NCBI RefSeq assembly: GCF_019649055.1
Contig: NW_026570249.1
Location: 1,240,001 to 1,304,000, forward strand
Direction: 5' to 3'
From: Paramacrobiotus metropolitanus
Lineage: Eukaryota; Tardigrada; Eutardigrada; Parachela; Macrobiotidae
DNA length: 64,000 bases
Shown here: positions 1 to 64,000 of the stretch, one piece after another
Layout of the letters: the number at the start of each line of letters is the position of its first letter
Position numbering within the stretch: the stretch's first letter is position 1
Position numbers and translations under genes: made by a program
Notes under the pieces: generated by a model
What the model saw: the letters and a program-made list of their open reading frames with translations, nothing else
What the model was told of the DNA's origin: nothing
Database searches by the model: none

Positions 1-2
1 CT

Positions 3-1901
3 GACAGAGAAATTAAGGAGAAGCTGGTCCAGCGTTACAAAACTTGGTTCATCGGGGTGAGAAACTTCCTCGAGTACCGCGCTGACCGACTTCTTGCCCT
101 AGAAGAGGGCTGGCTCGAAGAAAAAGGCGTGCCACAAACGTGGGCGCAGATTGGAGCCGAATACGGACCGTTTGCCCAAGAAATGGACAAACTCCTCGAA
201 GAGGGACAACTATGGGAGGACGAACTTCTAGCCCTGTTGTGGGAATACAAAGAGTACCACATGGAAACCCCAAAAGCACTCCAACGGATGTGCCCTGACC
301 TCTTCGACGAAATTATAAAACTTCACAAGAATATGGCCCAACACCCTGGCGTAACCGCCAGCATATGGCCGAAGTATGACTTGTCCGTGACCAACGTCAG
401 GACCATACCGGCACCATTGCCAGAAGCTGCACCGCACATAGCGACAAGAGTGCGCTTCAATGATGGCCCACACCCGGAACAGGGAGGCCAAAGGAGGGAC
501 ACCAGCCAAACGCAGGACCCTTCATCAGAGGAAGTCCAACTGACTTGTCCTCTATGTGGAGACGGCGTTGAAGCAATAATACGGGCCATCCAGACCCGTG
601 CTGCTCAGCGGTGGACCGGAGGCCGACCAGCCTCACCACTCCCTAACGGGGACCGTCTAACCACACCGGCTGACCCGGACGAACCTGAGAACCAGGAAGT
701 CGAAACCGAGTCGGCAGAGAACCGAGAACCGGATCTCGTGACTGAACCGGCACCAACGGTGACCGGCGGCGAGCCAACCTCTAACGAGGACAAAGGCGAG
801 CCAAAGCCAGAGCAGGACTACAAACCCGAGTCTACCGATTCGGACGTCCAAAGCTCGAGTGACTCACCGGACACTGACTCCGAGAACCAATCATCGGAGA
901 AATCCAGTGATGATGAAGACGACCCAACCCTTCGTCAACGTCTGGCCGAAGCACCAACCGTTCGCCGAACCAGGCTGCAGCGGCAAATGGACGGCCTTAA
1001 AGAAGAAAAAAAAGTCGTCTTCGTCCATAAGCGGTACACCATACCAGCCTACTCAACCTGCTGGGTTAAGGTCCGCACATACCGAACCATGGATCCAAAG
1101 CGTCCAATCCACTTCAACTCGTTACGACGACCACACGGCCAACTCCTACCGGTCGAGGCGGAGGTAGAAACACGTCAAGACGAGCACGCATGGATCCAGA
1201 TCCAAAATAAGTCTCTACGCGACCAAGTCCTCCGTAAAGGTGCAAGAATTGGCCATATGTACTACAGTGACATATACGAGCCAGACATCAGAGAGGACGG
1301 CGTGGATTGGTCCATACCCAACGCCAGCGCCCTACCATGGCCAAAAGAGGCGGGACACAATCCGAAGAGACAACGCACCATAACTGACTATGCCAAAGTC
1401 CGGGCCAGTGTAAAAACGGAGCTCCTACCGGAGTCCATTACACCGGTCCAAGTCAGCATTGACTTCGCCGTTGACCCAAGGCAGAAACTCATGTATCTTG
1501 GAAGCCAGGACACCAAACGGAGTCTGGCCATGCTGGACGGACCAGTCCAGCATGACGGCAGAAGTTTCACCATACTGGTCTCGAACTACTCGAAGGAAAC
1601 CCACATACTCCGAAAGGGTGTGGACATGGGCCGAGTAGAGCCATATGAAGAGGCCACGGACGAAGAGTTCGCCCAGATCAATTCCCTCCAAACCGGAGAG
1701 GAAGATCCAGAAGTGGAACGCGTAAATCCGCGCCCACATCGCCAACGCACATTTTGGCGACCACCTGACCGAGGAGCGAACCGCTTTACTCCGTCAGGAC
1801 TTATGGGAACTCAGGGCCATATTCCCCACGTCCAAAAAACCTTACGGCGACGTAAAGGGAGTGACCCACGTCATAGAAGTTGGCGACGCTGCACCCATTA
1901 A
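3..1901 (+). CDS. Pre-RT polyprotein segment of element A (partial)
   Basis: The frame is open from the left edge, so the N-terminus (protease and gag in related elements) is missing. In order it shows a helical domain rich in E and W with matches in B and C, a CPLC pair near residue 165 (also CPLC in C), a long acidic and Ser/Pro-rich disordered linker, and two beta-rich repeats, near residues 320-410 and 460-530. Each repeat has the pattern of a hydrophobic strand, IPxxS, and NxS...LRKGxxxG. Similar beta-barrel linkers sit between protease and RT in many Ty3 elements (family knowledge); two copies is unusual. Residue counts start at the GTG at 57. The ORF overlaps pol, which is in the +1 frame, by 176 nt. 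Confidence 0.75.
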   Translation, partial: DREIKEKLVQRYKTWFIGVRNFLEYRADRLLALEEGWLEEKGVPQTWAQIGAEYGPFAQEMDKLLEEGQLWEDELLALLWEYKEYHMETPKALQRMCPDLFDEIIKLHKNMAQHPGVTASIWPKYDLSVTNVRTIPAPLPEAAPHIATRVRFNDGPHPEQGGQRRDTSQTQDPSSEEVQLTCPLCGDGVEAIIRAIQTRAAQRWTGGRPASPLPNGDRLTTPADPDEPENQEVETESAENREPDLVTEPAPTVTGGEPTSNEDKGEPKPEQDYKPESTDSDVQSSSDSPDTDSENQSSEKSSDDEDDPTLRQRLAEAPTVRRTRLQRQMDGLKEEKKVVFVHKRYTIPAYSTCWVKVRTYRTMDPKRPIHFNSLRRPHGQLLPVEAEVETRQDEHAWIQIQNKSLRDQVLRKGARIGHMYYSDIYEPDIREDGVDWSIPNASALPWPKEAGHNPKRQRTITDYAKVRASVKTELLPESITPVQVSIDFAVDPRQKLMYLGSQDTKRSLAMLDGPVQHDGRSFTILVSNYSKETHILRKGVDMGRVEPYEEATDEEFAQINSLQTGEEDPEVERVNPRPHRQRTFWRPPDRGANRFTPSGLMGTQGHIPHVQKTLRRRKGSDPRHRSWRRCTH

Positions 1902-4900
1902 GATGAACCCAACCCGAACGAGTTGGAAGGGACGAGAGTTCATTAACAAGCACGTCCATGAAATGCTGGACCAAGGCGTCATTGAACCGTCCATGGCAGC
2001 GTGGAGTTTCCCATTGGTCCTCGCTTCGAAGAAAAACGGCGACGGAACCATGGGCACCCGGTTCTGCATAAAATACATAAAGCTGAACTCGGTGACCAAA
2101 AAGAATAATTATCCATTGCAAAATCCAGACGAACTTCTGGATCAGTGCGCAGGAAACGCCTACTACGGCAAGGTAGATTGTCAGTCCGGATTCTGGCAAA
2201 TCCCAATGGACCCAGCGTCCATGGACTACACTACCTTCGTGACTCCAGAAGGGATGTTCCGGTTCAAACGAATGCCGTTTGGCGTCTGCAATGGACAAGC
2301 CACATTCCAAATGACCATGGACAAGATAATGGCGCCAGCACGCAAGAAAGGCGGCGTCTTCGCATACATCGACGACGTGATATTCTTCGGCAAGACCTTC
2401 GATGAATTCAGGCAAGCGTTTAGAAATACGCTCATCTGCCTGCGGGATGCCGGATTCACGATAAAACCGTCGAAATGCGAATTCGGAATGGAGAAACTCC
2501 AATTCCTTGGACACATCCTCAGCAAGGACGGTGTCCATACTGACCCAGAGAAGGTTGCGGCCATCGCCGAGAAACAACCGCCCAGGACTGAGCGCCAACT
2601 TCGCTCATTCCTTGGACTCGCCAACTACTATCGGAAGTTCATTCTGGGCTACGCCCAGAAAACTTCAAAGATGTATGAACTCCTGCGGAAGGAAAGTTCG
2701 GTCAAAGATGACTGGACTGACGCCCACACCGCCGAGTTCAACGAAATTAAGAAGGCCCTAACGGAAGCCCCAATTTTGGCCAAATTCGATGCCACCAAAA
2801 AGACCACCATCGAATGTGATGCAAGTGGCGCTGGCATCGGAGCCATACTCAGCCAGGACTCTAGGCCAATCGCCTACGCAAGTCGTGTCCTACACGGAGC
2901 TGAGAAGAACTACGGCGTCACCGAATGGGAATGTCTCGCCGTAGTGTGGGCCGTCCAAAAGTTTAAACACTACATCGATCACGGACCTTTCACAGTAAGG
3001 ACGGACCACAGAGCCCTGACCAACTTGCTCAGATGCGAGTCCAACCGGCCCGGCATCAACCCTCGTCTTACTCGATGGGCCCTTGCCCTACAGGAAAGGG
3101 ACATCACCATTGAGTACAAGTCAGGCACTTTCTGCGACAACGCCGACGCGTTGTCCAGATGGCCACTCGAACGGGACGACGATAAAGGCCCACATGAAGA
3201 GATGGACCAGGTCCCTAACCTCGAGGATTATAAAGACGAGATTCCAGCCTGCGTCATAAGGGTGCGACGGCGGCAAGTAACCGATGAGGATCCCACAGAC
3301 GAATGGGAAACACCTCTCCTTCCTGATTGTAACGCAATCAGTGATTGGAACGAATTCAGCACGGCGGACATACGGGTCATCAATGTTCCGGCGCCCAAAC
3401 CGGATGAACCGGACCCCGTTGTCCCACCGTGTCCAGAGAAAGTAACGGACCGCACCGCGCAAGAAGTGCGACGGATGCAGCATCGGGACCCAACCCTGGC
3501 CAAGAAGGTCTATGAGTTGGAACACCAGACCGAAATGGATAAAAGGTCCAAACTCCCTGAACACTACCAGATAGATAACGGTGTGCTCTACCGACTCACC
3601 GAAATCAATGCCAAGCTCGAACGGAGACTTGTCATTCCACTCTTCATGCGGAAAAATATTATCCAGTCCCTCCATGACGGAAAAACAGGGAACCACTTTG
3701 GATACCGCAAGACCATTGAATCCGCCAAGCTCAGGTACTACTGGGACCGTATGAGCAGCGATATACACGACTACATCGACCGATGTCAGACGTATATCTT
3801 CGGCAAAGTACCGCGGCGAGCTACCTACGGTAAGCTGCAGCCGACTGACGCTGTTGCGCCTTGGTACCGCGTCTTCGCCGATTTCAAAGGACCATTACCG
3901 GTGACGGAAACCAAGAAGTACCGATACATCGCCGTAGTGGTCGAACAGATGACGAAGTTCACCATAGCTCGGCCGACCAAAACAAATTCGGCCAAAGAGT
4001 TTGAGAAGTTCTTCGTCGAGGAAGTTGTCCTCAAGTATGGCATGCCACATACAATGCACTCCGACCGGGGCACGCATTTTACGGCAAAATCCTTCGCCAA
4101 AGTGGCGAAAATCTTCGGCATCGAACAAACGTTCGGTTCCGCTTATCACCCGGAGGGCCAAGGCCAAGTCGAACGCCAGATGCAAACCATCTGGGATGGA
4201 ATTCGTGGCTTTGGCGGAGCTGGCGACGAACATCGCTGGCACCGGGCCTTACCTTACGCGATTTCCGGCATGAACCGTGCCGTTCACGCAACCACTGGAT
4301 TCTCGCCATACCACATGCTGTATGGACGGGAAATGACCATACCACAAGACGTCCTCGCTGGGACCAACGTCCCAGAAACATTCACGACTAACGAACGTTA
4401 CGTCCAGAGGATGCAGCAGCGCCTGAACCGGGCGCTTGAAATCGCGAAAACGCGCATCGAAGAAGGGTTCCTGCGGGATGCGGCCATCTACAACAAAAAG
4501 AAGGCCCAGGCCGAGTTCAAGAAGCGGGACTTGGTCACCCTGAAGAACATGGTGGATGACCCGACCAACCCAAACAAGTATGAGGGCATCTACATCATCC
4601 TCGGAATTCCTAAGCCAAACACTTACTGGATCCGAGAGCGAGACACCGGCGAAGAGCTTACCGTATGTGTCGACCGCTTGAAGCCGTACCTAAACCCGGA
4701 CGGCCCAAGTCGCCGGATTACCCGTTCAACCAAAAAGAAGGGCGGCGACGCCGAACCCGAACCTACGGAGTCGGGACGGTGCAAAGACCAGACAGAGTCG
4801 GAAGGTGCAACAACCACACTTGAGAAGCTGCTGAAGAAGCAAAAGCCCGGAAAGGGCCCTTCAAAGAAATTTGTGGAAGAGCAGCAAAAGACTCTGAAGA

Positions 4901-5376
4901 TACCTGGCTTTAAAGGGCCCGAACCAGAATCTGAAGACCCGGCCCCAAAACGTGGCCGTGGCCGGCCTCGGAAGACCAAACCGGATTTCGAGACGCCAGC
5001 CTTGACCAAACTCCAGAACCAGCCATTAGCCGTCATCGACCTAGAGTCAGTACCTGCGGAACCCGATAAATCAACAGCCGCACCTGACAAGTCCAAACCA
5101 GAACCCAAGCCAAGTCTACCAAGTCAGAGGCTGCCTGAAAAGCCAAAAAGGCCAAAGACACATAAAAAGCCGAAGGCAACCCTTACGGCTCAGCAGGTCC
5201 TAGAAGAGGACAAAGTTGCTGACGATGAGGCAGACAAAGACCTTCTCACCCGCATAACTGTGGGCCGAGAAAAATCAGAGCAAAGCTTAACCAGCAAAAA
5301 GCAGAAGGCTAATACGCTCGAACCGGGCGTATTGGATAAGACGGTTGATAAGGCTGGACAGAATGACTTAAAATAA
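1726..5376 (+). CDS. pol: Pol of element A: RT, RNase H, integrase, AT-hook tail
   Basis: Ty3-type polymerase, opening just after a TAA at 1723 in the +1 frame of the preceding ORF, so translation needs a +1 frameshift or another device. Residues are counted from the GTG at 1861. RT has D106 in VDCQSGFWQ and YIDD at 169-172. RNase H shows D320 (ECDASG), the conserved Glu in TEWECLA and D382 (RTDHRAL). The integrase zinc knuckle has H605, H612 and C642, but the fourth ligand is Tyr645 instead of Cys. The D,D35E core is D674, D735, E771. A tail of about 230 residues follows, with a GRGRPRK AT-hook near 1031, PDFETPAL, and a terminal block LTAQQVLEE / EADKDLLTRIT. B and C share this tail. No chromodomain is visible. 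Confidence 0.92.
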   Translation: MRAHIANAHFGDHLTEERTALLRQDLWELRAIFPTSKKPYGDVKGVTHVIEVGDAAPIKMNPTRTSWKGREFINKHVHEMLDQGVIEPSMAAWSFPLVLASKKNGDGTMGTRFCIKYIKLNSVTKKNNYPLQNPDELLDQCAGNAYYGKVDCQSGFWQIPMDPASMDYTTFVTPEGMFRFKRMPFGVCNGQATFQMTMDKIMAPARKKGGVFAYIDDVIFFGKTFDEFRQAFRNTLICLRDAGFTIKPSKCEFGMEKLQFLGHILSKDGVHTDPEKVAAIAEKQPPRTERQLRSFLGLANYYRKFILGYAQKTSKMYELLRKESSVKDDWTDAHTAEFNEIKKALTEAPILAKFDATKKTTIECDASGAGIGAILSQDSRPIAYASRVLHGAEKNYGVTEWECLAVVWAVQKFKHYIDHGPFTVRTDHRALTNLLRCESNRPGINPRLTRWALALQERDITIEYKSGTFCDNADALSRWPLERDDDKGPHEEMDQVPNLEDYKDEIPACVIRVRRRQVTDEDPTDEWETPLLPDCNAISDWNEFSTADIRVINVPAPKPDEPDPVVPPCPEKVTDRTAQEVRRMQHRDPTLAKKVYELEHQTEMDKRSKLPEHYQIDNGVLYRLTEINAKLERRLVIPLFMRKNIIQSLHDGKTGNHFGYRKTIESAKLRYYWDRMSSDIHDYIDRCQTYIFGKVPRRATYGKLQPTDAVAPWYRVFADFKGPLPVTETKKYRYIAVVVEQMTKFTIARPTKTNSAKEFEKFFVEEVVLKYGMPHTMHSDRGTHFTAKSFAKVAKIFGIEQTFGSAYHPEGQGQVERQMQTIWDGIRGFGGAGDEHRWHRALPYAISGMNRAVHATTGFSPYHMLYGREMTIPQDVLAGTNVPETFTTNERYVQRMQQRLNRALEIAKTRIEEGFLRDAAIYNKKKAQAEFKKRDLVTLKNMVDDPTNPNKYEGIYIILGIPKPNTYWIRERDTGEELTVCVDRLKPYLNPDGPSRRITRSTKKKGGDAEPEPTESGRCKDQTESEGATTTLEKLLKKQKPGKGPSKKFVEEQQKTLKIPGFKGPEPESEDPAPKRGRGRPRKTKPDFETPALTKLQNQPLAVIDLESVPAEPDKSTAAPDKSKPEPKPSLPSQRLPEKPKRPKTHKKPKATLTAQQVLEEDKVADDEADKDLLTRITVGREKSEQSLTSKKQKANTLEPGVLDKTVDKAGQNDLK

Positions 5377-5576
5377 TTAAATTGGCTTAAAATTTTAATA
5401 TTGGTCACAGCCAACGCTGCAGTCCCGCTATCTTAACTAACTAACCTTAACTTTTATGGATCGGTCGCATATCTGACATAGGTAGCTTAGAAGTAGCTAA
5501 CCTATAACGCTAAACTAACCCTAGGTAGGAGTCTAACGTAGCTTAATTGGTCTCGCAACAGTGTCCCCACAGAACC
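5377..5576 (+). promoter_or_regulatory. Pol-ORF3 spacer with candidate 3' splice acceptor
   Basis: A 200-nt AT-rich spacer containing several CTAAC strings (possible branch points, e.g. in GTCTAACG near 5532). CAG acceptors follow at 5559-5561 and 5570-5572, immediately before a good-context start (ACCATGG, ATG at 5577). Element C has a better acceptor at the same position. The likely role is to create a spliced subgenomic RNA for ORF3; this is inferred from context. Confidence 0.5.
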
Positions 5577-7325
5577 ATGGAAGGACGACGACGCACCGAC
5601 CGCTCTGACGACTCCGACCGAAGCGGCCGATCACATCCTTACTTAAGACCGGAATCCCGGTCTGGCAGATCTTCCACTCGGTCGTCCAACCGGCCACCGA
5701 GTGTTCAGGTACCGAATATCAGAGCTAACTTAACTGCTGAACAGCTGGCCAACTTGTCAGTCGGACCCGGACCACGGGCTGATACACCGCTACCGCGGAG
5801 TCAGCCCATGCCACCTCGGGCCATCCCGCCGCAATACTGGCCACCAGGGACATTCTCCGATGATACCGAACTCCTGGTCAATGCGGCAGCAGCCAGCAGT
5901 CAGCCAAGCTCTTCGTCGGGCCGAACGGTCCGACATATGCCGCGTGGCCCAACAGGCCCGCGACCAATCTTGTATGGTGGTCAATCGGCCAACCAGCCGG
6001 TCACTACGACAGTAGCAGTCGGACCAACGGTCCAGACTCCGCCGGCCCATACTGGGCCGAGGCCACGCTACACTCCGCCGCCATACTACAACCCAAACTT
6101 CGGATATCCACCGTATCCTGCGCCTGGACCTTCGAACCAGCCGCAGCCGGACCAGAACCAGTGGCGATTCCCACCACCGTGGACATATCCGCCACTACCC
6201 TATGGATATCCACCGCCCTACGGCGGTTATGGCGGATACGGCGAACCGCCGTATGATTCTTCTGCGGAAGAACTTGAACCTACGGTTCAAGAGCCGACTG
6301 AACCTTCATTACCGGTCCCAGAACCGGGACTTGAGGCATTCCGAACGGAACAGCCGCAGCCATCCCAGCCAACCACATCGGGTAATCGCGATATGCGCGA
6401 CTTCCCATTACGGGTATTTGTGGATGGCGTATACACTGTATACCACCGGCCAGAAGATGTTCCACCAGCAATGGCGGCCCAACTCGGCCTTATTGAACCG
6501 GACCCGACTGCAGGGCCAGCACCAAACCCGGTGTTGGCCGGGCGTGACCAGACTGTCCCACCGACAGAACCTGTGTCATCGCCGCCACCACCACTAATCA
6601 CGGACATCGAGGACATGATTGAACCGGTGTCAACGCCATCACTGCGGTCTGAATCCCCGGACGAACCATTGGCCGATGGCAGAACTCCACTCTACATTCT
6701 GCAAGAGAACCTTGCGGAAGTAGAGAACTCCATAAAAGAACTGGAGCAAATGATCCGCGGATTTAACATCCAGGACCCTCACCAACGTGACTTGGTCAAG
6801 CGGATTATCAAGGACCAAGATGAGTTCAGACGCTTAGCACGTGAACTCAGAGAAGAAATCGCACTCCGGCAGGCCCAGCACGAAATATTACCGTTGCATG
6901 ACCAAACCGGTCCGGCCCTGCTGGAGGCAGCTCGTGAAATGAGATGGCAGCTGGAACAGCATAGGATGGCGCACGAATTCCGGATAAGAAATTCCGTACC
7001 ACCGGCGCGCCCACCGCCAGCGCCATCAGCACCACCTCAGCCGCTGAACCCAACAGTCGTAGTAACCGCTACGACAGGGGAAACCTCAGCCGCACCAATG
7101 GCCCCACCCGCGCCAATCGACGCGGCAAGGGCCACTGGCTTACAACAGCGTGACCCAGCCTCATCCCCGTATGACTTACGGGCCAACCTGGACTTAATGC
7201 CCCTGGACCGTGAACTTCACGCGGCAGAGGCCTTAACGGAAGAAATCCGTACAGTTATCCGTGGCCTAACCGGCACGGACATAGCCACCATTCGCAGAAG
7301 AGTTGCCCTGGAGGCGGAACTTTAA
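5577..7325 (+). CDS. ORF3 of element A: Pro/Tyr-rich accessory protein
   Basis: A protein of 582 residues starting at the ATG in ACCATGG behind a splice-acceptor-like site. The N-terminal part is Arg/Ser-rich and is followed by a short block conserved in C (ANLTAEQLANLSVG against ANITADSLAGLTVG, then LLVN). A Pro/Tyr/Gly-rich region near 165-230 contains two PPPY motifs (6075-6086 and 6210-6221), which match the PPxY late-domain pattern. A helical, coiled-coil-like stretch lies around residues 370-450. No enzyme motif is visible. Coding-like sequence continues after the TAA. I do not recognise the family; a structural or Gag-like role is only a guess from the PPxY motifs. Confidence 0.7.
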   Translation: MEGRRRTDRSDDSDRSGRSHPYLRPESRSGRSSTRSSNRPPSVQVPNIRANLTAEQLANLSVGPGPRADTPLPRSQPMPPRAIPPQYWPPGTFSDDTELLVNAAAASSQPSSSSGRTVRHMPRGPTGPRPILYGGQSANQPVTTTVAVGPTVQTPPAHTGPRPRYTPPPYYNPNFGYPPYPAPGPSNQPQPDQNQWRFPPPWTYPPLPYGYPPPYGGYGGYGEPPYDSSAEELEPTVQEPTEPSLPVPEPGLEAFRTEQPQPSQPTTSGNRDMRDFPLRVFVDGVYTVYHRPEDVPPAMAAQLGLIEPDPTAGPAPNPVLAGRDQTVPPTEPVSSPPPPLITDIEDMIEPVSTPSLRSESPDEPLADGRTPLYILQENLAEVENSIKELEQMIRGFNIQDPHQRDLVKRIIKDQDEFRRLARELREEIALRQAQHEILPLHDQTGPALLEAAREMRWQLEQHRMAHEFRIRNSVPPARPPPAPSAPPQPLNPTVVVTATTGETSAAPMAPPAPIDAARATGLQQRDPASSPYDLRANLDLMPLDRELHAAEALTEEIRTVIRGLTGTDIATIRRRVALEAEL

Positions 7326-8332
7326 CGCCTCCTGGCATACCAAATCCAGCTGCGGAAGGCCATACTACGCTGCATGGAGAAGCCATTGGACACCGGTAAC
7401 GCCGGACCACAAACACGCGACTCCCTTAACCGCAGATACCAGCGTGGCCTAATCGACCGAGCACTCCAACGAGTGCTGCCTAAACCCGACCGGGGCAGGC
7501 GACACGAGGAGTTCATCCTGGACTCCTAACTTCGTCCTCAGACCGTCGACTGGCGGAAGAGCTGAGAGATAGATTCAGGCGCATCATGCAAGTCTCAAAC
7601 GAGACACTTGCAGCGGGACCAGCATTTAACCGGCCAGCTACTCCGTCTCAATCGGACGCGGACACTGAAAGCGACATTGAATGGCTAGACATGCCCGCCC
7701 CTATCCCTCTACCAGGACTTGTGGCTCCGCCAGATCACACAGTTGCGCCAGAACGGCGAACCCAACCGAGGCCACACCAACTGGAGCCACCACCAGAAAT
7801 AGCGGAGCGCCTGGAACTCATTATGCGAGCCACAACGGCTCAGTCCATCACTTCCAGAACCGGCGCCATTGCCAGCATCATCTAACTGGCAGAACCCACT
7901 GAATCGGGCCGCCGAGACCTCTACGACCAATGGCGAGAGGAGGAAGAAGCCCGGCGCCGAAGAAGATTAACCGGATTGGATACAGGCACATTCCAGATGA
8001 CGATTCCAGTGGCGATACGAGTCAGAACCCTGATTCGAGACGCCGAGGATATATATCGTCACCTGTTCAACCGCATACGGGACCTCAGCCCATTCGACCC
8101 AGAAGCGGTCCGGCTGACCCACCAGCAGCAGAGCTCTGCTCAGGGAACCCACCGGGTAGCTCTGCTCAGGGAACTTACACCGAACAACACGATGCCTACC
8201 GGCGATTCGTTGGTTGTTGTGGAGCATACCATAAGATGGCTCCGCACATTCGTCGAAGATTACTGGAAAGTCCAACGACATGGCCCGCCACCAATGGAAC
8301 GCCCAGGTGACTTTGATCCAGTGAATGAATAG
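7326..8332 (+). pseudogene. Broken continuation of ORF3 (helical domain), element A
   Basis: Beyond the TAA at 7323 the ORF3 frame continues as plausible Arg/Leu-rich helical protein to about 7528. The reading then moves by one frame and runs to 8332, broken by a TAA at 7883-7885 and a TAG at 8330-8332. The helical segment around 8010-8290 (LIRDAEDIYRHLF, later a helix ending FVEDYWK) resembles a segment of C at 53950-54215. In-frame continuity on both sides of each stop, plus the match in C, indicates mutated codons and not true gene ends. Confidence 0.6.
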
Positions 8333-11239
8333 CGACCAGATCCAGTGGCCGCGCCAACGGCGTCGACCACTGCGCAAGCACCGGTTGCCTCAACATCGGC
8401 GGACCCAACTTTGGTCCAAGCCCCAACAGTGGCCCCAGCACCAACCGCGCCTGGGCCAACACCAAGCCAACCTGTGGACACTGCTGAAACCGCTACCGCG
8501 GACGTTAGCATGGAGATTCCACCACAGGACACCGAAATGGACGTGAGTTTGCTCGACAAAACTTTCGAGCTCTCGCCGGAAAAACAGGCCCAACCAGAGC
8601 CAGCACCAGTCCAACCGGATGGTGCACCGGTAAGTCCAATGGTAGTAGATGAGCCAACGGTTTCATCAGACACCACGCCCACGCCAAACCGAATTGAAGG
8701 CGATACATCAGGCGGCACTTTGGTCGTCCGTTCAACGGACAGGAAATCGACCGGAGGAAAGCCAGCCGAAAGAACGGCCACCCCAGTTACAACTGGAGGG
8801 CCACAGTCGCCTAGGTTCACCAGGAAGAAACGGACTCCTCCAGAGGCAGAGGAGCCGCCTTCGCAACGGTCACTCCCAGCATGGAGAGGGCCACCGATGG
8901 ACTTGGAGCTGAACCCAAATCCCAGGCCCACTCCTCCCGCGGGGAGTGGTTCATCAATGGACTTGGAACGCCCCGGCCCTACCAGGCCCGGGCCACCCAT
9001 TCTTAAACTGGCGGCCAGAGAACAACCGACTTTGGTTCTTCGCGGTCTAACGACCAAGAAGAAGAAATCACCGCCAAAGAAGTTCCCAAGACAGGGCCAA
9101 GTGCTCTCACCACCAGAGGAGCGGCCAATCCCATCGCGAACAACGGCACCTTTACGGGACGAGCCTCAAACGAGGCATCGTATACGGCTGACCCCACCGG
9201 GCCCAACCAGCCAATATCAATTGGACCTGCATAACGAACTCGTAAGCGAAATCATAGAAGTTGATCTACGCTTGAACCTGACCGAAGAGGACACGCGCCA
9301 GCGGATCCGCGCAGGCGATCCGATCCTGACCGAACACGAGATTGACCGCACCAACCGGAGCTGTCAATTACTGGTCCAGGAGCGGAATATCCTCATCCGA
9401 AGACTTAGGGCTATGCCAGGCAAAAGCCAGGCCCTCCGCCAGCGCCAACTGCCTGGCGAAATCATCGAACACGCGATATACATCAGAGGGCCACATATTA
9501 ACCCAAGAGCTTGGACAGTGGAACCACGCCCAAGACCGGGCCAGCCAGTGGAAGACCAACTCCCACCGGAAGAGGTCCAAAGTGATGAGGAAATCCCTCA
9601 ATTCCCGGCAGCCGATTACGGCGTTCTGTCCAGCGAGGACGAAGAAGATTTGGACAAAGATGTCCAACGTGTCCTGTATGAGACCGTGAGGGATAAATCT
9701 CCTCTACCGAGGAGATCCCCTCGCAAAAGTCTGTCTCCCGAAAAACGGACTTCTACTGGCCGCGCCACATCACAACCAGCGCGCATGCCGAGTATGCCGG
9801 CCCCAGGACCACCGCCTCCCCGGTTCACACCGAGCCGGCCAGGCAAATCACCAGAGAACGAGAAGATGGACACCTCATCTTCTCAACAGCCGGTCATGAC
9901 CATAACGGTGGAACGGATTCCGCCACCAGCACCTGTGGCCCCTGAAACGGCAAAAGCCAAAGTCGTCATTGAGCTTCCGACCGAACAGGTGGAAGCTGAC
10001 TCGGCCTTGATGCCCATGAGTGCCCTCACTCCTACGGAGCAGAGACACCTTGTGGCCCATGCCGAGCACAACGACCGACGGCAATATCCTTACCTCCTTA
10101 AGAAGAGACAAGAGGCTAAGGACCAGAACAAGCCGGAAGACTACGAAATGCTCACTGAAATGCTCCGCAGACTGGTGATTAGAATGGTGGAAGATTACTG
10201 GAACCGAAGGCGCAGACGTCTCTTCCCATCACCGGAGAAGGACCCAAAGATGGCCGAACGGCTATCATCAACAGCACCGACAGTGGTGCCACCTAAGGCG
10301 CAAGCGCCCCCAGAGCCGGAACCGATGGACACATCCCCATCAGGGCCAGTTGTGGTTACACCACAAGCTGAGCCAACACCGGGACCATCAAAGGCCAAAA
10401 CCCCACCAAAGGCACCAGCTGACCAGAGCCAAGCAGGAACAGGCCCAACGGCCATTGTTCCAACTGTCTTGCCAACCATGCCAGCCAGAGTGGATGACAT
10501 CCCCTTTGGCCAGCCAGTATCCTTCCCTATAACAGGGACATTAGAGGACTTGGCACTTGGCGCACAAGTAATTCACTCGGCCAACTCACAAAGAGGCAAA
10601 CAGTCGAGAAAAGCCAAGAAACCAGAGAGGGCCAAACCGGCCTCTCGTCCAACATCCCCTCAACCGAGTGGGAGCCGGGCGGACACATCGCGGCCACCAG
10701 TAAACCCAGAGGCCGAAAGGAACCGCCAAAAGAAGGAAGAGACCAAGGCCAAGAAAACTCGTGAGGCCAAAATCGCCCAGCTTGAGAAACGGCTGTCAGG
10801 CGACGAAGATGTCCAGGTCCTATCGGACAGTCCGGACAAACCAGGGCCATCACAACCTCTGGCACAACCAAGGCCAAAACCTCCACTCCCAGAAGGATAC
10901 AAGGACGAAGACTTCGAACCGGTCCCCGATGAAGATACGCAGTCGGAGGAAGTCATACTCCCATCACCTTGGGACGACGAAGCTGAACTTCCCGACCCAG
11001 GACCAGAAGCCACCCACATCGAAATCCCAGCGGGTTACGCTGAACAATGGGTGGCACTGGCCAGAATCATGAGAAGGGAAACGGGCCGAGACTTATATCA
11101 GTGTTCTTCGGACCCGTATGGCACTCGGCGAAGAATTCACAGGACTCCCGCTCGCGGACCGCACACTGACGGCACCCTTTATGCGGCGGGTGGTCACTCT
11201 TATCCTGGACTCAGGACTGCTGGTTCGCACACATCGTGA
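8333..11239 (+). CDS. ORF4 of element A: large Pro-rich protein with two helical domains
   Basis: A frame of about 965 residues, open directly after the TAG at 8330. Most of it is Pro/Thr/Ser-rich and probably disordered. Two helical domains are conserved in C. The first, at about 9215-9520, contains a run of charged helices and INPRAWTVEPRPRPGQP (C: INPAVYIREPPLEPGQP, 54696-55343). The second, at about 10020-10220, contains MVEDYWNRRRRR (C: 55620-55870). An acidic patch with SSEDEED lies near 9630. The last 50 or so codons read into the next conserved domain in the wrong frame, which marks a frame change near 11080. Function unknown; the arrangement suggests a scaffold or structural polyprotein. 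Confidence 0.65.
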   Translation, partial: RPDPVAAPTASTTAQAPVASTSADPTLVQAPTVAPAPTAPGPTPSQPVDTAETATADVSMEIPPQDTEMDVSLLDKTFELSPEKQAQPEPAPVQPDGAPVSPMVVDEPTVSSDTTPTPNRIEGDTSGGTLVVRSTDRKSTGGKPAERTATPVTTGGPQSPRFTRKKRTPPEAEEPPSQRSLPAWRGPPMDLELNPNPRPTPPAGSGSSMDLERPGPTRPGPPILKLAAREQPTLVLRGLTTKKKKSPPKKFPRQGQVLSPPEERPIPSRTTAPLRDEPQTRHRIRLTPPGPTSQYQLDLHNELVSEIIEVDLRLNLTEEDTRQRIRAGDPILTEHEIDRTNRSCQLLVQERNILIRRLRAMPGKSQALRQRQLPGEIIEHAIYIRGPHINPRAWTVEPRPRPGQPVEDQLPPEEVQSDEEIPQFPAADYGVLSSEDEEDLDKDVQRVLYETVRDKSPLPRRSPRKSLSPEKRTSTGRATSQPARMPSMPAPGPPPPRFTPSRPGKSPENEKMDTSSSQQPVMTITVERIPPPAPVAPETAKAKVVIELPTEQVEADSALMPMSALTPTEQRHLVAHAEHNDRRQYPYLLKKRQEAKDQNKPEDYEMLTEMLRRLVIRMVEDYWNRRRRRLFPSPEKDPKMAERLSSTAPTVVPPKAQAPPEPEPMDTSPSGPVVVTPQAEPTPGPSKAKTPPKAPADQSQAGTGPTAIVPTVLPTMPARVDDIPFGQPVSFPITGTLEDLALGAQVIHSANSQRGKQSRKAKKPERAKPASRPTSPQPSGSRADTSRPPVNPEAERNRQKKEETKAKKTREAKIAQLEKRLSGDEDVQVLSDSPDKPGPSQPLAQPRPKPPLPEGYKDEDFEPVPDEDTQSEEVILPSPWDDEAELPDPGPEATHIEIPAGYAEQWVALARIMRRETGRDLYQCSSDPYGTRRRIHRTPARGPHTDGTLYAAGGHSYPGLRTAGSHTS

Positions 11240-11564
11240 CTGGACCAGCATGGCAGAAATCCATGTGGCCCATCGGCCATCTGGACTTTCCCGTAGCAGG
11301 GACAACACCTTTCAACAGGTCTGCCGAGCCATTGGGTATCTACATGACCCAAGAGGCTCTCCTTTGATGGATATAGCCAGGACAATCAACGTCCTTTACT
11401 ACCAGGGAACGACGAACCCATGGGATCTCAGCGACCAGTTAATCAACGAAATACTGGCTTGGGTCAGAGATGGTGTCCTGGAAACCACTAATGCCTTCCG
11501 CGCCGAACCATTACGCTTCGCTGTCCCGGGATTTATCCCACAGAAGACCCAACGGTCTCTGTAG
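11073..11564 (+). CDS. ORF4 C-terminal conserved domain (AIGY/VPxFIP), element A
   Basis: This frame overlaps the end of ORF4 and holds a compact domain of about 150 residues, rich in helices, with DWTS, VCRAIGYLHD and RFAVPGFIP. The C copy at 56755-57245 has SWDT, IVRAIGYYRS and QYTVPDFIP in the same order and spacing. That conservation across two diverged elements says the domain was selected. It ends at a TAG (11562) with coding-like sequence continuing in frame. No family recognised. Confidence 0.6.
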   Translation, partial: EGKRAETYISVLRTRMALGEEFTGLPLADRTLTAPFMRRVVTLILDSGLLVRTHRDWTSMAEIHVAHRPSGLSRSRDNTFQQVCRAIGYLHDPRGSPLMDIARTINVLYYQGTTNPWDLSDQLINEILAWVRDGVLETTNAFRAEPLRFAVPGFIPQKTQRSL

Positions 11565-12152
11565 GTGTCGCACGACATTGACACCAGATGGGACTCGAGC
11601 AGAAGGAAAGCGGTTGGAGCGAAGGCCAAAGACCTAAAAGGCAGGGCCAAAGAGGCATACGACATGACCCAACTGGCCAAGCTGCCTGGCCCAAAGAACC
11701 TGGCAAAAGAAAAGCCACCGAGACCATCGGTAACTCGGAGGGAGAACGCCTTCCGAAAGGAACAACAGGAGGCGCAGATGCGCGCGACAGGCCAACGGCC
11801 CTCGCCTCGGGACACTGTGTCACTGCCTAACGCAGCTGGCCGGTCCCGACCTCCCTCACCAGCCCCATCAGCCACTTCAATAAAGAGTCGAAAGACTACG
11901 GCCAAGAAGGGGCGTGGCAAGAAATCACCGACCCCGCCACCCTCTGACTCGGATTCTGAGGACTCCAACCCAGAGGACTCGGAAGAAGATGAAGAAGAGG
12001 ATGAACCGGATCAGGACATGGCATCCCAGAAGTCCGACTCTGAAGACTCTGACGACGATGACCAGAGCCCTGGCAAACTGACTATCAATGTCCCACCAGA
12101 CCATAGTGTGGAAATCCCTCCAGGTGACGAAAAACCAGGCACCTACCGGTGA
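11565..12152 (+). CDS. Basic/acidic linker segment of element A
   Basis: It continues the previous frame directly after the TAG at 11562-11564. An Arg/Lys-rich start is followed by a Pro-rich part and then a strongly acidic Ser/Asp/Glu tract (SDSDSEDSNPEDSEEDEEE). The C copy keeps the same basic-then-acidic layout at 57250-57930. It looks like a disordered connector between the AIGY domain and the winged-helix ORF. It overlaps the next ORF by 65 nt in another frame. Probably part of a longer protein in the intact element. Confidence 0.5.
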   Translation: MSHDIDTRWDSSRRKAVGAKAKDLKGRAKEAYDMTQLAKLPGPKNLAKEKPPRPSVTRRENAFRKEQQEAQMRATGQRPSPRDTVSLPNAAGRSRPPSPAPSATSIKSRKTTAKKGRGKKSPTPPPSDSDSEDSNPEDSEEDEEEDEPDQDMASQKSDSEDSDDDDQSPGKLTINVPPDHSVEIPPGDEKPGTYR

Positions 12153-13068
12153 CCAGAGCATGGAGGATCAGAGTGGCGCACAGGGCGCCCAACAAGAACA
12201 CGAAGGCAGCATGGAAAGCGCCCAATCCAGCGGAAGCGCGGCACCGCCCGACCCAGTTGTCCGACAAGTGAGGGACACGTTCTCTCCGGAATCGGACTCG
12301 GCCGAAGTGCACCATACTCTGCCAGACCCACACCCAGCCAAGCCACGCATCGGCTACGTTTCGCCACCGCCACCAAAGGTGGCCAGGAAGTGGCCAGGTG
12401 GAGATCCATCCAAGAAGATGAAGATCTCCAACATGGATAAAGGATGGGTATATGTGAAGGCTGCCTTACAGGCGTTGTCCCAAACGGGCACATTTTTCGC
12501 CACAGGCGACCTGGCCTTCCAGCTCATTGAGAAATGGGAGGGCCCATGGCTTTCCAAATCCAAAGTGAGGCAGTATGTCCAGATGGCATACAATGAAAGA
12601 GTCATGCTGCGGACCCATATGCCCAACGGCGACATTTTCTACACCTTCCCACCGGAAAATCGTGACGCAGCCCCTCAAGGATACTGGGAATGGCGCAACG
12701 CCGTTCTCACCGTACTGACCACTACACCGTACTCCCTTGGCCTCACTCGTGGAGAAATCGCCAATCAAATGCTGGGCCATTATCAGCTTTACTATATGGC
12801 GCACCACCCGCAACTGGTGGATGGAACGGAATATGCCTCGGGCGAAGGCCGGACCATAGGCTTATTCCCCATCTTCGAGGACGTCAGACACGTCGTCAAG
12901 AAGATGTTGCGCGAAGGATGGCTCGACCAAACGGTTGATGAGCCAGAGGCCCAGCAGCGCTACAGAAAGCGACAAGACCCACCTGACCGTTATGGCCCTC
13001 GTCCTGCTGACACACCCACTCTGGCTTCCACAAAAAAGAAGCAGAAGCGAAAGTCCTACCACCAGTGA
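12088..13068 (+). CDS. ORF6 of element A: predicted tandem winged-helix protein
   Basis: A 326-residue ORF starting at ATG 12088. After a disordered acidic N-terminus (about 115 residues) comes a folded region. Unit 1 begins GWVYVKAALQAL, has a second helix (GDLAFQLIEKW), a recognition-like helix (VRQYVQMAYNERVML) and a hairpin wing ending IFYTFP. Unit 2 begins WRNAVLTVL and ends VRHVVKKMLREGWL. The helix-helix-helix-wing order in both units suggests two winged helix-turn-helix domains, so a nucleic-acid-binding role is plausible; this is inferred from pattern only. The C copy (57967-58848) keeps GWVHVHAALKAL, YYVFP and the second unit. It ends just before the ORF7 acceptor. Confidence 0.65.
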   Translation: MSHQTIVWKSLQVTKNQAPTGDQSMEDQSGAQGAQQEHEGSMESAQSSGSAAPPDPVVRQVRDTFSPESDSAEVHHTLPDPHPAKPRIGYVSPPPPKVARKWPGGDPSKKMKISNMDKGWVYVKAALQALSQTGTFFATGDLAFQLIEKWEGPWLSKSKVRQYVQMAYNERVMLRTHMPNGDIFYTFPPENRDAAPQGYWEWRNAVLTVLTTTPYSLGLTRGEIANQMLGHYQLYYMAHHPQLVDGTEYASGEGRTIGLFPIFEDVRHVVKKMLREGWLDQTVDEPEAQQRYRKRQDPPDRYGPRPADTPTLASTKKKQKRKSYHQ

Positions 13069-13214
13069 CCCGGCTCAGAACTTGCATAGGGCATAGGGGG
13101 GGACGGGTTGTAAAATTCATAGGGACGTAAAATTATAGGACGTAATTACCATAGGGACCAGTCCTACCGGACTTTATCAGCATTCTGCATGTTCCATTTC
13201 TGTTACCACAGAGA
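13069..13214 (+). promoter_or_regulatory. ORF6-ORF7 spacer with 3' splice acceptor
   Basis: A spacer of 146 nt with CATAGGG repeats and one TACC-loop hairpin (13160-13173). It ends in a pyrimidine-rich run (GTTCCATTTCTGTTACCACAG) with AG at 13210-13211, just 3 nt before the ORF7 ATG at 13215. This is a textbook metazoan 3' splice site layout and implies that ORF7 is read from a spliced RNA. No donor was identified. Confidence 0.55.
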
Positions 13215-14684
13215 ATGGGACTGACTCCACAGCAGAAGTATGACTCGGGATGTGCGGACTGCAGATGCAACAGTTTGGACGTGTCCGGCCGGAGGGAAAA
13301 CTCCCGACGGGAGTATTTTCCCTGCGCATACCACTTGCGACCCGGGTTCCGTGACGAAGCGGAAAGAGCCTACTGCTTCTACTTGGAAGTAGTCAGAGGC
13401 AACTTTGATGCGTACTGCCACATGACCAGCCGCGATGGACGCCACCTGATCCCCCTACTGAGGGATCATGAACAGATAGAGATCCACGATCTCTATATGC
13501 ACCGCAGCGGCGACAGACAACTTGGCTGGAGCAGTGCAGGAACTCAACCGCCAATCCTCAGCCAAACGGCGTTGGACAAGAAGGCGGAACGTGACTTCGA
13601 TCGTATGCGGTCCCGTAACACGGGTTCTGACCGCTCATCAGGGCGCGGCCAAACGGCCGTCCCGAAAACTCATGACCAGTCCCATCAGCGCCGGCCATCG
13701 CCAGGCACTCGGCCCCACGGGCATGAGGTGTCAACTTCCGCGACATGTGACCAGTTCATGGCCACTATCAATAGCCAGATGGTGGACCTCGTGGCCAAAC
13801 AGCTGATGCAAGGCGGACTTTTGGATGCCTTAAAAGGCCAGTATGACCCGGCCCGTGCTCAACAGCACGCGCCAGCACCATTGGCACCACTACCGCGGCA
13901 GCCAGATGACTTGCGCCACTTCATCGAAACTCGACACCAGGACCAGACCGGCCAACCGAACCGGGGCCGTCCTCAGGAACGCGAGCCGCCAACGCGGACC
14001 TCGCCCGGGAAACGTAACGAGGACGAAAGCCTGGTCGTCTCCCGCACCAATAAGCGGCCTGAGCGAACCGTTAGCTCAGTGGCCCAGAACATCAGCATCC
14101 ATGTCCCAATGGACACGGATCCAGCACCGCCGTCATCGGACCCACCGGCCCGATCTGACGTCAGCACCACTACAGCGGACTTCCACCCATACAAGTATGC
14201 GGCCGACCAAGGCGTCAACATCCGGCCACGTCCCCATCGGGAGGTGACAGATTACATTATGAAGGCCATTCCGTACCCGCGGACCAAATGGGCTCAGATT
14301 GACGCCATCATCCAAGACTTGCAAAATTTTGTCAAGTCGTCCGGACTCGAAATGGAATTCCAGCGAAAAGACTGGCCACACACCTTTAATATGGATGAAC
14401 CCATCGCCAACCGTGAAGGCTACCCGATCGTCCGCAGTAACGCACTATCGTGCGCTGCGGATGTCAACCTGTTGGGTGAGCCCATTACACGTCCGGACTG
14501 GAATGACTTGTGCGAATTGCACATCCGGGATGACCAGTTGGATGTCTTCAAGTACCTGGCTCAGTTCGTCCTACCGGATGCGAACGCCAGTTTCCTGGTC
14601 ACAGCAGCACGGGCCGCAATGCGTATCCCGTGCAGACCGGAAAACTACGCAGAGGCCCCAACGGGTACTTATGCGTATACTTGA
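13215..14684 (+). CDS. ORF7 of element A: CxxC zinc module plus helical domain
   Basis: A 489-residue ORF starting at ATG 13215 behind a strong acceptor. The N-terminus has GCADCRCN and, about 25 residues later, YFPCAYH, then a helix and GNFDAYCHM. The copies in C (CQMC...LPCAEC, GNLSAYIYL) and B (CPDC...YPCWTC, GNLSVFRGV) show the full CxxC...CxxC pattern, so this is probably a zinc ribbon or finger. A Pro/Gln/Arg-rich middle follows. The C-terminal helical domain at about 340-480 (TDYIMKAIPY, RPDWNDLCELH, FLVTAARAAMRIP) matches C at 60480-60740. The stop is a TGA at 14682 with in-frame continuation. A Gag-like or nucleocapsid role is possible but unproven. Confidence 0.7.
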   Translation: MGLTPQQKYDSGCADCRCNSLDVSGRRENSRREYFPCAYHLRPGFRDEAERAYCFYLEVVRGNFDAYCHMTSRDGRHLIPLLRDHEQIEIHDLYMHRSGDRQLGWSSAGTQPPILSQTALDKKAERDFDRMRSRNTGSDRSSGRGQTAVPKTHDQSHQRRPSPGTRPHGHEVSTSATCDQFMATINSQMVDLVAKQLMQGGLLDALKGQYDPARAQQHAPAPLAPLPRQPDDLRHFIETRHQDQTGQPNRGRPQEREPPTRTSPGKRNEDESLVVSRTNKRPERTVSSVAQNISIHVPMDTDPAPPSSDPPARSDVSTTTADFHPYKYAADQGVNIRPRPHREVTDYIMKAIPYPRTKWAQIDAIIQDLQNFVKSSGLEMEFQRKDWPHTFNMDEPIANREGYPIVRSNALSCAADVNLLGEPITRPDWNDLCELHIRDDQLDVFKYLAQFVLPDANASFLVTAARAAMRIPCRPENYAEAPTGTYAYT

Positions 14685-15164
14685 AACGGCACGGTCATCC
14701 GCATCTTCGCGGCCAGACTTGGCCATTTGCGAAGCCATTGGGAACTTGAAACTGCCTATCGGCAGGGGAAGATCATCCCTCAACTTCTCACCCAGGTGGC
14801 CCTGCTCGGAAACCAGATCCATGAGATCGAGGCAGGAGTCAAGATCCAGAGCGCACTGAATACCTTCAGACGCCGCGCCAATGACTACAGCTACCGCGAG
14901 CCAAAGGACCACGATGATGCAGCCGAATCGTACGTTAACCGAACGGCGGCGCGAAAGCTTCCAACGAAGTTTCGCTCCCAGCGCTCGGCGGCATCGTCCA
15001 CGCAGCGCCAGTCCCCGGCCAACCAAGAGGCCCAGCCGGCCAGCGCCTCCGGTCAGCAAAACACGACCGAGCAGGAAATGGCGGAATATGAAGAAACCGT
15101 CGTCGACCCACTGAACCCAGATGGGATCGGCGAGAGCCATGACCAAGGAGACGCGCAGGAATAG
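14685..15164 (+). CDS. ORF8 of element A: C-terminal continuation of ORF7
   Basis: It is in the same frame as ORF7, separated only by the TGA at 14682-14684. It begins with a segment containing IFAARLGHLRSHW, which matches IFAARLGHHHSHF in C where the two parts are closer to continuous. It continues as helices and then an Arg/Gln/Ser-rich acidic-ended tail. The first ATG-like start is a GTG/ATG cluster after 14727, but homology starts before it. I read ORF7+ORF8 as one protein interrupted by a mutated codon or a readthrough stop. Confidence 0.6.
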   Translation, partial: NGTVIRIFAARLGHLRSHWELETAYRQGKIIPQLLTQVALLGNQIHEIEAGVKIQSALNTFRRRANDYSYREPKDHDDAAESYVNRTAARKLPTKFRSQRSAASSTQRQSPANQEAQPASASGQQNTTEQEMAEYEETVVDPLNPDGIGESHDQGDAQE

Positions 15165-15480
15165 GCCAGCGGCCATTCGTGCATGTCGGCCCTGAACCCG
15201 GACCGACATTGGCCTGAACCGGAACCACCACCATGGGTACAATCTAACGGTTGTTACCCTTGCCCAATAAACGTGGCTTACGGCCATGCAATGTCAACCT
15301 TACTGAACCAAAATCCCTGGACCTTAACCGGATTCCCCGGATTGGCTCTGGCTTAGCGGCTGGGACCATGAATTTGGCCTGGCCATCCCAGACCATCCGA
15401 CGGAGTCCACCGGACCGAACTTGGCGCGAGCTAAGTTCCCCGGCATGGAAAAGATCCAGCGCCCAAAAGGCGGCGACGGC

Positions 15481-15676
15481 CCGCATAGAAGTTGCGGTAA
15501 CCCGGTGGATCAGTCCTGGCCCGCATAGAGTTTGCGGTAATCCATGGACAAGTCCTGGCCCATAGAGTTTGGACCAGGCCCGCTATGTGTCTAACGGCCG
15601 TACGCGGCTCACGAGTCTAGTTGCCATACTACGCAACTGGGACCAGTGAATTAAGGGAGCCACATAGAACTTGTGG
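15481..15676 (+). repeat. Three hairpins with TAGARNT loops and compensating stems
   Basis: CCGCA/TGCGG stems enclose TAGAAGT (15481-15497) and TAGAGTT (15521-15537). A third copy, CCACA/TGTGG around TAGAACT, lies at 15660-15676. The G-C to A-T change is made on both sides of the third stem, so base pairing is kept while the sequence changes. Confidence 0.7.
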
Positions 15677-15714
15677 TACGCCCACTTTGCATGCAACGCC
15701 TGTGATAAGGGCAG

Positions 15715-15800
15715 AGGCCCAGAGGACCGCCCAGAGGCAAAACCAAAGAATCCACCGCCCAGAGGCAAAATCAAAGACTCACCGCCCAGAGGCCAAATGA
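15715..15800 (+). repeat. Repeated CCGCCCAGAGGCAAA phrase
   Basis: Three near-identical copies of CCGCCCAGAGGC(A/C)AA start at 15727, 15755 and 15782. A related CCCGCCCAGAGGCAT lies near 17450. Each contains a GCC-CAGA-GGC mini-stem. The same 15-mer occurs once in the C 3' region at 62653-62667, so it is a shared feature of the family 3' end. Confidence 0.65.
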
Positions 15801-16059
15801 AGATCTTCCTAGTCAGCAGACCGGATACTCCGTGGTAAACGCCTACCGGGGCCCACAACTTAATTTTTGGAGTTTGGCCAGGCCAACCTGATGTTTTCGT
15901 CAGAGCCACTTAATTTTTGTTATGGCCACGGTCTCAGGAAAGCCTACCTGACATGGTATCTGCCATTCGCCTATCGGACATGGTAGCTAACTCATGGCCC
16001 ACGGCCAGGGAGATGGACCAGATTCAACGAATCTGCAACTTTGGCCCGCCAATTACCTT

Positions 16060-16340
16060 GGCGCGCCATGATGGCCCGCCATTTACCTCGGACAGACGAA
16101 AATCGACTAAGTCCATTTTGGCCCGCCATCAACCATGGACCGCCGACAAAGCGACTAAGCCCATTTTGGCCCGCCAAACGGCGTGGACCACTGAAAAAGC
16201 GACCAAACCCATTTTGGCCCGCCAATTACCTTGGCGCACCATTATGGCCCGCCATCCACCGTGGACCGTCGAAAAAACGACTAAGTCCATTTTGGCCCGC
16301 CAAACGGTGTGGCCTGCCGAAAAACAACTAAGTCCACAAC
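16060..16340 (+). repeat. Tandem repeats around CCATTTTGGCCCGCCA
   Basis: Units of roughly 48 nt, some compound, begin CCATTTTGGCCCGCCA and continue with a GTGGACC...GAAAAAGCGAC phrase. Four full-length starts are visible between 16110 and 16330, with looser copies upstream. Units differ by scattered substitutions, as in an ageing minisatellite inside the element 3' region. Confidence 0.7.
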
Positions 16341-16449
16341 GGAGAGCCAAAGCCGGCCATACAGGACTTTCAAGTCCCGCAACAGCCAGAGACACATCTC
16401 GCCATGCAGGAGCCACAGATCCCGCCTGAGGCATACCAGAGACCGAGAT

Positions 16450-16850
16450 TGGACCGCCCTACCGGGTTTGGTCCATCACACCACTTCGGTCATGGGACTT
16501 AGAAATTTTCCCATTATGGCCCTCTTGGACTTAGAAGATATTTGGCCCGAGATGCATGACCCAACCGGGGTGCACTCGAACTTTAACTTTTTTGGCCCGA
16601 GGCGCATGACCAAACCGGCATGCAGGGCCAAACCTGGCCAAAGTGGACCACCCTAACGGGACTGGTCCATTGCACTCATTTGGATAGCAGGAGCACCCCT
16701 CCCGCTCAGAGGCACCGTTTATAAGCCTTTATGGCCGCCCAACCGGGTTCGGTCCATTCCATATCTGACATGGAGCACCACTCCTGCCCAGAGGCCATAC
16801 CTAAGGACCTTTTACGGACCGCCCAACCGGGACTGGTCCAACATACTAGG
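16450..16850 (+). repeat. Four dispersed CCC-NANC-GGG...TGGTCCA units
   Basis: Units near 16457, 16650, 16737 and 16820 share CCGCCC(T/A)A(A/C)CGGG, a few bases, then (T/C)GGTCCA. The CCC/GGG arms can pair around a 3-4 nt loop. Between them lie CTCAGAGGC/CCCAGAGGC phrases. They are part of the family-wide habit of short hairpins. Confidence 0.55.
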
Positions 16851-16862
16851 AAGGGGACAAAC

Positions 16863-17853
16863 TGTCCTTGCGAAAGCAACAGTGCCTTCCATACTTACCG
16901 CTGAACTACTCAACTGGAAACTGTGGACATCAATGGGAACCGTCGCCCCAGATCCACAAGACCAGGCCAATCCTACCGGATTTAAGCGGACCGTTGACTA
17001 GGACCCGTGTGGACAGAATTTGCCCTGTGGTACACCTAGTCGGAATAAACCTTATTTTGTCTAGTTTTTTACCAGACCTGGTTTTTGTAGACTTATTAAC
17101 CAAAGAAATTGATGTTCTCATTTAGCCTACTAACCAAAGGAATTGGCTTTGGGATCTCTTACTTATGATCTTAATTGTGATCTTTTATTTCGATGTTTAA
17201 CTTGAGCCTTATAAACTTTATTTTTTTACTTTATCGACCGAAGAAGCCTCATCAACTACCACACTGGAACCTCCAACACAAAGTGCCCTCCAGATTTCGG
17301 CCGTTCGGTGCATGCACCGCGGGTCTGGATACAGCGGCCCTACCGGGCAAGAGACAAAGTGGCATCCGGCCCTACCGGGTATCGGATCCTGGCACCCCAC
17401 CGGGTTGGCCAGGGGCAGAGTCGGGACGGTGCTCGCAGGAGCTCACACTCCCGCCCAGAGGCATGTCAGAGACCGCTCACTCGAGGCGGTAGACACCTCT
17501 TGTGGCTTGCTCTGTCGCCCGCACGCTTATGGCCACGCCATTCGTGCCGCTCATATACGCTGATAACGTCAGCGTATACTTTGTCTACGCTGACCAATCA
17601 GCGCATCGCTATGCACTTTTGGAGGTGTGGCCCAGCGCTTACGAGCGATCCCATGCTTTGCGGTACCAGCTGTGATTCAGCTGCAGCATGCCGCGGCATT
17701 ATCACGATTTACACCGAGCTCGCTGGCAGCCACTTTCCACACAGCTTTTCCGCATTGGTTTTCTGTGTTGTTTTTGTTGGTTGCTTTATTGCTTCACAAT
17801 AAAGGAGAGATCTTTGCTTCCATTTTCTCCCTGCTTCTGTGTCATATCTGACA
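16863..17853 (+). repeat. Candidate 3' LTR of element A (991 bp)
   Basis: It starts TGTCC after a purine-rich run and ends ATCTGACA, giving TGTC...GACA ends. Inside are a CCAAT box (near 17591), a strong hairpin TATACGCTGA/TCAGCGTATA (17554-17578), a second CGCTGA/TCAGCG hairpin next to it, three TACC/CACC-loop mini-hairpins (17337, 17370, 17394) and AATAAA near the 3' end. The 5' LTR is outside the window, so the boundaries cannot be checked against a partner copy. Confidence 0.4.
17798..17803 (+). terminator. AATAAA polyadenylation signal
   Basis: A canonical AATAAA hexamer about 50 nt before the proposed LTR end, after T-rich sequence. It fits the polyadenylation signal of element A. Confidence 0.5.
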
Positions 17854-18262
17854 TAACGTTATCCAGTTGTCTATGCACTGATCAAGTATGCTTTTTCAGA
17901 CCATGAATTTTAAAGAATTTTCGTAGCGAATATCCATTCATCAAATTGTGAACGCACATGACCTGAATTCAGAAAGACAATATCGCGCGATGAATGGGAT
18001 GAATAGGGCGTTTGCTAAAACATCCTGTATTACTTTTCTGGTTTAGTTATAATTTTTTTCAATAGCTACATCCGTTTCGCCACATTGTTTTGTACACCTG
18101 GTACTGCAAGCACATCCCTCTATCTTGCACGAGGATTTACTTACAAATTGATTTTCACCAACTATCAAAGGAAGCTGGTCTGAGCTCCCTTCAAATCAGC
18201 GGAGTTGGCCTGAGGACGTGACCGTGTTATACGCCTGCTTCCAGGCTTTGTATATTCTATAG
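17854..18262. other. Unassigned AT-rich spacer
   Basis: About 400 bp between the end of element A and the LINE fragment. I see no ORF, repeat or motif that I can name. It may be host sequence or old transposon debris. Confidence 0.4.
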
Positions 18263-18638
18263 GCTTTGGATAAGCGTGCGCCATTGCGCCTATACCCTCG
18301 CTACGGCCCTGGATACACCAAACCAAACTTGAATATCAACGTAGAAGCGGCCCGAAAAGCAGAAGACCAAAAGCGGCGGAAATACGAATATTTAGCACCT
18401 GAGTACGATTTTGTTGCATTGTCTTTTGAAACTTTTGGCGTCGCTAGCCCTTCATGTCTTAAGTTTTTGCGAGAATTGGGCAGGCGGTTAAAGGAGGCTG
18501 CGGGAGAACGACGCTCTTACGAGTTTCTGCTACAAGTTACAACGTATTAGCATTGAAATACAGCGGTGGAATGCGCTGTCCGTGACTTCAACTGTACCGC
18601 GTTCTGATGGTTTTAACGCTGTTTACTTTGTTTTATGA
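18263..18638 (+). pseudogene. LINE-type ORF tail fragment, copy 1
   Basis: The frame shows FVALSFETFGV, then FLRELGRRLKEAAGERR and FLLQ. This resembles the conserved tail after the RT of many metazoan LINE-like ORFs (pattern ETxG...ELGRR...FLFQ, then IQRGNA). A one-base frame change near 18545 moves the matching part, IEIQRWNALSVTSTVPR, into another frame, which ends at TGA 18636-18638. Only the last 120 or so residues are present, so this is a 5'-truncated, frameshifted copy. No RT catalytic domain is in the window. An inverted partner lies at 19215-19306. Confidence 0.6.
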
Positions 18639-18906
18639 TGTTGATGTTTAAAACTTCTGAACGATAAGCAAACCAATAAATTCTGCACCATATCAACGTA
18701 TCACCCGATAGCCCTAAACGTATAGATTTGTACACAAAAAATGAGAAAAACTTATAACATGCAGAGTCTACGGAAACAGTGAAGCATCCACCATTGCAAG
18801 ACCGACCACTCCAGTACTCCACCACTGCTCGAAAATGGAACACCCAAACTGAATTTCTTCATAGCTTCGTTAAGACGTTGCAGGTGTTAAGGGGGACTAA
18901 TTTATA

Positions 18907-18938
18907 TTCAAAGGCTCCCCTTAAGGGGAGCCTTTGAA
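18907..18938. repeat. Perfect 32-bp palindrome centred on TTAA
   Basis: TTCAAAGGCTCCCC is followed directly by TTAA and its exact complement, with no loop. It lies between the two inverted LINE tails. It could be a fossil transposon end pair or a cruciform-forming sequence. Confidence 0.8.
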
Positions 18939-18998
18939 AGTCCATCACCATACGACGCGTTTGTATGTTATTCACACTTACCATACGGCATACGCTCG

Positions 18999-19025
18999 CA
19001 CTTAACCATATAGTATGGTTAAGTG
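18999..19025. repeat. 12-bp stem hairpin (CACTTAACCATA / TATGGTTAAGTG)
   Basis: A perfect 12-bp inverted repeat with a 3-nt TAG loop. The arm GGTTAAGTGTATGGCT is repeated in the next 60 bp and again near 19350, so the area holds a small family of TATGGCT/TTAAGTG repeats. Confidence 0.75.
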
Positions 19026-19214
19026 TATGGCTGTTTAAAGTGTATGGCTGTATGGTTAAGTGTATGGCTCTTTGTTTCCTGTTTAAATTTTGAATCATTT
19101 TAAGTAGTTTCTACCTGCGCAAGCTCATTGTTATCTGAATTGGCCATTTTTTGCAAGTCAATATTTATTGGTTTAGTCATTACCTAGCAGTTTAACATCA
19201 TACACAAAAACAGA

Positions 19215-19306
19215 TCACAAAACAAAGTAAACAGCACTTAAACCATCAGAACGTGGAACAGTTGAAGTAACCGACAGCGCATTCCCGCGCTGTATTTCGA
19301 TGCTAA
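19215..19306 (-). pseudogene. LINE-type ORF tail fragment, copy 2 (inverted)
   Basis: Read on the minus strand, this matches the end of copy 1: IEIQRGNALSVTSTVPR followed by SAVYFVL and a TGA stop. It keeps the usual QRGNA where copy 1 has QRWNA. About 90 bp align at roughly 85 percent by eye. The two copies are tail to tail about 580 bp apart. Confidence 0.55.
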
Positions 19307-19308
19307 GA

Positions 19309-19348
19309 CTACAGTGTTTATTTGGCCATTGCCAAATAAACACTGTAG
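19309..19348. repeat. 18-bp stem hairpin (CTACAGTGTTTATTTGGC)
   Basis: A perfect 18-bp inverted repeat with a CATT loop, directly beside LINE copy 2. From 19349 to about 19640 I see only AT-rich sequence with no named feature. Confidence 0.85.
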
Positions 19349-19763
19349 TGTATGGCTATGGTTAAGTGGAGCAGTTGCTCAAAGCTTCTAATAAATCATA
19401 CTTTGACGTCTACAGTACTCTAACCGGCCATTAACACATTAGATTTTCAAAGGAAAATGCTTTGCGAGAAAGGCGAGTTGTACGATTAAAATTAAAGATT
19501 TTCTTTAATTCAAACCTAATGAAATACAATCGCTTATTGGGTTTTCAAGTCCTTAATGTAGGATAAGTGTAAATGCTAGGCCAGATTACAGTTTGAATCG
19601 AAGAATCGTTAGGAACATAACCTACGGCTGGAACTGAACACGATTTAGTCGATTTTTCTGACTATCAAGCATTTCTGCTTGTCTCCCTTGGAAAGGTCAT
19701 CATCTTGATTTTTCTTCTCGGCATTATCGCGCCGGTCACACTTCCTTTCCGCCTCACCAGGCT

Positions 19764-20007
19764 AGAGAGCCGATTGACCCCGTAGCTCATCTCTTTAAGC
19801 CGACATATTTTGGCACCGTAGCCTAGCTATTTTTAATTTCCTCTCTTGTTCGTCTCTTGTGGCCCGACATTCGTTAGGTGGGCCGACGCAACTGCGACGT
19901 CGTAACTGCACCTTTTTAGTTGACACTGATTCAGGATAAGGGAGCCGGTTGATGCCGTAACTCTCCTCTTCGGGCCGACATATTTTGTCACTTAGCCCGG
20001 CTATTTG
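19764..20007. repeat. Imperfect direct repeat pair in the B 3' end
   Basis: A segment of about 69 bp at 19764-19832 (GAGCCGATTGA...GCCGACATATTTTG...GCTATTT) recurs at about 19939-20007 with roughly three quarters identity. It may be B 3' noncoding repeats. Confidence 0.55.
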
Positions 20008-20110
20008 TGAATTGCAACTCTTTCTCTTTTTGGCCGCTTCTAGCCCAATGATAGGTGAGCCAACCCGACTTCGAGGTCGTCCGTCACATCACCCATTGAT
20101 TGACGCTGGT

Positions 20111-20758
20111 TTACAAGAAACTTTTTTTATCGACGCTAATTTCTTTGATGAAGTCATAGACGAAGTCTGCTGGTTGGTTGAACTCGTATTCTTCTATGTC
20201 CAGGTTATCTCGAACCCAATCTTTGTCGAACGGGCTTTTCGTCGAGCTGCCAGAACTTCCGCTTTGACCTTCCTTACTGTGACCGCTAGTTTGCGCGTCA
20301 CGACCTTTCGATCCTGTTTGCCCTTTACTATGCTGGTTATTGATCGTATAATTGATTTTCTTAAATCCTTCCGCGATGCGTTTTTCTTCTTCCGCTTCTT
20401 GGCGACATTTCTCTTTTTCGTCTCTTTCACGACGGATGCGGTCATCATCCCTTTTCTTCTGTTCAGCGGAACGCGTGTCTTTGGCATATCCTCGATCCTT
20501 GTCGTAACAATCAAAGTCCCGTGACCTTTCGCGTGACCTTTCGCGAGAGCGGTCCGATGACCTTTCATATACACGTGACCTTTTTTCTCCGTCGGCTGAC
20601 CTTCCTAAGCCCGACTGATATCTGTATTTTTCAGGGGATTTCGGACGTCTGAATTCATCTCTTTTGAAGTTTCGGAACGCTTGCGTAACTACTTCGGCCT
20701 CTTGCGCTCGGAATCTGCGCATCTTCTCAATCCGTTCTTCGACCGCGATCTTGATCAC
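20111..20758 (-). CDS. B ORF with RS repeats and charged helix
   Basis: About 215 residues on the minus strand. It begins with a helical, charged start (VEERIEKMRRFRAQEAEV), an RSRERSRERSRD repeat, a long Lys/Arg/Glu helix and a Ser/Gly/Gln-rich part, then an acidic end with DFVYDFIKEI. The last motif resembles TDYIMKAI at the start of the ORF7 C-terminal domain in A, so the downstream domain may have been lost here. RS repeats are typical of RNA-binding or splicing-linked proteins, but no RRM is present. Function not assigned. It lies just downstream of the other B ORF7 pieces. Confidence 0.5.
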   Translation of the reverse strand: MIKIAVEERIEKMRRFRAQEAEVVTQAFRNFKRDEFRRPKSPEKYRYQSGLGRSADGEKRSRVYERSSDRSRERSRERSRDFDCYDKDRGYAKDTRSAEQKKRDDDRIRRERDEKEKCRQEAEEEKRIAEGFKKINYTINNQHSKGQTGSKGRDAQTSGHSKEGQSGSSGSSTKSPFDKDWVRDNLDIEEYEFNQPADFVYDFIKEISVDKKSFL

Positions 20759-20773
20759 CAGTGACGATGGAAG

Positions 20774-21061
20774 TCATTTCGTCAGGTTGACCTTTTCCCG
20801 TAAATAAATTCCGTATTCACCCTTTGAGATAGACAGTGGATCTGCCAATATGATGTCGATCTGCTGTATCAGAAACTGTCTGATTACAGCTGCCTCTTCT
20901 CCATCTGGTCTCTTCAGCATTGCCAACGGTACAAATGGTGCTTTTTGCCCTTTCTGCTGCAGCTTTTGCTTCTGCGCGCTTTTTCGCTTCTTCGCGTTGC
21001 GCTTGCACTGTTTTGGCAGTTTCTTCTTCGAACCCCTTTCGGTACGCGTCGGTTTCCGCAT
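20774..21061 (-). CDS. B ORF7 middle segment
   Basis: The second half (FVPLAMLKRPDGEEAAVIRQFLIQ) resembles VALIGPDGQQYMAQIIHP in ORF7 of C. The first half is basic in this frame, while another frame of the same DNA reads as an Ala/Glu/Arg coiled-coil like that of C (59400-59540), so a frameshift lies near 20930. This is part of the broken ORF7 of B. Confidence 0.5.
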   Translation of the reverse strand: MRKPTRTERGSKKKLPKQCKRNAKKRKSAQKQKLQQKGQKAPFVPLAMLKRPDGEEAAVIRQFLIQQIDIILADPLSISKGEYGIYLREKVNLTK

Positions 21062-21220
21062 CTTTAGGTGGCTCGAGCGTCGCTTCCCATCCAGGTTTTT
21101 TGTTGACCCAAGAACGAGCGGAAAAGTTTAATGAAGTTTTTATGTTGTTAATTTGTTTGTTTGTTAACTGATGTTTGTTGTTAATTTGTTTGTTTGTTAA
21201 CTGATGTTTTTAATTATTGA

Positions 21221-21590
21221 TTAAGATATTGTACCACAGGTGAATAAAGTCCCAGAACGATATTTATCCTCCAGAATCATTCTGTCCTCAACGGGAACTC
21301 GATGCCAGTTATTTCCTCTTATTACTCCTCGGAAGACGCTAAGATTCCCCCTTTTCGCTTCTTGAATCACCAGCTGTGCAAAGATTGGCGCTGGCATTTT
21401 CGATATGCATGTCCAGCACGGGTACCGTTCGTTACCCACGTTGTTGTTCCGTTTGCAATCCGGACAGTTTTCGTTGTAGTTCGTGGTCGGATCTCCCGTT
21501 GTTTCTTCATTCTTTTGATCCTGACCTTTCTTGGTCGGTTGACCCCGTTCGGGAATTTTATCGTTTATCCTGCAATCTCAAAAATTGTAA
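21221..21590 (-). CDS. B ORF7 N-terminal zinc module
   Basis: The minus-strand frame opens near 21590. A candidate splice acceptor (TTTTTGAGATTGCAG, AG at 21571-21570) sits at its start. It contains CPDC and, 13 residues after the second Cys, CWTC (NENCPDCKRNN...YPCWTCISK), followed by GNLSVFRGVI. The same CxxC...CxxC plus GNL/GNF layout occurs in A (13250) and C (59110). The CxxC spacing fits a zinc-binding knuckle. The frame stops at 21221 before the coiled-coil part. Confidence 0.6.
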
Positions 21591-21613
21591 GTCCTATGAC
21601 CTTTCCATAGATA

Positions 21614-22012
21614 TCCGCTTTTCAGCGCCTCTAATATAGGCTATTTGGTGCTGAGCCGCGACTTTCTGCTGCTTTTCATGATGACCTTTGCCATCCTTTC
21701 TGCCTGAACCATTCTTAACAGTTTAGGTGACCTTTCCAATTTCAGCTCCCCCGCTAAGTAACTTTAGCCCTTTCGCTAATTCTGTTCTTCTTGCAGAGTG
21801 TGGTTCGAAAGTAGATTCACGCTCTGCGCGCACTGCTCGTTGCTTATTCTAATTCTTCATCTTGTGTGATAGACCTTCCTCCCACACGTCGCTCCGTTAA
21901 ACTTTCCGAAAATGTCTGGTGACATTTCTGGTTCATGAGCGCTTTCCATTCAGCGACGTAGTCGAAAATGACTTCGATTGCCAGGCTTTTTTATGATGAC
22001 CCTAATGCCGTC
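21614..22012 (-). other. B spacer between pol tail and ORF7
   Basis: About 400 bp with no long ORF. It contains one copy of the B dispersed repeat (GCAGAGTGTGGTTCGAAAGTA at 21793-21813) and several TGACCTT motifs. It ends at the E insertion point. Confidence 0.5.
22009..22012. repeat. Target-site duplication CGTC (left copy)
   Basis: The four bases before the left LTR are identical to the four bases after the right LTR (32543-32546). A 4-bp duplication fits a Ty3/retrovirus-class integrase. Confidence 0.85.
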
Positions 22013-22425
22013 TGTCACAACAATGGTGACGAGTTCTTTAACCTGTGTGTGTACCTACAGTGTTGTGTATATGAGCCCTAATGAAAGGTCAACGATGACC
22101 ATTATCTATTTATTACAAACGAACCAAACAACCAGGTGTGCATGACCTTTTAATAATCTTTTGACCATTGCCCACTACAGTGTAATTATTATTTAGCTGA
22201 TCAGTACATTAGAAAAGACTCGAATGATTTCCGGCTGATTAGGGCCTCCTTTATATATGATCCGGGACCGGTTGGAATATGGCCGTGACTCATATGTGTG
22301 ATATCATTATGATTAATAATGATTAATAATGATATAAACATGATGTCAACGTCCTTGACGGCTGACCTTGACGGGCACGAGGCGGTCGCGTGTGATCGTG
22401 CATGAGTCATGACGGAGTCATGACA
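22013..22425 (-). repeat. 3' LTR of element E (413 bp)
   Basis: It begins TGTCA and ends TGACA. By eye it is identical base for base to 32130-32542. It contains TATATA, overlapping AP-1-like GAGTCATGAC repeats near one end, tandem GATTAATAAT, and three AAGGTCA/TGACCTT motifs. Small ORFs inside it are chance. Confidence 0.95.
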
Positions 22426-22437
22426 ATCCTCCTCTTT
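22426..22437 (-). other. Polypurine tract of element E
   Basis: On the minus strand the LTR is preceded directly by AAAGAGGAGGAT, an 11-of-12 purine run. This is the expected plus-strand primer for reverse transcription. Between it and the env stop (22692) lies about 250 nt of AT-rich 3' UTR. Confidence 0.8.
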
Positions 22438-22691
22438 GAACTTCGCCGTCCCTGGCGAATCCGATGGAAAAATCGTGGCATAATAAGAAAAATTATAGGA
22501 AAATAAAAGAATACATATCATTCATAAAGACCTGTAGTGGGCATACAATAAAAACTTTTTTAATTAAATGAAACCAAAACCACATGGAATTTTCTGAATA
22601 ATTCCATACAAATGTTAGTAATTGAATTTAAGCATTAAAAATTAGTAGAAAAAATTCGCTGAAATTAAAAAAAATATAGTTGTAGCAAAAT

Positions 22692-25600
22692 TCACTGTTG
22701 GCTAACCGAGTCGTCGATATCCAGACGTGAGCTTTCAGGGCTCTGTGGTGAATCCAGGTGGTCCGGATTTTCGGCGTAGCGGGCGCGGACCAGTTGCATC
22801 TGCATTTCCCGCAGCTGATGCAATGGGGAATAAATTGGGTGCGCGTATCCGATGTTCCGGGGCGGGGCCGGTGGTGCAAACATCGCTGCCGGATGTGGTG
22901 TTGGTGCACGGTGGAATACCTTGCGGCGCTGCAGGCGCTTCGGTGTAGTTGGCGCTGTGGGAGCAAGGCGGGCAAACTGTGGCATGGCTAGAGGTTCCCG
23001 ACCGGAAGAGGATGACATCCGGTCGGTCGGCGCCCCGGGCGGTTGCACTAAACCAGTCAAGATGTACTGGTTAGCCGGGGGAAACACTCCTGGCGATCCA
23101 AATGAGTGCGCTGGGGCCAACAGCACTGGTACTGGTGGGCTCATCTGCTGTCCCATGGTGGTGTTTACTGGCGTATCCGTCGTACTGCCAGCTGCTAACA
23201 TAGCAATTTCCCGCTTCATTTCCTCGCACAATCGTCGACAAGTAGCAACCGTTTCCCACAGCAGATCATTATCCTTCGCGATAAAATTGACAGAGTTAAC
23301 GGTGATCCTGGTTAAATCCAGGACGCTGGTGACGGCCATGTCGGCGTCCATGCGTCCCAACTGATCCACCACGCTTCCCGTAAATTCGTTCAAGGCCTGG
23401 ACGTTGTTCCAGACGGCGGTGTTACGACTCTCCTTGAGCTGATTAAACGTTGTGATCCGTGTATCTTTGGCTGACTTGACTGTGGCATCCTTCATCAATG
23501 GTTTCTTCAGGCGGATCACCAGTTTCGGGATAGGGAGCGGTTCCGGGATCGGGAGCGGTTCCGGGATTTCCGGTGACGGTTCTCGGACGACACATCTTGG
23601 ATAACTATCGGGAGTATCCGGCATGGTGCTGGGAAGCAGGTTTACTGGGACTGACAGTTGTGACAAAGGAATTGAATTACTGTACTGTTCCGCTGCACCG
23701 ACCAAATGAGCGCCATACTGTTCGCTGTAGGGCTTATAAAGGCGACGAGTGAAGAAGTGCCACTTCCTTCCCCGTGCCTTATCTTGCTCTTCCGTGTTCC
23801 CACGGCGGTTACTTTCATCGTGCACGCGTCCTTGGGACGTGAGGTAGGATGAGAGACCCCACCGAAGGAGAAGAAGTCCAAAGTACAAAATCACCAACAA
23901 GAACGTGATTGTAAGAATAATAATAAGGGATCGTTTAATAATCACGTCACTACCCCAGTCGTGGAGAAGTGCCTTACTGAGGGCAACGGGTGTGGATATA
24001 CTACTATACAAAAAGTTTTCCATGTTAATGCTGCCCATGGGCGGTTGACTATATACTGATTCAGAATGATAATAAGTAGCGGATAAGTCTACAATTGGTT
24101 CGAACTTTGTAATTAAGTGCAAATGCACTGCCTGCTGTGTTATGCTGTTATATTCCATCCAAGTTCCATTATGTGCGACGTACATTTTCCCGCCAATATT
24201 AATGAATGGCAAATCGTTTTCGCATTTGAATGGTATTAAAGAAAATCCATCTTTTGCCACTGTGTAGTCTTGGCATCTTGGCTGAGGTTGCAGGCAGGAA
24301 TGATGGACAGTTTCCACCGTTAATGGAACCTTCCTTTTAGCGCAACGATATATGGCAGCTTTATTCAAACCCACCATATCGACTGTATAGCATTTCGGAT
24401 AATTTAATGCTTGAGCTGCCAGGATAGGGCTATATTTCGACAACATTATTAGATTTAAAATAAAATTGTAGTCTATTCGGCAATCTAAAGCTGCTACGGT
24501 ATCAGCCACAAAGTTAATATTATTAGTGTCTACCTCGGAATAATAATTAAAATGTTGACTTAAAAAATTTTCTTGAAACAATGCAAAATCAGCAAACGTC
24601 GTATTATCGTTCAGTATTTTTCTGTTCTTAAGTGCGCTGCTGATGTTATATTTTGGAAGTTTATATTTTCCAGTCTCGGCTCCAAAGGTAATTTTCAAAT
24701 TTGGATTTCCAAGGACTTCAAAGGCTTTTTTAGTTTCTCCACATAGTGTAATCTGGCGTCCCAACCAGAAGTCCAGTTGATGGACATCGTCACGAATTCT
24801 CGTTTTATCCTTCCCTTTTTTAATCTCGCCGTATCCTTTGTGTTTTTTGAGTTTCCTGCATTCATTTTGCACCGGTCTTTCGTTTGGCCAAACGTACGTA
24901 ACTGAATTTAAAACTGCAAACCGTTGCGACCTTTCTTTTGCAATCGAGCTCGTCATTGTGTCGACTGAGCAATTGCTACACTTTTGGTAAAGTTCCACTT
25001 CTTCCAATACACAACTCAGTGAATCATAGGTGACTTCTTGTAGCCACTTGCCTTTCCCTTCCGGTTCTGCAGCCAGTATCCAAGCATTTCCTTCTTTTAC
25101 CATTTCCTTTTCTCCGCAGCGCTTGCTGATGGACATTGCCCAGCACTCGTCTACAGAGACTGGTTTAATAATAACAGATTTTATTGTGTCCGTTCCACCG
25201 AAAAAAAATGAGTTTACTACCATCCTTTTTATGTAATGTTTGCAAGCGAATCCTTTAAAAGACAATAACGGCAATTCCTCCTCGTATAAAGTATAAGAAA
25301 CGATCCGTGGCACTTTGGGTTTAACCAATTTTAAGCATACTGTGTAATTGCTCAACTCAATTATTCCAACAAAATCCTTTTGACTGCAGTTACACAGATC
25401 AAATTCCTGCGACTTAACTGCCTGAATTCCGAATGAGAAAATCCCAAGAAATATCAGGAAAAACGAAAGGAGTTTTAGATTAAATCTATTTTCTTTTCTC
25501 TCTTTTGGGATTAATTTTTTTTGTTCGTTCCGAAAATTATTGACAATTGTTTCGGATTCCTTTAAAAATTTGATGTTCGCGATCCGCAATTTGTTAACAG

Positions 25601-27089
25601 TCTGTTCGAGCATCGGACTGCCTTGTAACACGCGAATCTCATTTTCTAATTTTAGTATCTTTTCGATATCGTCATTAGATTGTTCCCAGAACCGATTTAA
25701 TAAAATCACGTCGTGGCGTTTTTTCTCCACACATTTCGGCTTTATACATGTCCCTTCCTCCAGAAGTTCTTTGCTATGCTCCTTCAGTAATTCTTCGAGT
25801 GTAGTCAGGTTTAATCCGCTTCCTTCCGTACACGAATTTTGCTCTTCCATCTTAATAACGTTCACATAACCGTATCGCTCAGGCTTTTTAACAGTTCGCT
25901 TTGGGCGAATGCCGTAGTTATCCTCGTCGATTTTTTCTGAAATATAATTTTCGTCAGAGTCGATATGTCCTTCTGATAGACTTTCCTCTTGGGTTAGGAT
26001 TTTGTCTTTTTTAATATTTCCGAATTTTTTATTGCTTTCATTTTTCTCTTGCCCGTTTTTAATACTTTTATTCTCAATATTTTTATTTTCAATGGTTTCT
26101 TTCGTTTCGGTATTTGTTTGTATCATATTTTTCTTGTTCTTATGATAAATATTTTTTCGGGTTTGTCCCTTCCACAGTGGTTCATTTTGTCTATCTTCGC
26201 CATAATTAATATTTTCTCTCCGGACAAATTTTTTCATTCGTGAAACATGGACAATATCTTCTAGTTCTTTTCCGTAACAAGCTTTCACCCTGTAATTTAC
26301 TTCGGAAATTTTTTCTAAAACAAGAAACGGTCCAAAAAATCTATGGTTTAATTTATTTGTTGTTTTCAATTTTCTTTGAGGATTGTATACTAAAACAAGT
26401 TCTCCGACGCTAAAGGTTTTTGCAATGTGCATTTTATCGTAATAAAAAGAGTCTTTTATTCCGGCATCCTCTATTCTGGCTCTCGCTAATTCTCGTGCTG
26501 TGCTCAACGAGTCATCGAGCTCTAAGACGTAATCGTCAATGTTTACATCCTCTCCCTCAACGTCTGGGATTAGCCCAACATCACATGGGAGTTGAGCCGT
26601 TCGCCCAAACATCAGATAAAACGGCGTGAACTTCGTTGTTGATTGAGGGGTCGCATTTATAGCAAAAATAATCATCGGCAATGTGGTATCCCAATCTTGT
26701 TGTGTAGACGAACAATACATTGCTAAAGAGGTTACTATGGTGCGATTCATATGTTCGACTAGACCCTGGCTCTGCGGGTGATAACTGGTCGAACGATTGT
26801 GAATTGTACCAGTTAAAAATAATACATTTTCAAATAATTCACTACAGAACCCGGAGCCTCTGTCCGTTCCAAGGTACCTAGGGGCTCCGAAACGACAAAC
26901 GATCTCTTCTACGAAGAATTTTGCTGCTTCTTCCGCATTTTCCGTACGCACCGCTTTTGCTACCACATACTTTGTAATTTGTTCAATCGCAACTAATAAA
27001 TATTTTTTTCCATTTTTCGATTTCTTAAATGGTCCAACATGATCCATCTGCCATCGTTGGCAGACTTGGAATACAGGGATAGGTTGCAA
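22692..27089 (-). CDS. env: Integrase core fused in frame to envelope glycoprotein, element E
   Basis: One open frame of 1465 codons. Residues 1-300 are integrase (D16, D76, E112: D,D35E; then a C-terminal domain with VGELVLVY and FFGPFLV). A charged linker with coiled-coil segments runs 300-535. At 539-556 is a hydrophobic signal-like segment, then a Cys-rich ectodomain (560-1050) with NxS/T sites, a membrane span at 1054-1075 and a tail of about 390 residues, Pro-rich with a helical part at 1205-1300. The ectodomain pattern (KGFACKHY, FFGGTDTI, VSVDECWAM) recalls class III G-like proteins of chuviruses and relatives; that is my inference. No furin site with fusion peptide, as in errantivirus F-type Env, is seen. 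The frame opens at a TTG; integrase continues from the upstream pol frame. Confidence 0.85.
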   Translation of the reverse strand: MQPIPVFQVCQRWQMDHVGPFKKSKNGKKYLLVAIEQITKYVVAKAVRTENAEEAAKFFVEEIVCRFGAPRYLGTDRGSGFCSELFENVLFLTGTIHNRSTSYHPQSQGLVEHMNRTIVTSLAMYCSSTQQDWDTTLPMIIFAINATPQSTTKFTPFYLMFGRTAQLPCDVGLIPDVEGEDVNIDDYVLELDDSLSTARELARARIEDAGIKDSFYYDKMHIAKTFSVGELVLVYNPQRKLKTTNKLNHRFFGPFLVLEKISEVNYRVKACYGKELEDIVHVSRMKKFVRRENINYGEDRQNEPLWKGQTRKNIYHKNKKNMIQTNTETKETIENKNIENKSIKNGQEKNESNKKFGNIKKDKILTQEESLSEGHIDSDENYISEKIDEDNYGIRPKRTVKKPERYGYVNVIKMEEQNSCTEGSGLNLTTLEELLKEHSKELLEEGTCIKPKCVEKKRHDVILLNRFWEQSNDDIEKILKLENEIRVLQGSPMLEQTVNKLRIANIKFLKESETIVNNFRNEQKKLIPKERKENRFNLKLLSFFLIFLGIFSFGIQAVKSQEFDLCNCSQKDFVGIIELSNYTVCLKLVKPKVPRIVSYTLYEEELPLLSFKGFACKHYIKRMVVNSFFFGGTDTIKSVIIKPVSVDECWAMSISKRCGEKEMVKEGNAWILAAEPEGKGKWLQEVTYDSLSCVLEEVELYQKCSNCSVDTMTSSIAKERSQRFAVLNSVTYVWPNERPVQNECRKLKKHKGYGEIKKGKDKTRIRDDVHQLDFWLGRQITLCGETKKAFEVLGNPNLKITFGAETGKYKLPKYNISSALKNRKILNDNTTFADFALFQENFLSQHFNYYSEVDTNNINFVADTVAALDCRIDYNFILNLIMLSKYSPILAAQALNYPKCYTVDMVGLNKAAIYRCAKRKVPLTVETVHHSCLQPQPRCQDYTVAKDGFSLIPFKCENDLPFINIGGKMYVAHNGTWMEYNSITQQAVHLHLITKFEPIVDLSATYYHSESVYSQPPMGSINMENFLYSSISTPVALSKALLHDWGSDVIIKRSLIIILTITFLLVILYFGLLLLRWGLSSYLTSQGRVHDESNRRGNTEEQDKARGRKWHFFTRRLYKPYSEQYGAHLVGAAEQYSNSIPLSQLSVPVNLLPSTMPDTPDSYPRCVVREPSPEIPEPLPIPEPLPIPKLVIRLKKPLMKDATVKSAKDTRITTFNQLKESRNTAVWNNVQALNEFTGSVVDQLGRMDADMAVTSVLDLTRITVNSVNFIAKDNDLLWETVATCRRLCEEMKREIAMLAAGSTTDTPVNTTMGQQMSPPVPVLLAPAHSFGSPGVFPPANQYILTGLVQPPGAPTDRMSSSSGREPLAMPQFARLAPTAPTTPKRLQRRKVFHRAPTPHPAAMFAPPAPPRNIGYAHPIYSPLHQLREMQMQLVRARYAENPDHLDSPQSPESSRLDIDDSVSQQ

Positions 27090-28714
27090 AGTCCATACGG
27101 CTTCCCAATTTTTTTCTTATAAGTAAGACAGTCTAGGCAGGAGTCTATATAGTTTTTTACGTCTTCGGCGTACCTGGGCCAGTAATATCTTTCTCTTATT
27201 TTCTGCCAGGTCCTAAGGAAACCTTGGTGAGCCCCACTAATCGGGGTATCATGCATTTCGTATAATACATCGTTCTTTATTCTTTCCGGAATTACTAGCT
27301 GCATATACGTACCTTCTTCTGGGTGTTCACGGAATCTGTATAGAACATTATTTCGCAAAATAAAATTTTTACTGTCCTTTCCTTCATTAATATCTTTCAG
27401 GATTTTCTTACAAAAGTTATCTTCTGCCTGTAAATTAATTAAATCAAAATTCTCGAGTTTGAATACTGGCATTTCAGGAATATCGGTTTCAATACCATCT
27501 TCTGCAACTCCAACAGGGTTACGGCTTAAAGCGTCTGGAAAATTATGCTGTTTACCTGGCTTATGTTTTATTTCGAATTCAAAAGGAGATAATTTAATTG
27601 CCCACCGGCAGAGTCTACCGGTTGGATCTTTCATGTTAAGTAGGTATTGGAGGGCGTGATCATCTGTGATTATTTTAAATTTTACCCCGGTCAAGTAATG
27701 CTTAAATTTTACCACGGCCCATACTACACAAAGGCACTCCAGTTCGGATGTTGTATACCGCGTTTCCGTGTCGGATAAGTTTCTTGAGATAAACTCAACT
27801 GCCTTCTCCTTACCATCGACAATCTGAATAAGCACCGCGCCTAAACCAACATTGCTAGCGTCGCAGTGCAATTCGATTGGTAACTGTGGGGTAAAATGTC
27901 TAAGAAGAATATTTTCGCAAACTTTTTCTTTCAGTAATTTAAAGGAATTTTCACATTCCGTTGTCCACTCGAATTTTTTACTAGTTTTTACTAATTCTGT
28001 TAGGGGGTAGGCTATGTCAGAGTAGCTCTTTACATAGCTGCGCCAATACCCCGTCCCACCGAGAAAAGATTGCACTTGCTTGACATTGGTTGGCACAGGC
28101 CAATCCATCAGTGCTGCCGTTTTCTCTGGATTTGGGCGACGCCCAAACTCATTAATTATGTGTCCAAGGAATTTAACTTGTTTTTCGAAAAAGACACATT
28201 TATCAAGGTTAAGAGTTAGGCCAGCTCTGGATATTCTATCAAAAATTTCTTCCAACCGCTCTAATGTTTCGGGAAATGTTTTTCCTGTTACTAATATATC
28301 ATCTACATAATTAACACACGTGCGCCATTTTAAATTTGCTAAAACTACATCCATTAACCTCTGAAAGGTTGCCGGACTGTTGCAAAGTCCTTGGGCTGCC
28401 CTTTTATATTGGAAAAGCCCTAAAGCTGTGATAAAAGCTGTCTTCTCTCTTGAATTTTTTTCTAACGGGATCTGCCAAAAGGCACCAGTCATATCTAATG
28501 TTACGTAATAACGAGCTCCACTAAGTAAATCTAGACAAAAATTAATATTTGGTAACGGGTAAGAATCTTTTTTAGTTATTTTATTTAATAACCTATAGTC
28601 ATTTACTGGTCTGTACGAAGACCCTTTAGGAACTAATAATAGAGGACTACTCCAACTGGAGTAAGACGGTTCTATTATGTCGAGTGCTAAAAGCTTATTT
28701 ATTTCCTCCTCCAT
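26993..28714 (-). CDS. pol: Pol of element E: RT, RNase H, integrase zinc domain
   Basis: 573 codons. RT shows VTLDMTGAFWQI (D74) and YVDD at 136-139. RNase H has ELHCDASNVG (D285), TTSELECL (E325) and TDDHAL (D351). The integrase HHCC domain (H488, H496, C526, C529) is complete. The frame leaves the integrase just after the zinc domain and the rest is read in the next ORF, which overlaps by 97 nt. A 7-A run (TATAAGAAAAAAATT in minus sense, near 27110) and a possible missing base near 27090 are candidate causes. The ATG overlaps the gag-protease stop as TAATG. Confidence 0.9.
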   Translation of the reverse strand: MEEEINKLLALDIIEPSYSSWSSPLLLVPKGSSYRPVNDYRLLNKITKKDSYPLPNINFCLDLLSGARYYVTLDMTGAFWQIPLEKNSREKTAFITALGLFQYKRAAQGLCNSPATFQRLMDVVLANLKWRTCVNYVDDILVTGKTFPETLERLEEIFDRISRAGLTLNLDKCVFFEKQVKFLGHIINEFGRRPNPEKTAALMDWPVPTNVKQVQSFLGGTGYWRSYVKSYSDIAYPLTELVKTSKKFEWTTECENSFKLLKEKVCENILLRHFTPQLPIELHCDASNVGLGAVLIQIVDGKEKAVEFISRNLSDTETRYTTSELECLCVVWAVVKFKHYLTGVKFKIITDDHALQYLLNMKDPTGRLCRWAIKLSPFEFEIKHKPGKQHNFPDALSRNPVGVAEDGIETDIPEMPVFKLENFDLINLQAEDNFCKKILKDINEGKDSKNFILRNNVLYRFREHPEEGTYMQLVIPERIKNDVLYEMHDTPISGAHQGFLRTWQKIRERYYWPRYAEDVKNYIDSCLDCLTYKKKIGKPYGLCNLSLYSKSANDGRWIMLDHLRNRKMEKNIY

Positions 28715-28726
28715 TATTTTTTTTCC
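28714..28726 (-). other. Candidate -1 frameshift site / TAATG overlap
   Basis: In minus sense the gag-protease frame ends GG followed by eight As and then TAATGG. A run of eight As allows a -1 slip into the RT frame. The overlapping stop-start TAATG also permits termination-reinitiation. Confidence 0.55.
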
Positions 28727-30948
28727 TTTATAGAGGTACGATAAGGTGGCACGTGCACCGGTTTCGCGTCACCGGTATTAATAACATGCTCTGTAAGCGT
28801 AGTACATCCCATACGCTCACCCTTTTTCGGAAAAATCGATTTATATTTATCAATTATGTTAATTAATTTACATTTCTCCTGACCACTCAAAGTGTTTCCT
28901 ATTTTTAAATTTTCATAACTGACGTTGTTTTCCGAAAATGGTGAAGTTATTTCTGTTAAATTACTTTCTTTAACAAATTCTGAGGATACTTGGCTTAATT
29001 CTTTCTCTTCGGTTTTAAATAATTCCGTTTCAACTTCCTCCAGATTGAATACGTTTTGTAAGAGCCAACCGCTTTTACAATTGTCGCAATTATTGCCGTG
29101 ATGGGAATGATTTTCCACGTGGTCTAATTTCTTAAATGAACTCTTCATATCATTTTTAAAAATTTGATTACTACTATTGCCTATGCAGGATCGACATGGA
29201 CCTTTGTCCATGAAGTACAATCTATGCGTCCTGTAGTCGATGACTATCTTAGCTGCATCCAAGAAGTCATTTCCTAGTAAAATTAATTCATCCAGGTTAG
29301 GTATTTCAATTACAGCACAGTGAACTTTTATCGTTTTACCTGCTAATTCTACATCTAAAGTTATACCCTTTGCAGGGCTTTTAACATGATCAAAAAATCT
29401 TATAGGAAGACCTTGCCAGTCTACTTCTTTCATTTTTAACATTTTCAAAAGTTTTGAATTTATAATTGAAGGTCCTGCACCAGTGTCGATACAGGCCTGA
29501 TACGATTCACCTTGTATTCTAACTTCCGTCGTCATACACGTTTTAGGTAAGTATTTTGAAGCTTCGAAGCCAACATTAAGTGTTGGTAAAACGTTAACTA
29601 CTGTTTCTTGGTGGTCTGAAAAAGGGTAATCTTCTAGCTCTATTAGGTTTACGTTCTGCTGCCTTTCTGGCATTACCGGGTACCGAGGTTGAGGTGTAGC
29701 TCTATCAAATTCGCCGCAATTTATTTGATAATGGCCTCGACGGCCACATTTAAAACAAACTGGTCTCCCGTCTCCGGTACGAGAGGCAAATGACCGTCTT
29801 CCGTTAAACCTTCCCTGTCCACGATTATTAGGATTTTGATTTCGCCATTCTCCTTGGCTTGGTGGGTTGTTGAAATTTCTGTCCCTCCATGCCTCATTAT
29901 TCTGACGGAAATTCCCGTCATTCCATCTTTGATTATATGTTCGTTGTGGAAAATTGTTCCTCCCGTCAAACCGGCGTGGTCCATTGAATCTGGACGGATT
30001 AAATTTAAAATTCAAGACGCTGTCTAACTTATTAACTAATTCATCAATTTTTTCATTTTTATCAGGCGTTGTTTTGAGTTTGCGGTTAGCGTCTCCGTAA
30101 GGTATATTGAGAGTAACAGTGGGTTTCTTTTCTTTAGAATTTCTGTCTTTATTTGGGTATAATTCTTCAGCTACTTCCAAAATGTCTTTTGGTGTTTTCT
30201 TGCCCATGATGCGTAACTGCGTCGCTGTTTGCTTGTCCCGCATTCCTTTTAGAATGAAATATCCTATTTCTGTTTGGTCCATATTTGGGTCGGCATGTTT
30301 GCATAAGTCTAGGATAGAAAAGTAGTACGTCCGAAAGTCTTCGTCGTTTCCTTGCTGCCTCGATATCAACATATCGATGGCTTGCTCTGGTGTGCCGACC
30401 TTTCCAAAAGTTTTAAGAAGTTCTGTTTCTACTGCATCCCATTCAGCTGCAGCATTAGCTGGACGATTTTTAATCCATCTTCTTGTGGTACCAGCTAAAA
30501 CTTCAGGAAATCTTCTTGCTTTTGTGGCGTCGTCCCATGCATACGACTCGGCACACCTAAGGTAAGATTCTAGCCAAGTTTCCGCATCCTCATGTGGAGC
30601 GGCTGAGAACGGAGGGGGTAATTTAATCTTTGGTCCTTCTGCCATTCTTTGAAGTTCTTCCTGACCGTTGAAATCGCCGTTCTCCACTTTGTCTTGAATT
30701 AAAGGTAAATTTCCGTTGTCTAAATCCTCCTCTTTATCCTTCAATTTATTCTCTTCAAAATTTTCGGTGTCCGATTCTTCTTCACGTACGTCCTCTATGA
30801 ACGCAGTCTCGTGTAAATTCTCTTCTTTTTCGTCTCCTTCAATAAGGTCCTTGTTAGTTTTTTGTTCCAGATTTTCTTCCAGATTTTCTTCAAGGCTTGT
30901 ATCCGGGGAGACTTCGGGGGTTTTTATTCTATCTGAAGCTCTTTTCAC
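28714..30948 (-). CDS. gag: Gag and aspartic protease of element E
   Basis: 744 codons from a GTG; the frame is open about 100 nt further upstream without an ATG, and the first in-frame ATG is at 30645. An acidic N-terminus of about 100 residues is followed by a capsid-like helical region (110-290), an Asn/Arg/Gly-rich nucleocapsid, one CCHC knuckle (CFKCGRRGHYQINC, 398-411), and a retropepsin with CIDTGAGPSI (DTG at 488-490) and LLGNDFL near 557. The tail reaches the start of RT and stops at TAA 28716-28714. Gag and protease thus share one frame and RT follows in the -1 frame. Confidence 0.88.
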   Translation of the reverse strand: MKRASDRIKTPEVSPDTSLEENLEENLEQKTNKDLIEGDEKEENLHETAFIEDVREEESDTENFEENKLKDKEEDLDNGNLPLIQDKVENGDFNGQEELQRMAEGPKIKLPPPFSAAPHEDAETWLESYLRCAESYAWDDATKARRFPEVLAGTTRRWIKNRPANAAAEWDAVETELLKTFGKVGTPEQAIDMLISRQQGNDEDFRTYYFSILDLCKHADPNMDQTEIGYFILKGMRDKQTATQLRIMGKKTPKDILEVAEELYPNKDRNSKEKKPTVTLNIPYGDANRKLKTTPDKNEKIDELVNKLDSVLNFKFNPSRFNGPRRFDGRNNFPQRTYNQRWNDGNFRQNNEAWRDRNFNNPPSQGEWRNQNPNNRGQGRFNGRRSFASRTGDGRPVCFKCGRRGHYQINCGEFDRATPQPRYPVMPERQQNVNLIELEDYPFSDHQETVVNVLPTLNVGFEASKYLPKTCMTTEVRIQGESYQACIDTGAGPSIINSKLLKMLKMKEVDWQGLPIRFFDHVKSPAKGITLDVELAGKTIKVHCAVIEIPNLDELILLGNDFLDAAKIVIDYRTHRLYFMDKGPCRSCIGNSSNQIFKNDMKSSFKKLDHVENHSHHGNNCDNCKSGWLLQNVFNLEEVETELFKTEEKELSQVSSEFVKESNLTEITSPFSENNVSYENLKIGNTLSGQEKCKLINIIDKYKSIFPKKGERMGCTTLTEHVINTGDAKPVHVPPYRTSIKEKK

Positions 30949-32129
30949 TTCGGGTATGCTTCTTTTTACTAAATTACTGTTGCCTCCAGGATTCCAATAT
31001 TTACTATTAATCTGTTCTTCTGGTACTAATGATGGTGGGAGGTATTCTTAGTCTATTTGAAACGCGCTCGGCAACTGTACTTTGTTTTAAAACACTACGC
31101 TGTTCTTGCGGTTTTTTAGGCGCCAGTTTGGTTCATAATTGATAAAAAAAAATTTGAAATGTTTTCGTAAAATATTATTGTACCGACCTAGTTTATACCA
31201 ATATAGTTAAACAGTTATTTTTTCCGCTAGCAATATCAGTACTATTAAGATAAAAAAGAATTCTTCCGTTTATGCTTCGCTCGCTTGCATCGATTACGGT
31301 TACGACGGTCTATACTAGTGCGGCTACGCGGTCGCTCCAGCGAACCCGTATGATACGACTATGCGGGGGACTCGCACAGTGTTACTGTTCACGCATCAGT
31401 GAAACCATGTGCTCACTGATTATACATACGCAGTATGGGTCACTTGTCTCTGCACACAACTGCTCTTACATGTGATAATGTACTGAACTTAAGTATACAC
31501 GTGTTTACTGCATTCAATGCCCTATATGGATCTGTTATATAGCACTGACTGTACTAATCTCCTACAGCTCCTAATGCAGCAAAAATTTCTTGGCAATTGC
31601 TGTCCGTTTATTCTGTGATTTGATTATTTACTTGCAATTGACAGCTATAATTAGTATGTAATTATTGTATCACTTTACTTTTAATCCTTACTTGTTCCAG
31701 TTATTTAGCTAGTGATTTATTTTTCTGTTATTATACTATGTTCTCATCCTGTTGTACGCTCTACAATGTTACGATGTTTTGTTGATCACTGCAACTATGT
31801 TTAACACGGGCTCAATGTCGACTATCTGTATACTGCTGTATTATTACGGACCAGGCAATAACAACAGCAAAATACCTGTGTCGAATGCGACTGTCTGTAA
31901 TGAAAGTGACCTATGGTCAGTAGGACCACTTAACAATACCTGTGCCGCAAGTGGGCTTTCTTTTTCCAAAATTCTTTTCCCGGGGAATATCCAAATTTAT
32001 TCAGTTTTCCAAAATTTCAACCAATACAATAATCCAGGTGCGTAATTAATTATCAAATTCTTACTAACAATATCAGGTAATTAAAACAATTCAAAGGTCA
32101 CACCTACAGGTTCATCCTTCACGACAATT
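30949..32129 (-). other. 5' leader of element E
   Basis: About 1.2 kb between the 5' LTR and gag, AT-rich, with no supported ORF. No TGG-starting primer-binding site is present next to the LTR: minus-sense sequence after the LTR begins AATTGTCGTGAAGG. The leader could contain a splice donor for env, but I could not single one out. Confidence 0.6.
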
Positions 32130-32542
32130 TGTCACAACAATGGTGACGAGTTCTTTAACCTGTGTGTGTACCTACAGTGTTGTGTATATGAGCCCTAATG
32201 AAAGGTCAACGATGACCATTATCTATTTATTACAAACGAACCAAACAACCAGGTGTGCATGACCTTTTAATAATCTTTTGACCATTGCCCACTACAGTGT
32301 AATTATTATTTAGCTGATCAGTACATTAGAAAAGACTCGAATGATTTCCGGCTGATTAGGGCCTCCTTTATATATGATCCGGGACCGGTTGGAATATGGC
32401 CGTGACTCATATGTGTGATATCATTATGATTAATAATGATTAATAATGATATAAACATGATGTCAACGTCCTTGACGGCTGACCTTGACGGGCACGAGGC
32501 GGTCGCGTGTGATCGTGCATGAGTCATGACGGAGTCATGACA
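32130..32542 (-). repeat. 5' LTR of element E (413 bp)
   Basis: Identical to 22013-22425, with TGTCA...TGACA ends. It is followed by the right-hand CGTC duplication. Confidence 0.95.
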
Positions 32543-32546
32543 CGTC
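32543..32546. repeat. Target-site duplication CGTC (right copy)
   Basis: Matches 22009-22012 across element E. It marks the exact point where element B was split. Confidence 0.85.
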
Positions 32547-32975
32547 CGAATTTCCAGTCGTAATATCATAAACTCCTATGAGTCTGATTTTCGGATTTAT
32601 TTGTTTCTGTCCTTTAGTTATCCGATCGAGTAATGCTTTGTCGGCTTCATCTTCCGTTTCAACTTCGCCCCTCAGAATTTGTTCCGGGGTTCGCTTATGA
32701 TTCTTCGTAGGATTCCTGACCTTTCTCTCCTCAATCGCTTTAGCGATATCTCGGCCAAGCCGATCCGCCCTTTCTTTTGTCGCTTTGATTTGATCCTTTC
32801 TTGAAAGGTCATCGTTCTTGGTAGCAGATCGTGGTTTGAAAGTATGATGCAATTCCTGTTCTTTTTGAGAACTGCGCTCTGCTTCCTCGCCAGCAGTTAG
32901 TGGTTCAAAAGTAATTTGAGAGCTACGCTTTGCTGAGATTTCAGCCGGTTTTTCCATTTCATCGTTTGCGGCCAA
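32543..32975 (-). CDS. B post-integrase tail, split by element E
   Basis: Charged C-terminal tail of B Pol. It holds two copies of the TFEPxxA repeat and ends in RTPEQILRGE...EADKALLDRITKG, which matches the tail end of A (LTAQQVLEE...EADKDLLTRITVG) and C (LTAQEMLEE...EAHKDILEKVTEG). The frame is cut at 32543 by element E and resumes at 22012. The conservation of this block in three diverged elements argues for a real function after the integrase, possibly in targeting or complex assembly. Confidence 0.7.
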
Positions 32976-33262
32976 ATTTCCGGCTTCTTATTTCAGCTTC
33001 ATGGTGACTGGTGTTTCAAAATTCTTGATTTTTTTCTTTGGTCTTCCTTTCTTTTTCTTTTTCGGCTCTTCTGCCTCTTTTGGCTCTTACGCCTCTTTCG
33101 ACACTTCTGCCTCTTGACCTTTCTCATCATCTTCTGGCGCCGAGCGTGGTTCTAAAGTAACTTAAGAATCGGGCGCTGCTGCCTTTACAGCATGACCTTT
33201 CTCATCTTCTTGGTCCGGCAATGGTGGATGCCAGTGCTTCAGTCGATCGACTGAGACGGCTC
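32976..33262 (-). pseudogene. B integrase tail with AT-hook-like motif (broken)
   Basis: Minus-sense reading gives KKKGRPKKKIKNFETP, parallel to the AT-hook and DFETP of A (RGRGRPRK...DFETP) and C (KRGRPRKK...DFETP). Stops and Lys/Glu repeats interrupt the frame. One B dispersed repeat lies at 33138-33158. Confidence 0.6.
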
Positions 33263-34400
33263 TTAATTCTGGTTCTTTTTTTGCGTCCATTTCGATAACT
33301 TCGACTTCATTCTGTTTTGGGAAGCTGAGGATTTTCCAGACACTGTATCGTACTTATTCTTAAAGTCTGCTTGATTCAATTTCTTTCCTTGCTTCGTATC
33401 TTTCGGAAGTCTGATTAAGACGCGATCACCGACTTTGAATTCCGGATCCGACTTCTTTTTATTGTAGATTTCTGCATGCCTCTCATAAGCGTCTTTGATG
33501 TTGCACTTCGCAACTTCCTCTGAAAAGGTCAAGTTCTTTTTCAAGGTCTCCACCCATTTATCTGGAGTACCCTAATCATCGGGAACGTTCGTCTTTGTGA
33601 CGACATCTTCTGGCATAGTCTTTTCTCTGCATGCAGCATGTAATATGCTGAATATCCCGTCGTCGCGTGTACTACGCGGTTCATTCCCGATACGACGTAT
33701 GGAAGATACTTATTGAACTTCCTTCCATTCCCGGCCTTCATATATTAAGACAGTCCGTCATTGATCGTCTGCCTCTGTCTTTCGACTTGTCCTTGACCTG
33801 CGGGATGATATGTCGTTCCGAACGTGTGTCTGATTTTGAACACTTTGGTGACCTTTTTTAAAACTTCAGCTGTAAAGTGCCTTCCACGTTCAGTATGAAG
33901 GATGGGTGGTGCTCCGTGCACCAGAATCACATGCTTTACAAAAACCTTTGCAAATTCTTTTGCGGTTGCTGTTTTCATCGGCTCCGCTATTACGCACTTC
34001 GTCAGCTGGTCGATGAAGACCACAATGTACTTGTATCCATTCTTCTTCGTTGGAAGTAAAGGTCCTTTTAGATCCGCACAGGCTCTGAAAAATGGATGTC
34101 CCACTTTAAATTCTTGGAGCTTTCCCAGCGAACGTTTTTTCGGCGTCTTTCTAAATTGACATCATTGGCACGCGAGGATGTAGTTCTTTACATCCGTACT
34201 CATTCGGTCCCAATAATATCTGAGCCTGATTGCGGCCAAAGTCTTTTCGAATCCGAGATGACCTGCTGCCTTTTCATCATGCAGTGCATGAATTATAGCC
34301 CTTCTCATTGGCAGCGGTACGACATCTGTCCTTTCAAGTTTTCCGTTGTTGTCTTTAACCCGATACAGTATACCGTTCCATAACTGGTAATGGTTTTCGA
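33263..34400 (-). pseudogene. B integrase (broken)
   Basis: Pieces in three frames. The zinc domain (HALHDEKAAGHLGF, then ACQ-stop-C with a TGA between the two Cys positions) lies at about 34170-34310. The catalytic core (ADLKGPLLP, HTERGRHF where A has HSDRGTHF, and GQGQVERQ) is at 33745-34104, and the C-terminal domain (VGDRVLIRLP) at 33263-33553. The second catalytic Asp appears as Glu. Frame changes occur near 33740 and 33545. The copy cannot be active. Confidence 0.85.
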
Positions 34401-34404
34401 ACTT

Positions 34405-35367
34405 TTACCTTTTGTCTGCGTCTTGCAGATGCTCCAGTTCATCGATGATCATAGCTAAATGCGGATCCTTCAATTGCTTATTCCGAAGTTGCAAGATCGA
34501 GTCATCCTCTTCTTCTTCGTTTCCTTGAAGGTTGACGATGCGAACTGTCGCAGTGCTGAGTTCGCTCCAGTCTGTGATGACCTTGCATCTTGGAAGAGGC
34601 TTGTGACCTTTCTCGATCGTCTTCGGAAATCTCAGCATTCCGATTGGACACTCTTCTGGTATATACTCCGAAAGAAATTCTGCTTCGGAAAGGTCATTCT
34701 GGCCTGCCATTTTCTGACCAACTCCCGTAACCTTTGCATCTTTTTGCTTTGACGTCTCTTTCCTTACTCGGTTGACCTTTATCTTGGTAGCAGAGCGGGG
34801 TTCGAAAGTAGCTTCTGAATTACGCTCTGATACTTCTTTAGCGAGCTGAGGACTCTTTTCCTCCGACATTGCTCTTCTAATGTCGGTCTTTAATCTATCC
34901 TCCCTTTCTTCTGCTAATTGCACGAAGAGTTGCCAAACTCCAATCGGAGGCTCTTCTCTGTTCAGTTCGTTTTTATAATTTTCGAAGTTTGGAATTTCAT
35001 CGTATTCTTCTTCGATGCAAGCGGGTCCTTCGATTGGCGCTCTTGACAATGCATCTGCGTTATTGCAATATTTGCCTGGCTTGTACTCGATTTTGAATCG
35101 GCAACCTTGCAACGCCATTGCCCATCTTGTCAGTCTTGAATTCATTCCGGACTTGTTCGTCTCTGACCTTAAAAGGTTCGTTAACGCTGGATGATCCGTT
35201 CGTACGGTGAGTTCGGAGTAGTCGATGTACGACTTAAACTTTCTGACAGCGAAGACTACTGCCAAGCATTTCCGTTCCGTGACTCCGTAATTCTTTTCAG
35301 CTCCATGCAAAACGCGGCTTGCGTATGCAATAGGATCCACCTTGGGACAAAACTGCACTAAGCCCAT
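34405..35367 (-). pseudogene. B RNase H and linker
   Basis: It contains [20 protein letters not shown] and RTDHPALTNLL of the RNase H domain, an NNADALSR end motif and a charged linker with one TFEPRSA repeat. A frameshift near 35360 separates it from the ECDASK part of RNase H in the RT frame. The linker matches the A segment between RNase H and integrase (ITDWSELSTATVRIVN in B, ISDWNEFSTADIRVIN in A). Confidence 0.8.
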
Positions 35368-36235
35368 CCTTTGATGCGTCGCATTCGCTCACTGTTTCTT
35401 TCGATGGATCGAACTTTCTCAGAACTGGCCCCTTGCACAGTGCTTCTTTAAGATCATTGAATTCTTGATCGTGGACTTCTGACCAATCCCTCTTGATATT
35501 GTTATCGTGTCTCAGCAGTTCGTAAAGGTGCGCCGTCTTTTGCGCGTATCCAAGGATGAACTTTCGGTAATAATTTGCCAATACGAGGAATGACCTCAGC
35601 TGCCATTCGGTTGTTGGTTTCCTTTGGCCGTACACTGCCATGACCTTTTCGGGATCCATTCTGATACCGTTCTCGCTGAAGATATGCCCCAAGAATCCCA
35701 TCTTGCGCATGCCGAATTCACACTTTGTAGGCTTGATTATGAAGCCTGCATCAACCAAGCTTTCAAGTACGTTCCTCATATTCTGCATGAAGATCTCTAA
35801 GGTCTTTTCTGATAAGATGACGTCGTCAATATAGCCGAAAACGCAACCCATTCGCTTTGCGTTCGACAAGACTTTATCCATACAAAATTGAAAAGTTGCG
35901 GGCCCATTACAGACTCCAAAGGGCATTCTTTTAAATCTGAACATTCCGCCTTATGTGACAAAGGTCGTCTTGTCTTTCGAGGCTGGATCCATTGGGATCT
36001 GCCAAAAGCCACTTTGCAAATCCACCTTGCCGTAATATTTGTTGCCCGCACATGCGTCGAGCGGTTCGTCTAGATTCGGCAGTGGATAGTTGTTCTTTTT
36101 AGTCAGCTTGTTCAACTGGATATAGTTGACACAGAACCATGTTCCCATGGTGCCGTCACCATTCTTCTTTGCGGCCAGTATAACCGGGAAGCTCCAATCC
36201 GCGTCGGACGGTTCAATGACATCTTGCTGCAACAT
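35297..36235 (-). pseudogene. B reverse transcriptase (one in-frame stop)
   Basis: The fingers and palm are present: GKVDLQSGFWQIP, then a TAA at about 35951, then FKRMPFGVCN and YIDDVILSE. The two halves are in the same frame, so the TAA is a point change. Identity with the RT of A is high by eye (for example NYYRKFILGYAQKT in both). The connection domain and the first RNase H Asp follow. Confidence 0.85.
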
Positions 36236-36382
36236 CTCTTCAATGTGCTTTGTAATGAACTCGCGACCTTTCCAGCTAGTTCTTGCCGGGTTGCATTTTA
36301 CTGGCCTTGCATCGGCTGTGTCAATGGTGTGCGTTACTCCCTGGACATCGCCGTAAGGTTTCTTTGACGTTGGAAGAACTTT

Positions 36383-36748
36383 TCAAAACTCCCAAAATGC
36401 ATTTCGTACATCATTCTTCTGTTCTTCTGTTAGGTCTGGTTCTAACTTGAGTCTTTCAATGATTTCATTCAGTTTTTCTTTCGTCTTTGCGTCAACTTCG
36501 CGATCATTCAATACATCGGCAATGAATGCCGCGTTGACCTTTACATTCAGCATGTGTTCGTAAGGTTCAACGTAACCGAGGAATTGGCCCTTCCTAATTC
36601 CCATTCTTTTTTTGCTGCGTTTAGCGACAACAATTTCAAATCGGTTTCCTCGATGATCCGTCACTCCCGTATACGGCTGGACATCTACATCCTTCTGTAG
36701 TGTCGCCGTAAACATCAGCTTCTGACTTCTTGGGGCGTATTCAGCCAT
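36383..36748 (-). pseudogene. B pre-RT beta-barrel-like domain
   Basis: Matches the second beta-rich repeat of A: strand-rich start (LMFTATLQKDVDVQPYTG), GNRFEIVVAKRSKKRMGIRKGQFLGYVEPYE, then a helical linker to RT. NxS is lost. Only one clear barrel is intact here. Sequence from 36236 to 36382 carries the start of RT in another frame. Confidence 0.6.
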
Positions 36749-36779
36749 CTTTGTTTTTACGCGTGTACAGAGATTCGGT

Positions 36780-37064
36780 CTAATCTTGATTTTGATCGCT
36801 GTAGACCTTGATCGACCCTTGGGGGATCCTTGCTCTCTGCACTTTGATTCTTCTGACGACGATTTCTCTTTCTTTTTCGTCGTCTTTATCGTCGTCTTCG
36901 TCGAGATCCATCAAGTCTTCTTGTTCAGAAAGGTTATCCACTCCGGAATCTTCTGAAGTGCTTGAATCGTCACTCGTACTCGACCAGTCCGAGTCGGATT
37001 CGCTGCTACCGTTCTCTTGCAGCATTTGACCTTTGCTTTGATCTTCTTTCGGTTGCTCCATCAC
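36780..37064 (-). CDS. B acidic Ser/Asp-rich linker
   Basis: Strongly acidic low-complexity segment (SSTSDDSSTSEDSG, EDDDKDDEKE), equivalent to the acidic linker of A at 840-940 and C at 44940-45010. It ends with basic RRIKVQRARIP just before the first barrel position. No enzymatic motif. Confidence 0.5.
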   Translation of the reverse strand: MMEQPKEDQSKGQMLQENGSSESDSDWSSTSDDSSTSEDSGVDNLSEQEDLMDLDEDDDKDDEKEREIVVRRIKVQRARIPQGSIKVYSDQNQD

Positions 37065-37220
37065 ACCTGATCTTCGCTTTCTATTGAAAGGTCATCATCC
37101 TCATCTTTGGAAGCGCCTTTTCGTTTTTAATTTGTCGGGCAGAGGTTCGCCCGTTCCCATGGACTTTCGTCCGTTTTTTGCTGCTATCCTTGGATGAGCT
37201 CGCGTTGCGCGGATTTTTGC

Positions 37221-37721
37221 TCATGATCTTTCCTTCTTTTCATCTGATCTTTCGTCGAATTTAGTAACAGACCTTTCTGGCTCTTTTTCTTCCAACATTT
37301 CATTTAGTGACCTTTTGTTGTCATCGACTGGTGGACGTTCCTCACGATTATCGAGTGTCCTTTTGAGTGACGCCACTAGCGCTGCTGCTTTCTTTTCTTT
37401 CGGTGACATTTGAGCCTTTTTTGCTTCTGTTATTGGGATTCCGGCATCTTGATCCCTAAACGCTTGGTTCAGTTCCTTTAGCATTTGGGACAGCTTATAT
37501 GCCGACGTTGACCTTTCTCTGTTATCGTCTTCTTAAACAGCGCTTATGCCGAAATTCTCTTTTCTTGATCTTCTTCGGCGCCTGTGCCGTTTCCTTTTTC
37601 TTTTGTTCTTCTTCGGCGCTTTTGCCGATATCTTTAGCTTAAACTTCTTCGGCGCTTGTGCCGTTTTCTTGAACGGCACTTGTGCCGTGACCTTTCGGTT
37701 TCTTGCCACAGACGAAGACAC
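37221..37721 (-). pseudogene. B Lys-rich region with (T/S)A(Q/K)APKK repeats
   Basis: Two short frames. The upstream one has repeated TAQAPKK/SAKAPKK units and a poly-basic stretch (KRKRKRHRRRRRSRK) that looks like a nuclear localisation signal. The DNA of the repeats forms GGC...GCC hairpins (37570-37690, listed in findings). The downstream one is a charged helix. No domain recognised. Confidence 0.45.
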
Positions 37722-37730
37722 AATTTGCCA

Positions 37731-38377
37731 TCAACTCTTCGGTGACCCAGTCATCGCTTGGTTTCTTTTCATACATGCACTACGTGTCATCTCTCGTTCG
37801 GGGTACTCGACTCCATCTGGGTCTGGTGCAAAGGTCACCTTTTTCTTCTTAAGGTAACCGAATGGTCCTGGTGATTGTCTTTTTCGTGTCAGCTGGAGTT
37901 CTGGCACTACGCCCACAATCGTTGGAACTTCTTGCATGATTTTCGTCCATTGTTTACTGAATGGTTTCAGACGACTTTTGTTCAGGCATTCCTGGTGAAG
38001 GCCGAACAGCGCGTACACTGGTGTGCCGAGCCGATTGGGAAAACGATCACTCGTCCTTGACCTTTCCATAAGTAATTCGTTCGGAATTGCCAGAATAATT
38101 CGACCCTTTCTTCTTCCCATATCTCATGTTCTTCCATAGCTTGTCGCCGTTCCTGATCGAGCTTGGGTACTGGATCAATGTAATTGGGATCACTTTTATC
38201 CGCTTGACCGATAATGTCATTGTCAACTACCTGTTGCCAATGATGGAGCCACATTCCTCTTGAGATTATGTAGTTTTTAACTACTGACAACCGTTCTCGA
38301 TATCTTTGCCAGAGGTATGTTGCTTTTGGCAACTCTTCCATCGGAAGCGTCCTCATAATGGATGTGTTTCGATCCAA
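37731..38377 (-). pseudogene. B N-terminal helical domain module
   Basis: Two overlapping frames cover a domain shared with A and C: LWQRYRERLSVVKNYI here against VQRYKTWFIGVRNFLEY in A, and QAMEEHEIWEEERVELFW against the EEGQLWEDELLALLW of A. The second frame continues with PVYALFGLHQECLNK and a linker. The frame change is near 38100. The domain lies between protease and the acidic linker in all three elements. Confidence 0.6.
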
Positions 38378-38457
38378 TCACCTCTTTGGAGACTTTCGGT
38401 TGCAGCATTGCATTTCGGCCATTCCGAAAGGTCATCTTGTTAGGCTTCTTGCAAGAA

Positions 38458-39018
38458 CTAGATACACTTCTCTTGTGGTCGCACTTTCGAAAGGTTGTCC
38501 TGCCAATCATGGTTGCAAGCCGTTGCTCTTTCTTGCGCTGTCCATTCGATTGGTTTCCGTTGGACGCAAAGGTCACCCTCGTTTTCTGTATCTGTCCAGT
38601 CGCGATCGCCTTTGATCGGAATCACGCTGTGGTCTGATGACAGCTCGATGATTTCAAATTCTTTATCCGCAGAGCGTGGTTCGAAAGTAAGCGGCGAACC
38701 ATGTGCTGCAACTTTAGAGCGAGGTTCGAAAGTATCTTGAGCACTGCGATCTGTTTTATCCTTTTGAAAGCGTGCGCTTTGACCTTTCAGCTGTTCTCTA
38801 GCTTTATCACGTATTTCGGTGAACAGCGCCCTTTCCTCACTGGTTATCAGTCCTGGATCTTTCCTGGGCTTAACCCTTTTCGTGCCCTGTGCATCTGGTA
38901 CTGGGATTAGCTTCGACCACTCCAGTCCTGGGACCAATGCATCTCTCTTCACGATCAGTGCTTCAACTTGCATAATCTTTATTTGTTCGATCGTTGGTGA
39001 CCTTTTGTTCCCTTTCAA
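38458..39018 (-). CDS. B linker ORF with TFEPRSA and IPVPDAQG repeats
   Basis: A charged 186-residue frame containing LIPVPDAQG near its start and two TFEPRS repeats 17 residues apart (38669-38734). The region sits directly after protease. The IPVPxAxG motif also occurs at the end of the protease frame of B and twice in C. It could be a processing site. Otherwise no recognised domain. Confidence 0.5.
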   Translation of the reverse strand: MKGNKRSPTIEQIKIMQVEALIVKRDALVPGLEWSKLIPVPDAQGTKRVKPRKDPGLITSEERALFTEIRDKAREQLKGQSARFQKDKTDRSAQDTFEPRSKVAAHGSPLTFEPRSADKEFEIIELSSDHSVIPIKGDRDWTDTENEGDLCVQRKPIEWTAQERATACNHDWQDNLSKVRPQEKCI

Positions 39019-39634
39019 CTTTGGTGACCTTTTGCCCTTTTTGACTTTTCTTTGCCCAGTGCCTCTGGTACTGGGATAGCTGTTTGCACCGCTTCATTCC
39101 TTGGTTGAAGTTCGGTGACCTTTCCTGCGTTAGCTTTCGCAGTGGATTTTGGCTCATTATCTTTTTCTTCATCTTCGTCTTCATCTGCGTCTTCGTCATC
39201 CGTTTCATCTCCGTCGATCAAGACGAATTTCTTTGCAAGGAAATCAAATCCAAGCAGAACCTGGACGTCGTCTGACGTGGTCTGACGTAGAAGGAGTGTT
39301 GAGTTGTTTTCTTTCGTAAGGTCAGTGGCGCTACACAATAGTGTGTCACTTGAAAACCTGAAGTTCCGCTGATTCCTTTGATTATCACCGTCCTTTTCGG
39401 TGGTTGCGGTACGGTCTGAAGGCCATTCCTCTCACAGAACTGTTGACAGATCAGCGACGTTTCCGCGCTTGTATCCAACATTGCCATGACCTTTATGTTT
39501 CCCACTTTGACTTTAGGAGTTAGGGCTTCGATTTGCTTTGGTGTATTTCCATCTTGAAGTTTCAACACCCTTATTCTGCAATGGACGTGAACTGGGTCGT
39601 TTGATCGTAGATTCATATTCTTTATCGGTGACAA
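39015..39634 (-). pseudogene. B retropepsin-like protease (split)
   Basis: The active-site strand reads VMAMLDTSAETS, so the usual Gly of D-T-G is Ser; the flap region and the VLLGFDFL motif follow, the last in a second frame after a shift near 39300. An acidic tail and AIPVPEALG come next. Same family as the C protease (MAMLDTGAETP...VLLGCDYL). The DTS and the frameshift suggest an inactive copy. Confidence 0.75.
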
Positions 39635-40149
39635 TTTGTCAATCCTCTTCGAAACGTCTGGTCGTACGTCGGAGAATTCTCGGATTGTTTTTCCGGATGG
39701 TACGTCACTCGCTTGCCCCTTCGCAGCGTTACTTTTTCTTCCGTGACCTTTGGAATTTCGCGCATGTGCCCCTTCGCTTGTGCGCTTTGGTTGATATCTT
39801 TTGAACTCAACCGATCAAACCTCTTTGGAACATTCGTTCGTGCATCATAAAATTCTCGAGTTTTTCTTTCAGGTGGAAAGTCACACGCCTGCCTCTTCGC
39901 AGCGTTATTCGTGACCTTTAATGCTTCGCACGTCTGCTCCTTCGCTTGTGCGTTTTCATGACCTTTCGTCACTTCTCTGATGATTTCATACTGTGACCTT
40001 TCGTTCCGCACGTCTTTAGAAGGTTTTTCTCGCAATTTCTCAATAATTTCCTGAGTGATTTGATCCGCGAGGGTCATCTCGCCATCTTCGTCTTGCAATT
40101 CTTCTGGTGACCTTTTATAGACGATCATCTTGTGAACGTTTTCTTTCAT
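39622..40149 (-). CDS. B charged ORF upstream of protease
   Basis: 175 residues, rich in Glu, Lys and Arg, with a helical start and two related blocks (KRQACDFPPERKTREFYDARTN and RRGKRVTYHPEKQSENSPTY) that look like a duplicated unit of about 60 residues; the DNA repeat is visible at 39680-39740 and 39850-39910. Position suggests the end of Gag or a spacer before protease. No CCHC knuckle is seen. Confidence 0.45.
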   Translation of the reverse strand: MKENVHKMIVYKRSPEELQDEDGEMTLADQITQEIIEKLREKPSKDVRNERSQYEIIREVTKGHENAQAKEQTCEALKVTNNAAKRQACDFPPERKTREFYDARTNVPKRFDRLSSKDINQSAQAKGHMREIPKVTEEKVTLRRGKRVTYHPEKQSENSPTYDQTFRRGLTNCHR

Positions 40150-40516
40150 CCACCCATAACTTTCTTTGAAAATTCATTATTTGCCCGAGCTGGATCGACT
40201 TGTGATGACATTCCGTTCCGTCAGTTCTGGGCGGTGACCTTTCATTGTCGTTCCGGAATGCTTGCGTTAAGTCGTATGACCTTTCCTTCTGCGGAGTTTG
40301 CGCTAAGTCCGGTAACCTTTCTGGTCGAGACATGAAAAATCCTCCATTTGGCGACCTTTGTAAAGGCACTTTCTCGCCGTATTGCGGGGGTAATTCACCC
40401 TTCTCAATTCTCTCTTGGGACTGACGGTTGTCTTCGTTTAGCTTCTTTCTTTCTTCCCAATATTCCTTAACCTTTGGTTGGGGAGCTTTCACAGTTTCTT
40501 CGAGTTGTTTTCTCAT
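40115..40516 (-). CDS. B Gag-region ORF
   Basis: 134 residues, charged, with a helical start (YWEERKKLNEDNRQSQERI) and a Pro/Arg/Asp-rich remainder. It overlaps the next ORF by 35 nt. The reading continues poorly toward 40590 where element C begins. It occupies the position of Gag in a Ty3 element but shows no capsid or zinc motif, so the call rests on position only. Confidence 0.4.
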   Translation of the reverse strand: MRKQLEETVKAPQPKVKEYWEERKKLNEDNRQSQERIEKGELPPQYGEKVPLQRSPNGGFFMSRPERLPDLAQTPQKERSYDLTQAFRNDNERSPPRTDGTECHHKSIQLGQIMNFQRKLWVDERKRSQDDRL

Positions 40517-40686
40517 CCACCAGTCTCTTCTCTCTCTTTCTTTCCAGTAATCTTCCTTGGAAATTCTCGCATCTTGCGGTGACCTTTGTGGTAACCCTAA
40601 CCGGAGATGGTACCTGGATTGGAGATACCGGTGCGAGAATGGATGGCAACTAGGTTCGGCGAATCCAAACTACGCCAACATATTGA

Positions 40687-40917
40687 ATCCAAACTACGCC
40701 ACCGCGCCCCCGTCAGCAGAAGGCCGGCGAAGGAAACCACCATTCTGCCCAAGGAGGCGGAGGGACCTGTCAGAACGGCGGACGTCCCCCGCTGGCGAAC
40801 CCGCCACCAGGCCAACTGCCGCAGTTGCCGCCTTCCCTGGCTCCCAATAGCAGCCAGGGCGGGTACTCACCGGTAGCTGGCGGGCCGGCCCCGGGAACGT
40901 CCCAGGGAAACGCCTAA
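40687..40917 (+). CDS. C Gag C-terminal tail (partial)
   Basis: A frame after TGA 40684 reads as a Gly/Pro/Gln/Asn-rich low-complexity tail (ANPPPGQLPQLPPS, QGGYSPVAGG) ending at TAA 40915. It lies directly upstream of the next frame (6 nt gap), as expected for the end of Gag. A direct repeat GAATCCAAACTACGCCA occurs twice at 40667-40710. The folded part of Gag is missing. Confidence 0.4.
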   Translation: MQTTPPRPRQQKAGEGNHHSAQGGGGTCQNGGRPPLANPPPGQLPQLPPSLAPNSSQGGYSPVAGGPAPGTSQGNA

Positions 40918-40922
40918 GGTCG

Positions 40923-41348
40923 ATGAGTACCGGGGACTCATTCGACCTCCGTCATTTAACGGAACCACCGGATAAGGATAACCCCACTAACCGGACTAAC
41001 CCTTCGGACACAACTCGAAATTTTGACTTGGATTTAGCCTCCGCAACGGTCAGCGAAGCTGCCACAACCTTGGCGGCGGGGACGGTAGCCCAATTAGGCA
41101 CCAGACTTCCCCGGTTCGGAAACTCGGAGAACCGACCCGAACCTCGCAGCACCGACAATGCGGCTCCCCGACCAGAAAGGGTACCCGGGGGGATCGGCGC
41201 AGAAACTTTGGCTCGATCGGCAGGAGCAAGAAATGCTCCACTCGGCCTTAGAAGATTATCCGGAGGGGTCGGACGAGGAATTCGGAACCGACCGGCCGGG
41301 ACGAGAAACGTCACCGGCGAAAGCCTGGAGAGTTCAGTACCCAATTAG
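40923..41348 (+). CDS. C pre-protease ORF, first part
   Basis: 142 residues from ATG 40923, Arg/Pro/Thr-rich with duplicated GIGAETLARSAG / GVGRGIRNRPAG-like blocks. It overlaps in another frame with the next piece. Position fits the spacer between Gag and protease. No family recognised. Stop at a TAG inside a GTACC-CAATTA-GGTAC hairpin (41338-41353). Confidence 0.45.
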   Translation: MSTGDSFDLRHLTEPPDKDNPTNRTNPSDTTRNFDLDLASATVSEAATTLAAGTVAQLGTRLPRFGNSENRPEPRSTDNAAPRPERVPGGIGAETLARSAGARNAPLGLRRLSGGVGRGIRNRPAGTRNVTGESLESSVPN

Positions 41349-41349
41349 G

Positions 41350-41642
41350 TACTACGAACCCCGGGCCTAGCGGACAACCGAGACGCCGGCCCGCAACCTC
41401 ACAGGATGCCAGAATGACATCCGAACCGTCACCAATAGGCAACCCGGGAAGACGGCCCGTCGAAAGAACGGAAGATCCCACCGTACGAGCAAAGACTCTG
41501 GAGAGATGGGAATCAGTCCCACTGGAAGCACAGGCACCCGCCTACTCTCGGCCGGAGGAAGCGGACCTCCTCCAACGCCAGCCAGCGAGAACCGTAACAG
41601 GCTCGCGCACGTTCTTCAACATGCAGTACAACCTACCAATAC
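41350..41642 (+). CDS. C pre-protease ORF, second part, cut by TIR insertion
   Basis: An open frame, Pro/Arg/Thr-rich, that runs into the TIR element. Its phase at 41642 matches the phase of the protease frame at 42898 once the insertion and one TA are discounted, so both belong to one interrupted reading frame. Function unknown. Confidence 0.5.
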
Positions 41643-41644
41643 TA

Positions 41645-42895
41645 GAGAGCAATCTGAACACTACGAATACGGTTCCGAATACGAATCCCCGCCTCTTTTG
41701 TAGACTGCTGTCGATTCTGCCTGTGTTGATGGAATTCCGTTTGCTTTAACTTTTACATTCCTCTTTTTTATGAGTCTAAGAAGTTTTTGAAAACCCTTTT
41801 CACAATTTAAAAACAAATTTTTGATTGACATGGGGTATCGCAATTGAAGTTACGTTAAAAAATTAAACTTGTACGAGTCGTACAGGCATACGCATCGAGC
41901 TCTACCGACCAATAGGGAAATTCCAAAAGCAGTTGGATCGAGTGCAGCTAGTTTGCTTGCAGTCGCCGACATGGGCGGTTGAGCGTTTCCGGTCTGGAGG
42001 AGGTTTTGCTTGACCACTTCGGCCGCGCTACATATTCGGCCACATGTTTTCATTTCGGCACTATACAGTTCGCCATGCTCACTTTGGTCCGCATTTTATT
42101 CGGCCACTGTTATTTTGACTACATGGCATTTCGGCTTTTATCTTTCTTGTGTCAGGTTGTTACTTAATGTTTGTTGCAAATCATAAGCTGCCTACTTACA
42201 ATTTACAGCAGGCACCCAGACATTCTAGTTTTTTTAAAAAGAGAAACTATTTGCTTTTGTACGTTTTTTCTAAGTTTTTTAGGTATTTTTGGTTTTCAAG
42301 AATTTAGATTATACGTTTTGGTTTTTTTCTGCGACGAGAATATGTATTTCGAATTATGAGAGGCTGATGATGAACTGAAGTTGCAAGTGAACGTGAGGTA
42401 ATCTGTGTTCTATTCCAACAAAATAATAGTAGTTAGCTTCTTTTTCTGAGTATCCAGTGATCTGTTATCAAGTAGACACAAAACTCATGTCACACACGTT
42501 ATAGTTGTGCGTCATTGCGGAACCATAAACAAGCTTATTTTACAGATATTAGCTGTATTTGTTGGCTTATTTCCTAATAAAAGAAAGTATTAATGAAATT
42601 TTATATAAACAGATAAAAGTTGGCAACAATGCATCGACGCATTCGTGACTAGGCTGTAGTTTCCATTTTTTCAGTTAATAATAAATTAACACTGAGCCTA
42701 AATGTAATGCGGTCGAATGTGAGTGGTGGACGACATGAGCGTAACTGAAGTGTAAATGGCCGATAATCATCGGTATCAACCGTGTCGGCATCTGGTTCGG
42801 TCCGAATGCATAGTTAGATCTCGGATGCGCTTACGAACACGATTTCAATCCGTGTTCGTATTCGGTTCCGTATTCGTAGTGTTCAAATTGCTTTC
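41645..42895. mobile_element. 1.25 kb non-autonomous TIR transposon
   Basis: 42-bp terminal inverted repeats (41645-41686 and 42854-42895) start GA(G/A)AGCAAT and match at 37 of 42 positions. They are flanked by TA on both sides (41643-41644, 42896-42897). The interior is AT-rich with no transposase ORF, so it is non-autonomous. A TA duplication is typical of the Tc1/mariner superfamily (family knowledge). A subterminal hairpin ACGAACACG/CGTGTTCGT lies just inside the right end. Confidence 0.75.
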
Positions 42896-42897
42896 TA

Positions 42898-43836
42898 CTG
42901 CGAGAGGGGAGAACCAACCATGGAAGAACGGATAAGCAGCCGAATAGCCCCGGTGGAAACCGCCGAATCACTAATGGAAGGCTTCGCGAACTTCCGGAAG
43001 TGGGAAATTTGGTTAACCAAGAGGTTTCACCGGGCCGATCACCCTTGGCTGAAAGACTCATCCGATGTAACCAAGCTTCGGATGCATCTGGGATATTGGT
43101 CGTCTACCCACAAGACGGAGTAGACCCAGTAAGACCAATCCAGCAACCCCTTCAACCGCCGCGTGCAGACACCAATAGTGTCCCCGGCGAATCAACCTTG
43201 ATTCCAGTGGAGGTTACCATACGGGAAGTAACTTTCCATCCGCATTCGTCCACCGGACAACCGAAAGTAGTCCGGGCATGGACCCATGAAGTCCAGATCG
43301 GACCGACCATAACCATGGCTATGTTGGACACCGGAGCCGAAACACCCCAAATAGAGGAGCGTTTCTGCCGGGCCAACAACCTCAAACTCGAATCCATGGG
43401 GTGCTTCACCAAGATACTTGGTGTAGGCGGACAAGTAGCCTTCATAGTGACCCATTGCTGCACCGTACCGGTGACGTTGCAAGGATACACTAGCCCCCAT
43501 ACTTTCCATGTTCAACCGAACAACTCGGACGTTCCAGTCTTACTTGGATGCGACTACCTGCATTCCAAGTATGTTCACACCCGGGCGCCAACCCCCAATG
43601 AGGGTCAGCAGAACCCATCTTCGGGTGTAGTGCAGCCTATCCCGATACCAGAGGCATCGGGCACGGCAACAAACACGGCTCGGATTAATCGGATGGTTAA
43701 CCCGATTATCCCCAGACCCCTCGATTTGTCCCGAATGCTCGGCCACCGAACGAAGCCTCGTCACGGAGCGGCAAGTCCACAACGCCATCGAACAGCACAT
43801 GGCCAAAGTACGGACATTCCGACTGGAACCAGTTAA
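42898..43836 (+). CDS. C retropepsin-like protease region
   Basis: Open frame of about 312 codons. The N-terminal half is linker; the protease has TMAMLDTGAETP (DTG near 43327) and VPVLLGCDYL (near 43540). The tail has PIPIPEASG. It lies upstream of the pre-RT module, as in other Ty3 elements, and fills the part of the gene missing from A. Direct repeat CTATCCCGATACCAGAGGC occurs at about 43636 and 43851. The catalytic motif is intact although the surroundings decay. Confidence 0.8.
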   Translation: MREGRTNHGRTDKQPNSPGGNRRITNGRLRELPEVGNLVNQEVSPGRSPLAERLIRCNQASDASGILVVYPQDGVDPVRPIQQPLQPPRADTNSVPGESTLIPVEVTIREVTFHPHSSTGQPKVVRAWTHEVQIGPTITMAMLDTGAETPQIEERFCRANNLKLESMGCFTKILGVGGQVAFIVTHCCTVPVTLQGYTSPHTFHVQPNNSDVPVLLGCDYLHSKYVHTRAPTPNEGQQNPSSGVVQPIPIPEASGTATNTARINRMVNPIIPRPLDLSRMLGHRTKPRHGAASPQRHRTAHGQSTDIPTGTS

Positions 43837-43858
43837 AGGGATGTTAAAGTCTATCCCG

Positions 43859-43884
43859 ATACCAGAGGCGTCGGCCTCTGGTAT
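43859..43884 (+). repeat. 11-bp stem hairpin after protease
   Basis: ATACCAGAGGC and GCCTCTGGTAT pair perfectly around GTCG. It lies between the protease frame (stop 43836) and the next ORF (43955). It could promote a recoding event or be one more family hairpin. Confidence 0.75.
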
Positions 43885-43954
43885 ACTCAGACAAAGATAC
43901 CGAACATAATTTTCCGGCATTCAGCACCTCCTCGAGGCCAAAACGGTCGAAATA

Positions 43955-44767
43955 ATGAATGAGTTAGGACGGGTCGGCGCGAGAACCGACGACCAGATCC
44001 GCCAAGCCAGGGAGGAATGCCAGACGGTAATAAACCTAACCGAAGCCCTAAAAGAAGAGATTATCGAATGGGAAGAGGAACGAATTATACTACACGCACA
44101 ATTTGCGGAACATCAACTTCCCATACCGCCGATATTTGAAATTCAAGCCTACGAATTGGGCCGGCGACTCTTCTGGCACTTAAGATACCCATCCCACCTT
44201 GGTACACTGGACACTCCCTCATTTTGGATTAGGTTTGGTAAGAACACCCGGGTAACTCAAGTTGCGCCGGACCCAGAGCCTCCGATTGAACCCTGTAATT
44301 GGCGTCAGGCCAAGAAAGTGAGGCTTTGCGGGGACGTACACCCACAAGAAGGGGGTCGTCTAGCTAATACCCGAGCAAACGTCCCGGATCAGGAATATAT
44401 GGCTTTAGAATGCCCGCTCTGCCGTGAGAATAACGGACTGATCGTCCAAGCCCTCAGAACTCGTAATGAAAAAGTCTGGGAGCTTGGAAGGCCACCATTG
44501 CCCGGACCGCCCGAGCCAGAAAGGTGGGTAGGACCGGCTCAGGAGACCCCAATTAGGGTTACTGATGGCCTACTTGGGCCGACGGAGAAGCCGAAATCGA
44601 CTTCGAAACCCCGGACTCAGACGTCTCGGATGTTCAGAGCACAAGTGACTCACCGGACACCGACTCCGCCAATGAACCCTCGGACCCCTCGGATGAAGAA
44701 TCGTCCGACGAGGGTGACGACGATGACGATAACGATATCGGTTTCGACCCGTCAGTCCGATAGATAG
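43955..44767 (+). CDS. C N-terminal helical module with CPLC
   Basis: Homologous by eye to the start of the visible A polyprotein: helical REECQTVINLTEALKEEIIEWEEER, then a linker, then ECPLCRENNGLIVQAL (A: TCPLCGDGVEAIIRAI). The single CxxC pair is conserved in A and C, so a metal-binding role with a second pair elsewhere is conceivable. The last 60 residues read out of frame. Confidence 0.6.
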   Translation: MNELGRVGARTDDQIRQAREECQTVINLTEALKEEIIEWEEERIILHAQFAEHQLPIPPIFEIQAYELGRRLFWHLRYPSHLGTLDTPSFWIRFGKNTRVTQVAPDPEPPIEPCNWRQAKKVRLCGDVHPQEGGRLANTRANVPDQEYMALECPLCRENNGLIVQALRTRNEKVWELGRPPLPGPPEPERWVGPAQETPIRVTDGLLGPTEKPKSTSKPRTQTSRMFRAQVTHRTPTPPMNPRTPRMKNRPTRVTTMTITISVSTRQSDR

Positions 44768-45970
44768 GGATCGACACACCCCTGGACGGACCCCCAGAAC
44801 GAAAACCGCCCGGCGATCAACCCTCAAACGGTGCCCAGGAGTCTGAGGACGAAGGCTCAGGCCATCAACGGGCCGAGTCAGCCGCAATTACGGTTTCTCG
44901 CCCGGCTGACAGCCAGTTAACCTCGGCTACATCAAGCGATACCGGCTTGGACCCAGACATTGACCCCTCCGAAGACGAAACATCGGAAGGAGACTCGACG
45001 GACGAAGGATCCGAGACGGAACGACGGGTATTCCTGACCGACGACGAACAGATTGCCCAACCGGCGACATTCGTCGGAGGTAAACCCGTTGTTTCCGGCC
45101 AAATCTTGGCACCCGAGGCTCAAGCCTCGGTGAAAAAGGCTAAGTTCGAAAAGACCGTATATAACCCATGGAAAAGGGTTAAGAAGCCGGAGCCAATAGC
45201 GATGGCTGCAGAATCTAACCCAACGGTCAATCATCTCCGGCTCCACACTGAGACAAGCATTAAGGGCGACGATCGGCAGCCAGTATTCATCGAGAACAAG
45301 TTGACCCTACCTGCGTACTCGACTTGCGAAATACTTGTGCGGACCCTCAAAAGTATGGACCCTAACCGGGAAATCTACTTTAAATCTTTTCGGCGACGAC
45401 ACTTCGGGGTTCGCCCAATAGAAGACGATGTTGAGATCTGACCAACCTGCGATACCGCATGGATCAAGGTCCAGAACGCGACCGGGAATAGCCAAACACT
45501 CCGGAGAGGCGCCAAAGTCGGCTACATGTGCTACTCCGACCTCTACGAATATGAATTCGACAACGAGGGCATTGAATGGGAGATTCCCATGGGAGTGGCC
45601 TGGGTCGAGAAGCACGGAGACTGACCATACAACCTACCGAAGGCGACACAATATGACGCCACTACGGTTCGGACCCAACAGAAGGTTGAGCTACCACCCC
45701 GGGCAGTCGTGGAAGTCACGGTAACCATTGACCTAGAGGTGGACACCACTAGGCACAAGTACCTCATGTACCTCGGCTCGGAAGAAGCCTTAGCAGAGGG
45801 CATCGAGATCAAGGATGGCCCAACCCCAAGAAATTCACCGTCCTGGTGGCCAACCCATTAGGTGAGGAAGACCCGGAGACCCTAGAAGAGCAGAAGAAGG
45901 CCATGAACTCCGTGAAGCTCGGAGAGAACCTAACCGACGAGTAGCGACAAGTCTTACGGGACATCGCATG
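44768..45970 (+). pseudogene. C acidic linker and two beta-barrel-like repeats (broken)
   Basis: An acidic start (44947 onward) and then barrel 1 with KLTLPAYSTCEILVRTL, a TGA at 45439 in frame, and NATGNSQTLRRGAKVGYMCYSD. Barrel 2 (PPRAVVEVTVTIDL) follows after another TGA and a shift, at about 45660-45860. Both parts match the two repeats of A in order. It ends with LTDE-TAG-RQVLRDIAW leading into RT. Confidence 0.7.
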
Positions 45971-47519
45971 GGATTATCGACTGGTCTTCCCGACCTCAAA
46001 GCGACCCTACGGTGACGTCAAGGGAGTCACCCACGTCACTGATATCCAAGGAGCGAAGCCCATCAAAATGAATCCGACCAGAAGAGGTTGGAAGGGCCGC
46101 GAATTCATCTCCAAGCACGTGCAGGAGATGTTGGACCAGGGCGTAATTGAACCCTCCGACGCAGCATGGAGCTTCCCCGTGGTCTTGGCAGCCAAGAAAA
46201 ACCCGGACGGCTACGTCGGAACCCGGTTCAGCTTCAACTATATTAAGTTGAACGCAGTAACCAAAAAGAACAACTATCCTCTCCCTAACCCGGACGAATT
46301 CCTGGACCAGTGTGCCGGGATGGAATACTACGGCAAGGCAGACTGCCAGTCCGGTTTTTGGCAAATCCCAATGGATGAAGCCTCAAAAGACATGACAACC
46401 TTCGTAACCCCGGAGGGAATGTACCGCTTTAACCGGATGCCTTTCGGAGTCTGCAACGGACCCGCAACCTTTCAAATGCATGTCGATAAAATTACGGCAA
46501 AAGCCCGCAAAAAAGGTGATTTTGCCTACATTGACGACAACTTCTTCTTCGGTCGGACCTTTGACGAATTCAAGGAAGCCTTCCGAGCAACCCTGGACTG
46601 CCTACTCGAGTCCGGGTTCACCATCAAGCCTTCGAAATGTGAGGTCATAACGGATAAGCTACCGTTCTTTGGCCATGTTCTCAGCAAGGCTGGAGTCCAG
46701 ACCGACGACGAAAAAGTAGCGGCCATTGCTCAGCACCAACCCCCGAGAACAGAACGCCAACTGCGGTCGTTTCTCGGGTTGGCCAACTATTACCGGAAAT
46801 TCATCCGTAATTATGCCCAGAGGACATCAAAGATGTATGAACTCCTTCGAAAAACGAATTCCATCCGGACAGACTGGACGGACGACCATACAGCGGGTTC
46901 AACGGCATCAAACAGGCTTTAACTACAGCCCCGGTACTCGCAAAGTTCGACCCGTCCAAAAAGACGGTAACTGAGTGCGATGCCAGTGGAGCCGGACTTG
47001 ACGCAGTGTTGTCACAAGAAGACCACCCGGTAGCTTTTGCTAGCCGAGTACTCCACGGAGCCGAAAAGAACTACGGAGTTACCGAATAGGAATGCCTAGC
47101 CGTAGTCTGGGCCGTGCAGAAGTTCAAACACTTCATCGACCATGGACCCTTCACCGTCCGAACGGACCACCGAGATCTGCAGAACTTGATGCGCTGTGAG
47201 TCAATAGACCCGACATCAACCCCCGGCTAACACGGTGGGCATTGGCTCTGCAAGGCAAGGACATCACCATCGAGTATAAACCCGGAGTTTTCTGCGATAA
47301 CGCGGACGCTCTGTTTCGATGGCCGTTGGAACGACCGACGATAATGACCCTCGCGAAGAACTTGACCAAGTACCCAACTTTGAGAACTTCAAAGACGAGA
47401 TCCAAATAAGGTCTCTAAGGGTACAACGGAAGATTCAGAAGGAACGGAGCCGAAGAAACCCGGACCAGACCCTGGAACCCGAAGACTTAACGGATGAGGC
47501 CCGAGTTTGGTCTCTTTGA
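45971..47519 (+). pseudogene. C reverse transcriptase and RNase H (broken)
   Basis: RT runs from about 46000 to 46900 in one frame, with GKADCQSGFWQIP and YIDDNFFFG. A missing base near 46893 shifts the frame. RNase H continues with [22 protein letters not shown], a TAG where A has Trp, and RTDHRD. A second shift near 47205 precedes CDNADAL. All catalytic motifs can still be located. Confidence 0.88.
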
Positions 47520-47546
47520 GCGGTTGGATGGAAAAGACTAGCAAAA

Positions 47547-47792
47547 ATGCGTCGCCCAGTTCCGAAGAACACCCCTCTCCCCGGATGCAAAGTCATCTCC
47601 GACTGGAATGAGCTTGCAACCGCAGATGTACGCATAATCAACGTCATCGTACCGGACGATCCGGGGTCACAAGGCGAGTCGAGGGTCGGAACCGCAAGGG
47701 TACGAGTAACCGGAACAGCCGGAACGGAAACTTCGGGTTCACAAGGTGAACCCGAGGAAGAAGAAGAGAAACCAATGGAGTCCAATATGTAG
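47547..47792 (+). CDS. C RNase H-integrase linker fragment
   Basis: Contains LPGCKVISDWNELATADVRIIN, matching the A linker (LPDCNAISDWNEFSTADIRVIN) and B. It ends in an acidic tract and a TAG. This linker is one of the best conserved non-catalytic parts of the three elements. Confidence 0.6.
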   Translation: MRRPVPKNTPLPGCKVISDWNELATADVRIINVIVPDDPGSQGESRVGTARVRVTGTAGTETSGSQGEPEEEEEKPMESNM

Positions 47793-47883
47793 TTACGCAG
47801 ACTGCAACTTCCGAGACTCTCACCTCCGGAAACTAATTGATGAAATGGAAAACCAAGACCAGCTGGATCATTAGTCCCGACTA

Positions 47884-48713
47884 TTGGAACATTACCAGAT
47901 GAGCGGAGGCGTACTCTACCGGCTGACCACCCACAACACCAAGCTGGAACGGCGGTTTGTAGTCTCGCTCTTCATGCGAAAAGGCATTATTTGGGCTCTT
48001 CACGACGGAAATACCAGCAACCACTTCGGCCGCGTGAAGACTCTGGAGGCAGTGAACCTACGGTACTACTGGGATCTGATGCTAGCCGATGTTCACGACT
48101 ATGTGGACAACTGCCCCCGGTGCACCCTGGTGAACAAGTCTCGGACCAAACCACCCGGTAAACTTCAGAAGATGGAAGTCGGCGAGCCTTGGTACCGCAT
48201 ATATGCGGACTTCAAGGGACCCTTGCCTCGGACAGAGTCGAAGGGATACCAATATATCGCTGTCATCACGGACCAGTTCACCAAGTTTACCGTGGCCCGA
48301 GAACCATGACAAAATCTGCGAAAGAGTTTGAGAAGTTTTTTGTGGAGGATGTCGTTTTGAAGTACGGCATGCCGACCCACTTCCATACGGACCAGGGATC
48401 CCACTTCACGGCTAAGACCTTTGCCAATCCAACATACATTTGGAACAGCCTACCACCCGGAAGAGCAAGGACAGGTTGACGTTCCATGCGGACGATATGG
48501 GACCAAATCAGGAAGTACTGCGACGCTAAGGAAGGTCACCGATGGCACCGAGCCTTACAATACGTGGTATGCGGCATCAACCGTGCGAAACACGCGACTA
48601 CCCAGTTCTCACCCTACTACATGCTGTATGGACGTGAGATGACCATACCACAGAACGCCATCACCGGAACCAACGCGCCGGAGCAGTACACCGATAAGGA
48701 GCAGGGCATCTGA
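47884..48713 (+). pseudogene. C integrase (broken at the catalytic Glu)
   Basis: The zinc domain is complete (LHDGNTSNHFG; NCPRC). The first Asp (YADFKGPLP) is followed by a shift near 48305, the second Asp sits in HTDQGSHF, and the reading frame then breaks exactly at the codon of the catalytic Glu near 48477, before RTIWDQIRKY. The core continues to 48713. This copy would not make an active integrase. Confidence 0.85.
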
Positions 48714-48716
48714 AGG

Positions 48717-49391
48717 ATGAAAGAACGGCTCCAGAGGGCACACGACATCGCAAAGACGAACATCGACGAAGCGTTCGAGAAAAGTGCCGAAATCTATAAT
48801 AAGAAGAAGTCAGTACCGGACTTCAAGAAAAGAGACCTAGTCCTGGTGGAGTATCCCAATAAGGATCCCACCAGGAAGGAGCGATACGATGGAGTATGGA
48901 CGGTAATTAACCATCGCGGACCCAATAACCTGTGGCTCCAGAACGTCGAAGCCGGAAAGGAAGACGTTGTAGCGGTGGATCGCTGTAAGCGCCACCCTAG
49001 TAATAAGCGCCGCCGGATAACCCGGTTATACGGCCAAAGACAAACCAAGAAAGCCCCGGATAACAACATTGCAACGGTGCAAGATCTCCATGAAGAACGG
49101 CCTGCTCGCAATACCCGGGCCCGGAAGGCTGACTTAGCCGAAGAAAAGCTGGAAGAAGCGGCGAAAGGCCCCCGGCAACCGGACTTAAAGTCGGTGCAGG
49201 AACCCAATAAGGGTCGGCCCGGCAAACCAAGCCCGGCTGCCGAGCCTGAACCGGAAAAGCCGAAGGCCAAACGAGGCCGACCGAGGAAGAAGCCCCCGTC
49301 GGACTTCGAAACACCAGCCCTGCAGGAACTGCAGAAACAGGCCATCATGGAAGATGAAATTGTGGCTAAACCGGGACAACCGGTGGAATAG
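48717..49391 (+). CDS. C integrase C-terminal domain and AT-hook tail
   Basis: A 224-residue frame with the integrase C-terminal domain (KRDLVLVEYPN, RYDGVWTVI) followed by a charged tail with KAKRGRPRKKPPSDFETPALQEL. The AT-hook plus DFETPAL matches A and B. It stops at a TAG (49389), after which the last tail block continues in another frame. Confidence 0.75.
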   Translation: MKERLQRAHDIAKTNIDEAFEKSAEIYNKKKSVPDFKKRDLVLVEYPNKDPTRKERYDGVWTVINHRGPNNLWLQNVEAGKEDVVAVDRCKRHPSNKRRRITRLYGQRQTKKAPDNNIATVQDLHEERPARNTRARKADLAEEKLEEAAKGPRQPDLKSVQEPNKGRPGKPSPAAEPEPEKPKAKRGRPRKKPPSDFETPALQELQKQAIMEDEIVAKPGQPVE

Positions 49392-49813
49392 CCAAATCAG
49401 CCGAGGCTAACCGGACAAGCCGGAGGAAACCGCCAAGAAGTCTAAAACTGCCTCGAAGAAACCGAAGGAGCCTAAACCACCGAAGGGAAAACCGGCCAAA
49501 AAGAAGAAACTAGTCAAGAAGCGGGAGAAGACGCAACCCGACACACCGGTCTCGGCTGCACCAACTAAAGTCCAGGCAGAAACCTCAGCCACATCAACCA
49601 GCAACACGCCTGAGCCCCCGGCCCGAAGCGGAAGTACGGAACGGCGAAGAAGCCTAAGCTAACGGCTCAAGAGATGCTTGAAGAGTCTCAGGTAGCCGAA
49701 GATGAAGCCCACAAGGACATCCTGGAGAAAGTCACCGAAGGACGGGCTGAGCCGAAGCCGAAATCAATGAAGAAGGCCAAAACAGCAAAAACCACCACAC
49801 CACAACCATAAAA
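49392..49813 (+). pseudogene. C terminal tail block (LTAQ...DEAHKD)
   Basis: Lys/Pro-rich segment ending in KLTAQEMLEESQVAEDEAHKDILEKVTEG, the third copy of the conserved tail end. The frame changes near 49395 and 49640. It closes the C pol region. Confidence 0.6.
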
Positions 49814-49995
49814 ATAAGGCCCATAGATAACTTAGAATTAGTTAGGGCTTAGCTAGGAACTAGTTAGGTTAAGAATGGACCTTTGGTGTCGGAATGGAAC
49901 CTCTTCAGTTATGCATCGAATCTTCAGTTGAATTGCCTGGCTTAAGCAGAATGCTAACGAGCCGTATTTTCTTATCTCAATAGCCTCCAAAAACG
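49814..49995 (+). promoter_or_regulatory. Pol-ORF3 spacer with strong 3' splice acceptor (C)
   Basis: The spacer contains TGCTAACG (branch-point-like, near 49952) and, about 25 nt later, TATTTTCTTATCTCAATAG with AG at 49982-49983, then ATG at 49996. The layout matches A at 5530-5577 although the sequences differ. Confidence 0.6.
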
Positions 49996-50883
49996 ATGTC
50001 TGACCGACGACGAGACCCTCCATTAAGTGGAATTGGGAGCAACCCACGCGACAACCGACGATCACAACCTTATCCGCTTGATCGGTCGGGCTCCCGTGCC
50101 GACACACGTTCGGCAACCCGGACGCCTACCACACAGGGAATAAGTCCGCAGGCGAACATAACGGCAGATTCTTTGGCAGGTTTAACGGTCGGGTCACGGA
50201 CGTTAACTTAGCCCCGGACAATCCCCCTGCAGACCTTGCCACCGGGCAATATGCTCGATGAAACCGGACTTTTGGTGAATGTGAGCGCGGTCACCGGTCA
50301 GAATGCACCGGCAGTACCGATGGGCCCAATAGGCCACATCCGCCCGCCACTTCTACCGGGACCATTTATCCCCGAACCAATCATGCCGCAACCGGTACCC
50401 TTCATCCCGATAACGGTTACGGGCATCCAGCAGGTCCCAACAGGGCCGCTGTTGACTCAAGCCGGGATGAACATTCAGCCGAACCAAATGTTCGCGATGT
50501 TCATCCAATGGTGTAATCAGATGGGCATGAACCAGCCACAAGGCGGCTTGGTTGGCCCAGTGGGACATTTTCCGGCAACCGGACAGATGCGACCCTCGAC
50601 AGCCTCGCCACAGCCGACTTTATCGGCAGTACCACGTCAGGACGGCACAAATATGTCTCCGGTGGTCTCGGCGACGGCCCAGCCAGACCGACAACGGACA
50701 CCATCTCCGTTCACCCAGTATTATGAAGACGGAACGAAAGCTTTCTCGGTCAAAATCCTGAAGCGACCGAAGCTCACCACTCCAGTAACGGAGGCAGCCC
50801 CGGCTCAACTCAGGGCCAGACCGTTTGCAATCGCAATTACGGTTGAACCGATCCCTTCTGCATCCTCGATCGGGACCAGATGA
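49996..50883 (+). pseudogene. C ORF3 (broken)
   Basis: ATG 49996, Arg/Ser/Pro-rich, with ANITADSLAGLTVG as in A ORF3, a TAG near 50209, then DETGLLVN and a long Pro/Ile/Met-rich segment to 50883. The A PPPY motifs have no counterpart here. The match of start, block order and upstream acceptor supports homology with A ORF3. Confidence 0.6.
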
Positions 50884-53850
50884 CAAATCCGACACTCGGA
50901 AGAGCTCCAAATTAGGGCTCATGGAAGCCGAGAGCGAGCGAATTATTGTCCAGCTCAGGATCGAAGCTCTCAAATTGAGCGATCCTAACTTTGCGCAAGA
51001 GCTGACCCGGCTGAACACGGAGATGCAGGACCTGGAGCAACATATCCGGGATACCCGAGCCATACTTCAAGCCCGGCAGTCAACCTCTTTAACCCCGGCT
51101 TCCGAAAAAGGGCCAGCTGTAGCAACCGCAATTACGGGGGCTGCAGCCGGATCAACTAACCCTCTGACTTTGCCACGACAATGGCACCAACGGCACCCGG
51201 ACCGGAGCCTTCAACTAGGGGCGAAGTGTCCGGGATAGCTGGCCAAGGAAGCAGTCGGAACCCGCCAGAACGTTTGGCACCAGATGACACAGCGGATGAC
51301 CGAAGAAACGACCGTCCCAACTCCAGCTCTATGTCGCACTGCGCGAAGCTGATCGGTTGTCGGCATACCTGTGCCAAGAACAACGAGGAACGTCCCAAGA
51401 TGAACTGCGGTACCCTGACCAGGAATTGACCATTAACAACCTGGTTCATGACTGGTACATCTTACGGAGGTCAGTCGACGTTACCAACCCACCTGCCGAC
51501 CAACTTCAGCAGTTCCGCGCAGCCTTCCGGAACATTCGGAAGCTTATCGACAGGCACCCAAGGGCTCAGTAACCGGAGATTCCCCGACCGGGATCCCCGC
51601 GTCCCGGACATTACACGCGCCCAGAATACCTGGCGGAGGTGCGGCGGATCTTTGACCGAGGAACGGAGCTCCACACGAGGTTGATGCAACAATACCGCAC
51701 CACCCCGCAAGACGATGACGAAGAGCCAGACGGGCTCCGTTGCTTGATAGAACATGTCCGAGGGATTCTCTACAAGGTCAGTAACTTGGCCCGAGAGGGA
51801 ATCCCAGTAGGACCCCATGACCGATAGCAGCTAAAAGGAGCGGTAGCGGAACTTCAACAACAGGTTGCCGCGTACAACTTAACCCAAGAAGCCGGAACTC
51901 ACGGACAGGCAGCCGGCCCCGTAACCCGTTTGGCTTACGACCAAGCCCGGAACAGAGTTAAGCTGTGGGAACGGATTAACCGCTCAACAACCCTAGGCGA
52001 AGGACTTATAGATATACTCATCGGACGCCGTGACCAGGCCAGTAACCTTGGCGGACATCAAGCCACATCACCTGTTACGGACCAGATTACCGAAGCCAAC
52101 GGGAATTAGCCGATATATCAGGCCTAACCGAAGAAAGGATTCCAACAGGATCCCAGGAAATACGCCATCTCGAAAGGTTCCTCAACCGGATAGAAGAAAA
52201 AGCCGGCAGATACAGCATAGTCGGCCCTGCCCGGCATCCTAACCCACAGGATCGGCCCGAAGAAGCTGACACAAGGCTTCCGAAATGGCGACAGATCAGA
52301 GGGATCCTGGAACAGGGACATAAGCTTAGCATAGCACTCCGACGGAAAGCGAGAAGCCTACCCAAAGAGGGTATATAGAGGACACCTTGGAACGGTCGAG
52401 GGCATATAATACCCTGAATAACATCACCTCCCACCTGAGAGACGTGGCAAGACTGACCGAAGCCGGAATGCCGACGGCACGAGGGGACATCCAACTTTTG
52501 GACAGCCCGTTGGGACACCTGCAGAGACATAGCGCCGGACATAGCGAACCCAACACGGAAGAATCCTCGGCGTATAGCCCCGGGCGTAGTCGAAGCCATA
52601 GCCGTGAGGGGAGAACCAATAGTGATCCCCGGCTTAAGCCCTTCACCCGAGGCATCCATACAGCTTATCGCAACCCCACCACCAGGATGGAAGAACCTTC
52701 GTCGCCAATCCCCTCCCCGGACATCGAAATGTTTGATGATCCGCCGACAAAGGACTTCGGCACAGCCATATTCATCGAAGAACTCAACCGAGAGTTGGCC
52801 GAAACCCAACAGACCGTCTTACCCGGCGGATTAGCTCACTTCAACACTTCAACCAGACGAAAAGATTACCAGGAGGATTATTACGGAACAACGTGATATA
52901 GTCGAGGGGCACGGGGACAGAATGCGGACGAAGATCGAGGATCGAGGCCACAAGGAGGCACAGCCTCAGCCCACGGCACCAGAACAGGTTAATCCGCCCG
53001 AACCGTCTCAGCCAACCAAGCCAGAACAGGCTCAGCCAAGCCGGGCTTGGCTCCGTAAGAAGCCGGGCTTCTTACGGATCGAGAAATCCAGGCTATCCGG
53101 GACGAATTAGACTGAACGAAGGCCACGCCCGGGACTTAAGCTCCCAACTCGGTTCTCCAAACTTGGCAATTGGCACTCCAGCCCAGAGGCGGCTGAGAGA
53201 AAAGATCTACGATCAATATAAGGCAGCACTTCGGGACGTTGACGACTTGAAATCCGACCTGGATGTCGCATTGGCTAAGAAAAGGCACGAGGAAGAGAGC
53301 CGCAATATGGTTCCACTCAAGCCATGGCTAATCAGCCGAGCCAATCCCCGGCTAACCACCCAGTTGAACCCCTGACCAATCAGCCGACCCAACCTCCGGA
53401 AAACCCACCGACTCAGCCGGTAGCGACCCAACAGGTTGCACCGACTGAACGAGAATCGCCTCGGTCGAGGGTTCGGAGGATGGAAGCCATACCTGACCCG
53501 GGAGTCCTTCCACCTGGCACTCCACCTTACATCGTTGAGGCACTGACCCGAGCGAACAACATCTTAACCGAAATGCGGACTCGCCGAGGCTTTTGCGATC
53601 GCCACAGCGAATAATTTTTCCGGCTGGACGGAGACATCACCGGAGTAGAAAATTACACCCGGTCCGTCCGTATATTTTTACACACAGATGCTCCAAAGGA
53701 TCAGCTAAACACCGCACAACTCCAATCATCAGTGCTTTGGCTGTCAGCCTCCATCTAAGACTGCGAAGAAGAACGGCAAAGGAAGGAGCAACGAGAAGCA
53801 AAACGTACCTCTAAAGCTCAACAGTCCCGGATAAGGCTGATTGAACCCCC
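50884..53850 (+). pseudogene. C helical repeat region between ORF3 and ORF4
   Basis: Many short frames with helical charged segments. A coiled-coil-like part at 50920-51080 parallels the ORF3 helix of A. Three repeats about 110 codons apart share an (L/V)xxx(G/R)(I/M)P(V/T) motif: SNLAREGIPVG (51777), SGLTEERIPTG (52114) and ARLTEAGMPTA (52447). Pro/Gln-rich parts follow at 52960-53480. The region is longer than in A, so a helical unit seems to have been multiplied. Stops and shifts are too many for a continuous call. Confidence 0.45.
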
Positions 53851-53851
53851 A

Positions 53852-54574
53852 GTGCAGGGTACATCTGCCCCATTAACCCGGATACCGACTCTTAAGCCAC
53901 CGGCCACAGCCTCTTCAACGTTGGCAGACTGGCCGTTATCGATACCTGGAATGGAAGGCACTATCCGACGGGAACTCCAAAGAGCCGAGGATGCCAGCCA
54001 TGAGATGCATGAACTATTTCACTCTATAAACGCATGGGATCCTCGGGCCGCAAGTCTTGATGTCGACACTCTGGATGAGGGCCGGAGGACCATTGCAAAT
54101 CTCTTCAGCCGGACTACAGTCAGAACTCCGGAGACAGAGGATGCCTTAACACAGGCTCTTCAGGACATCAGACGGGTCACCGAGGAACATTACCGGAACA
54201 AAAAGCGTCGAGTTGCGGAACGAACCGCCCAACAGGCTGGGACGTCCGCAGCCCCGGATAAAACGTCGGAGCCTACCGGACCCGTCACCTCAACTGTCGA
54301 ACCCATGGATGTGCCACCCTTAGAGGGTGAGGAAGAGAATCTTGAGCCTTCAACCATCGAACGCGAGGCTTCTGCACGGACACGGGACTTAACCCCGGAG
54401 AAACCGCGTACGGGTAAGACACCTCGGCCTACAACATTGCCGATACCCCCAACAGGTGGTTCAACCCGGTCAAAACGAACGGAACAGGTGCTGGTCATCC
54501 GGCGACCATCAACTCAGCAGGATGACCCGGAGAACCCCGGAAGGAAGGGCTATCCATCAACCCGGAGGCCCTGA
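53852..54574 (+). CDS. C ORF4 N-terminal part
   Basis: 240 residues. A helical domain (IRRELQRAEDASHEMHELF, then LQDIRRVTEEHYRNKKRR) matches the A segment at 8010-8290 (LIRDAEDIYRHLF, FVEDYWK). It is followed by a Pro/Thr-rich linker with MDVPPLEGEEE and TRSKRTEQVLVIRRP, like MDTSPS / LVVRS phrases in A ORF4. Unrecognised family. Confidence 0.55.
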   Translation: MQGTSAPLTRIPTLKPPATASSTLADWPLSIPGMEGTIRRELQRAEDASHEMHELFHSINAWDPRAASLDVDTLDEGRRTIANLFSRTTVRTPETEDALTQALQDIRRVTEEHYRNKKRRVAERTAQQAGTSAAPDKTSEPTGPVTSTVEPMDVPPLEGEEENLEPSTIEREASARTRDLTPEKPRTGKTPRPTTLPIPPTGGSTRSKRTEQVLVIRRPSTQQDDPENPGRKGYPSTRRP

Positions 54575-54695
54575 TTCACTTAAGTTCACTCGGGAACCCA
54601 GATCGAAGGACAGGGAAGAAGAGAGCGGCCCAGAAAGGCGACTCTTCAGCTCACCACCTCCACCTGTCGGAACCCTCGAGCAATTTTGAGAGTTC
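54575..54695 (+). pseudogene. C ORF4 junction with frame changes
   Basis: Short Pro/Ser/Glu-rich stretch read in another frame (54456-54689), linking the two ORF4 pieces. It ends with SSPPPPVGTLEQF and TGA. Confidence 0.35.
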
Positions 54696-55343
54696 ATGAT
54701 GCGAAACACAGCATCCGACCCAGCACCGGTACCCTCGGGAGATAGCCACAAGACGGCTCATCAGCCCAGGGTGGTACTCAGAAAGATTAAACCAGTGCTG
54801 GAGCCCACAGAACGGGAAGCCTTAGCCTACCATAACCAACTGGTAGAGCAGATTAAGCAGGCTGAATTCTACCGCGTCCTTCAGGAAGGCGAGCTCACCG
54901 GTGGACAACTCCACGGGCCAATGTCTTCCAGGGACCAGATCCGGATCACTCAGAGGATAGCCGACCGGGCAGCCGACCAAGATACCCTCTCACGCAGGCT
55001 CCTGGCACTTAGGAGGGGGATGCAGGTACTTCGCCAGCTGAAGTTACCGAGGGTAGTGCTGGAGTATGCACAGTTGCTTCGGAACCCAAGGATCAACCCG
55101 GCCGTATACATACGCGAGCCACCCTTGGAGCCCGGCCAGCCTAAATCGGACTTCATTAAGGAGACCATGTCCGACCACTCGGACGAGGAAGACCCTCAAC
55201 ATGTCCACACCGAACCGGACAGCGATATGGATGAAGAGAAACAGTGGCAGCTAGCCCTGTTAGCGGATGCTCGGACAACATCCCGGCTGTCATCAGAGCC
55301 ATGTGGGCAACACCGACTGGTAGACGGAGCAGATCCCCGGTAA
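54696..55343 (+). CDS. C ORF4 first helical domain
   Basis: 215 residues starting at ATG 54696. The helical core (YHNQLVEQIKQAEF, DRAADQDTLSRRLLALRRG) ends in RNPRINPAVYIREPPLEPGQP, which lines up with A (RGPHINPRAWTVEPRPRPGQP). An acidic SDEEDPQH follows, as in A (SDEEIPQ). Strong evidence that ORF4 is a genuine conserved gene. Confidence 0.65.
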   Translation: MMRNTASDPAPVPSGDSHKTAHQPRVVLRKIKPVLEPTEREALAYHNQLVEQIKQAEFYRVLQEGELTGGQLHGPMSSRDQIRITQRIADRAADQDTLSRRLLALRRGMQVLRQLKLPRVVLEYAQLLRNPRINPAVYIREPPLEPGQPKSDFIKETMSDHSDEEDPQHVHTEPDSDMDEEKQWQLALLADARTTSRLSSEPCGQHRLVDGADPR

Positions 55344-56296
55344 AACTGGTGTCTCCAACTAGAGCCCTGTCCCAGCCCAACCGAATGCCGAGCATGAACC
55401 CTATTCATTCCCCGCCACCGAAATTTTCCCTAAGACGGAACCCTCGGGGGGCTTCACCGGAACGAATGGACACTTTGTCCCCGGCAAAACCAGAGCCTAC
55501 GGCAAAAGAACCCGACAGTAAGGCCTCGGTACCGGACATAGCAGCTGAGGTCACGGTCGAAAGTCAGTTACAACCAGTTGTGCAGCCCCAATTAGGGCCC
55601 CTGGTTCGTAACGAAGGGTACCGACAGTACCATAATGACCCGGCTATGGATCCCATTAAAGACCTTGCAATCACCGAACGGGATGATTGTATCAAACGAG
55701 CTGCCAGCGCCGAGCGTATTTACTTCAACGCTCTTAAGGATCGTCGAGGCAACTTGCCCGACAACGACTCCAACGACACCATCCGAGAATATCACAATTT
55801 GACCGAACGGATGAAGGAAATAGTACAGCAGATGGGCGCTGATTATCGAAAGAAGCGAGCCTCTGGAGAAATTCCGGCGCCCCACCCCATCGCACCTTCA
55901 CCGGTCACCGGAGAAGAAACCCCTAAGCCCACGAGAACCCATAAGGTCTCCGTGGTATCGTCAAAAAGGATGGTCCAGCCGACCCGAGAACCCTCTGTCC
56001 AGGTCTGTGATGAACCGACACCAGGACTAAGTGGGGTAATAATCCACTCGGCTAAGTCGGCCACGGTACCAAAGAAGCGAGAGGTAAGGAAATCAGCCTC
56101 GAAGAAAGAATCACCGAATCGTTTACCCAAGAAGAAGGCTCGCGGAAGAAACGACACTGATGTCTCCAACGCAGAAGGGCGCCGGGGAAGAACTCGAAGA
56201 AGGGTCAAACCCAGATGTCATCCTCGGACAGTGAGTCAGACACCGAACCAGGCCGGCAGGAACCCTACAAGAACTGGAGGCCCAAGCCGAAACTGA
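55244..56296 (+). CDS. C ORF4 second helical domain and basic tail
   Basis: 350 residues. After a Pro/Ser-rich start comes the helical domain around 55620-55870 (ITERDDCIKRAASAERIYF, MKEIVQQMGADYRKKRASG), equivalent to A at 10020-10220. The end is Lys/Arg-rich (KKREVRKSASKKE, KKKARGRN) and then out of frame. It overlaps the previous frame by 100 nt, marking a shift near 55300. Confidence 0.55.
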   Translation: MAASPVSGCSDNIPAVIRAMWATPTGRRSRSPVKLVSPTRALSQPNRMPSMNPIHSPPPKFSLRRNPRGASPERMDTLSPAKPEPTAKEPDSKASVPDIAAEVTVESQLQPVVQPQLGPLVRNEGYRQYHNDPAMDPIKDLAITERDDCIKRAASAERIYFNALKDRRGNLPDNDSNDTIREYHNLTERMKEIVQQMGADYRKKRASGEIPAPHPIAPSPVTGEETPKPTRTHKVSVVSSKRMVQPTREPSVQVCDEPTPGLSGVIIHSAKSATVPKKREVRKSASKKESPNRLPKKKARGRNDTDVSNAEGRRGRTRRRVKPRCHPRTVSQTPNQAGRNPTRTGGPSRN

Positions 56297-56503
56297 AGCC
56301 TGGTAAAAAATATTGATGCGTGGGTCGACGAGATTCGTCGATGGGGCGACGGGAAGCCTCCAATAGAGGCACCTAAGGCTAAGCCGAAGGAAGAACAGCC
56401 GCGGGACGAAAGAACCCCGCTCTCTCCTTCAGATGATGATTGATAATTCTAACCGGAGGAGGCTGGAGAGCCAGAACCGGAAGGTGAACCGGAACCACGG
56501 TAG

Positions 56504-57658
56504 GTGGAGATGAGATCACCTTCACCAGAAATCCCACCGAAGGCTCTAGACGAGTCTGATGGGATGGATGCTGCATCCACCGAACATGGTTCTGAGAAAG
56601 AACTTTGCGGCTATTATGCGGACACAGATCAGTCCGACTTACCAGCCCCGGAAAATATCCGAGATAGGCTGCCAGACAGACAACCTTCGGAGCCCGAGCC
56701 CGCATTTCCCAAAGCACCTTTTAAGGAGGACGTCCGGCGCATGATCGCCACCGCCGATATGGAAAAGAGGGACGTCTACCAGGAATTGGTAACGAGCCTG
56801 ACGGGGCTGTACGAGGTGAAGAAGGGACACTTCTTAACCAAACAATTCATGCCGAAGATCATACCCTGGATCCAGGATGAAGCCCTGGCTCTTATACTCC
56901 ACCGTTCATGGGACACCGTGGGGGAGTTGGTCTTCCCCAAACCACCGAATAAGCTTCGTCAGCAGGAGCCAATAAGGGAAAGGATCGTTAGAGCCATCGG
57001 ATACTACCGTAGCTTGAGAGGCTCAACCCCGACTTCAGATCGCTCGGTTCCTCAACGTAATGCACACCTAAGGATCAAGCCTAAAGGTGAAGCCGAGATC
57101 GAAGCGATCCAGACAGAGATCGCCAAAATCCTGCATCAGATGGTCAGGGATAGAGAGCTGCAGACCACCAACGCACAGCGGGGACAGTACTTACAGTACA
57201 CCGTTCCCGACTTCATCCCCCTGGCGAAACGAAGGGAACTGAAGCTCCGGATCTCATACGTCAATAATAAGAACAACGATCGTGCCGGAGACGAACCCCA
57301 TGCCAGACCAGTGGAATCGCGAGCGGCCCAGGCGAGGGTCTGGCTGGAACTTGCCAGATCGACAGCAGCCTCAGCAGGTAGTCGATTCCCCCATGACCGA
57401 CCTAGAGCACCCGGGGATTCAAAGGTCTACGAAGTGATGGAACCCTCGGCCCGGGAGTCTGCCAAGAAAGCATCCAAGCATGCAGTACGGGACAGAAGGG
57501 GAAAGTTCATCAAGGACACACAGTCAGCTCCCCGGCATCGCAACCCAACTCTCCGATGGACTTGTCGGCTTCGCAGGCTGGAAACTCAAAAAGGGGCCAG
57601 TCTACGACTAAGAAGCGGAAAGACAAGGGCCGGACATCTCGGAACGCACACTCCCTAG
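56504..57658 (+). CDS. C ORF4 C-terminal conserved domain (AIGY/VPxFIP)
   Basis: 384 codons. An acidic Pro-rich start is followed by the domain at about 56755-57245: VYQELVTSLTG, HRSWDTVGEL, IVRAIGYYRS, QYTVPDFIPLAKRRE. This is the intact version of the domain broken in A at 11073-11564; here it reads through the site where A has a TAG. A basic linker follows. Function unknown, conservation clear. Confidence 0.65.
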   Translation: MEMRSPSPEIPPKALDESDGMDAASTEHGSEKELCGYYADTDQSDLPAPENIRDRLPDRQPSEPEPAFPKAPFKEDVRRMIATADMEKRDVYQELVTSLTGLYEVKKGHFLTKQFMPKIIPWIQDEALALILHRSWDTVGELVFPKPPNKLRQQEPIRERIVRAIGYYRSLRGSTPTSDRSVPQRNAHLRIKPKGEAEIEAIQTEIAKILHQMVRDRELQTTNAQRGQYLQYTVPDFIPLAKRRELKLRISYVNNKNNDRAGDEPHARPVESRAAQARVWLELARSTAASAGSRFPHDRPRAPGDSKVYEVMEPSARESAKKASKHAVRDRRGKFIKDTQSAPRHRNPTLRWTCRLRRLETQKGASLRLRSGKTRAGHLGTHTP

Positions 57659-57930
57659 AAGAGGAGGAAGACCCCTCCTCGGAGGATGATGACGCCGGGT
57701 CGGAACAAGACTCCGACCGAACCGATAAATCAGACGGCGAAAATGACGATGATGATGAAAAGGGGAAGCCGCCAACAGCGGCACCCTAGGATCTCAACCC
57801 GGAGGAACCGGACAAACCGGAGGACCCTCAAGCGGAAAACGAGGATGACCCGATGGATGGGGAAGATGCTGGCCAGGATAACCCTTCTCACCAGCAAGAC
57901 TCGGGTCCATCCAACCAGCAGGGCCTGTGA
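57556..57930 (+). pseudogene. C acidic linker
   Basis: Ser/Asp/Glu-rich segment (EEEEDPSSEDDDAG, DGENDDDDEK) with a TAG at 57787 and in-frame acidic continuation to 57930. It corresponds to the acidic tract of A at 11940-12080, between the AIGY domain and ORF6. Confidence 0.5.
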
Positions 57931-57966
57931 GAACGGATACCCAGCCCACCGAAAGATCAACTGCTT

Positions 57967-58848
57967 ATGGTGTGGCATGAGGACACGGCGCAAGTGTTAC
58001 CGCGGGAGATCCCGTCGAAGCCCATAAATAAAGTGAGGGCCATAATACGGCTCTCACCACGGCCAAAACAGCCGGCGATGATGCGAGCGGCTAAACCAAA
58101 GTTCAAGCCTCGGGTCTCCGACACCGATGAAGGATGGGTGCACGTACATGCTGCACTCAAAGCGCTATTTTGGTCCGGTCCATTGTATGCAACCCCGGAC
58201 TTGGCCTACCAGCTGTTGAAGTATTGGCGCGTCGATAAGAACGGAAGCTGGTTCGACCTCAGCCTCGACAGGGTCATGGAATACTGTCGGTTGGCTTACG
58301 AAACAGGAGCCGTCCTTCGAGTCTACACCCACACCGGGAGGCCATACTACGTCTTCCCGAGGGAGGAGCAAGACCCTGCACCCCGAACTTACCTTGTATG
58401 GCGCGATGCGGTCATCGCCTGTCTGCGGACGGATCGACATCCGGATGAATTAACTCGCCGGGAGATCCTGAGCCACCTCATTGGTCGGTTCAAATTCATC
58501 TTGATGTCCGCCCGACCCCAATTGGAATACGATCGGTATCGACCGGTCCGAAGAAAGGAGAGCAACCTGTACCACCTTACGGACGAACTGGAATACGTTC
58601 TGGTGCAGGCCTGCCGGCAGAAAGCCCTCGGAATGAGTGAAGCTTACAAGACGCCAACGCAGCGCTTCTCCGTCTTCCACTTACCCGCAGACTTTGGCCA
58701 ACATTTGCCTAAGACCCGGTCAAGCTCGGTGAGCCCAAGTAAAGCTCTTACCCCGGCTGCCCGGGCAGAAGAGTCCAAGAAACGGTTGGCACGGGCGAAA
58801 TCCATCAACCCGGCCGACTTGACGGAGGAAGCCCGGAAGGCGACCTGA
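57967..58848 (+). CDS. C ORF6: predicted tandem winged-helix protein
   Basis: 293 residues from ATG 57967, unbroken. Unit 1: EGWVHVHAALKALFWSG, TPDLAYQLLKYW, VMEYCRLAYETGAVLRV, then a wing ending PYYVFPRE. Unit 2: WRDAVIACLR, LTRREILSHLIGRF, LEYVLVQACRQKALG. Both units line up with ORF6 of A (GWVYVKAALQAL; WRNAVLTVL). It is the best preserved accessory ORF in C although its neighbours are broken. A DNA- or RNA-binding role is inferred. Confidence 0.65.
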   Translation: MVWHEDTAQVLPREIPSKPINKVRAIIRLSPRPKQPAMMRAAKPKFKPRVSDTDEGWVHVHAALKALFWSGPLYATPDLAYQLLKYWRVDKNGSWFDLSLDRVMEYCRLAYETGAVLRVYTHTGRPYYVFPREEQDPAPRTYLVWRDAVIACLRTDRHPDELTRREILSHLIGRFKFILMSARPQLEYDRYRPVRRKESNLYHLTDELEYVLVQACRQKALGMSEAYKTPTQRFSVFHLPADFGQHLPKTRSSSVSPSKALTPAARAEESKKRLARAKSINPADLTEEARKAT

Positions 58849-59108
58849 AAGTGAAGTCACCTGAGGCTCCTTGCCCAACAGGCGAGAGTTGATAGCCTCT
58901 ACAACGGGAACGTCTTCTAGCCCAATAGGCTGGACGGAAACAACCTTGGAACGGAAGACAACCGACCGTACCCGACCGTTGTACTTGTCTAACCGTAGAA
59001 TGTAGAACCCAAAAAGTTTACGTAAAACCCAAAAGGTTTAAGAATAACTTAATAAAATTTAAGTTTGACCGCAGCCTCAACCCCCCTCGGGAAGCCTATA
59101 ACCCGGAA
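58849..59108 (+). promoter_or_regulatory. ORF6-ORF7 spacer of C with acceptor-like site
   Basis: It holds two GCC-CAAYA-GGC hairpins (58873-58883, 58920-58930), two AACCCAAAAAGTTT-like ones (59005-59040), then TTAATAAAATTTAAGTTTGACCGCAG before the ORF7 frame (AG at about 59071). It occupies the same place as the ORF7 acceptor of A but is weaker. Confidence 0.4.
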
Positions 59109-59114
59109 TGCCAG

Positions 59115-59993
59115 ATGTGCCGAGCCAACAACGACTCACCACGGACCCGCCTACCGTGCGCGGAATGCCTGCTACGGAACCTGGATAAACAGGCCGAGGA
59201 CAACAGGGCTCACCGACGGTACCAGGCTGTGGCCTTATACTTTCAAGTCGTGACTGGAAACTTGAGCGCGTATATTTACCTGGTCAGCACTAGCCGGCTC
59301 CTGGACCAGCTGCGCTCACAGGAAATACTCCACCTGTGGGACATGCAGCGCCATCGCCGGGTCCGACAAGAACCTGGATGGCGTAATACCCCACCGGTCC
59401 CGGAGAATCCTAGGCTGGTTGAAGCCCGTGAAGCACGCCGAGAGAACGAGCGCAAAGAAGAGCGACGGGAAATAGCGGCGGCCGACCAACAGATTGCCCG
59501 CAGACAGCGAGAGCATGAGGAGCGGATGAACCGGGAGAACATTCCACCCCCGGCAGCTCCGACCGGCAGGCTCGCAGTGGAACCCAAAGGTTCCCGGACG
59601 AGCCCATCGCACCCCTTCAGCGGACCGACGAATGTACGGAATGCGGACGGAACCGTCAATGTGTCAGCAGTGGCTGGCGCATTCGCCATTAACCCTAACT
59701 CCCTTCAAGGAGCCACCGTGGCACTCATCGGACCAGATGGCCAGCAATATATGGCCCAAATTATTCACCCACCGCAACCGCAAGCCTCTGCGGCAATACC
59801 GCAAGCTCAACCGGAACAGCAGCCGGTAGCCCCGCAAGTGAGTGGCTTACCTCAACCACCGGGTCAACCGGTAGTTCGCTCGGCTTATCAGCCAGGGACG
59901 GTGGCAGTGACCCCAACAGGGTCCACCCCGTCCAATCGAAGAAGTCAGAATGTGGCGGACTTGGCCCCCGGGCGACTTACGCCACCGGTTTGA
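59115..59993 (+). CDS. C ORF7: zinc module and coiled-coil
   Basis: The frame is open upstream of ATG 59115, so that ECQMC is followed by LPCAEC (CxxC...CxxC). Next come YFQVVTGNLSAYIYL, a highly charged coiled-coil (59400-59540, EARRENERKEERREIAAADQQ) and a Pro/Gln-rich region containing VALIGPDGQQYMAQII. The C-terminal domain continues in broken frames. Homologous to A 13215-14684 and B 21590-20774. Confidence 0.7.
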   Translation: MCRANNDSPRTRLPCAECLLRNLDKQAEDNRAHRRYQAVALYFQVVTGNLSAYIYLVSTSRLLDQLRSQEILHLWDMQRHRRVRQEPGWRNTPPVPENPRLVEAREARRENERKEERREIAAADQQIARRQREHEERMNRENIPPPAAPTGRLAVEPKGSRTSPSHPFSGPTNVRNADGTVNVSAVAGAFAINPNSLQGATVALIGPDGQQYMAQIIHPPQPQASAAIPQAQPEQQPVAPQVSGLPQPPGQPVVRSAYQPGTVAVTPTGSTPSNRRSQNVADLAPGRLTPPV

Positions 59994-61112
59994 AAGTGAC
60001 TTGATCGGAAGTTGGAGAGTCAGAATAGGTCTTCCACCGACCGAGTCCCGGCCAACCGAGCATCGAAGGAGCGAACCCGACTTTCCCCCGGCACACGATC
60101 CGGATCGGAAGATAACGGAGGGTTAGTGGTAGACTAACACAAAATCCCGTCGGAACTTCACACAGCCTGTGACTCGACACCCTGCACCGGCCCCGAGACC
60201 TGATCCACAAGTGATGGCCCCGGACGAGTTACCGGTGCCCCAATACCCGATACTTGAAGTGAAGTACCAGGCCAGCATGACCCTCGGTATGACCATGCAC
60301 GCCGACAGGGCATCGCAGTGGAATCTCCACACCCGACAAAACGGACTGATTATGTCATGGCCACCATGCGGTACCGGGAGGATCGTCGGACTCAAGTCTG
60401 GAATATGATGAACGGGTTACGACAGTTCCTCAACAACTCCGTTACCAGCAGGTGTTTGAACACCGTCAATCGTCGGAAGACTTCCAGATGATCGACCGTT
60501 TGTCGCACGGCATTGGCTTTCCGCACTTTCGGAAAAACGGCCTGCCTAGCGTCACCGACCCGGCCATCTTGGCCATTTCACTGGATCGACCCGATTGGTC
60601 TCAGCTGAGCCAACTCCCGATATACCCGGATGGACGCGAGATCACGGATCATACGGAATGGGTTGCGCAGTCCGTACTGTCAGAGGCACAAGCAAGCCAT
60701 GGTAGTCACCGCAGCCAGAGCATCCTGGGATATCCCCGAGTACCTTGGAGCCGCAGAACCACAGGCTCAAGGTGACGTCCCGATGGCCTTCCTAACGGCT
60801 CAGCGACTGATTTTTGCGGCCCGGCTTGGCCACCATCATAGCCACTTCACCCTGTACTGCGCGTTCCGGAATAACAACAATCCACCCCGGCTGCGGACCA
60901 CGGTAGCCCGGCTCAGCACACCGATGCGAGACGCAGTAGTTGGATTATGGCTTCGGGACTTCCTCATGACAGCGGAACGCTGGAAGAAGGAATACCTGTA
61001 CTACCCGGATGAAAAACTCGATAACGACGAGGCTTCGACCCTTCCGGAATGGTGCAGATGCAATCGGCGATTGCCAATCGCCGCTTGCCACCTGGGTTCA
61101 CATCACTACTGA
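59994..61112 (+). pseudogene. C ORF7/8 C-terminal domain (broken)
   Basis: Pieces in three frames. DPAILAISLDRPDWSQLSQLPI (A: ITRPDWNDLCELHI), VVTAARASWDIP (A: LVTAARAAMRIP) and LIFAARLGHHHSHF (A: IFAARLGHLRSHW) follow in the same order as in A. Here the part equivalent to A ORF7 and ORF8 is joined without the A TGA, supporting one ancestral protein. The end is acidic/basic mixed. Confidence 0.6.
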
Positions 61113-61804
61113 TGCCCGAAGGCTAGTCATACTACCGGTATGACATGTGGCCCGGCTTATCATCATCCAGCAGGAACCATCGGCGCCGAGAAGCACGCCG
61201 TGTGAAGGCTGGAAAACCGGATCAGGAGGCTTCGGACACCCAGTCTACCTGTACCCTGGAGGCCACGTCTTCGAACCTACCGGATCAACGTGGCCCGGAT
61301 AAGGATGACGACTCGGAAGGATCCCACTTCGGTGGTGGAGCCCCGGTCGTCGGAGACTGAGAATGAGAAAGACCGGTAGCTGGACCCCAACAGGGTTAGG
61401 CTTACCGTTAAAACCGGTCAAACGGACATGACGACGTCTCCAACAGGGACGTTGACGAACTTTACCCGGACAGAACTTGAAGATCCTCACAGATCGTGGA
61501 GTAACCACGCTCTGCTACCCGTTCGGACCCTCAATAAGGGATACGGTGGGTTAGCTCATCCTTGTACTAAGTCCAAACGAACCTTATGGAATGGATCCCC
61601 CGGGCCGACCTGGCAATTACGGGTGCACCTGTCGGAACTTCAGTGGTTGCACCGTACCGGAATGTCTCCCGCGGTTTCCCCCGGACAGAATCCGTCAGAA
61701 GGCTTGGATCCTCCAGCACTAACCGTTAACTGAGCAGATCGCACCGTGTAACCATCAGAAACCTTTACGTCACAGATCCTGTGCCTAACCTCATCTGCTA
61801 CGTA

Positions 61805-62150
61805 CGTCACAGATCGTGTCATCAACAGTGCTCTACTACCATCGCTGCAGATCGCAGTACGTGACCACGATTGGTTACCATCAGCGGCCCAGAATGGAGC
61901 CTTTAGCCCAAGCCGACATTGTTTAAGTTCGCAGACCGCGGCATCTAACCCCTTCTGCTACCGAGGAAAGTCACAGAGTCAGCCAAGAGTACGGCTGTCT
62001 GTGGAGACCTCAGCGAGGGAACCGCAGACCGCGGCCCATAACCAGGACTCGCCACTTTGATTCCTCTGCAGATCGCAGCCCTTAACCACGATCTTGCTAC
62101 TAGCTGGACCCTCAGTAAGGGACACAGCAGTAGGCACCCGCAGATCGCCG
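61805..62150 (+). repeat. Cluster of AGAYC-loop mini-hairpins
   Basis: CAC-AGATC-GTG (61808-61818), CTGC-AGATC-GCAG (61845-61857), CGC-AGACC-GCG (61930-61940), CCGC-AGACC-GCGG (62022-62034), CTGC-AGATC-GCAG (62066-62078). The loop is constant while stems change on both sides. Confidence 0.65.
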
Positions 62151-63543
62151 GCAACCACCACCTTAATTATCCAGCAGACGGCAGTTTCCGACCCTGCCAA
62201 AGCTAGCCGGGTCAGAACCACGATCACGCTACGGAACGAACAGACTGTTCAATATCTACCCGGACTCGAAGGCTCCGGAGTAGAGGCCCACCGCCCAATA
62301 GGCCTCCACCTGTGGATGAAATTCCACGTTCCGTCCCTTAGATGCGGGGAGTAATATCACCTACATCTGGGGAACAGAAATACCGAAAAACCTCGGAAGA
62401 AGGATCACGGCATCTAGGGAGACATATCACCTTAAATGCCTCGGTCCAAGAAACAGAGTCCAAAGAAGTGGACCTGACCGGACTTGAACCAGCAAGACGT
62501 CGGATAGCCTCCTTGTAAACCCAACAGGTTCCGGGGAGAGCGCTTAAAAGGACATGGAAACACAGATGTGGACCGTAGAATGGGATTCACATCGGTGTTT
62601 CCCGGAGCGAGAGAACGACAACCGCACTCGGGCTCCCACCACTCAGAGGCCTCCGCCCAGAGGCAAATACCTTTCTTGAGAACCCAATGGGTTCCGAGAT
62701 AGGTGCCCAACAGGCCGGCAGAAAACTAACGGACCCTCATCGTCTAACCTGAGATCCAGGCAGAACTGAGACCTCGTCGTCTGCGAGGGATAACACGAGT
62801 GAACTCTAAACCTCGCTGGACCGGACTCGGCAAGCATGTTGCTTAGACGGCTCAGAGTGACCACTGAATGGAAAGGGCTTACCGTAGCTTCGGAAGAGAA
62901 ACCTCCTAAACGCGGTGGTCCAAACGACCCTTCGTACGAAAGGCGGTTTATCGGCGCACTACAAGGTAAACCCCTGTGCTGCGCTGATAACCCACTACGG
63001 CAGAAGAGCCCTGGACCCTCGGATGGATCCCTCGGATGAACCCGACAAGTACGTGTTCAACTCAACTGAACCGTACCGGACGTTCTCCCTGGTTTTCCCT
63101 GGATGAACCGGACAGAACGTTCCGGTCACCGGCGACAATGATAGGAGGCTAACCGAGCCAATGAGCGAGGGTACGCAACGTCACTGACGAAGCCTAGACA
63201 TGTGACGGTTTAGTTGGCTTCAGTCGAATCAACGATCACCACCTATACGGTACTAGTACAGGCCCAATAGGCCTCCAGCCCGGAGAAACACCCTTCGGAA
63301 CGGATGGATCGGGACATTAGGGCACATCGGTACCATTGCTTCGATCCAGAGGATCGAACTCATGGTACTGATGACAGGCATGACTATTCACCCGCGAACC
63401 GGACCATGGTCACCTCACGGAACGTGTTAGGACGTAAGGGAACACGCGTTTCCTTGCCCGACCTCGAAGAAGATCGAGTAATGAAACGCGTGTCCGGCAT
63501 GACTACATGCTCGATGGAAGCCATGGAAAGATTCCAATAACTT

Positions 63544-63574
63544 CGGCAAGTAGGCCCAATAGGCCTACTTGCCG
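63544..63574 (+). repeat. 13-bp stem hairpin with CAATA loop
   Basis: CGGCAAGTAGGCC and GGCCTACTTGCCG pair perfectly around CAATA. It is the longest of the CAAYA hairpins of element C. Confidence 0.85.
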
Positions 63575-64000
63575 GGACCCTGGTGGAATACCGGTTCCAC
63601 AACTTGTACAGTTAGAGCCCAATAGGCCACCGAACAGATGTGGACCGGGATGGCCTGGAAGCAGAATCTCCTGACCACTCGATCCACACGACTCAACCCC
63701 CGGACCTTTAACCAAAGAGGATTCCGTTAACATGGTGTAGAAGACGTCACTGCCGCCTTCTACGTCATGTTTGCCAATGCACCCATGGATAACCCGGGAA
63801 TTGAAGCATTAGCTGGCTGATAAAAACCAGCGATGGGCCCAATAGGCCCTGTCGAACGACGTTAACTCCACCCGGGATCCCTCGTACGAAAAGCGACGAA
63901 CCATTGTGGAGGAGGGTAACCCGCTCCGCTCCAATGGCTGGTCCCTCCGGCAGAAGGACTCTGGATCTTGGAATGCGACCATCACCCAGATCGCGCTAAC

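Follow-up and report, generated by a model that had tools for sequence, protein, structure and literature searches.

A family of large Ty3-type LTR elements with two conserved genes after pol in the tardigrade Paramacrobiotus metropolitanus

In errantivirus/gypsy-type elements, a third gene (env) follows pol and is expressed from a spliced RNA whose donor lies in the 5′ leader. The planarian giant Gypsy-like LTR retrotransposon Burro (Grohme et al. 2018) exceeds 30 kb and, in the extracts of the report cited here, carries extra BIR, BCL2, MATH and Env-like domains inside a 4,873-aa polyprotein, the Env-like domain between gag and PR (PMC6431247). For plants, extracts of a second source (PMC7264820) describe added ORFs behind pol, ahead of the 3′ LTR, in the LTR elements Grande, Retand, RIRE2 and PvRetro13, and sense env-like ORFs in Athila and Bagy2, with splicing reported for Bagy2; some extra-ORF products of plant LTR elements are nuclear.

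The window (the whole stretch of P. metropolitanus DNA that was analysed, 64,000 nucleotides) holds the 3′ part of a 24.8-kb Ty3-type LTR element, element A, and parts of two others, C and D. These were read as one large Ty3-type family with the layout LTR-gag-pol-X-Y-LTR, in which X and Y would be the elements' own selected accessory genes and Y would be expressed through a spliced RNA (probability about 0.7).

Layout of element A

The two LTRs of element A (~390 nt) differ by one mismatch in 391 nt (99.7% identity) and the insertion is flanked by a 4-bp target-site duplication, TAAC. The PBS-like TGGTAGCAG follows the 5′ LTR and is presumably the primer site for initiator tRNA-Met. LTRs, a short target-site duplication and a primer-site-like sequence, as in Ty3-type elements, were thus all found in element A. 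Pfam matches gave the order PR-RT-RNase H-IN, in element A from RT onward and in another copy, C21. Because its LTRs are 99.7% alike, element A is a recent insertion, yet its accessory frames are broken. Its features are as follows.

upstream of the window: gag, PR and 5′ LTR, the LTR at C29:1233022-1233411
3..5376, + strand: end of gag-pol, frames 3-1901 and 1726-5376, with Pfam RVT_1, RT_RNaseH, Integrase_H2C2 and rve
~900-1721, + strand: conserved segment of the PR-RT linker, followed by RT, RNase H, integrase and pol tail
5577..13068, + strand: gene X, with in-frame stops and frameshifts
5577..5708, + strand: leader exon apparently common to X and Y (first 44 X codons)
5708/5709, + strand: candidate donor CAG/GTAC, conserved
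5709..13211, + strand: putative intron of 7,503 nt with the X body; pyrimidine-rich acceptor TTTCTGTTACCACAG ending at 13211
10991..11546, + strand: X segment WH1-2, including AIGY...VPGFIP
12322..12987, + strand: X segment WH3-4, including GWVYVKAALQAL, winged-helix-like on weak profile evidence
13212..15164, + strand: gene Y with its own start codon (ATG, 13215); Cys cluster, 13239 onward
14157-14954, + strand: conserved core of Y, IFAARLGH at 14703, in-frame TGA at 14682-14684
15165..17463, + strand: 3′ non-coding region, tandem repeats at 15478-15571, 15726-15798 and 16072-16225
17464..17853, + strand: 3′ LTR, ends TGTCAGA...TCTGACA, TAAC duplication at 17854-17857

The first-pass annotation had described a set of genes after pol. 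The conserved coding was found again, and the seven ORFs of the region are pieces of two broken genes, X and Y. In several relatives of element A, gene X is a single open frame of ~2,540-2,560 codons; among the copies read, X has 1,755-3,010 codons and Y 625-915. A frameshift common to element A and its nearest relatives was considered and dropped; the positions differ from those in element A. Proline-rich regions and short conserved motifs were noted by eye in X and Y. The conserved PR-RT segment (~270 aa) gave no dUTPase match by Pfam or PDB profile, and an Rfam search gave zero matches reaching the gathering score.

Conservation of X and Y

Element C belongs to a deep subfamily other than that of A, and element D to a third.

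40569..61112, + strand: element C, broken; gag-end fragment 40569-40914, PR from ~43198, pol to ~49391, X and Y remains 49993-61112
58093..58710, + strand: X segment WH3-4 of element C
58929..61112, + strand: Y remains of element C, Cys cluster 59097-59120, IFAARLGH 60810-60833
~33.4-39.6 kb, - strand: element D pol from PR to integrase, pol tail to 32543
20114..21577, - strand: Y remains of element D

LTRs were sought for C, for D and for copy C73, which is of another subfamily than A, and were not found. Elements A and C were compared by six-frame BLASTP inside the window. Six matches were obtained after pol, all on the + strand, collinear and of 28-36% identity (A coordinates first).

match 1: 9203-9601 / 54804-55199, +
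match 2: 11166-11561 / 56834-57241, +
match 3: 12295-12987 / 57982-58692, +, E 6e-33
match 4: 13227-13556 / 59085-59399, +
match 5: 14358-14639 / 60455-60745, +
match 6: 14703-14963 / 60810-61076, +

The six protein motifs named in the first-pass annotation were turned into looser patterns fitting A and C and looked up in the three + frames. Each had a single occurrence in either element, and the two elements agreed in the order of the motifs; the annotation's claim that both elements carry the same post-pol blocks in one order thus holds. In pol, identity was 56-80% from RT to integrase, 42-43% in the PR-RT segment and 39% in the pol tail. Since protein identity is ~30%, A and C are separate insertions, and the worry that they might be copies of a single one falls away.

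For the X and Y blocks, dN/dS was 0-0.39 in 30/30 comparisons (one copy against three others). These blocks are under purifying selection. The same annotation had proposed a Ty3-like family with selected post-pol genes and had named dN/dS near 1 in all blocks as speaking against it; values well below 1 were found, so this objection does not arise. In 24/24 X/Y comparisons pN/pS was 0-0.41, with p between 2e-5 and 9e-57. The 3′ non-coding control gave 0.60-1.09 over six frame readings and was not flat (p 0.005-0.011 in three of six). Homology between subfamilies was checked against 200 shuffles: Y scored 77.6 bits (best shuffle 2.1) and WH1-2 37.9 bits (best shuffle 5.7). For WH3-4, A/C against D reached just 7.2 bits, the best shuffle 3.4.

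The pol-X-Y arrangement is present in three deep subfamilies. Genome-wide, 124 stretches matched one block and 148 another, counts in which pieces of one copy may recur; 17/124 and 23/150 matches, in two genome searches, lay in frames of at least 1,500 codons. The best 60 of the 124 X matches listed were typed. Among these 60, a pol tail lay upstream of 44 (35 of them at 7.5-8.1 kb), a Y core lay 1.3-2.3 kb downstream of 54, both flanked 41, and an opposite-strand pol tail within 14 kb was found for none. Element D has no X, which was lost through a deletion whose ends are not at splice sites. The idea that D keeps an ancestral X-less layout was rejected because a longer D-like copy carries a 1,755-codon frame between pol tail and Y.

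X and Y might instead act against silencing by the host, be it through piRNA or through chromatin, without any role in the particle. This is a tentative reading. Between subfamilies X and Y diverge faster than pol (~30% vs 56-80% from RT to integrase), and the proline-rich regions and short conserved motifs seen by eye point the same way; nothing speaks against it directly, and fast divergence is equally expected of weakly constrained structural proteins.

An intron-like junction

Two X-less copies, C287 and C27, have an identical junction, ...GTGTACAG joined to AGAATGGG. It corresponds to a GT-AG intron that removes 7.5 kb of X and fuses Y in frame to the first 44 X codons. The two copies belong to different lineages. 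C27 is a recent insertion, complete at 17.7 kb, with CTTT flanks and LTRs of 99.74% identity; the DNA examined for C287 did not reach the 5′ LTR, and C27 is the one shown complete. Junction-bearing copies are few, with two seen. The donor GTGTACAG/GTAC was found at 41 places and a T/C/G form at 13, and CAGAGA precedes the ATG in 15/15 Y starts listed. Copy C73 has donor CAG/GTAA and acceptor CAG/CC in the same phase. The X-less form of a further copy, C24, was rejected as a splice product; it is an ordinary deletion.

Read from DNA, the exact GT-AG-like junction in two X-less copies argues for a spliced RNA as the probable source of Y, and for reverse transcription of such RNA as probable too. 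A different origin would be one deletion, by recombination or template switching at a CAG repeat, that was later spread by conversion, with Y translated unspliced from its own ATG. CAG does stand on either side of the junction, an ATG lies right behind the acceptor in A-like Y, and X-less copies with different ends exist (C24, and element D in the window). Such a deletion would, however, have had to fall to the base on GT-AG borders with a pyrimidine-rich acceptor, as found in two copies of different lineages, and to preserve the reading frame; moreover, the sites of C73 are in the same phase, and its Y frame lacks any ATG ahead of the Cys cluster. A deletion is thus unlikely.

With splicing, the X body would be the intron, Y would begin with the first 44 residues of X, and keeping or removing the intron would decide between X and Y. 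The spliced RNA would have been packaged, copied and integrated at least once.

Possible functions and comparison with known systems

Linker_histone (PF00538) exceeded the Pfam cut-off in one of five X pieces, a D-like one (24.1 vs 22.4 bits); the same protein taken whole scored 21.7, under the cut-off. RPA_C (PF08784) did so in one A-like piece (24.5 vs 22.6 bits). It was listed for 7/11 members, above the cut-off in one, no single stretch passing and the best stretches lying at differing places. With hhalign, host H1 ranked second against the X profile among itself and 500 shuffles, and PDB searches gave nothing under E 0.05. These scores hint weakly at winged-helix-like segments at the X C-terminus. 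Because this signal is weak, functions are proposed for X and Y with reserve. X, which is long and proline-rich, might be a nuclear protein that acts on DNA or chromatin through these segments, and might tether or compact incoming cDNA or counter silencing. Y, with its Cys cluster and helical-looking conserved core, might bind nucleic acid as a partner protein when particles are assembled or genes controlled. The structural or regulatory roles guessed in the first-pass annotation may apply. A more far-reaching reading would be an undescribed giant Ty3 lineage in which X is the retained intron of Y and a single donor within X yields two proteins with a common 44-residue start. X would act on host chromatin through winged-helix repeats and Y on the RNA of the element, whose 17.7-kb short form would be the spliced RNA, mobile in its own right. 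As a whole it is doubtful.

Relatives of X were sought with its C-terminal block, as a single protein (P0005) and an 11-row profile, and the matches were two P. metropolitanus gene models alone. The Y protein had no relative at E 0.001 among 7,878 candidates. Scans of viral contigs and of prokaryote genomes gave no relative either. These searches covered protein models, length-limited and often with repeats left out, so that absence from other tardigrades does not follow. The two host models overlap X/Y pieces (P0012, X WH2 into WH3; P0011, X WH4 into Y) and look like fragments of element copies. LTR elements can capture accessory genes, and this overlap could suggest the same for X and Y, as host exons travelling along as passive cargo; with purifying selection, the same layout in three deep subfamilies and gene models resembling element fragments, such an origin is very improbable. 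Equally improbable is a worn-down envelope gene (Y, or X and Y) in errantivirus-like elements, despite the location after pol and the reported splicing of env-like third genes (in extracts of PMC7264820): peak 19-residue hydropathy of X and Y was 1.25 (copies C21 and C73, two subfamilies) vs 2.94 in the frame of element B of the same window, and no membrane segment or transmembrane anchor was seen. A Pfam search for an Env family gave no match, which says little since element B's own frame also gave none.

The intron-like junction opens the proposed mode of expression to direct tests. A short form arising by way of spliced RNA would let the loss of accessory genes be observed. The family also offers two orphan proteins under selection, with many copies to compare.

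Linker_histone and RPA_C resemble X in that each exceeds its Pfam cut-off in one C-terminal piece; most pieces scanned fail, and the X pieces are embedded in proteins of at least 1,755 residues. Errantiviruses likewise have a third gene after pol and spliced expression (putative for Y). Unlike theirs, X and Y show no membrane segment in C21 and C73, and the proposed donor lies within X, after pol. We know of no case of two sense genes this large with a common leader exon.

The first-pass annotation had taken the family for an undescribed system. No description of the gag-pol-X-Y layout was found; giant Ty3 elements with extra coding are already known from Burro (extracts of PMC6431247), and the family is therefore not a new category. 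As with Burro in planarians, Ty3 elements reached giant size here while remaining mobile, in another lineage of animals. As far as these extracts go, both are giant invertebrate Ty3/Gypsy elements with large extra coding capacity and a conserved PR-RT segment, dUTPase-like in Burro and without such assignment here. No BIR, BCL2, MATH or Env-like Pfam match was found in the gag frame of C21 (1,226 codons). The tardigrade elements differ in size (24.8 kb) and in carrying their extra genes after pol, with no firmly recognised domain. From the plant elements, as far as the extracts describe them, they differ in orientation: the added ORFs of Grande, RIRE2, Retand and PvRetro13 are antisense, whereas X and Y are sense.

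Accessory genes X and Y

The genome spans 169.8 Mb in 533 contigs, and the window corresponds to C29:1240001-1304000. Elements A and C, two deep subfamilies of one giant Ty3-type family (layout LTR-gag-pol-X-Y-LTR), were compared by six-frame self-comparison of the window. After pol, six collinear matches were found (28-36% identity, E 5e-7 to 6e-33); identity was 56-80% from RT to integrase, 42-43% in the PR-RT segment and 39% in the pol tail. The first-pass annotation had described post-pol blocks shared in the same order by A and C; the six matches bear this out, and each of its six quoted motifs occurs a single time in either element. In place of seven post-pol ORFs, the region is read as one X frame and one Y frame, as found in less broken relatives.

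Selection, which the annotation had also proposed for this region, was estimated by NG86 between copy C21 and A, C23 and C6 (the numbered copies being named after their contigs). Comparisons with C and the C-like copy C73 were left out because synonymous sites were mostly saturated. As lineage averages, which are no proof for each single copy, dN/dS values were 0.04-0.39 for X blocks, 0.00-0.27 for Y blocks, 0.02-0.06 for RT, 0.07-0.20 for RNase H-IN, 0.15-0.49 for the N part of gag and 0.28-0.57 for the PR-RT linker. Uncorrected pN/pS of X and Y, likewise averaged over lineages, was 0-0.41 in 24/24 comparisons. The 3' non-coding region, used as control (three frames, two pairs), gave 0.60-1.09 and was not perfectly flat (three p values of 0.005-0.011). 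The accessory genes X and Y of this giant Ty3 family are real and under selection.

In A-like copies with fewer breaks, X has ~2,540-2,560 codons and Y ~625-725; the figures are 3,010 and 772 in C73, and 1,755 and 915 in a D-like copy. Long frames (at least 1,500 codons) account for 17 of the 124 A/C-type matches and 23 of the 150 D/E/F-type ones, scored on the best candidates, where a single copy may yield more than one match; the E and F types were read as 0.65-0.7-kb pieces only. Among the best 60 of the 124 X matches, the order pol-X-Y was found in 41. The pol tail was upstream in 44 (at 7.5-8.1 kb in 35 of these) and the Y core downstream in 54, at 1.3-2.3 kb; 19 were without pol tail, Y core or both, and none had an opposite-strand pol tail within 14 kb. 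Ten pol-tail rows (two being one place) had Y and no X match among the matches listed, so X is sometimes lost, worn or missed there.

A/C-type profiles were run on the D-like proteins. Y scored 77.6 bits (best of 200 shuffles 2.1), the X segment WH1-2 near the C-terminus 37.9 bits (5.7) and WH3-4, which carries the GWVxVxAAL block, only 7.2 bits (3.4). Profile-profile comparison of WH3-4 between the two types gave E 7e-4 and a probability of 27%. A-like, C-like and D-like rows have in common the Cys cluster of Y, AQFVL and IFAARL(G/C)H. The exception is the C21 Y row, which misses the first Cys pair owing to a frameshift.

The long copies C23:233399-258354 and C6:2320797-2345319 have LTRs only 84-88% alike and flanks that do not match, and look like products of inter-element recombination.

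Intron-like junction in copies without X

Two X-less copies, C287 (87-92% identical to A) and C27 (~86% to C21), have an identical junction, ...CCGAGTGTACAG/AGAATGGGACT (slash, junction). In full copies, X codon 44 reads CCGAGTGTNCAG/GTAC, where N stands for A in 41 cases and for T, C or G in another 13, and a pyrimidine-rich stretch upstream of Y ends CAG/AGAATGGGA (15/15 listed). Because donor and acceptor match it, the X-less junction would be the outcome of in-frame GT-AG splicing of a 7.5-kb intron, with the inferred donor after pol. Spliced Y would start MEGRRRTDRSDDSDRS...SVQ-R-MGLTPQ.

In C73 the corresponding donor, CCACAG/GTAACA, and acceptor, TTGACCACAG/CC, are in the same phase; no ATG precedes the Cys cluster in its Y frame. 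The donor GT is lost in element C of the window, and no matching donor was seen in the D-like copy. The short copy in C27 is complete, a 17.7-kb insertion flanked by CTTT, with LTRs 99.74% alike:

C27 930682-931070, LTR
C27 947958-948346, LTR

Only the 3' LTR of the C287 copy was found. With a 200-base query across the junction, no third copy was detected among the best 40 scored of 139 candidates. An unusual expression plan of X and Y, predicted from DNA alone, is supported.

Element A and neighbouring elements

C29:1233022-1233411, 5' LTR of element A, upstream of the window
Window 17464-17853, 3' LTR of element A
Window 22013-32542, minus strand, element B, of Ty3 type but distinct from A, C and D
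Window 20114-21577 and 32543-39.6 kb, minus strand, element D, third subfamily

Element A is 24.8 kb long, with LTR ends TGTCAGA and TCTGACA, TAAC on both flanks and TGGTAGCAG directly after the 5' LTR. It is a recent insertion, as its LTRs have 1 difference in 391 aligned positions. Stops or frameshifts nevertheless interrupt both its X and its Y, mutation and assembly error being indistinguishable here.

The 3' non-coding regions of A and C21 (window 15165-17463 and L037:4800-6820) show, in their aligned parts, ~0.12-0.16 differences per synonymous-type site; synonymous sites of X and Y are far more diverged (0.43-0.66). This closeness may reflect either a conserved cis-acting region or recombination. 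Mosaic copies are suggested by the synonymous divergence from C21 and C6, which varies along element A (A/C21: PR 0.24, RT 0.27, gag capsid part 0.65).

Element B (LTRs of 413 nt, 100% identical, CGTC flanks) was inserted into element D, which is split in two and without X. Besides gag and pol, B has a frame that looks Env-like from a strong membrane segment and gave no Pfam Env match.

Protein character and known systems

No Pfam family was above cut-off in the A frames, C21 X and Y, the five C frames scanned or C73 Y. RPA_C was listed in 7/11 rows of the X C-terminal alignment: six scored 14.6-18.9 bits, and row L006 scored 24.5 (cut-off 22.6) when summed over stretches none of which passed alone. 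Linker_histone matched a 59-residue X segment of the D-like copy at 24.1 bits (cut-off 22.4) in a 185-residue piece and at 21.7 bits, under cut-off, in the whole protein; four other subfamily pieces gave nothing. Both are winged-helix families. The single H1 match of the host genome ranked second among itself and 500 shuffles against the X profile. Profile scores and the visible pattern suggest tandem winged-helix-like segments at the X C-terminus, which is a lead, not a result.

No membrane segment was found in X or Y of C21 and C73. By eye, helical-looking hairpin segments seem to repeat along X and in the PR-RT linker of these copies. The only protein relatives found for the GWVxVxAAL block were two P. 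metropolitanus gene models. P0012 and P0011, public models from this species, one of them named SETD1B-like histone methyltransferase, look like X and Y pieces of the A/C/D family.

No description of this family was found among the titles and abstract openings listed from the open-licence literature on tardigrade retrotransposons and winged-helix/histone H1 accessory ORFs. TE libraries of two other tardigrade species have been reported, with one mention of Gypsy in the excerpted text (PMC11071193). Extra ORFs downstream of pol in plant elements are the subject of a review (PMC7264820). In planarians, the giant Gypsy-like Burro elements were already described as carrying many additional domains (PMC6431247); as far as the excerpted account goes, Burro and the A/C/D family are alike in being giant Ty3/Gypsy-type elements with extra coding content.
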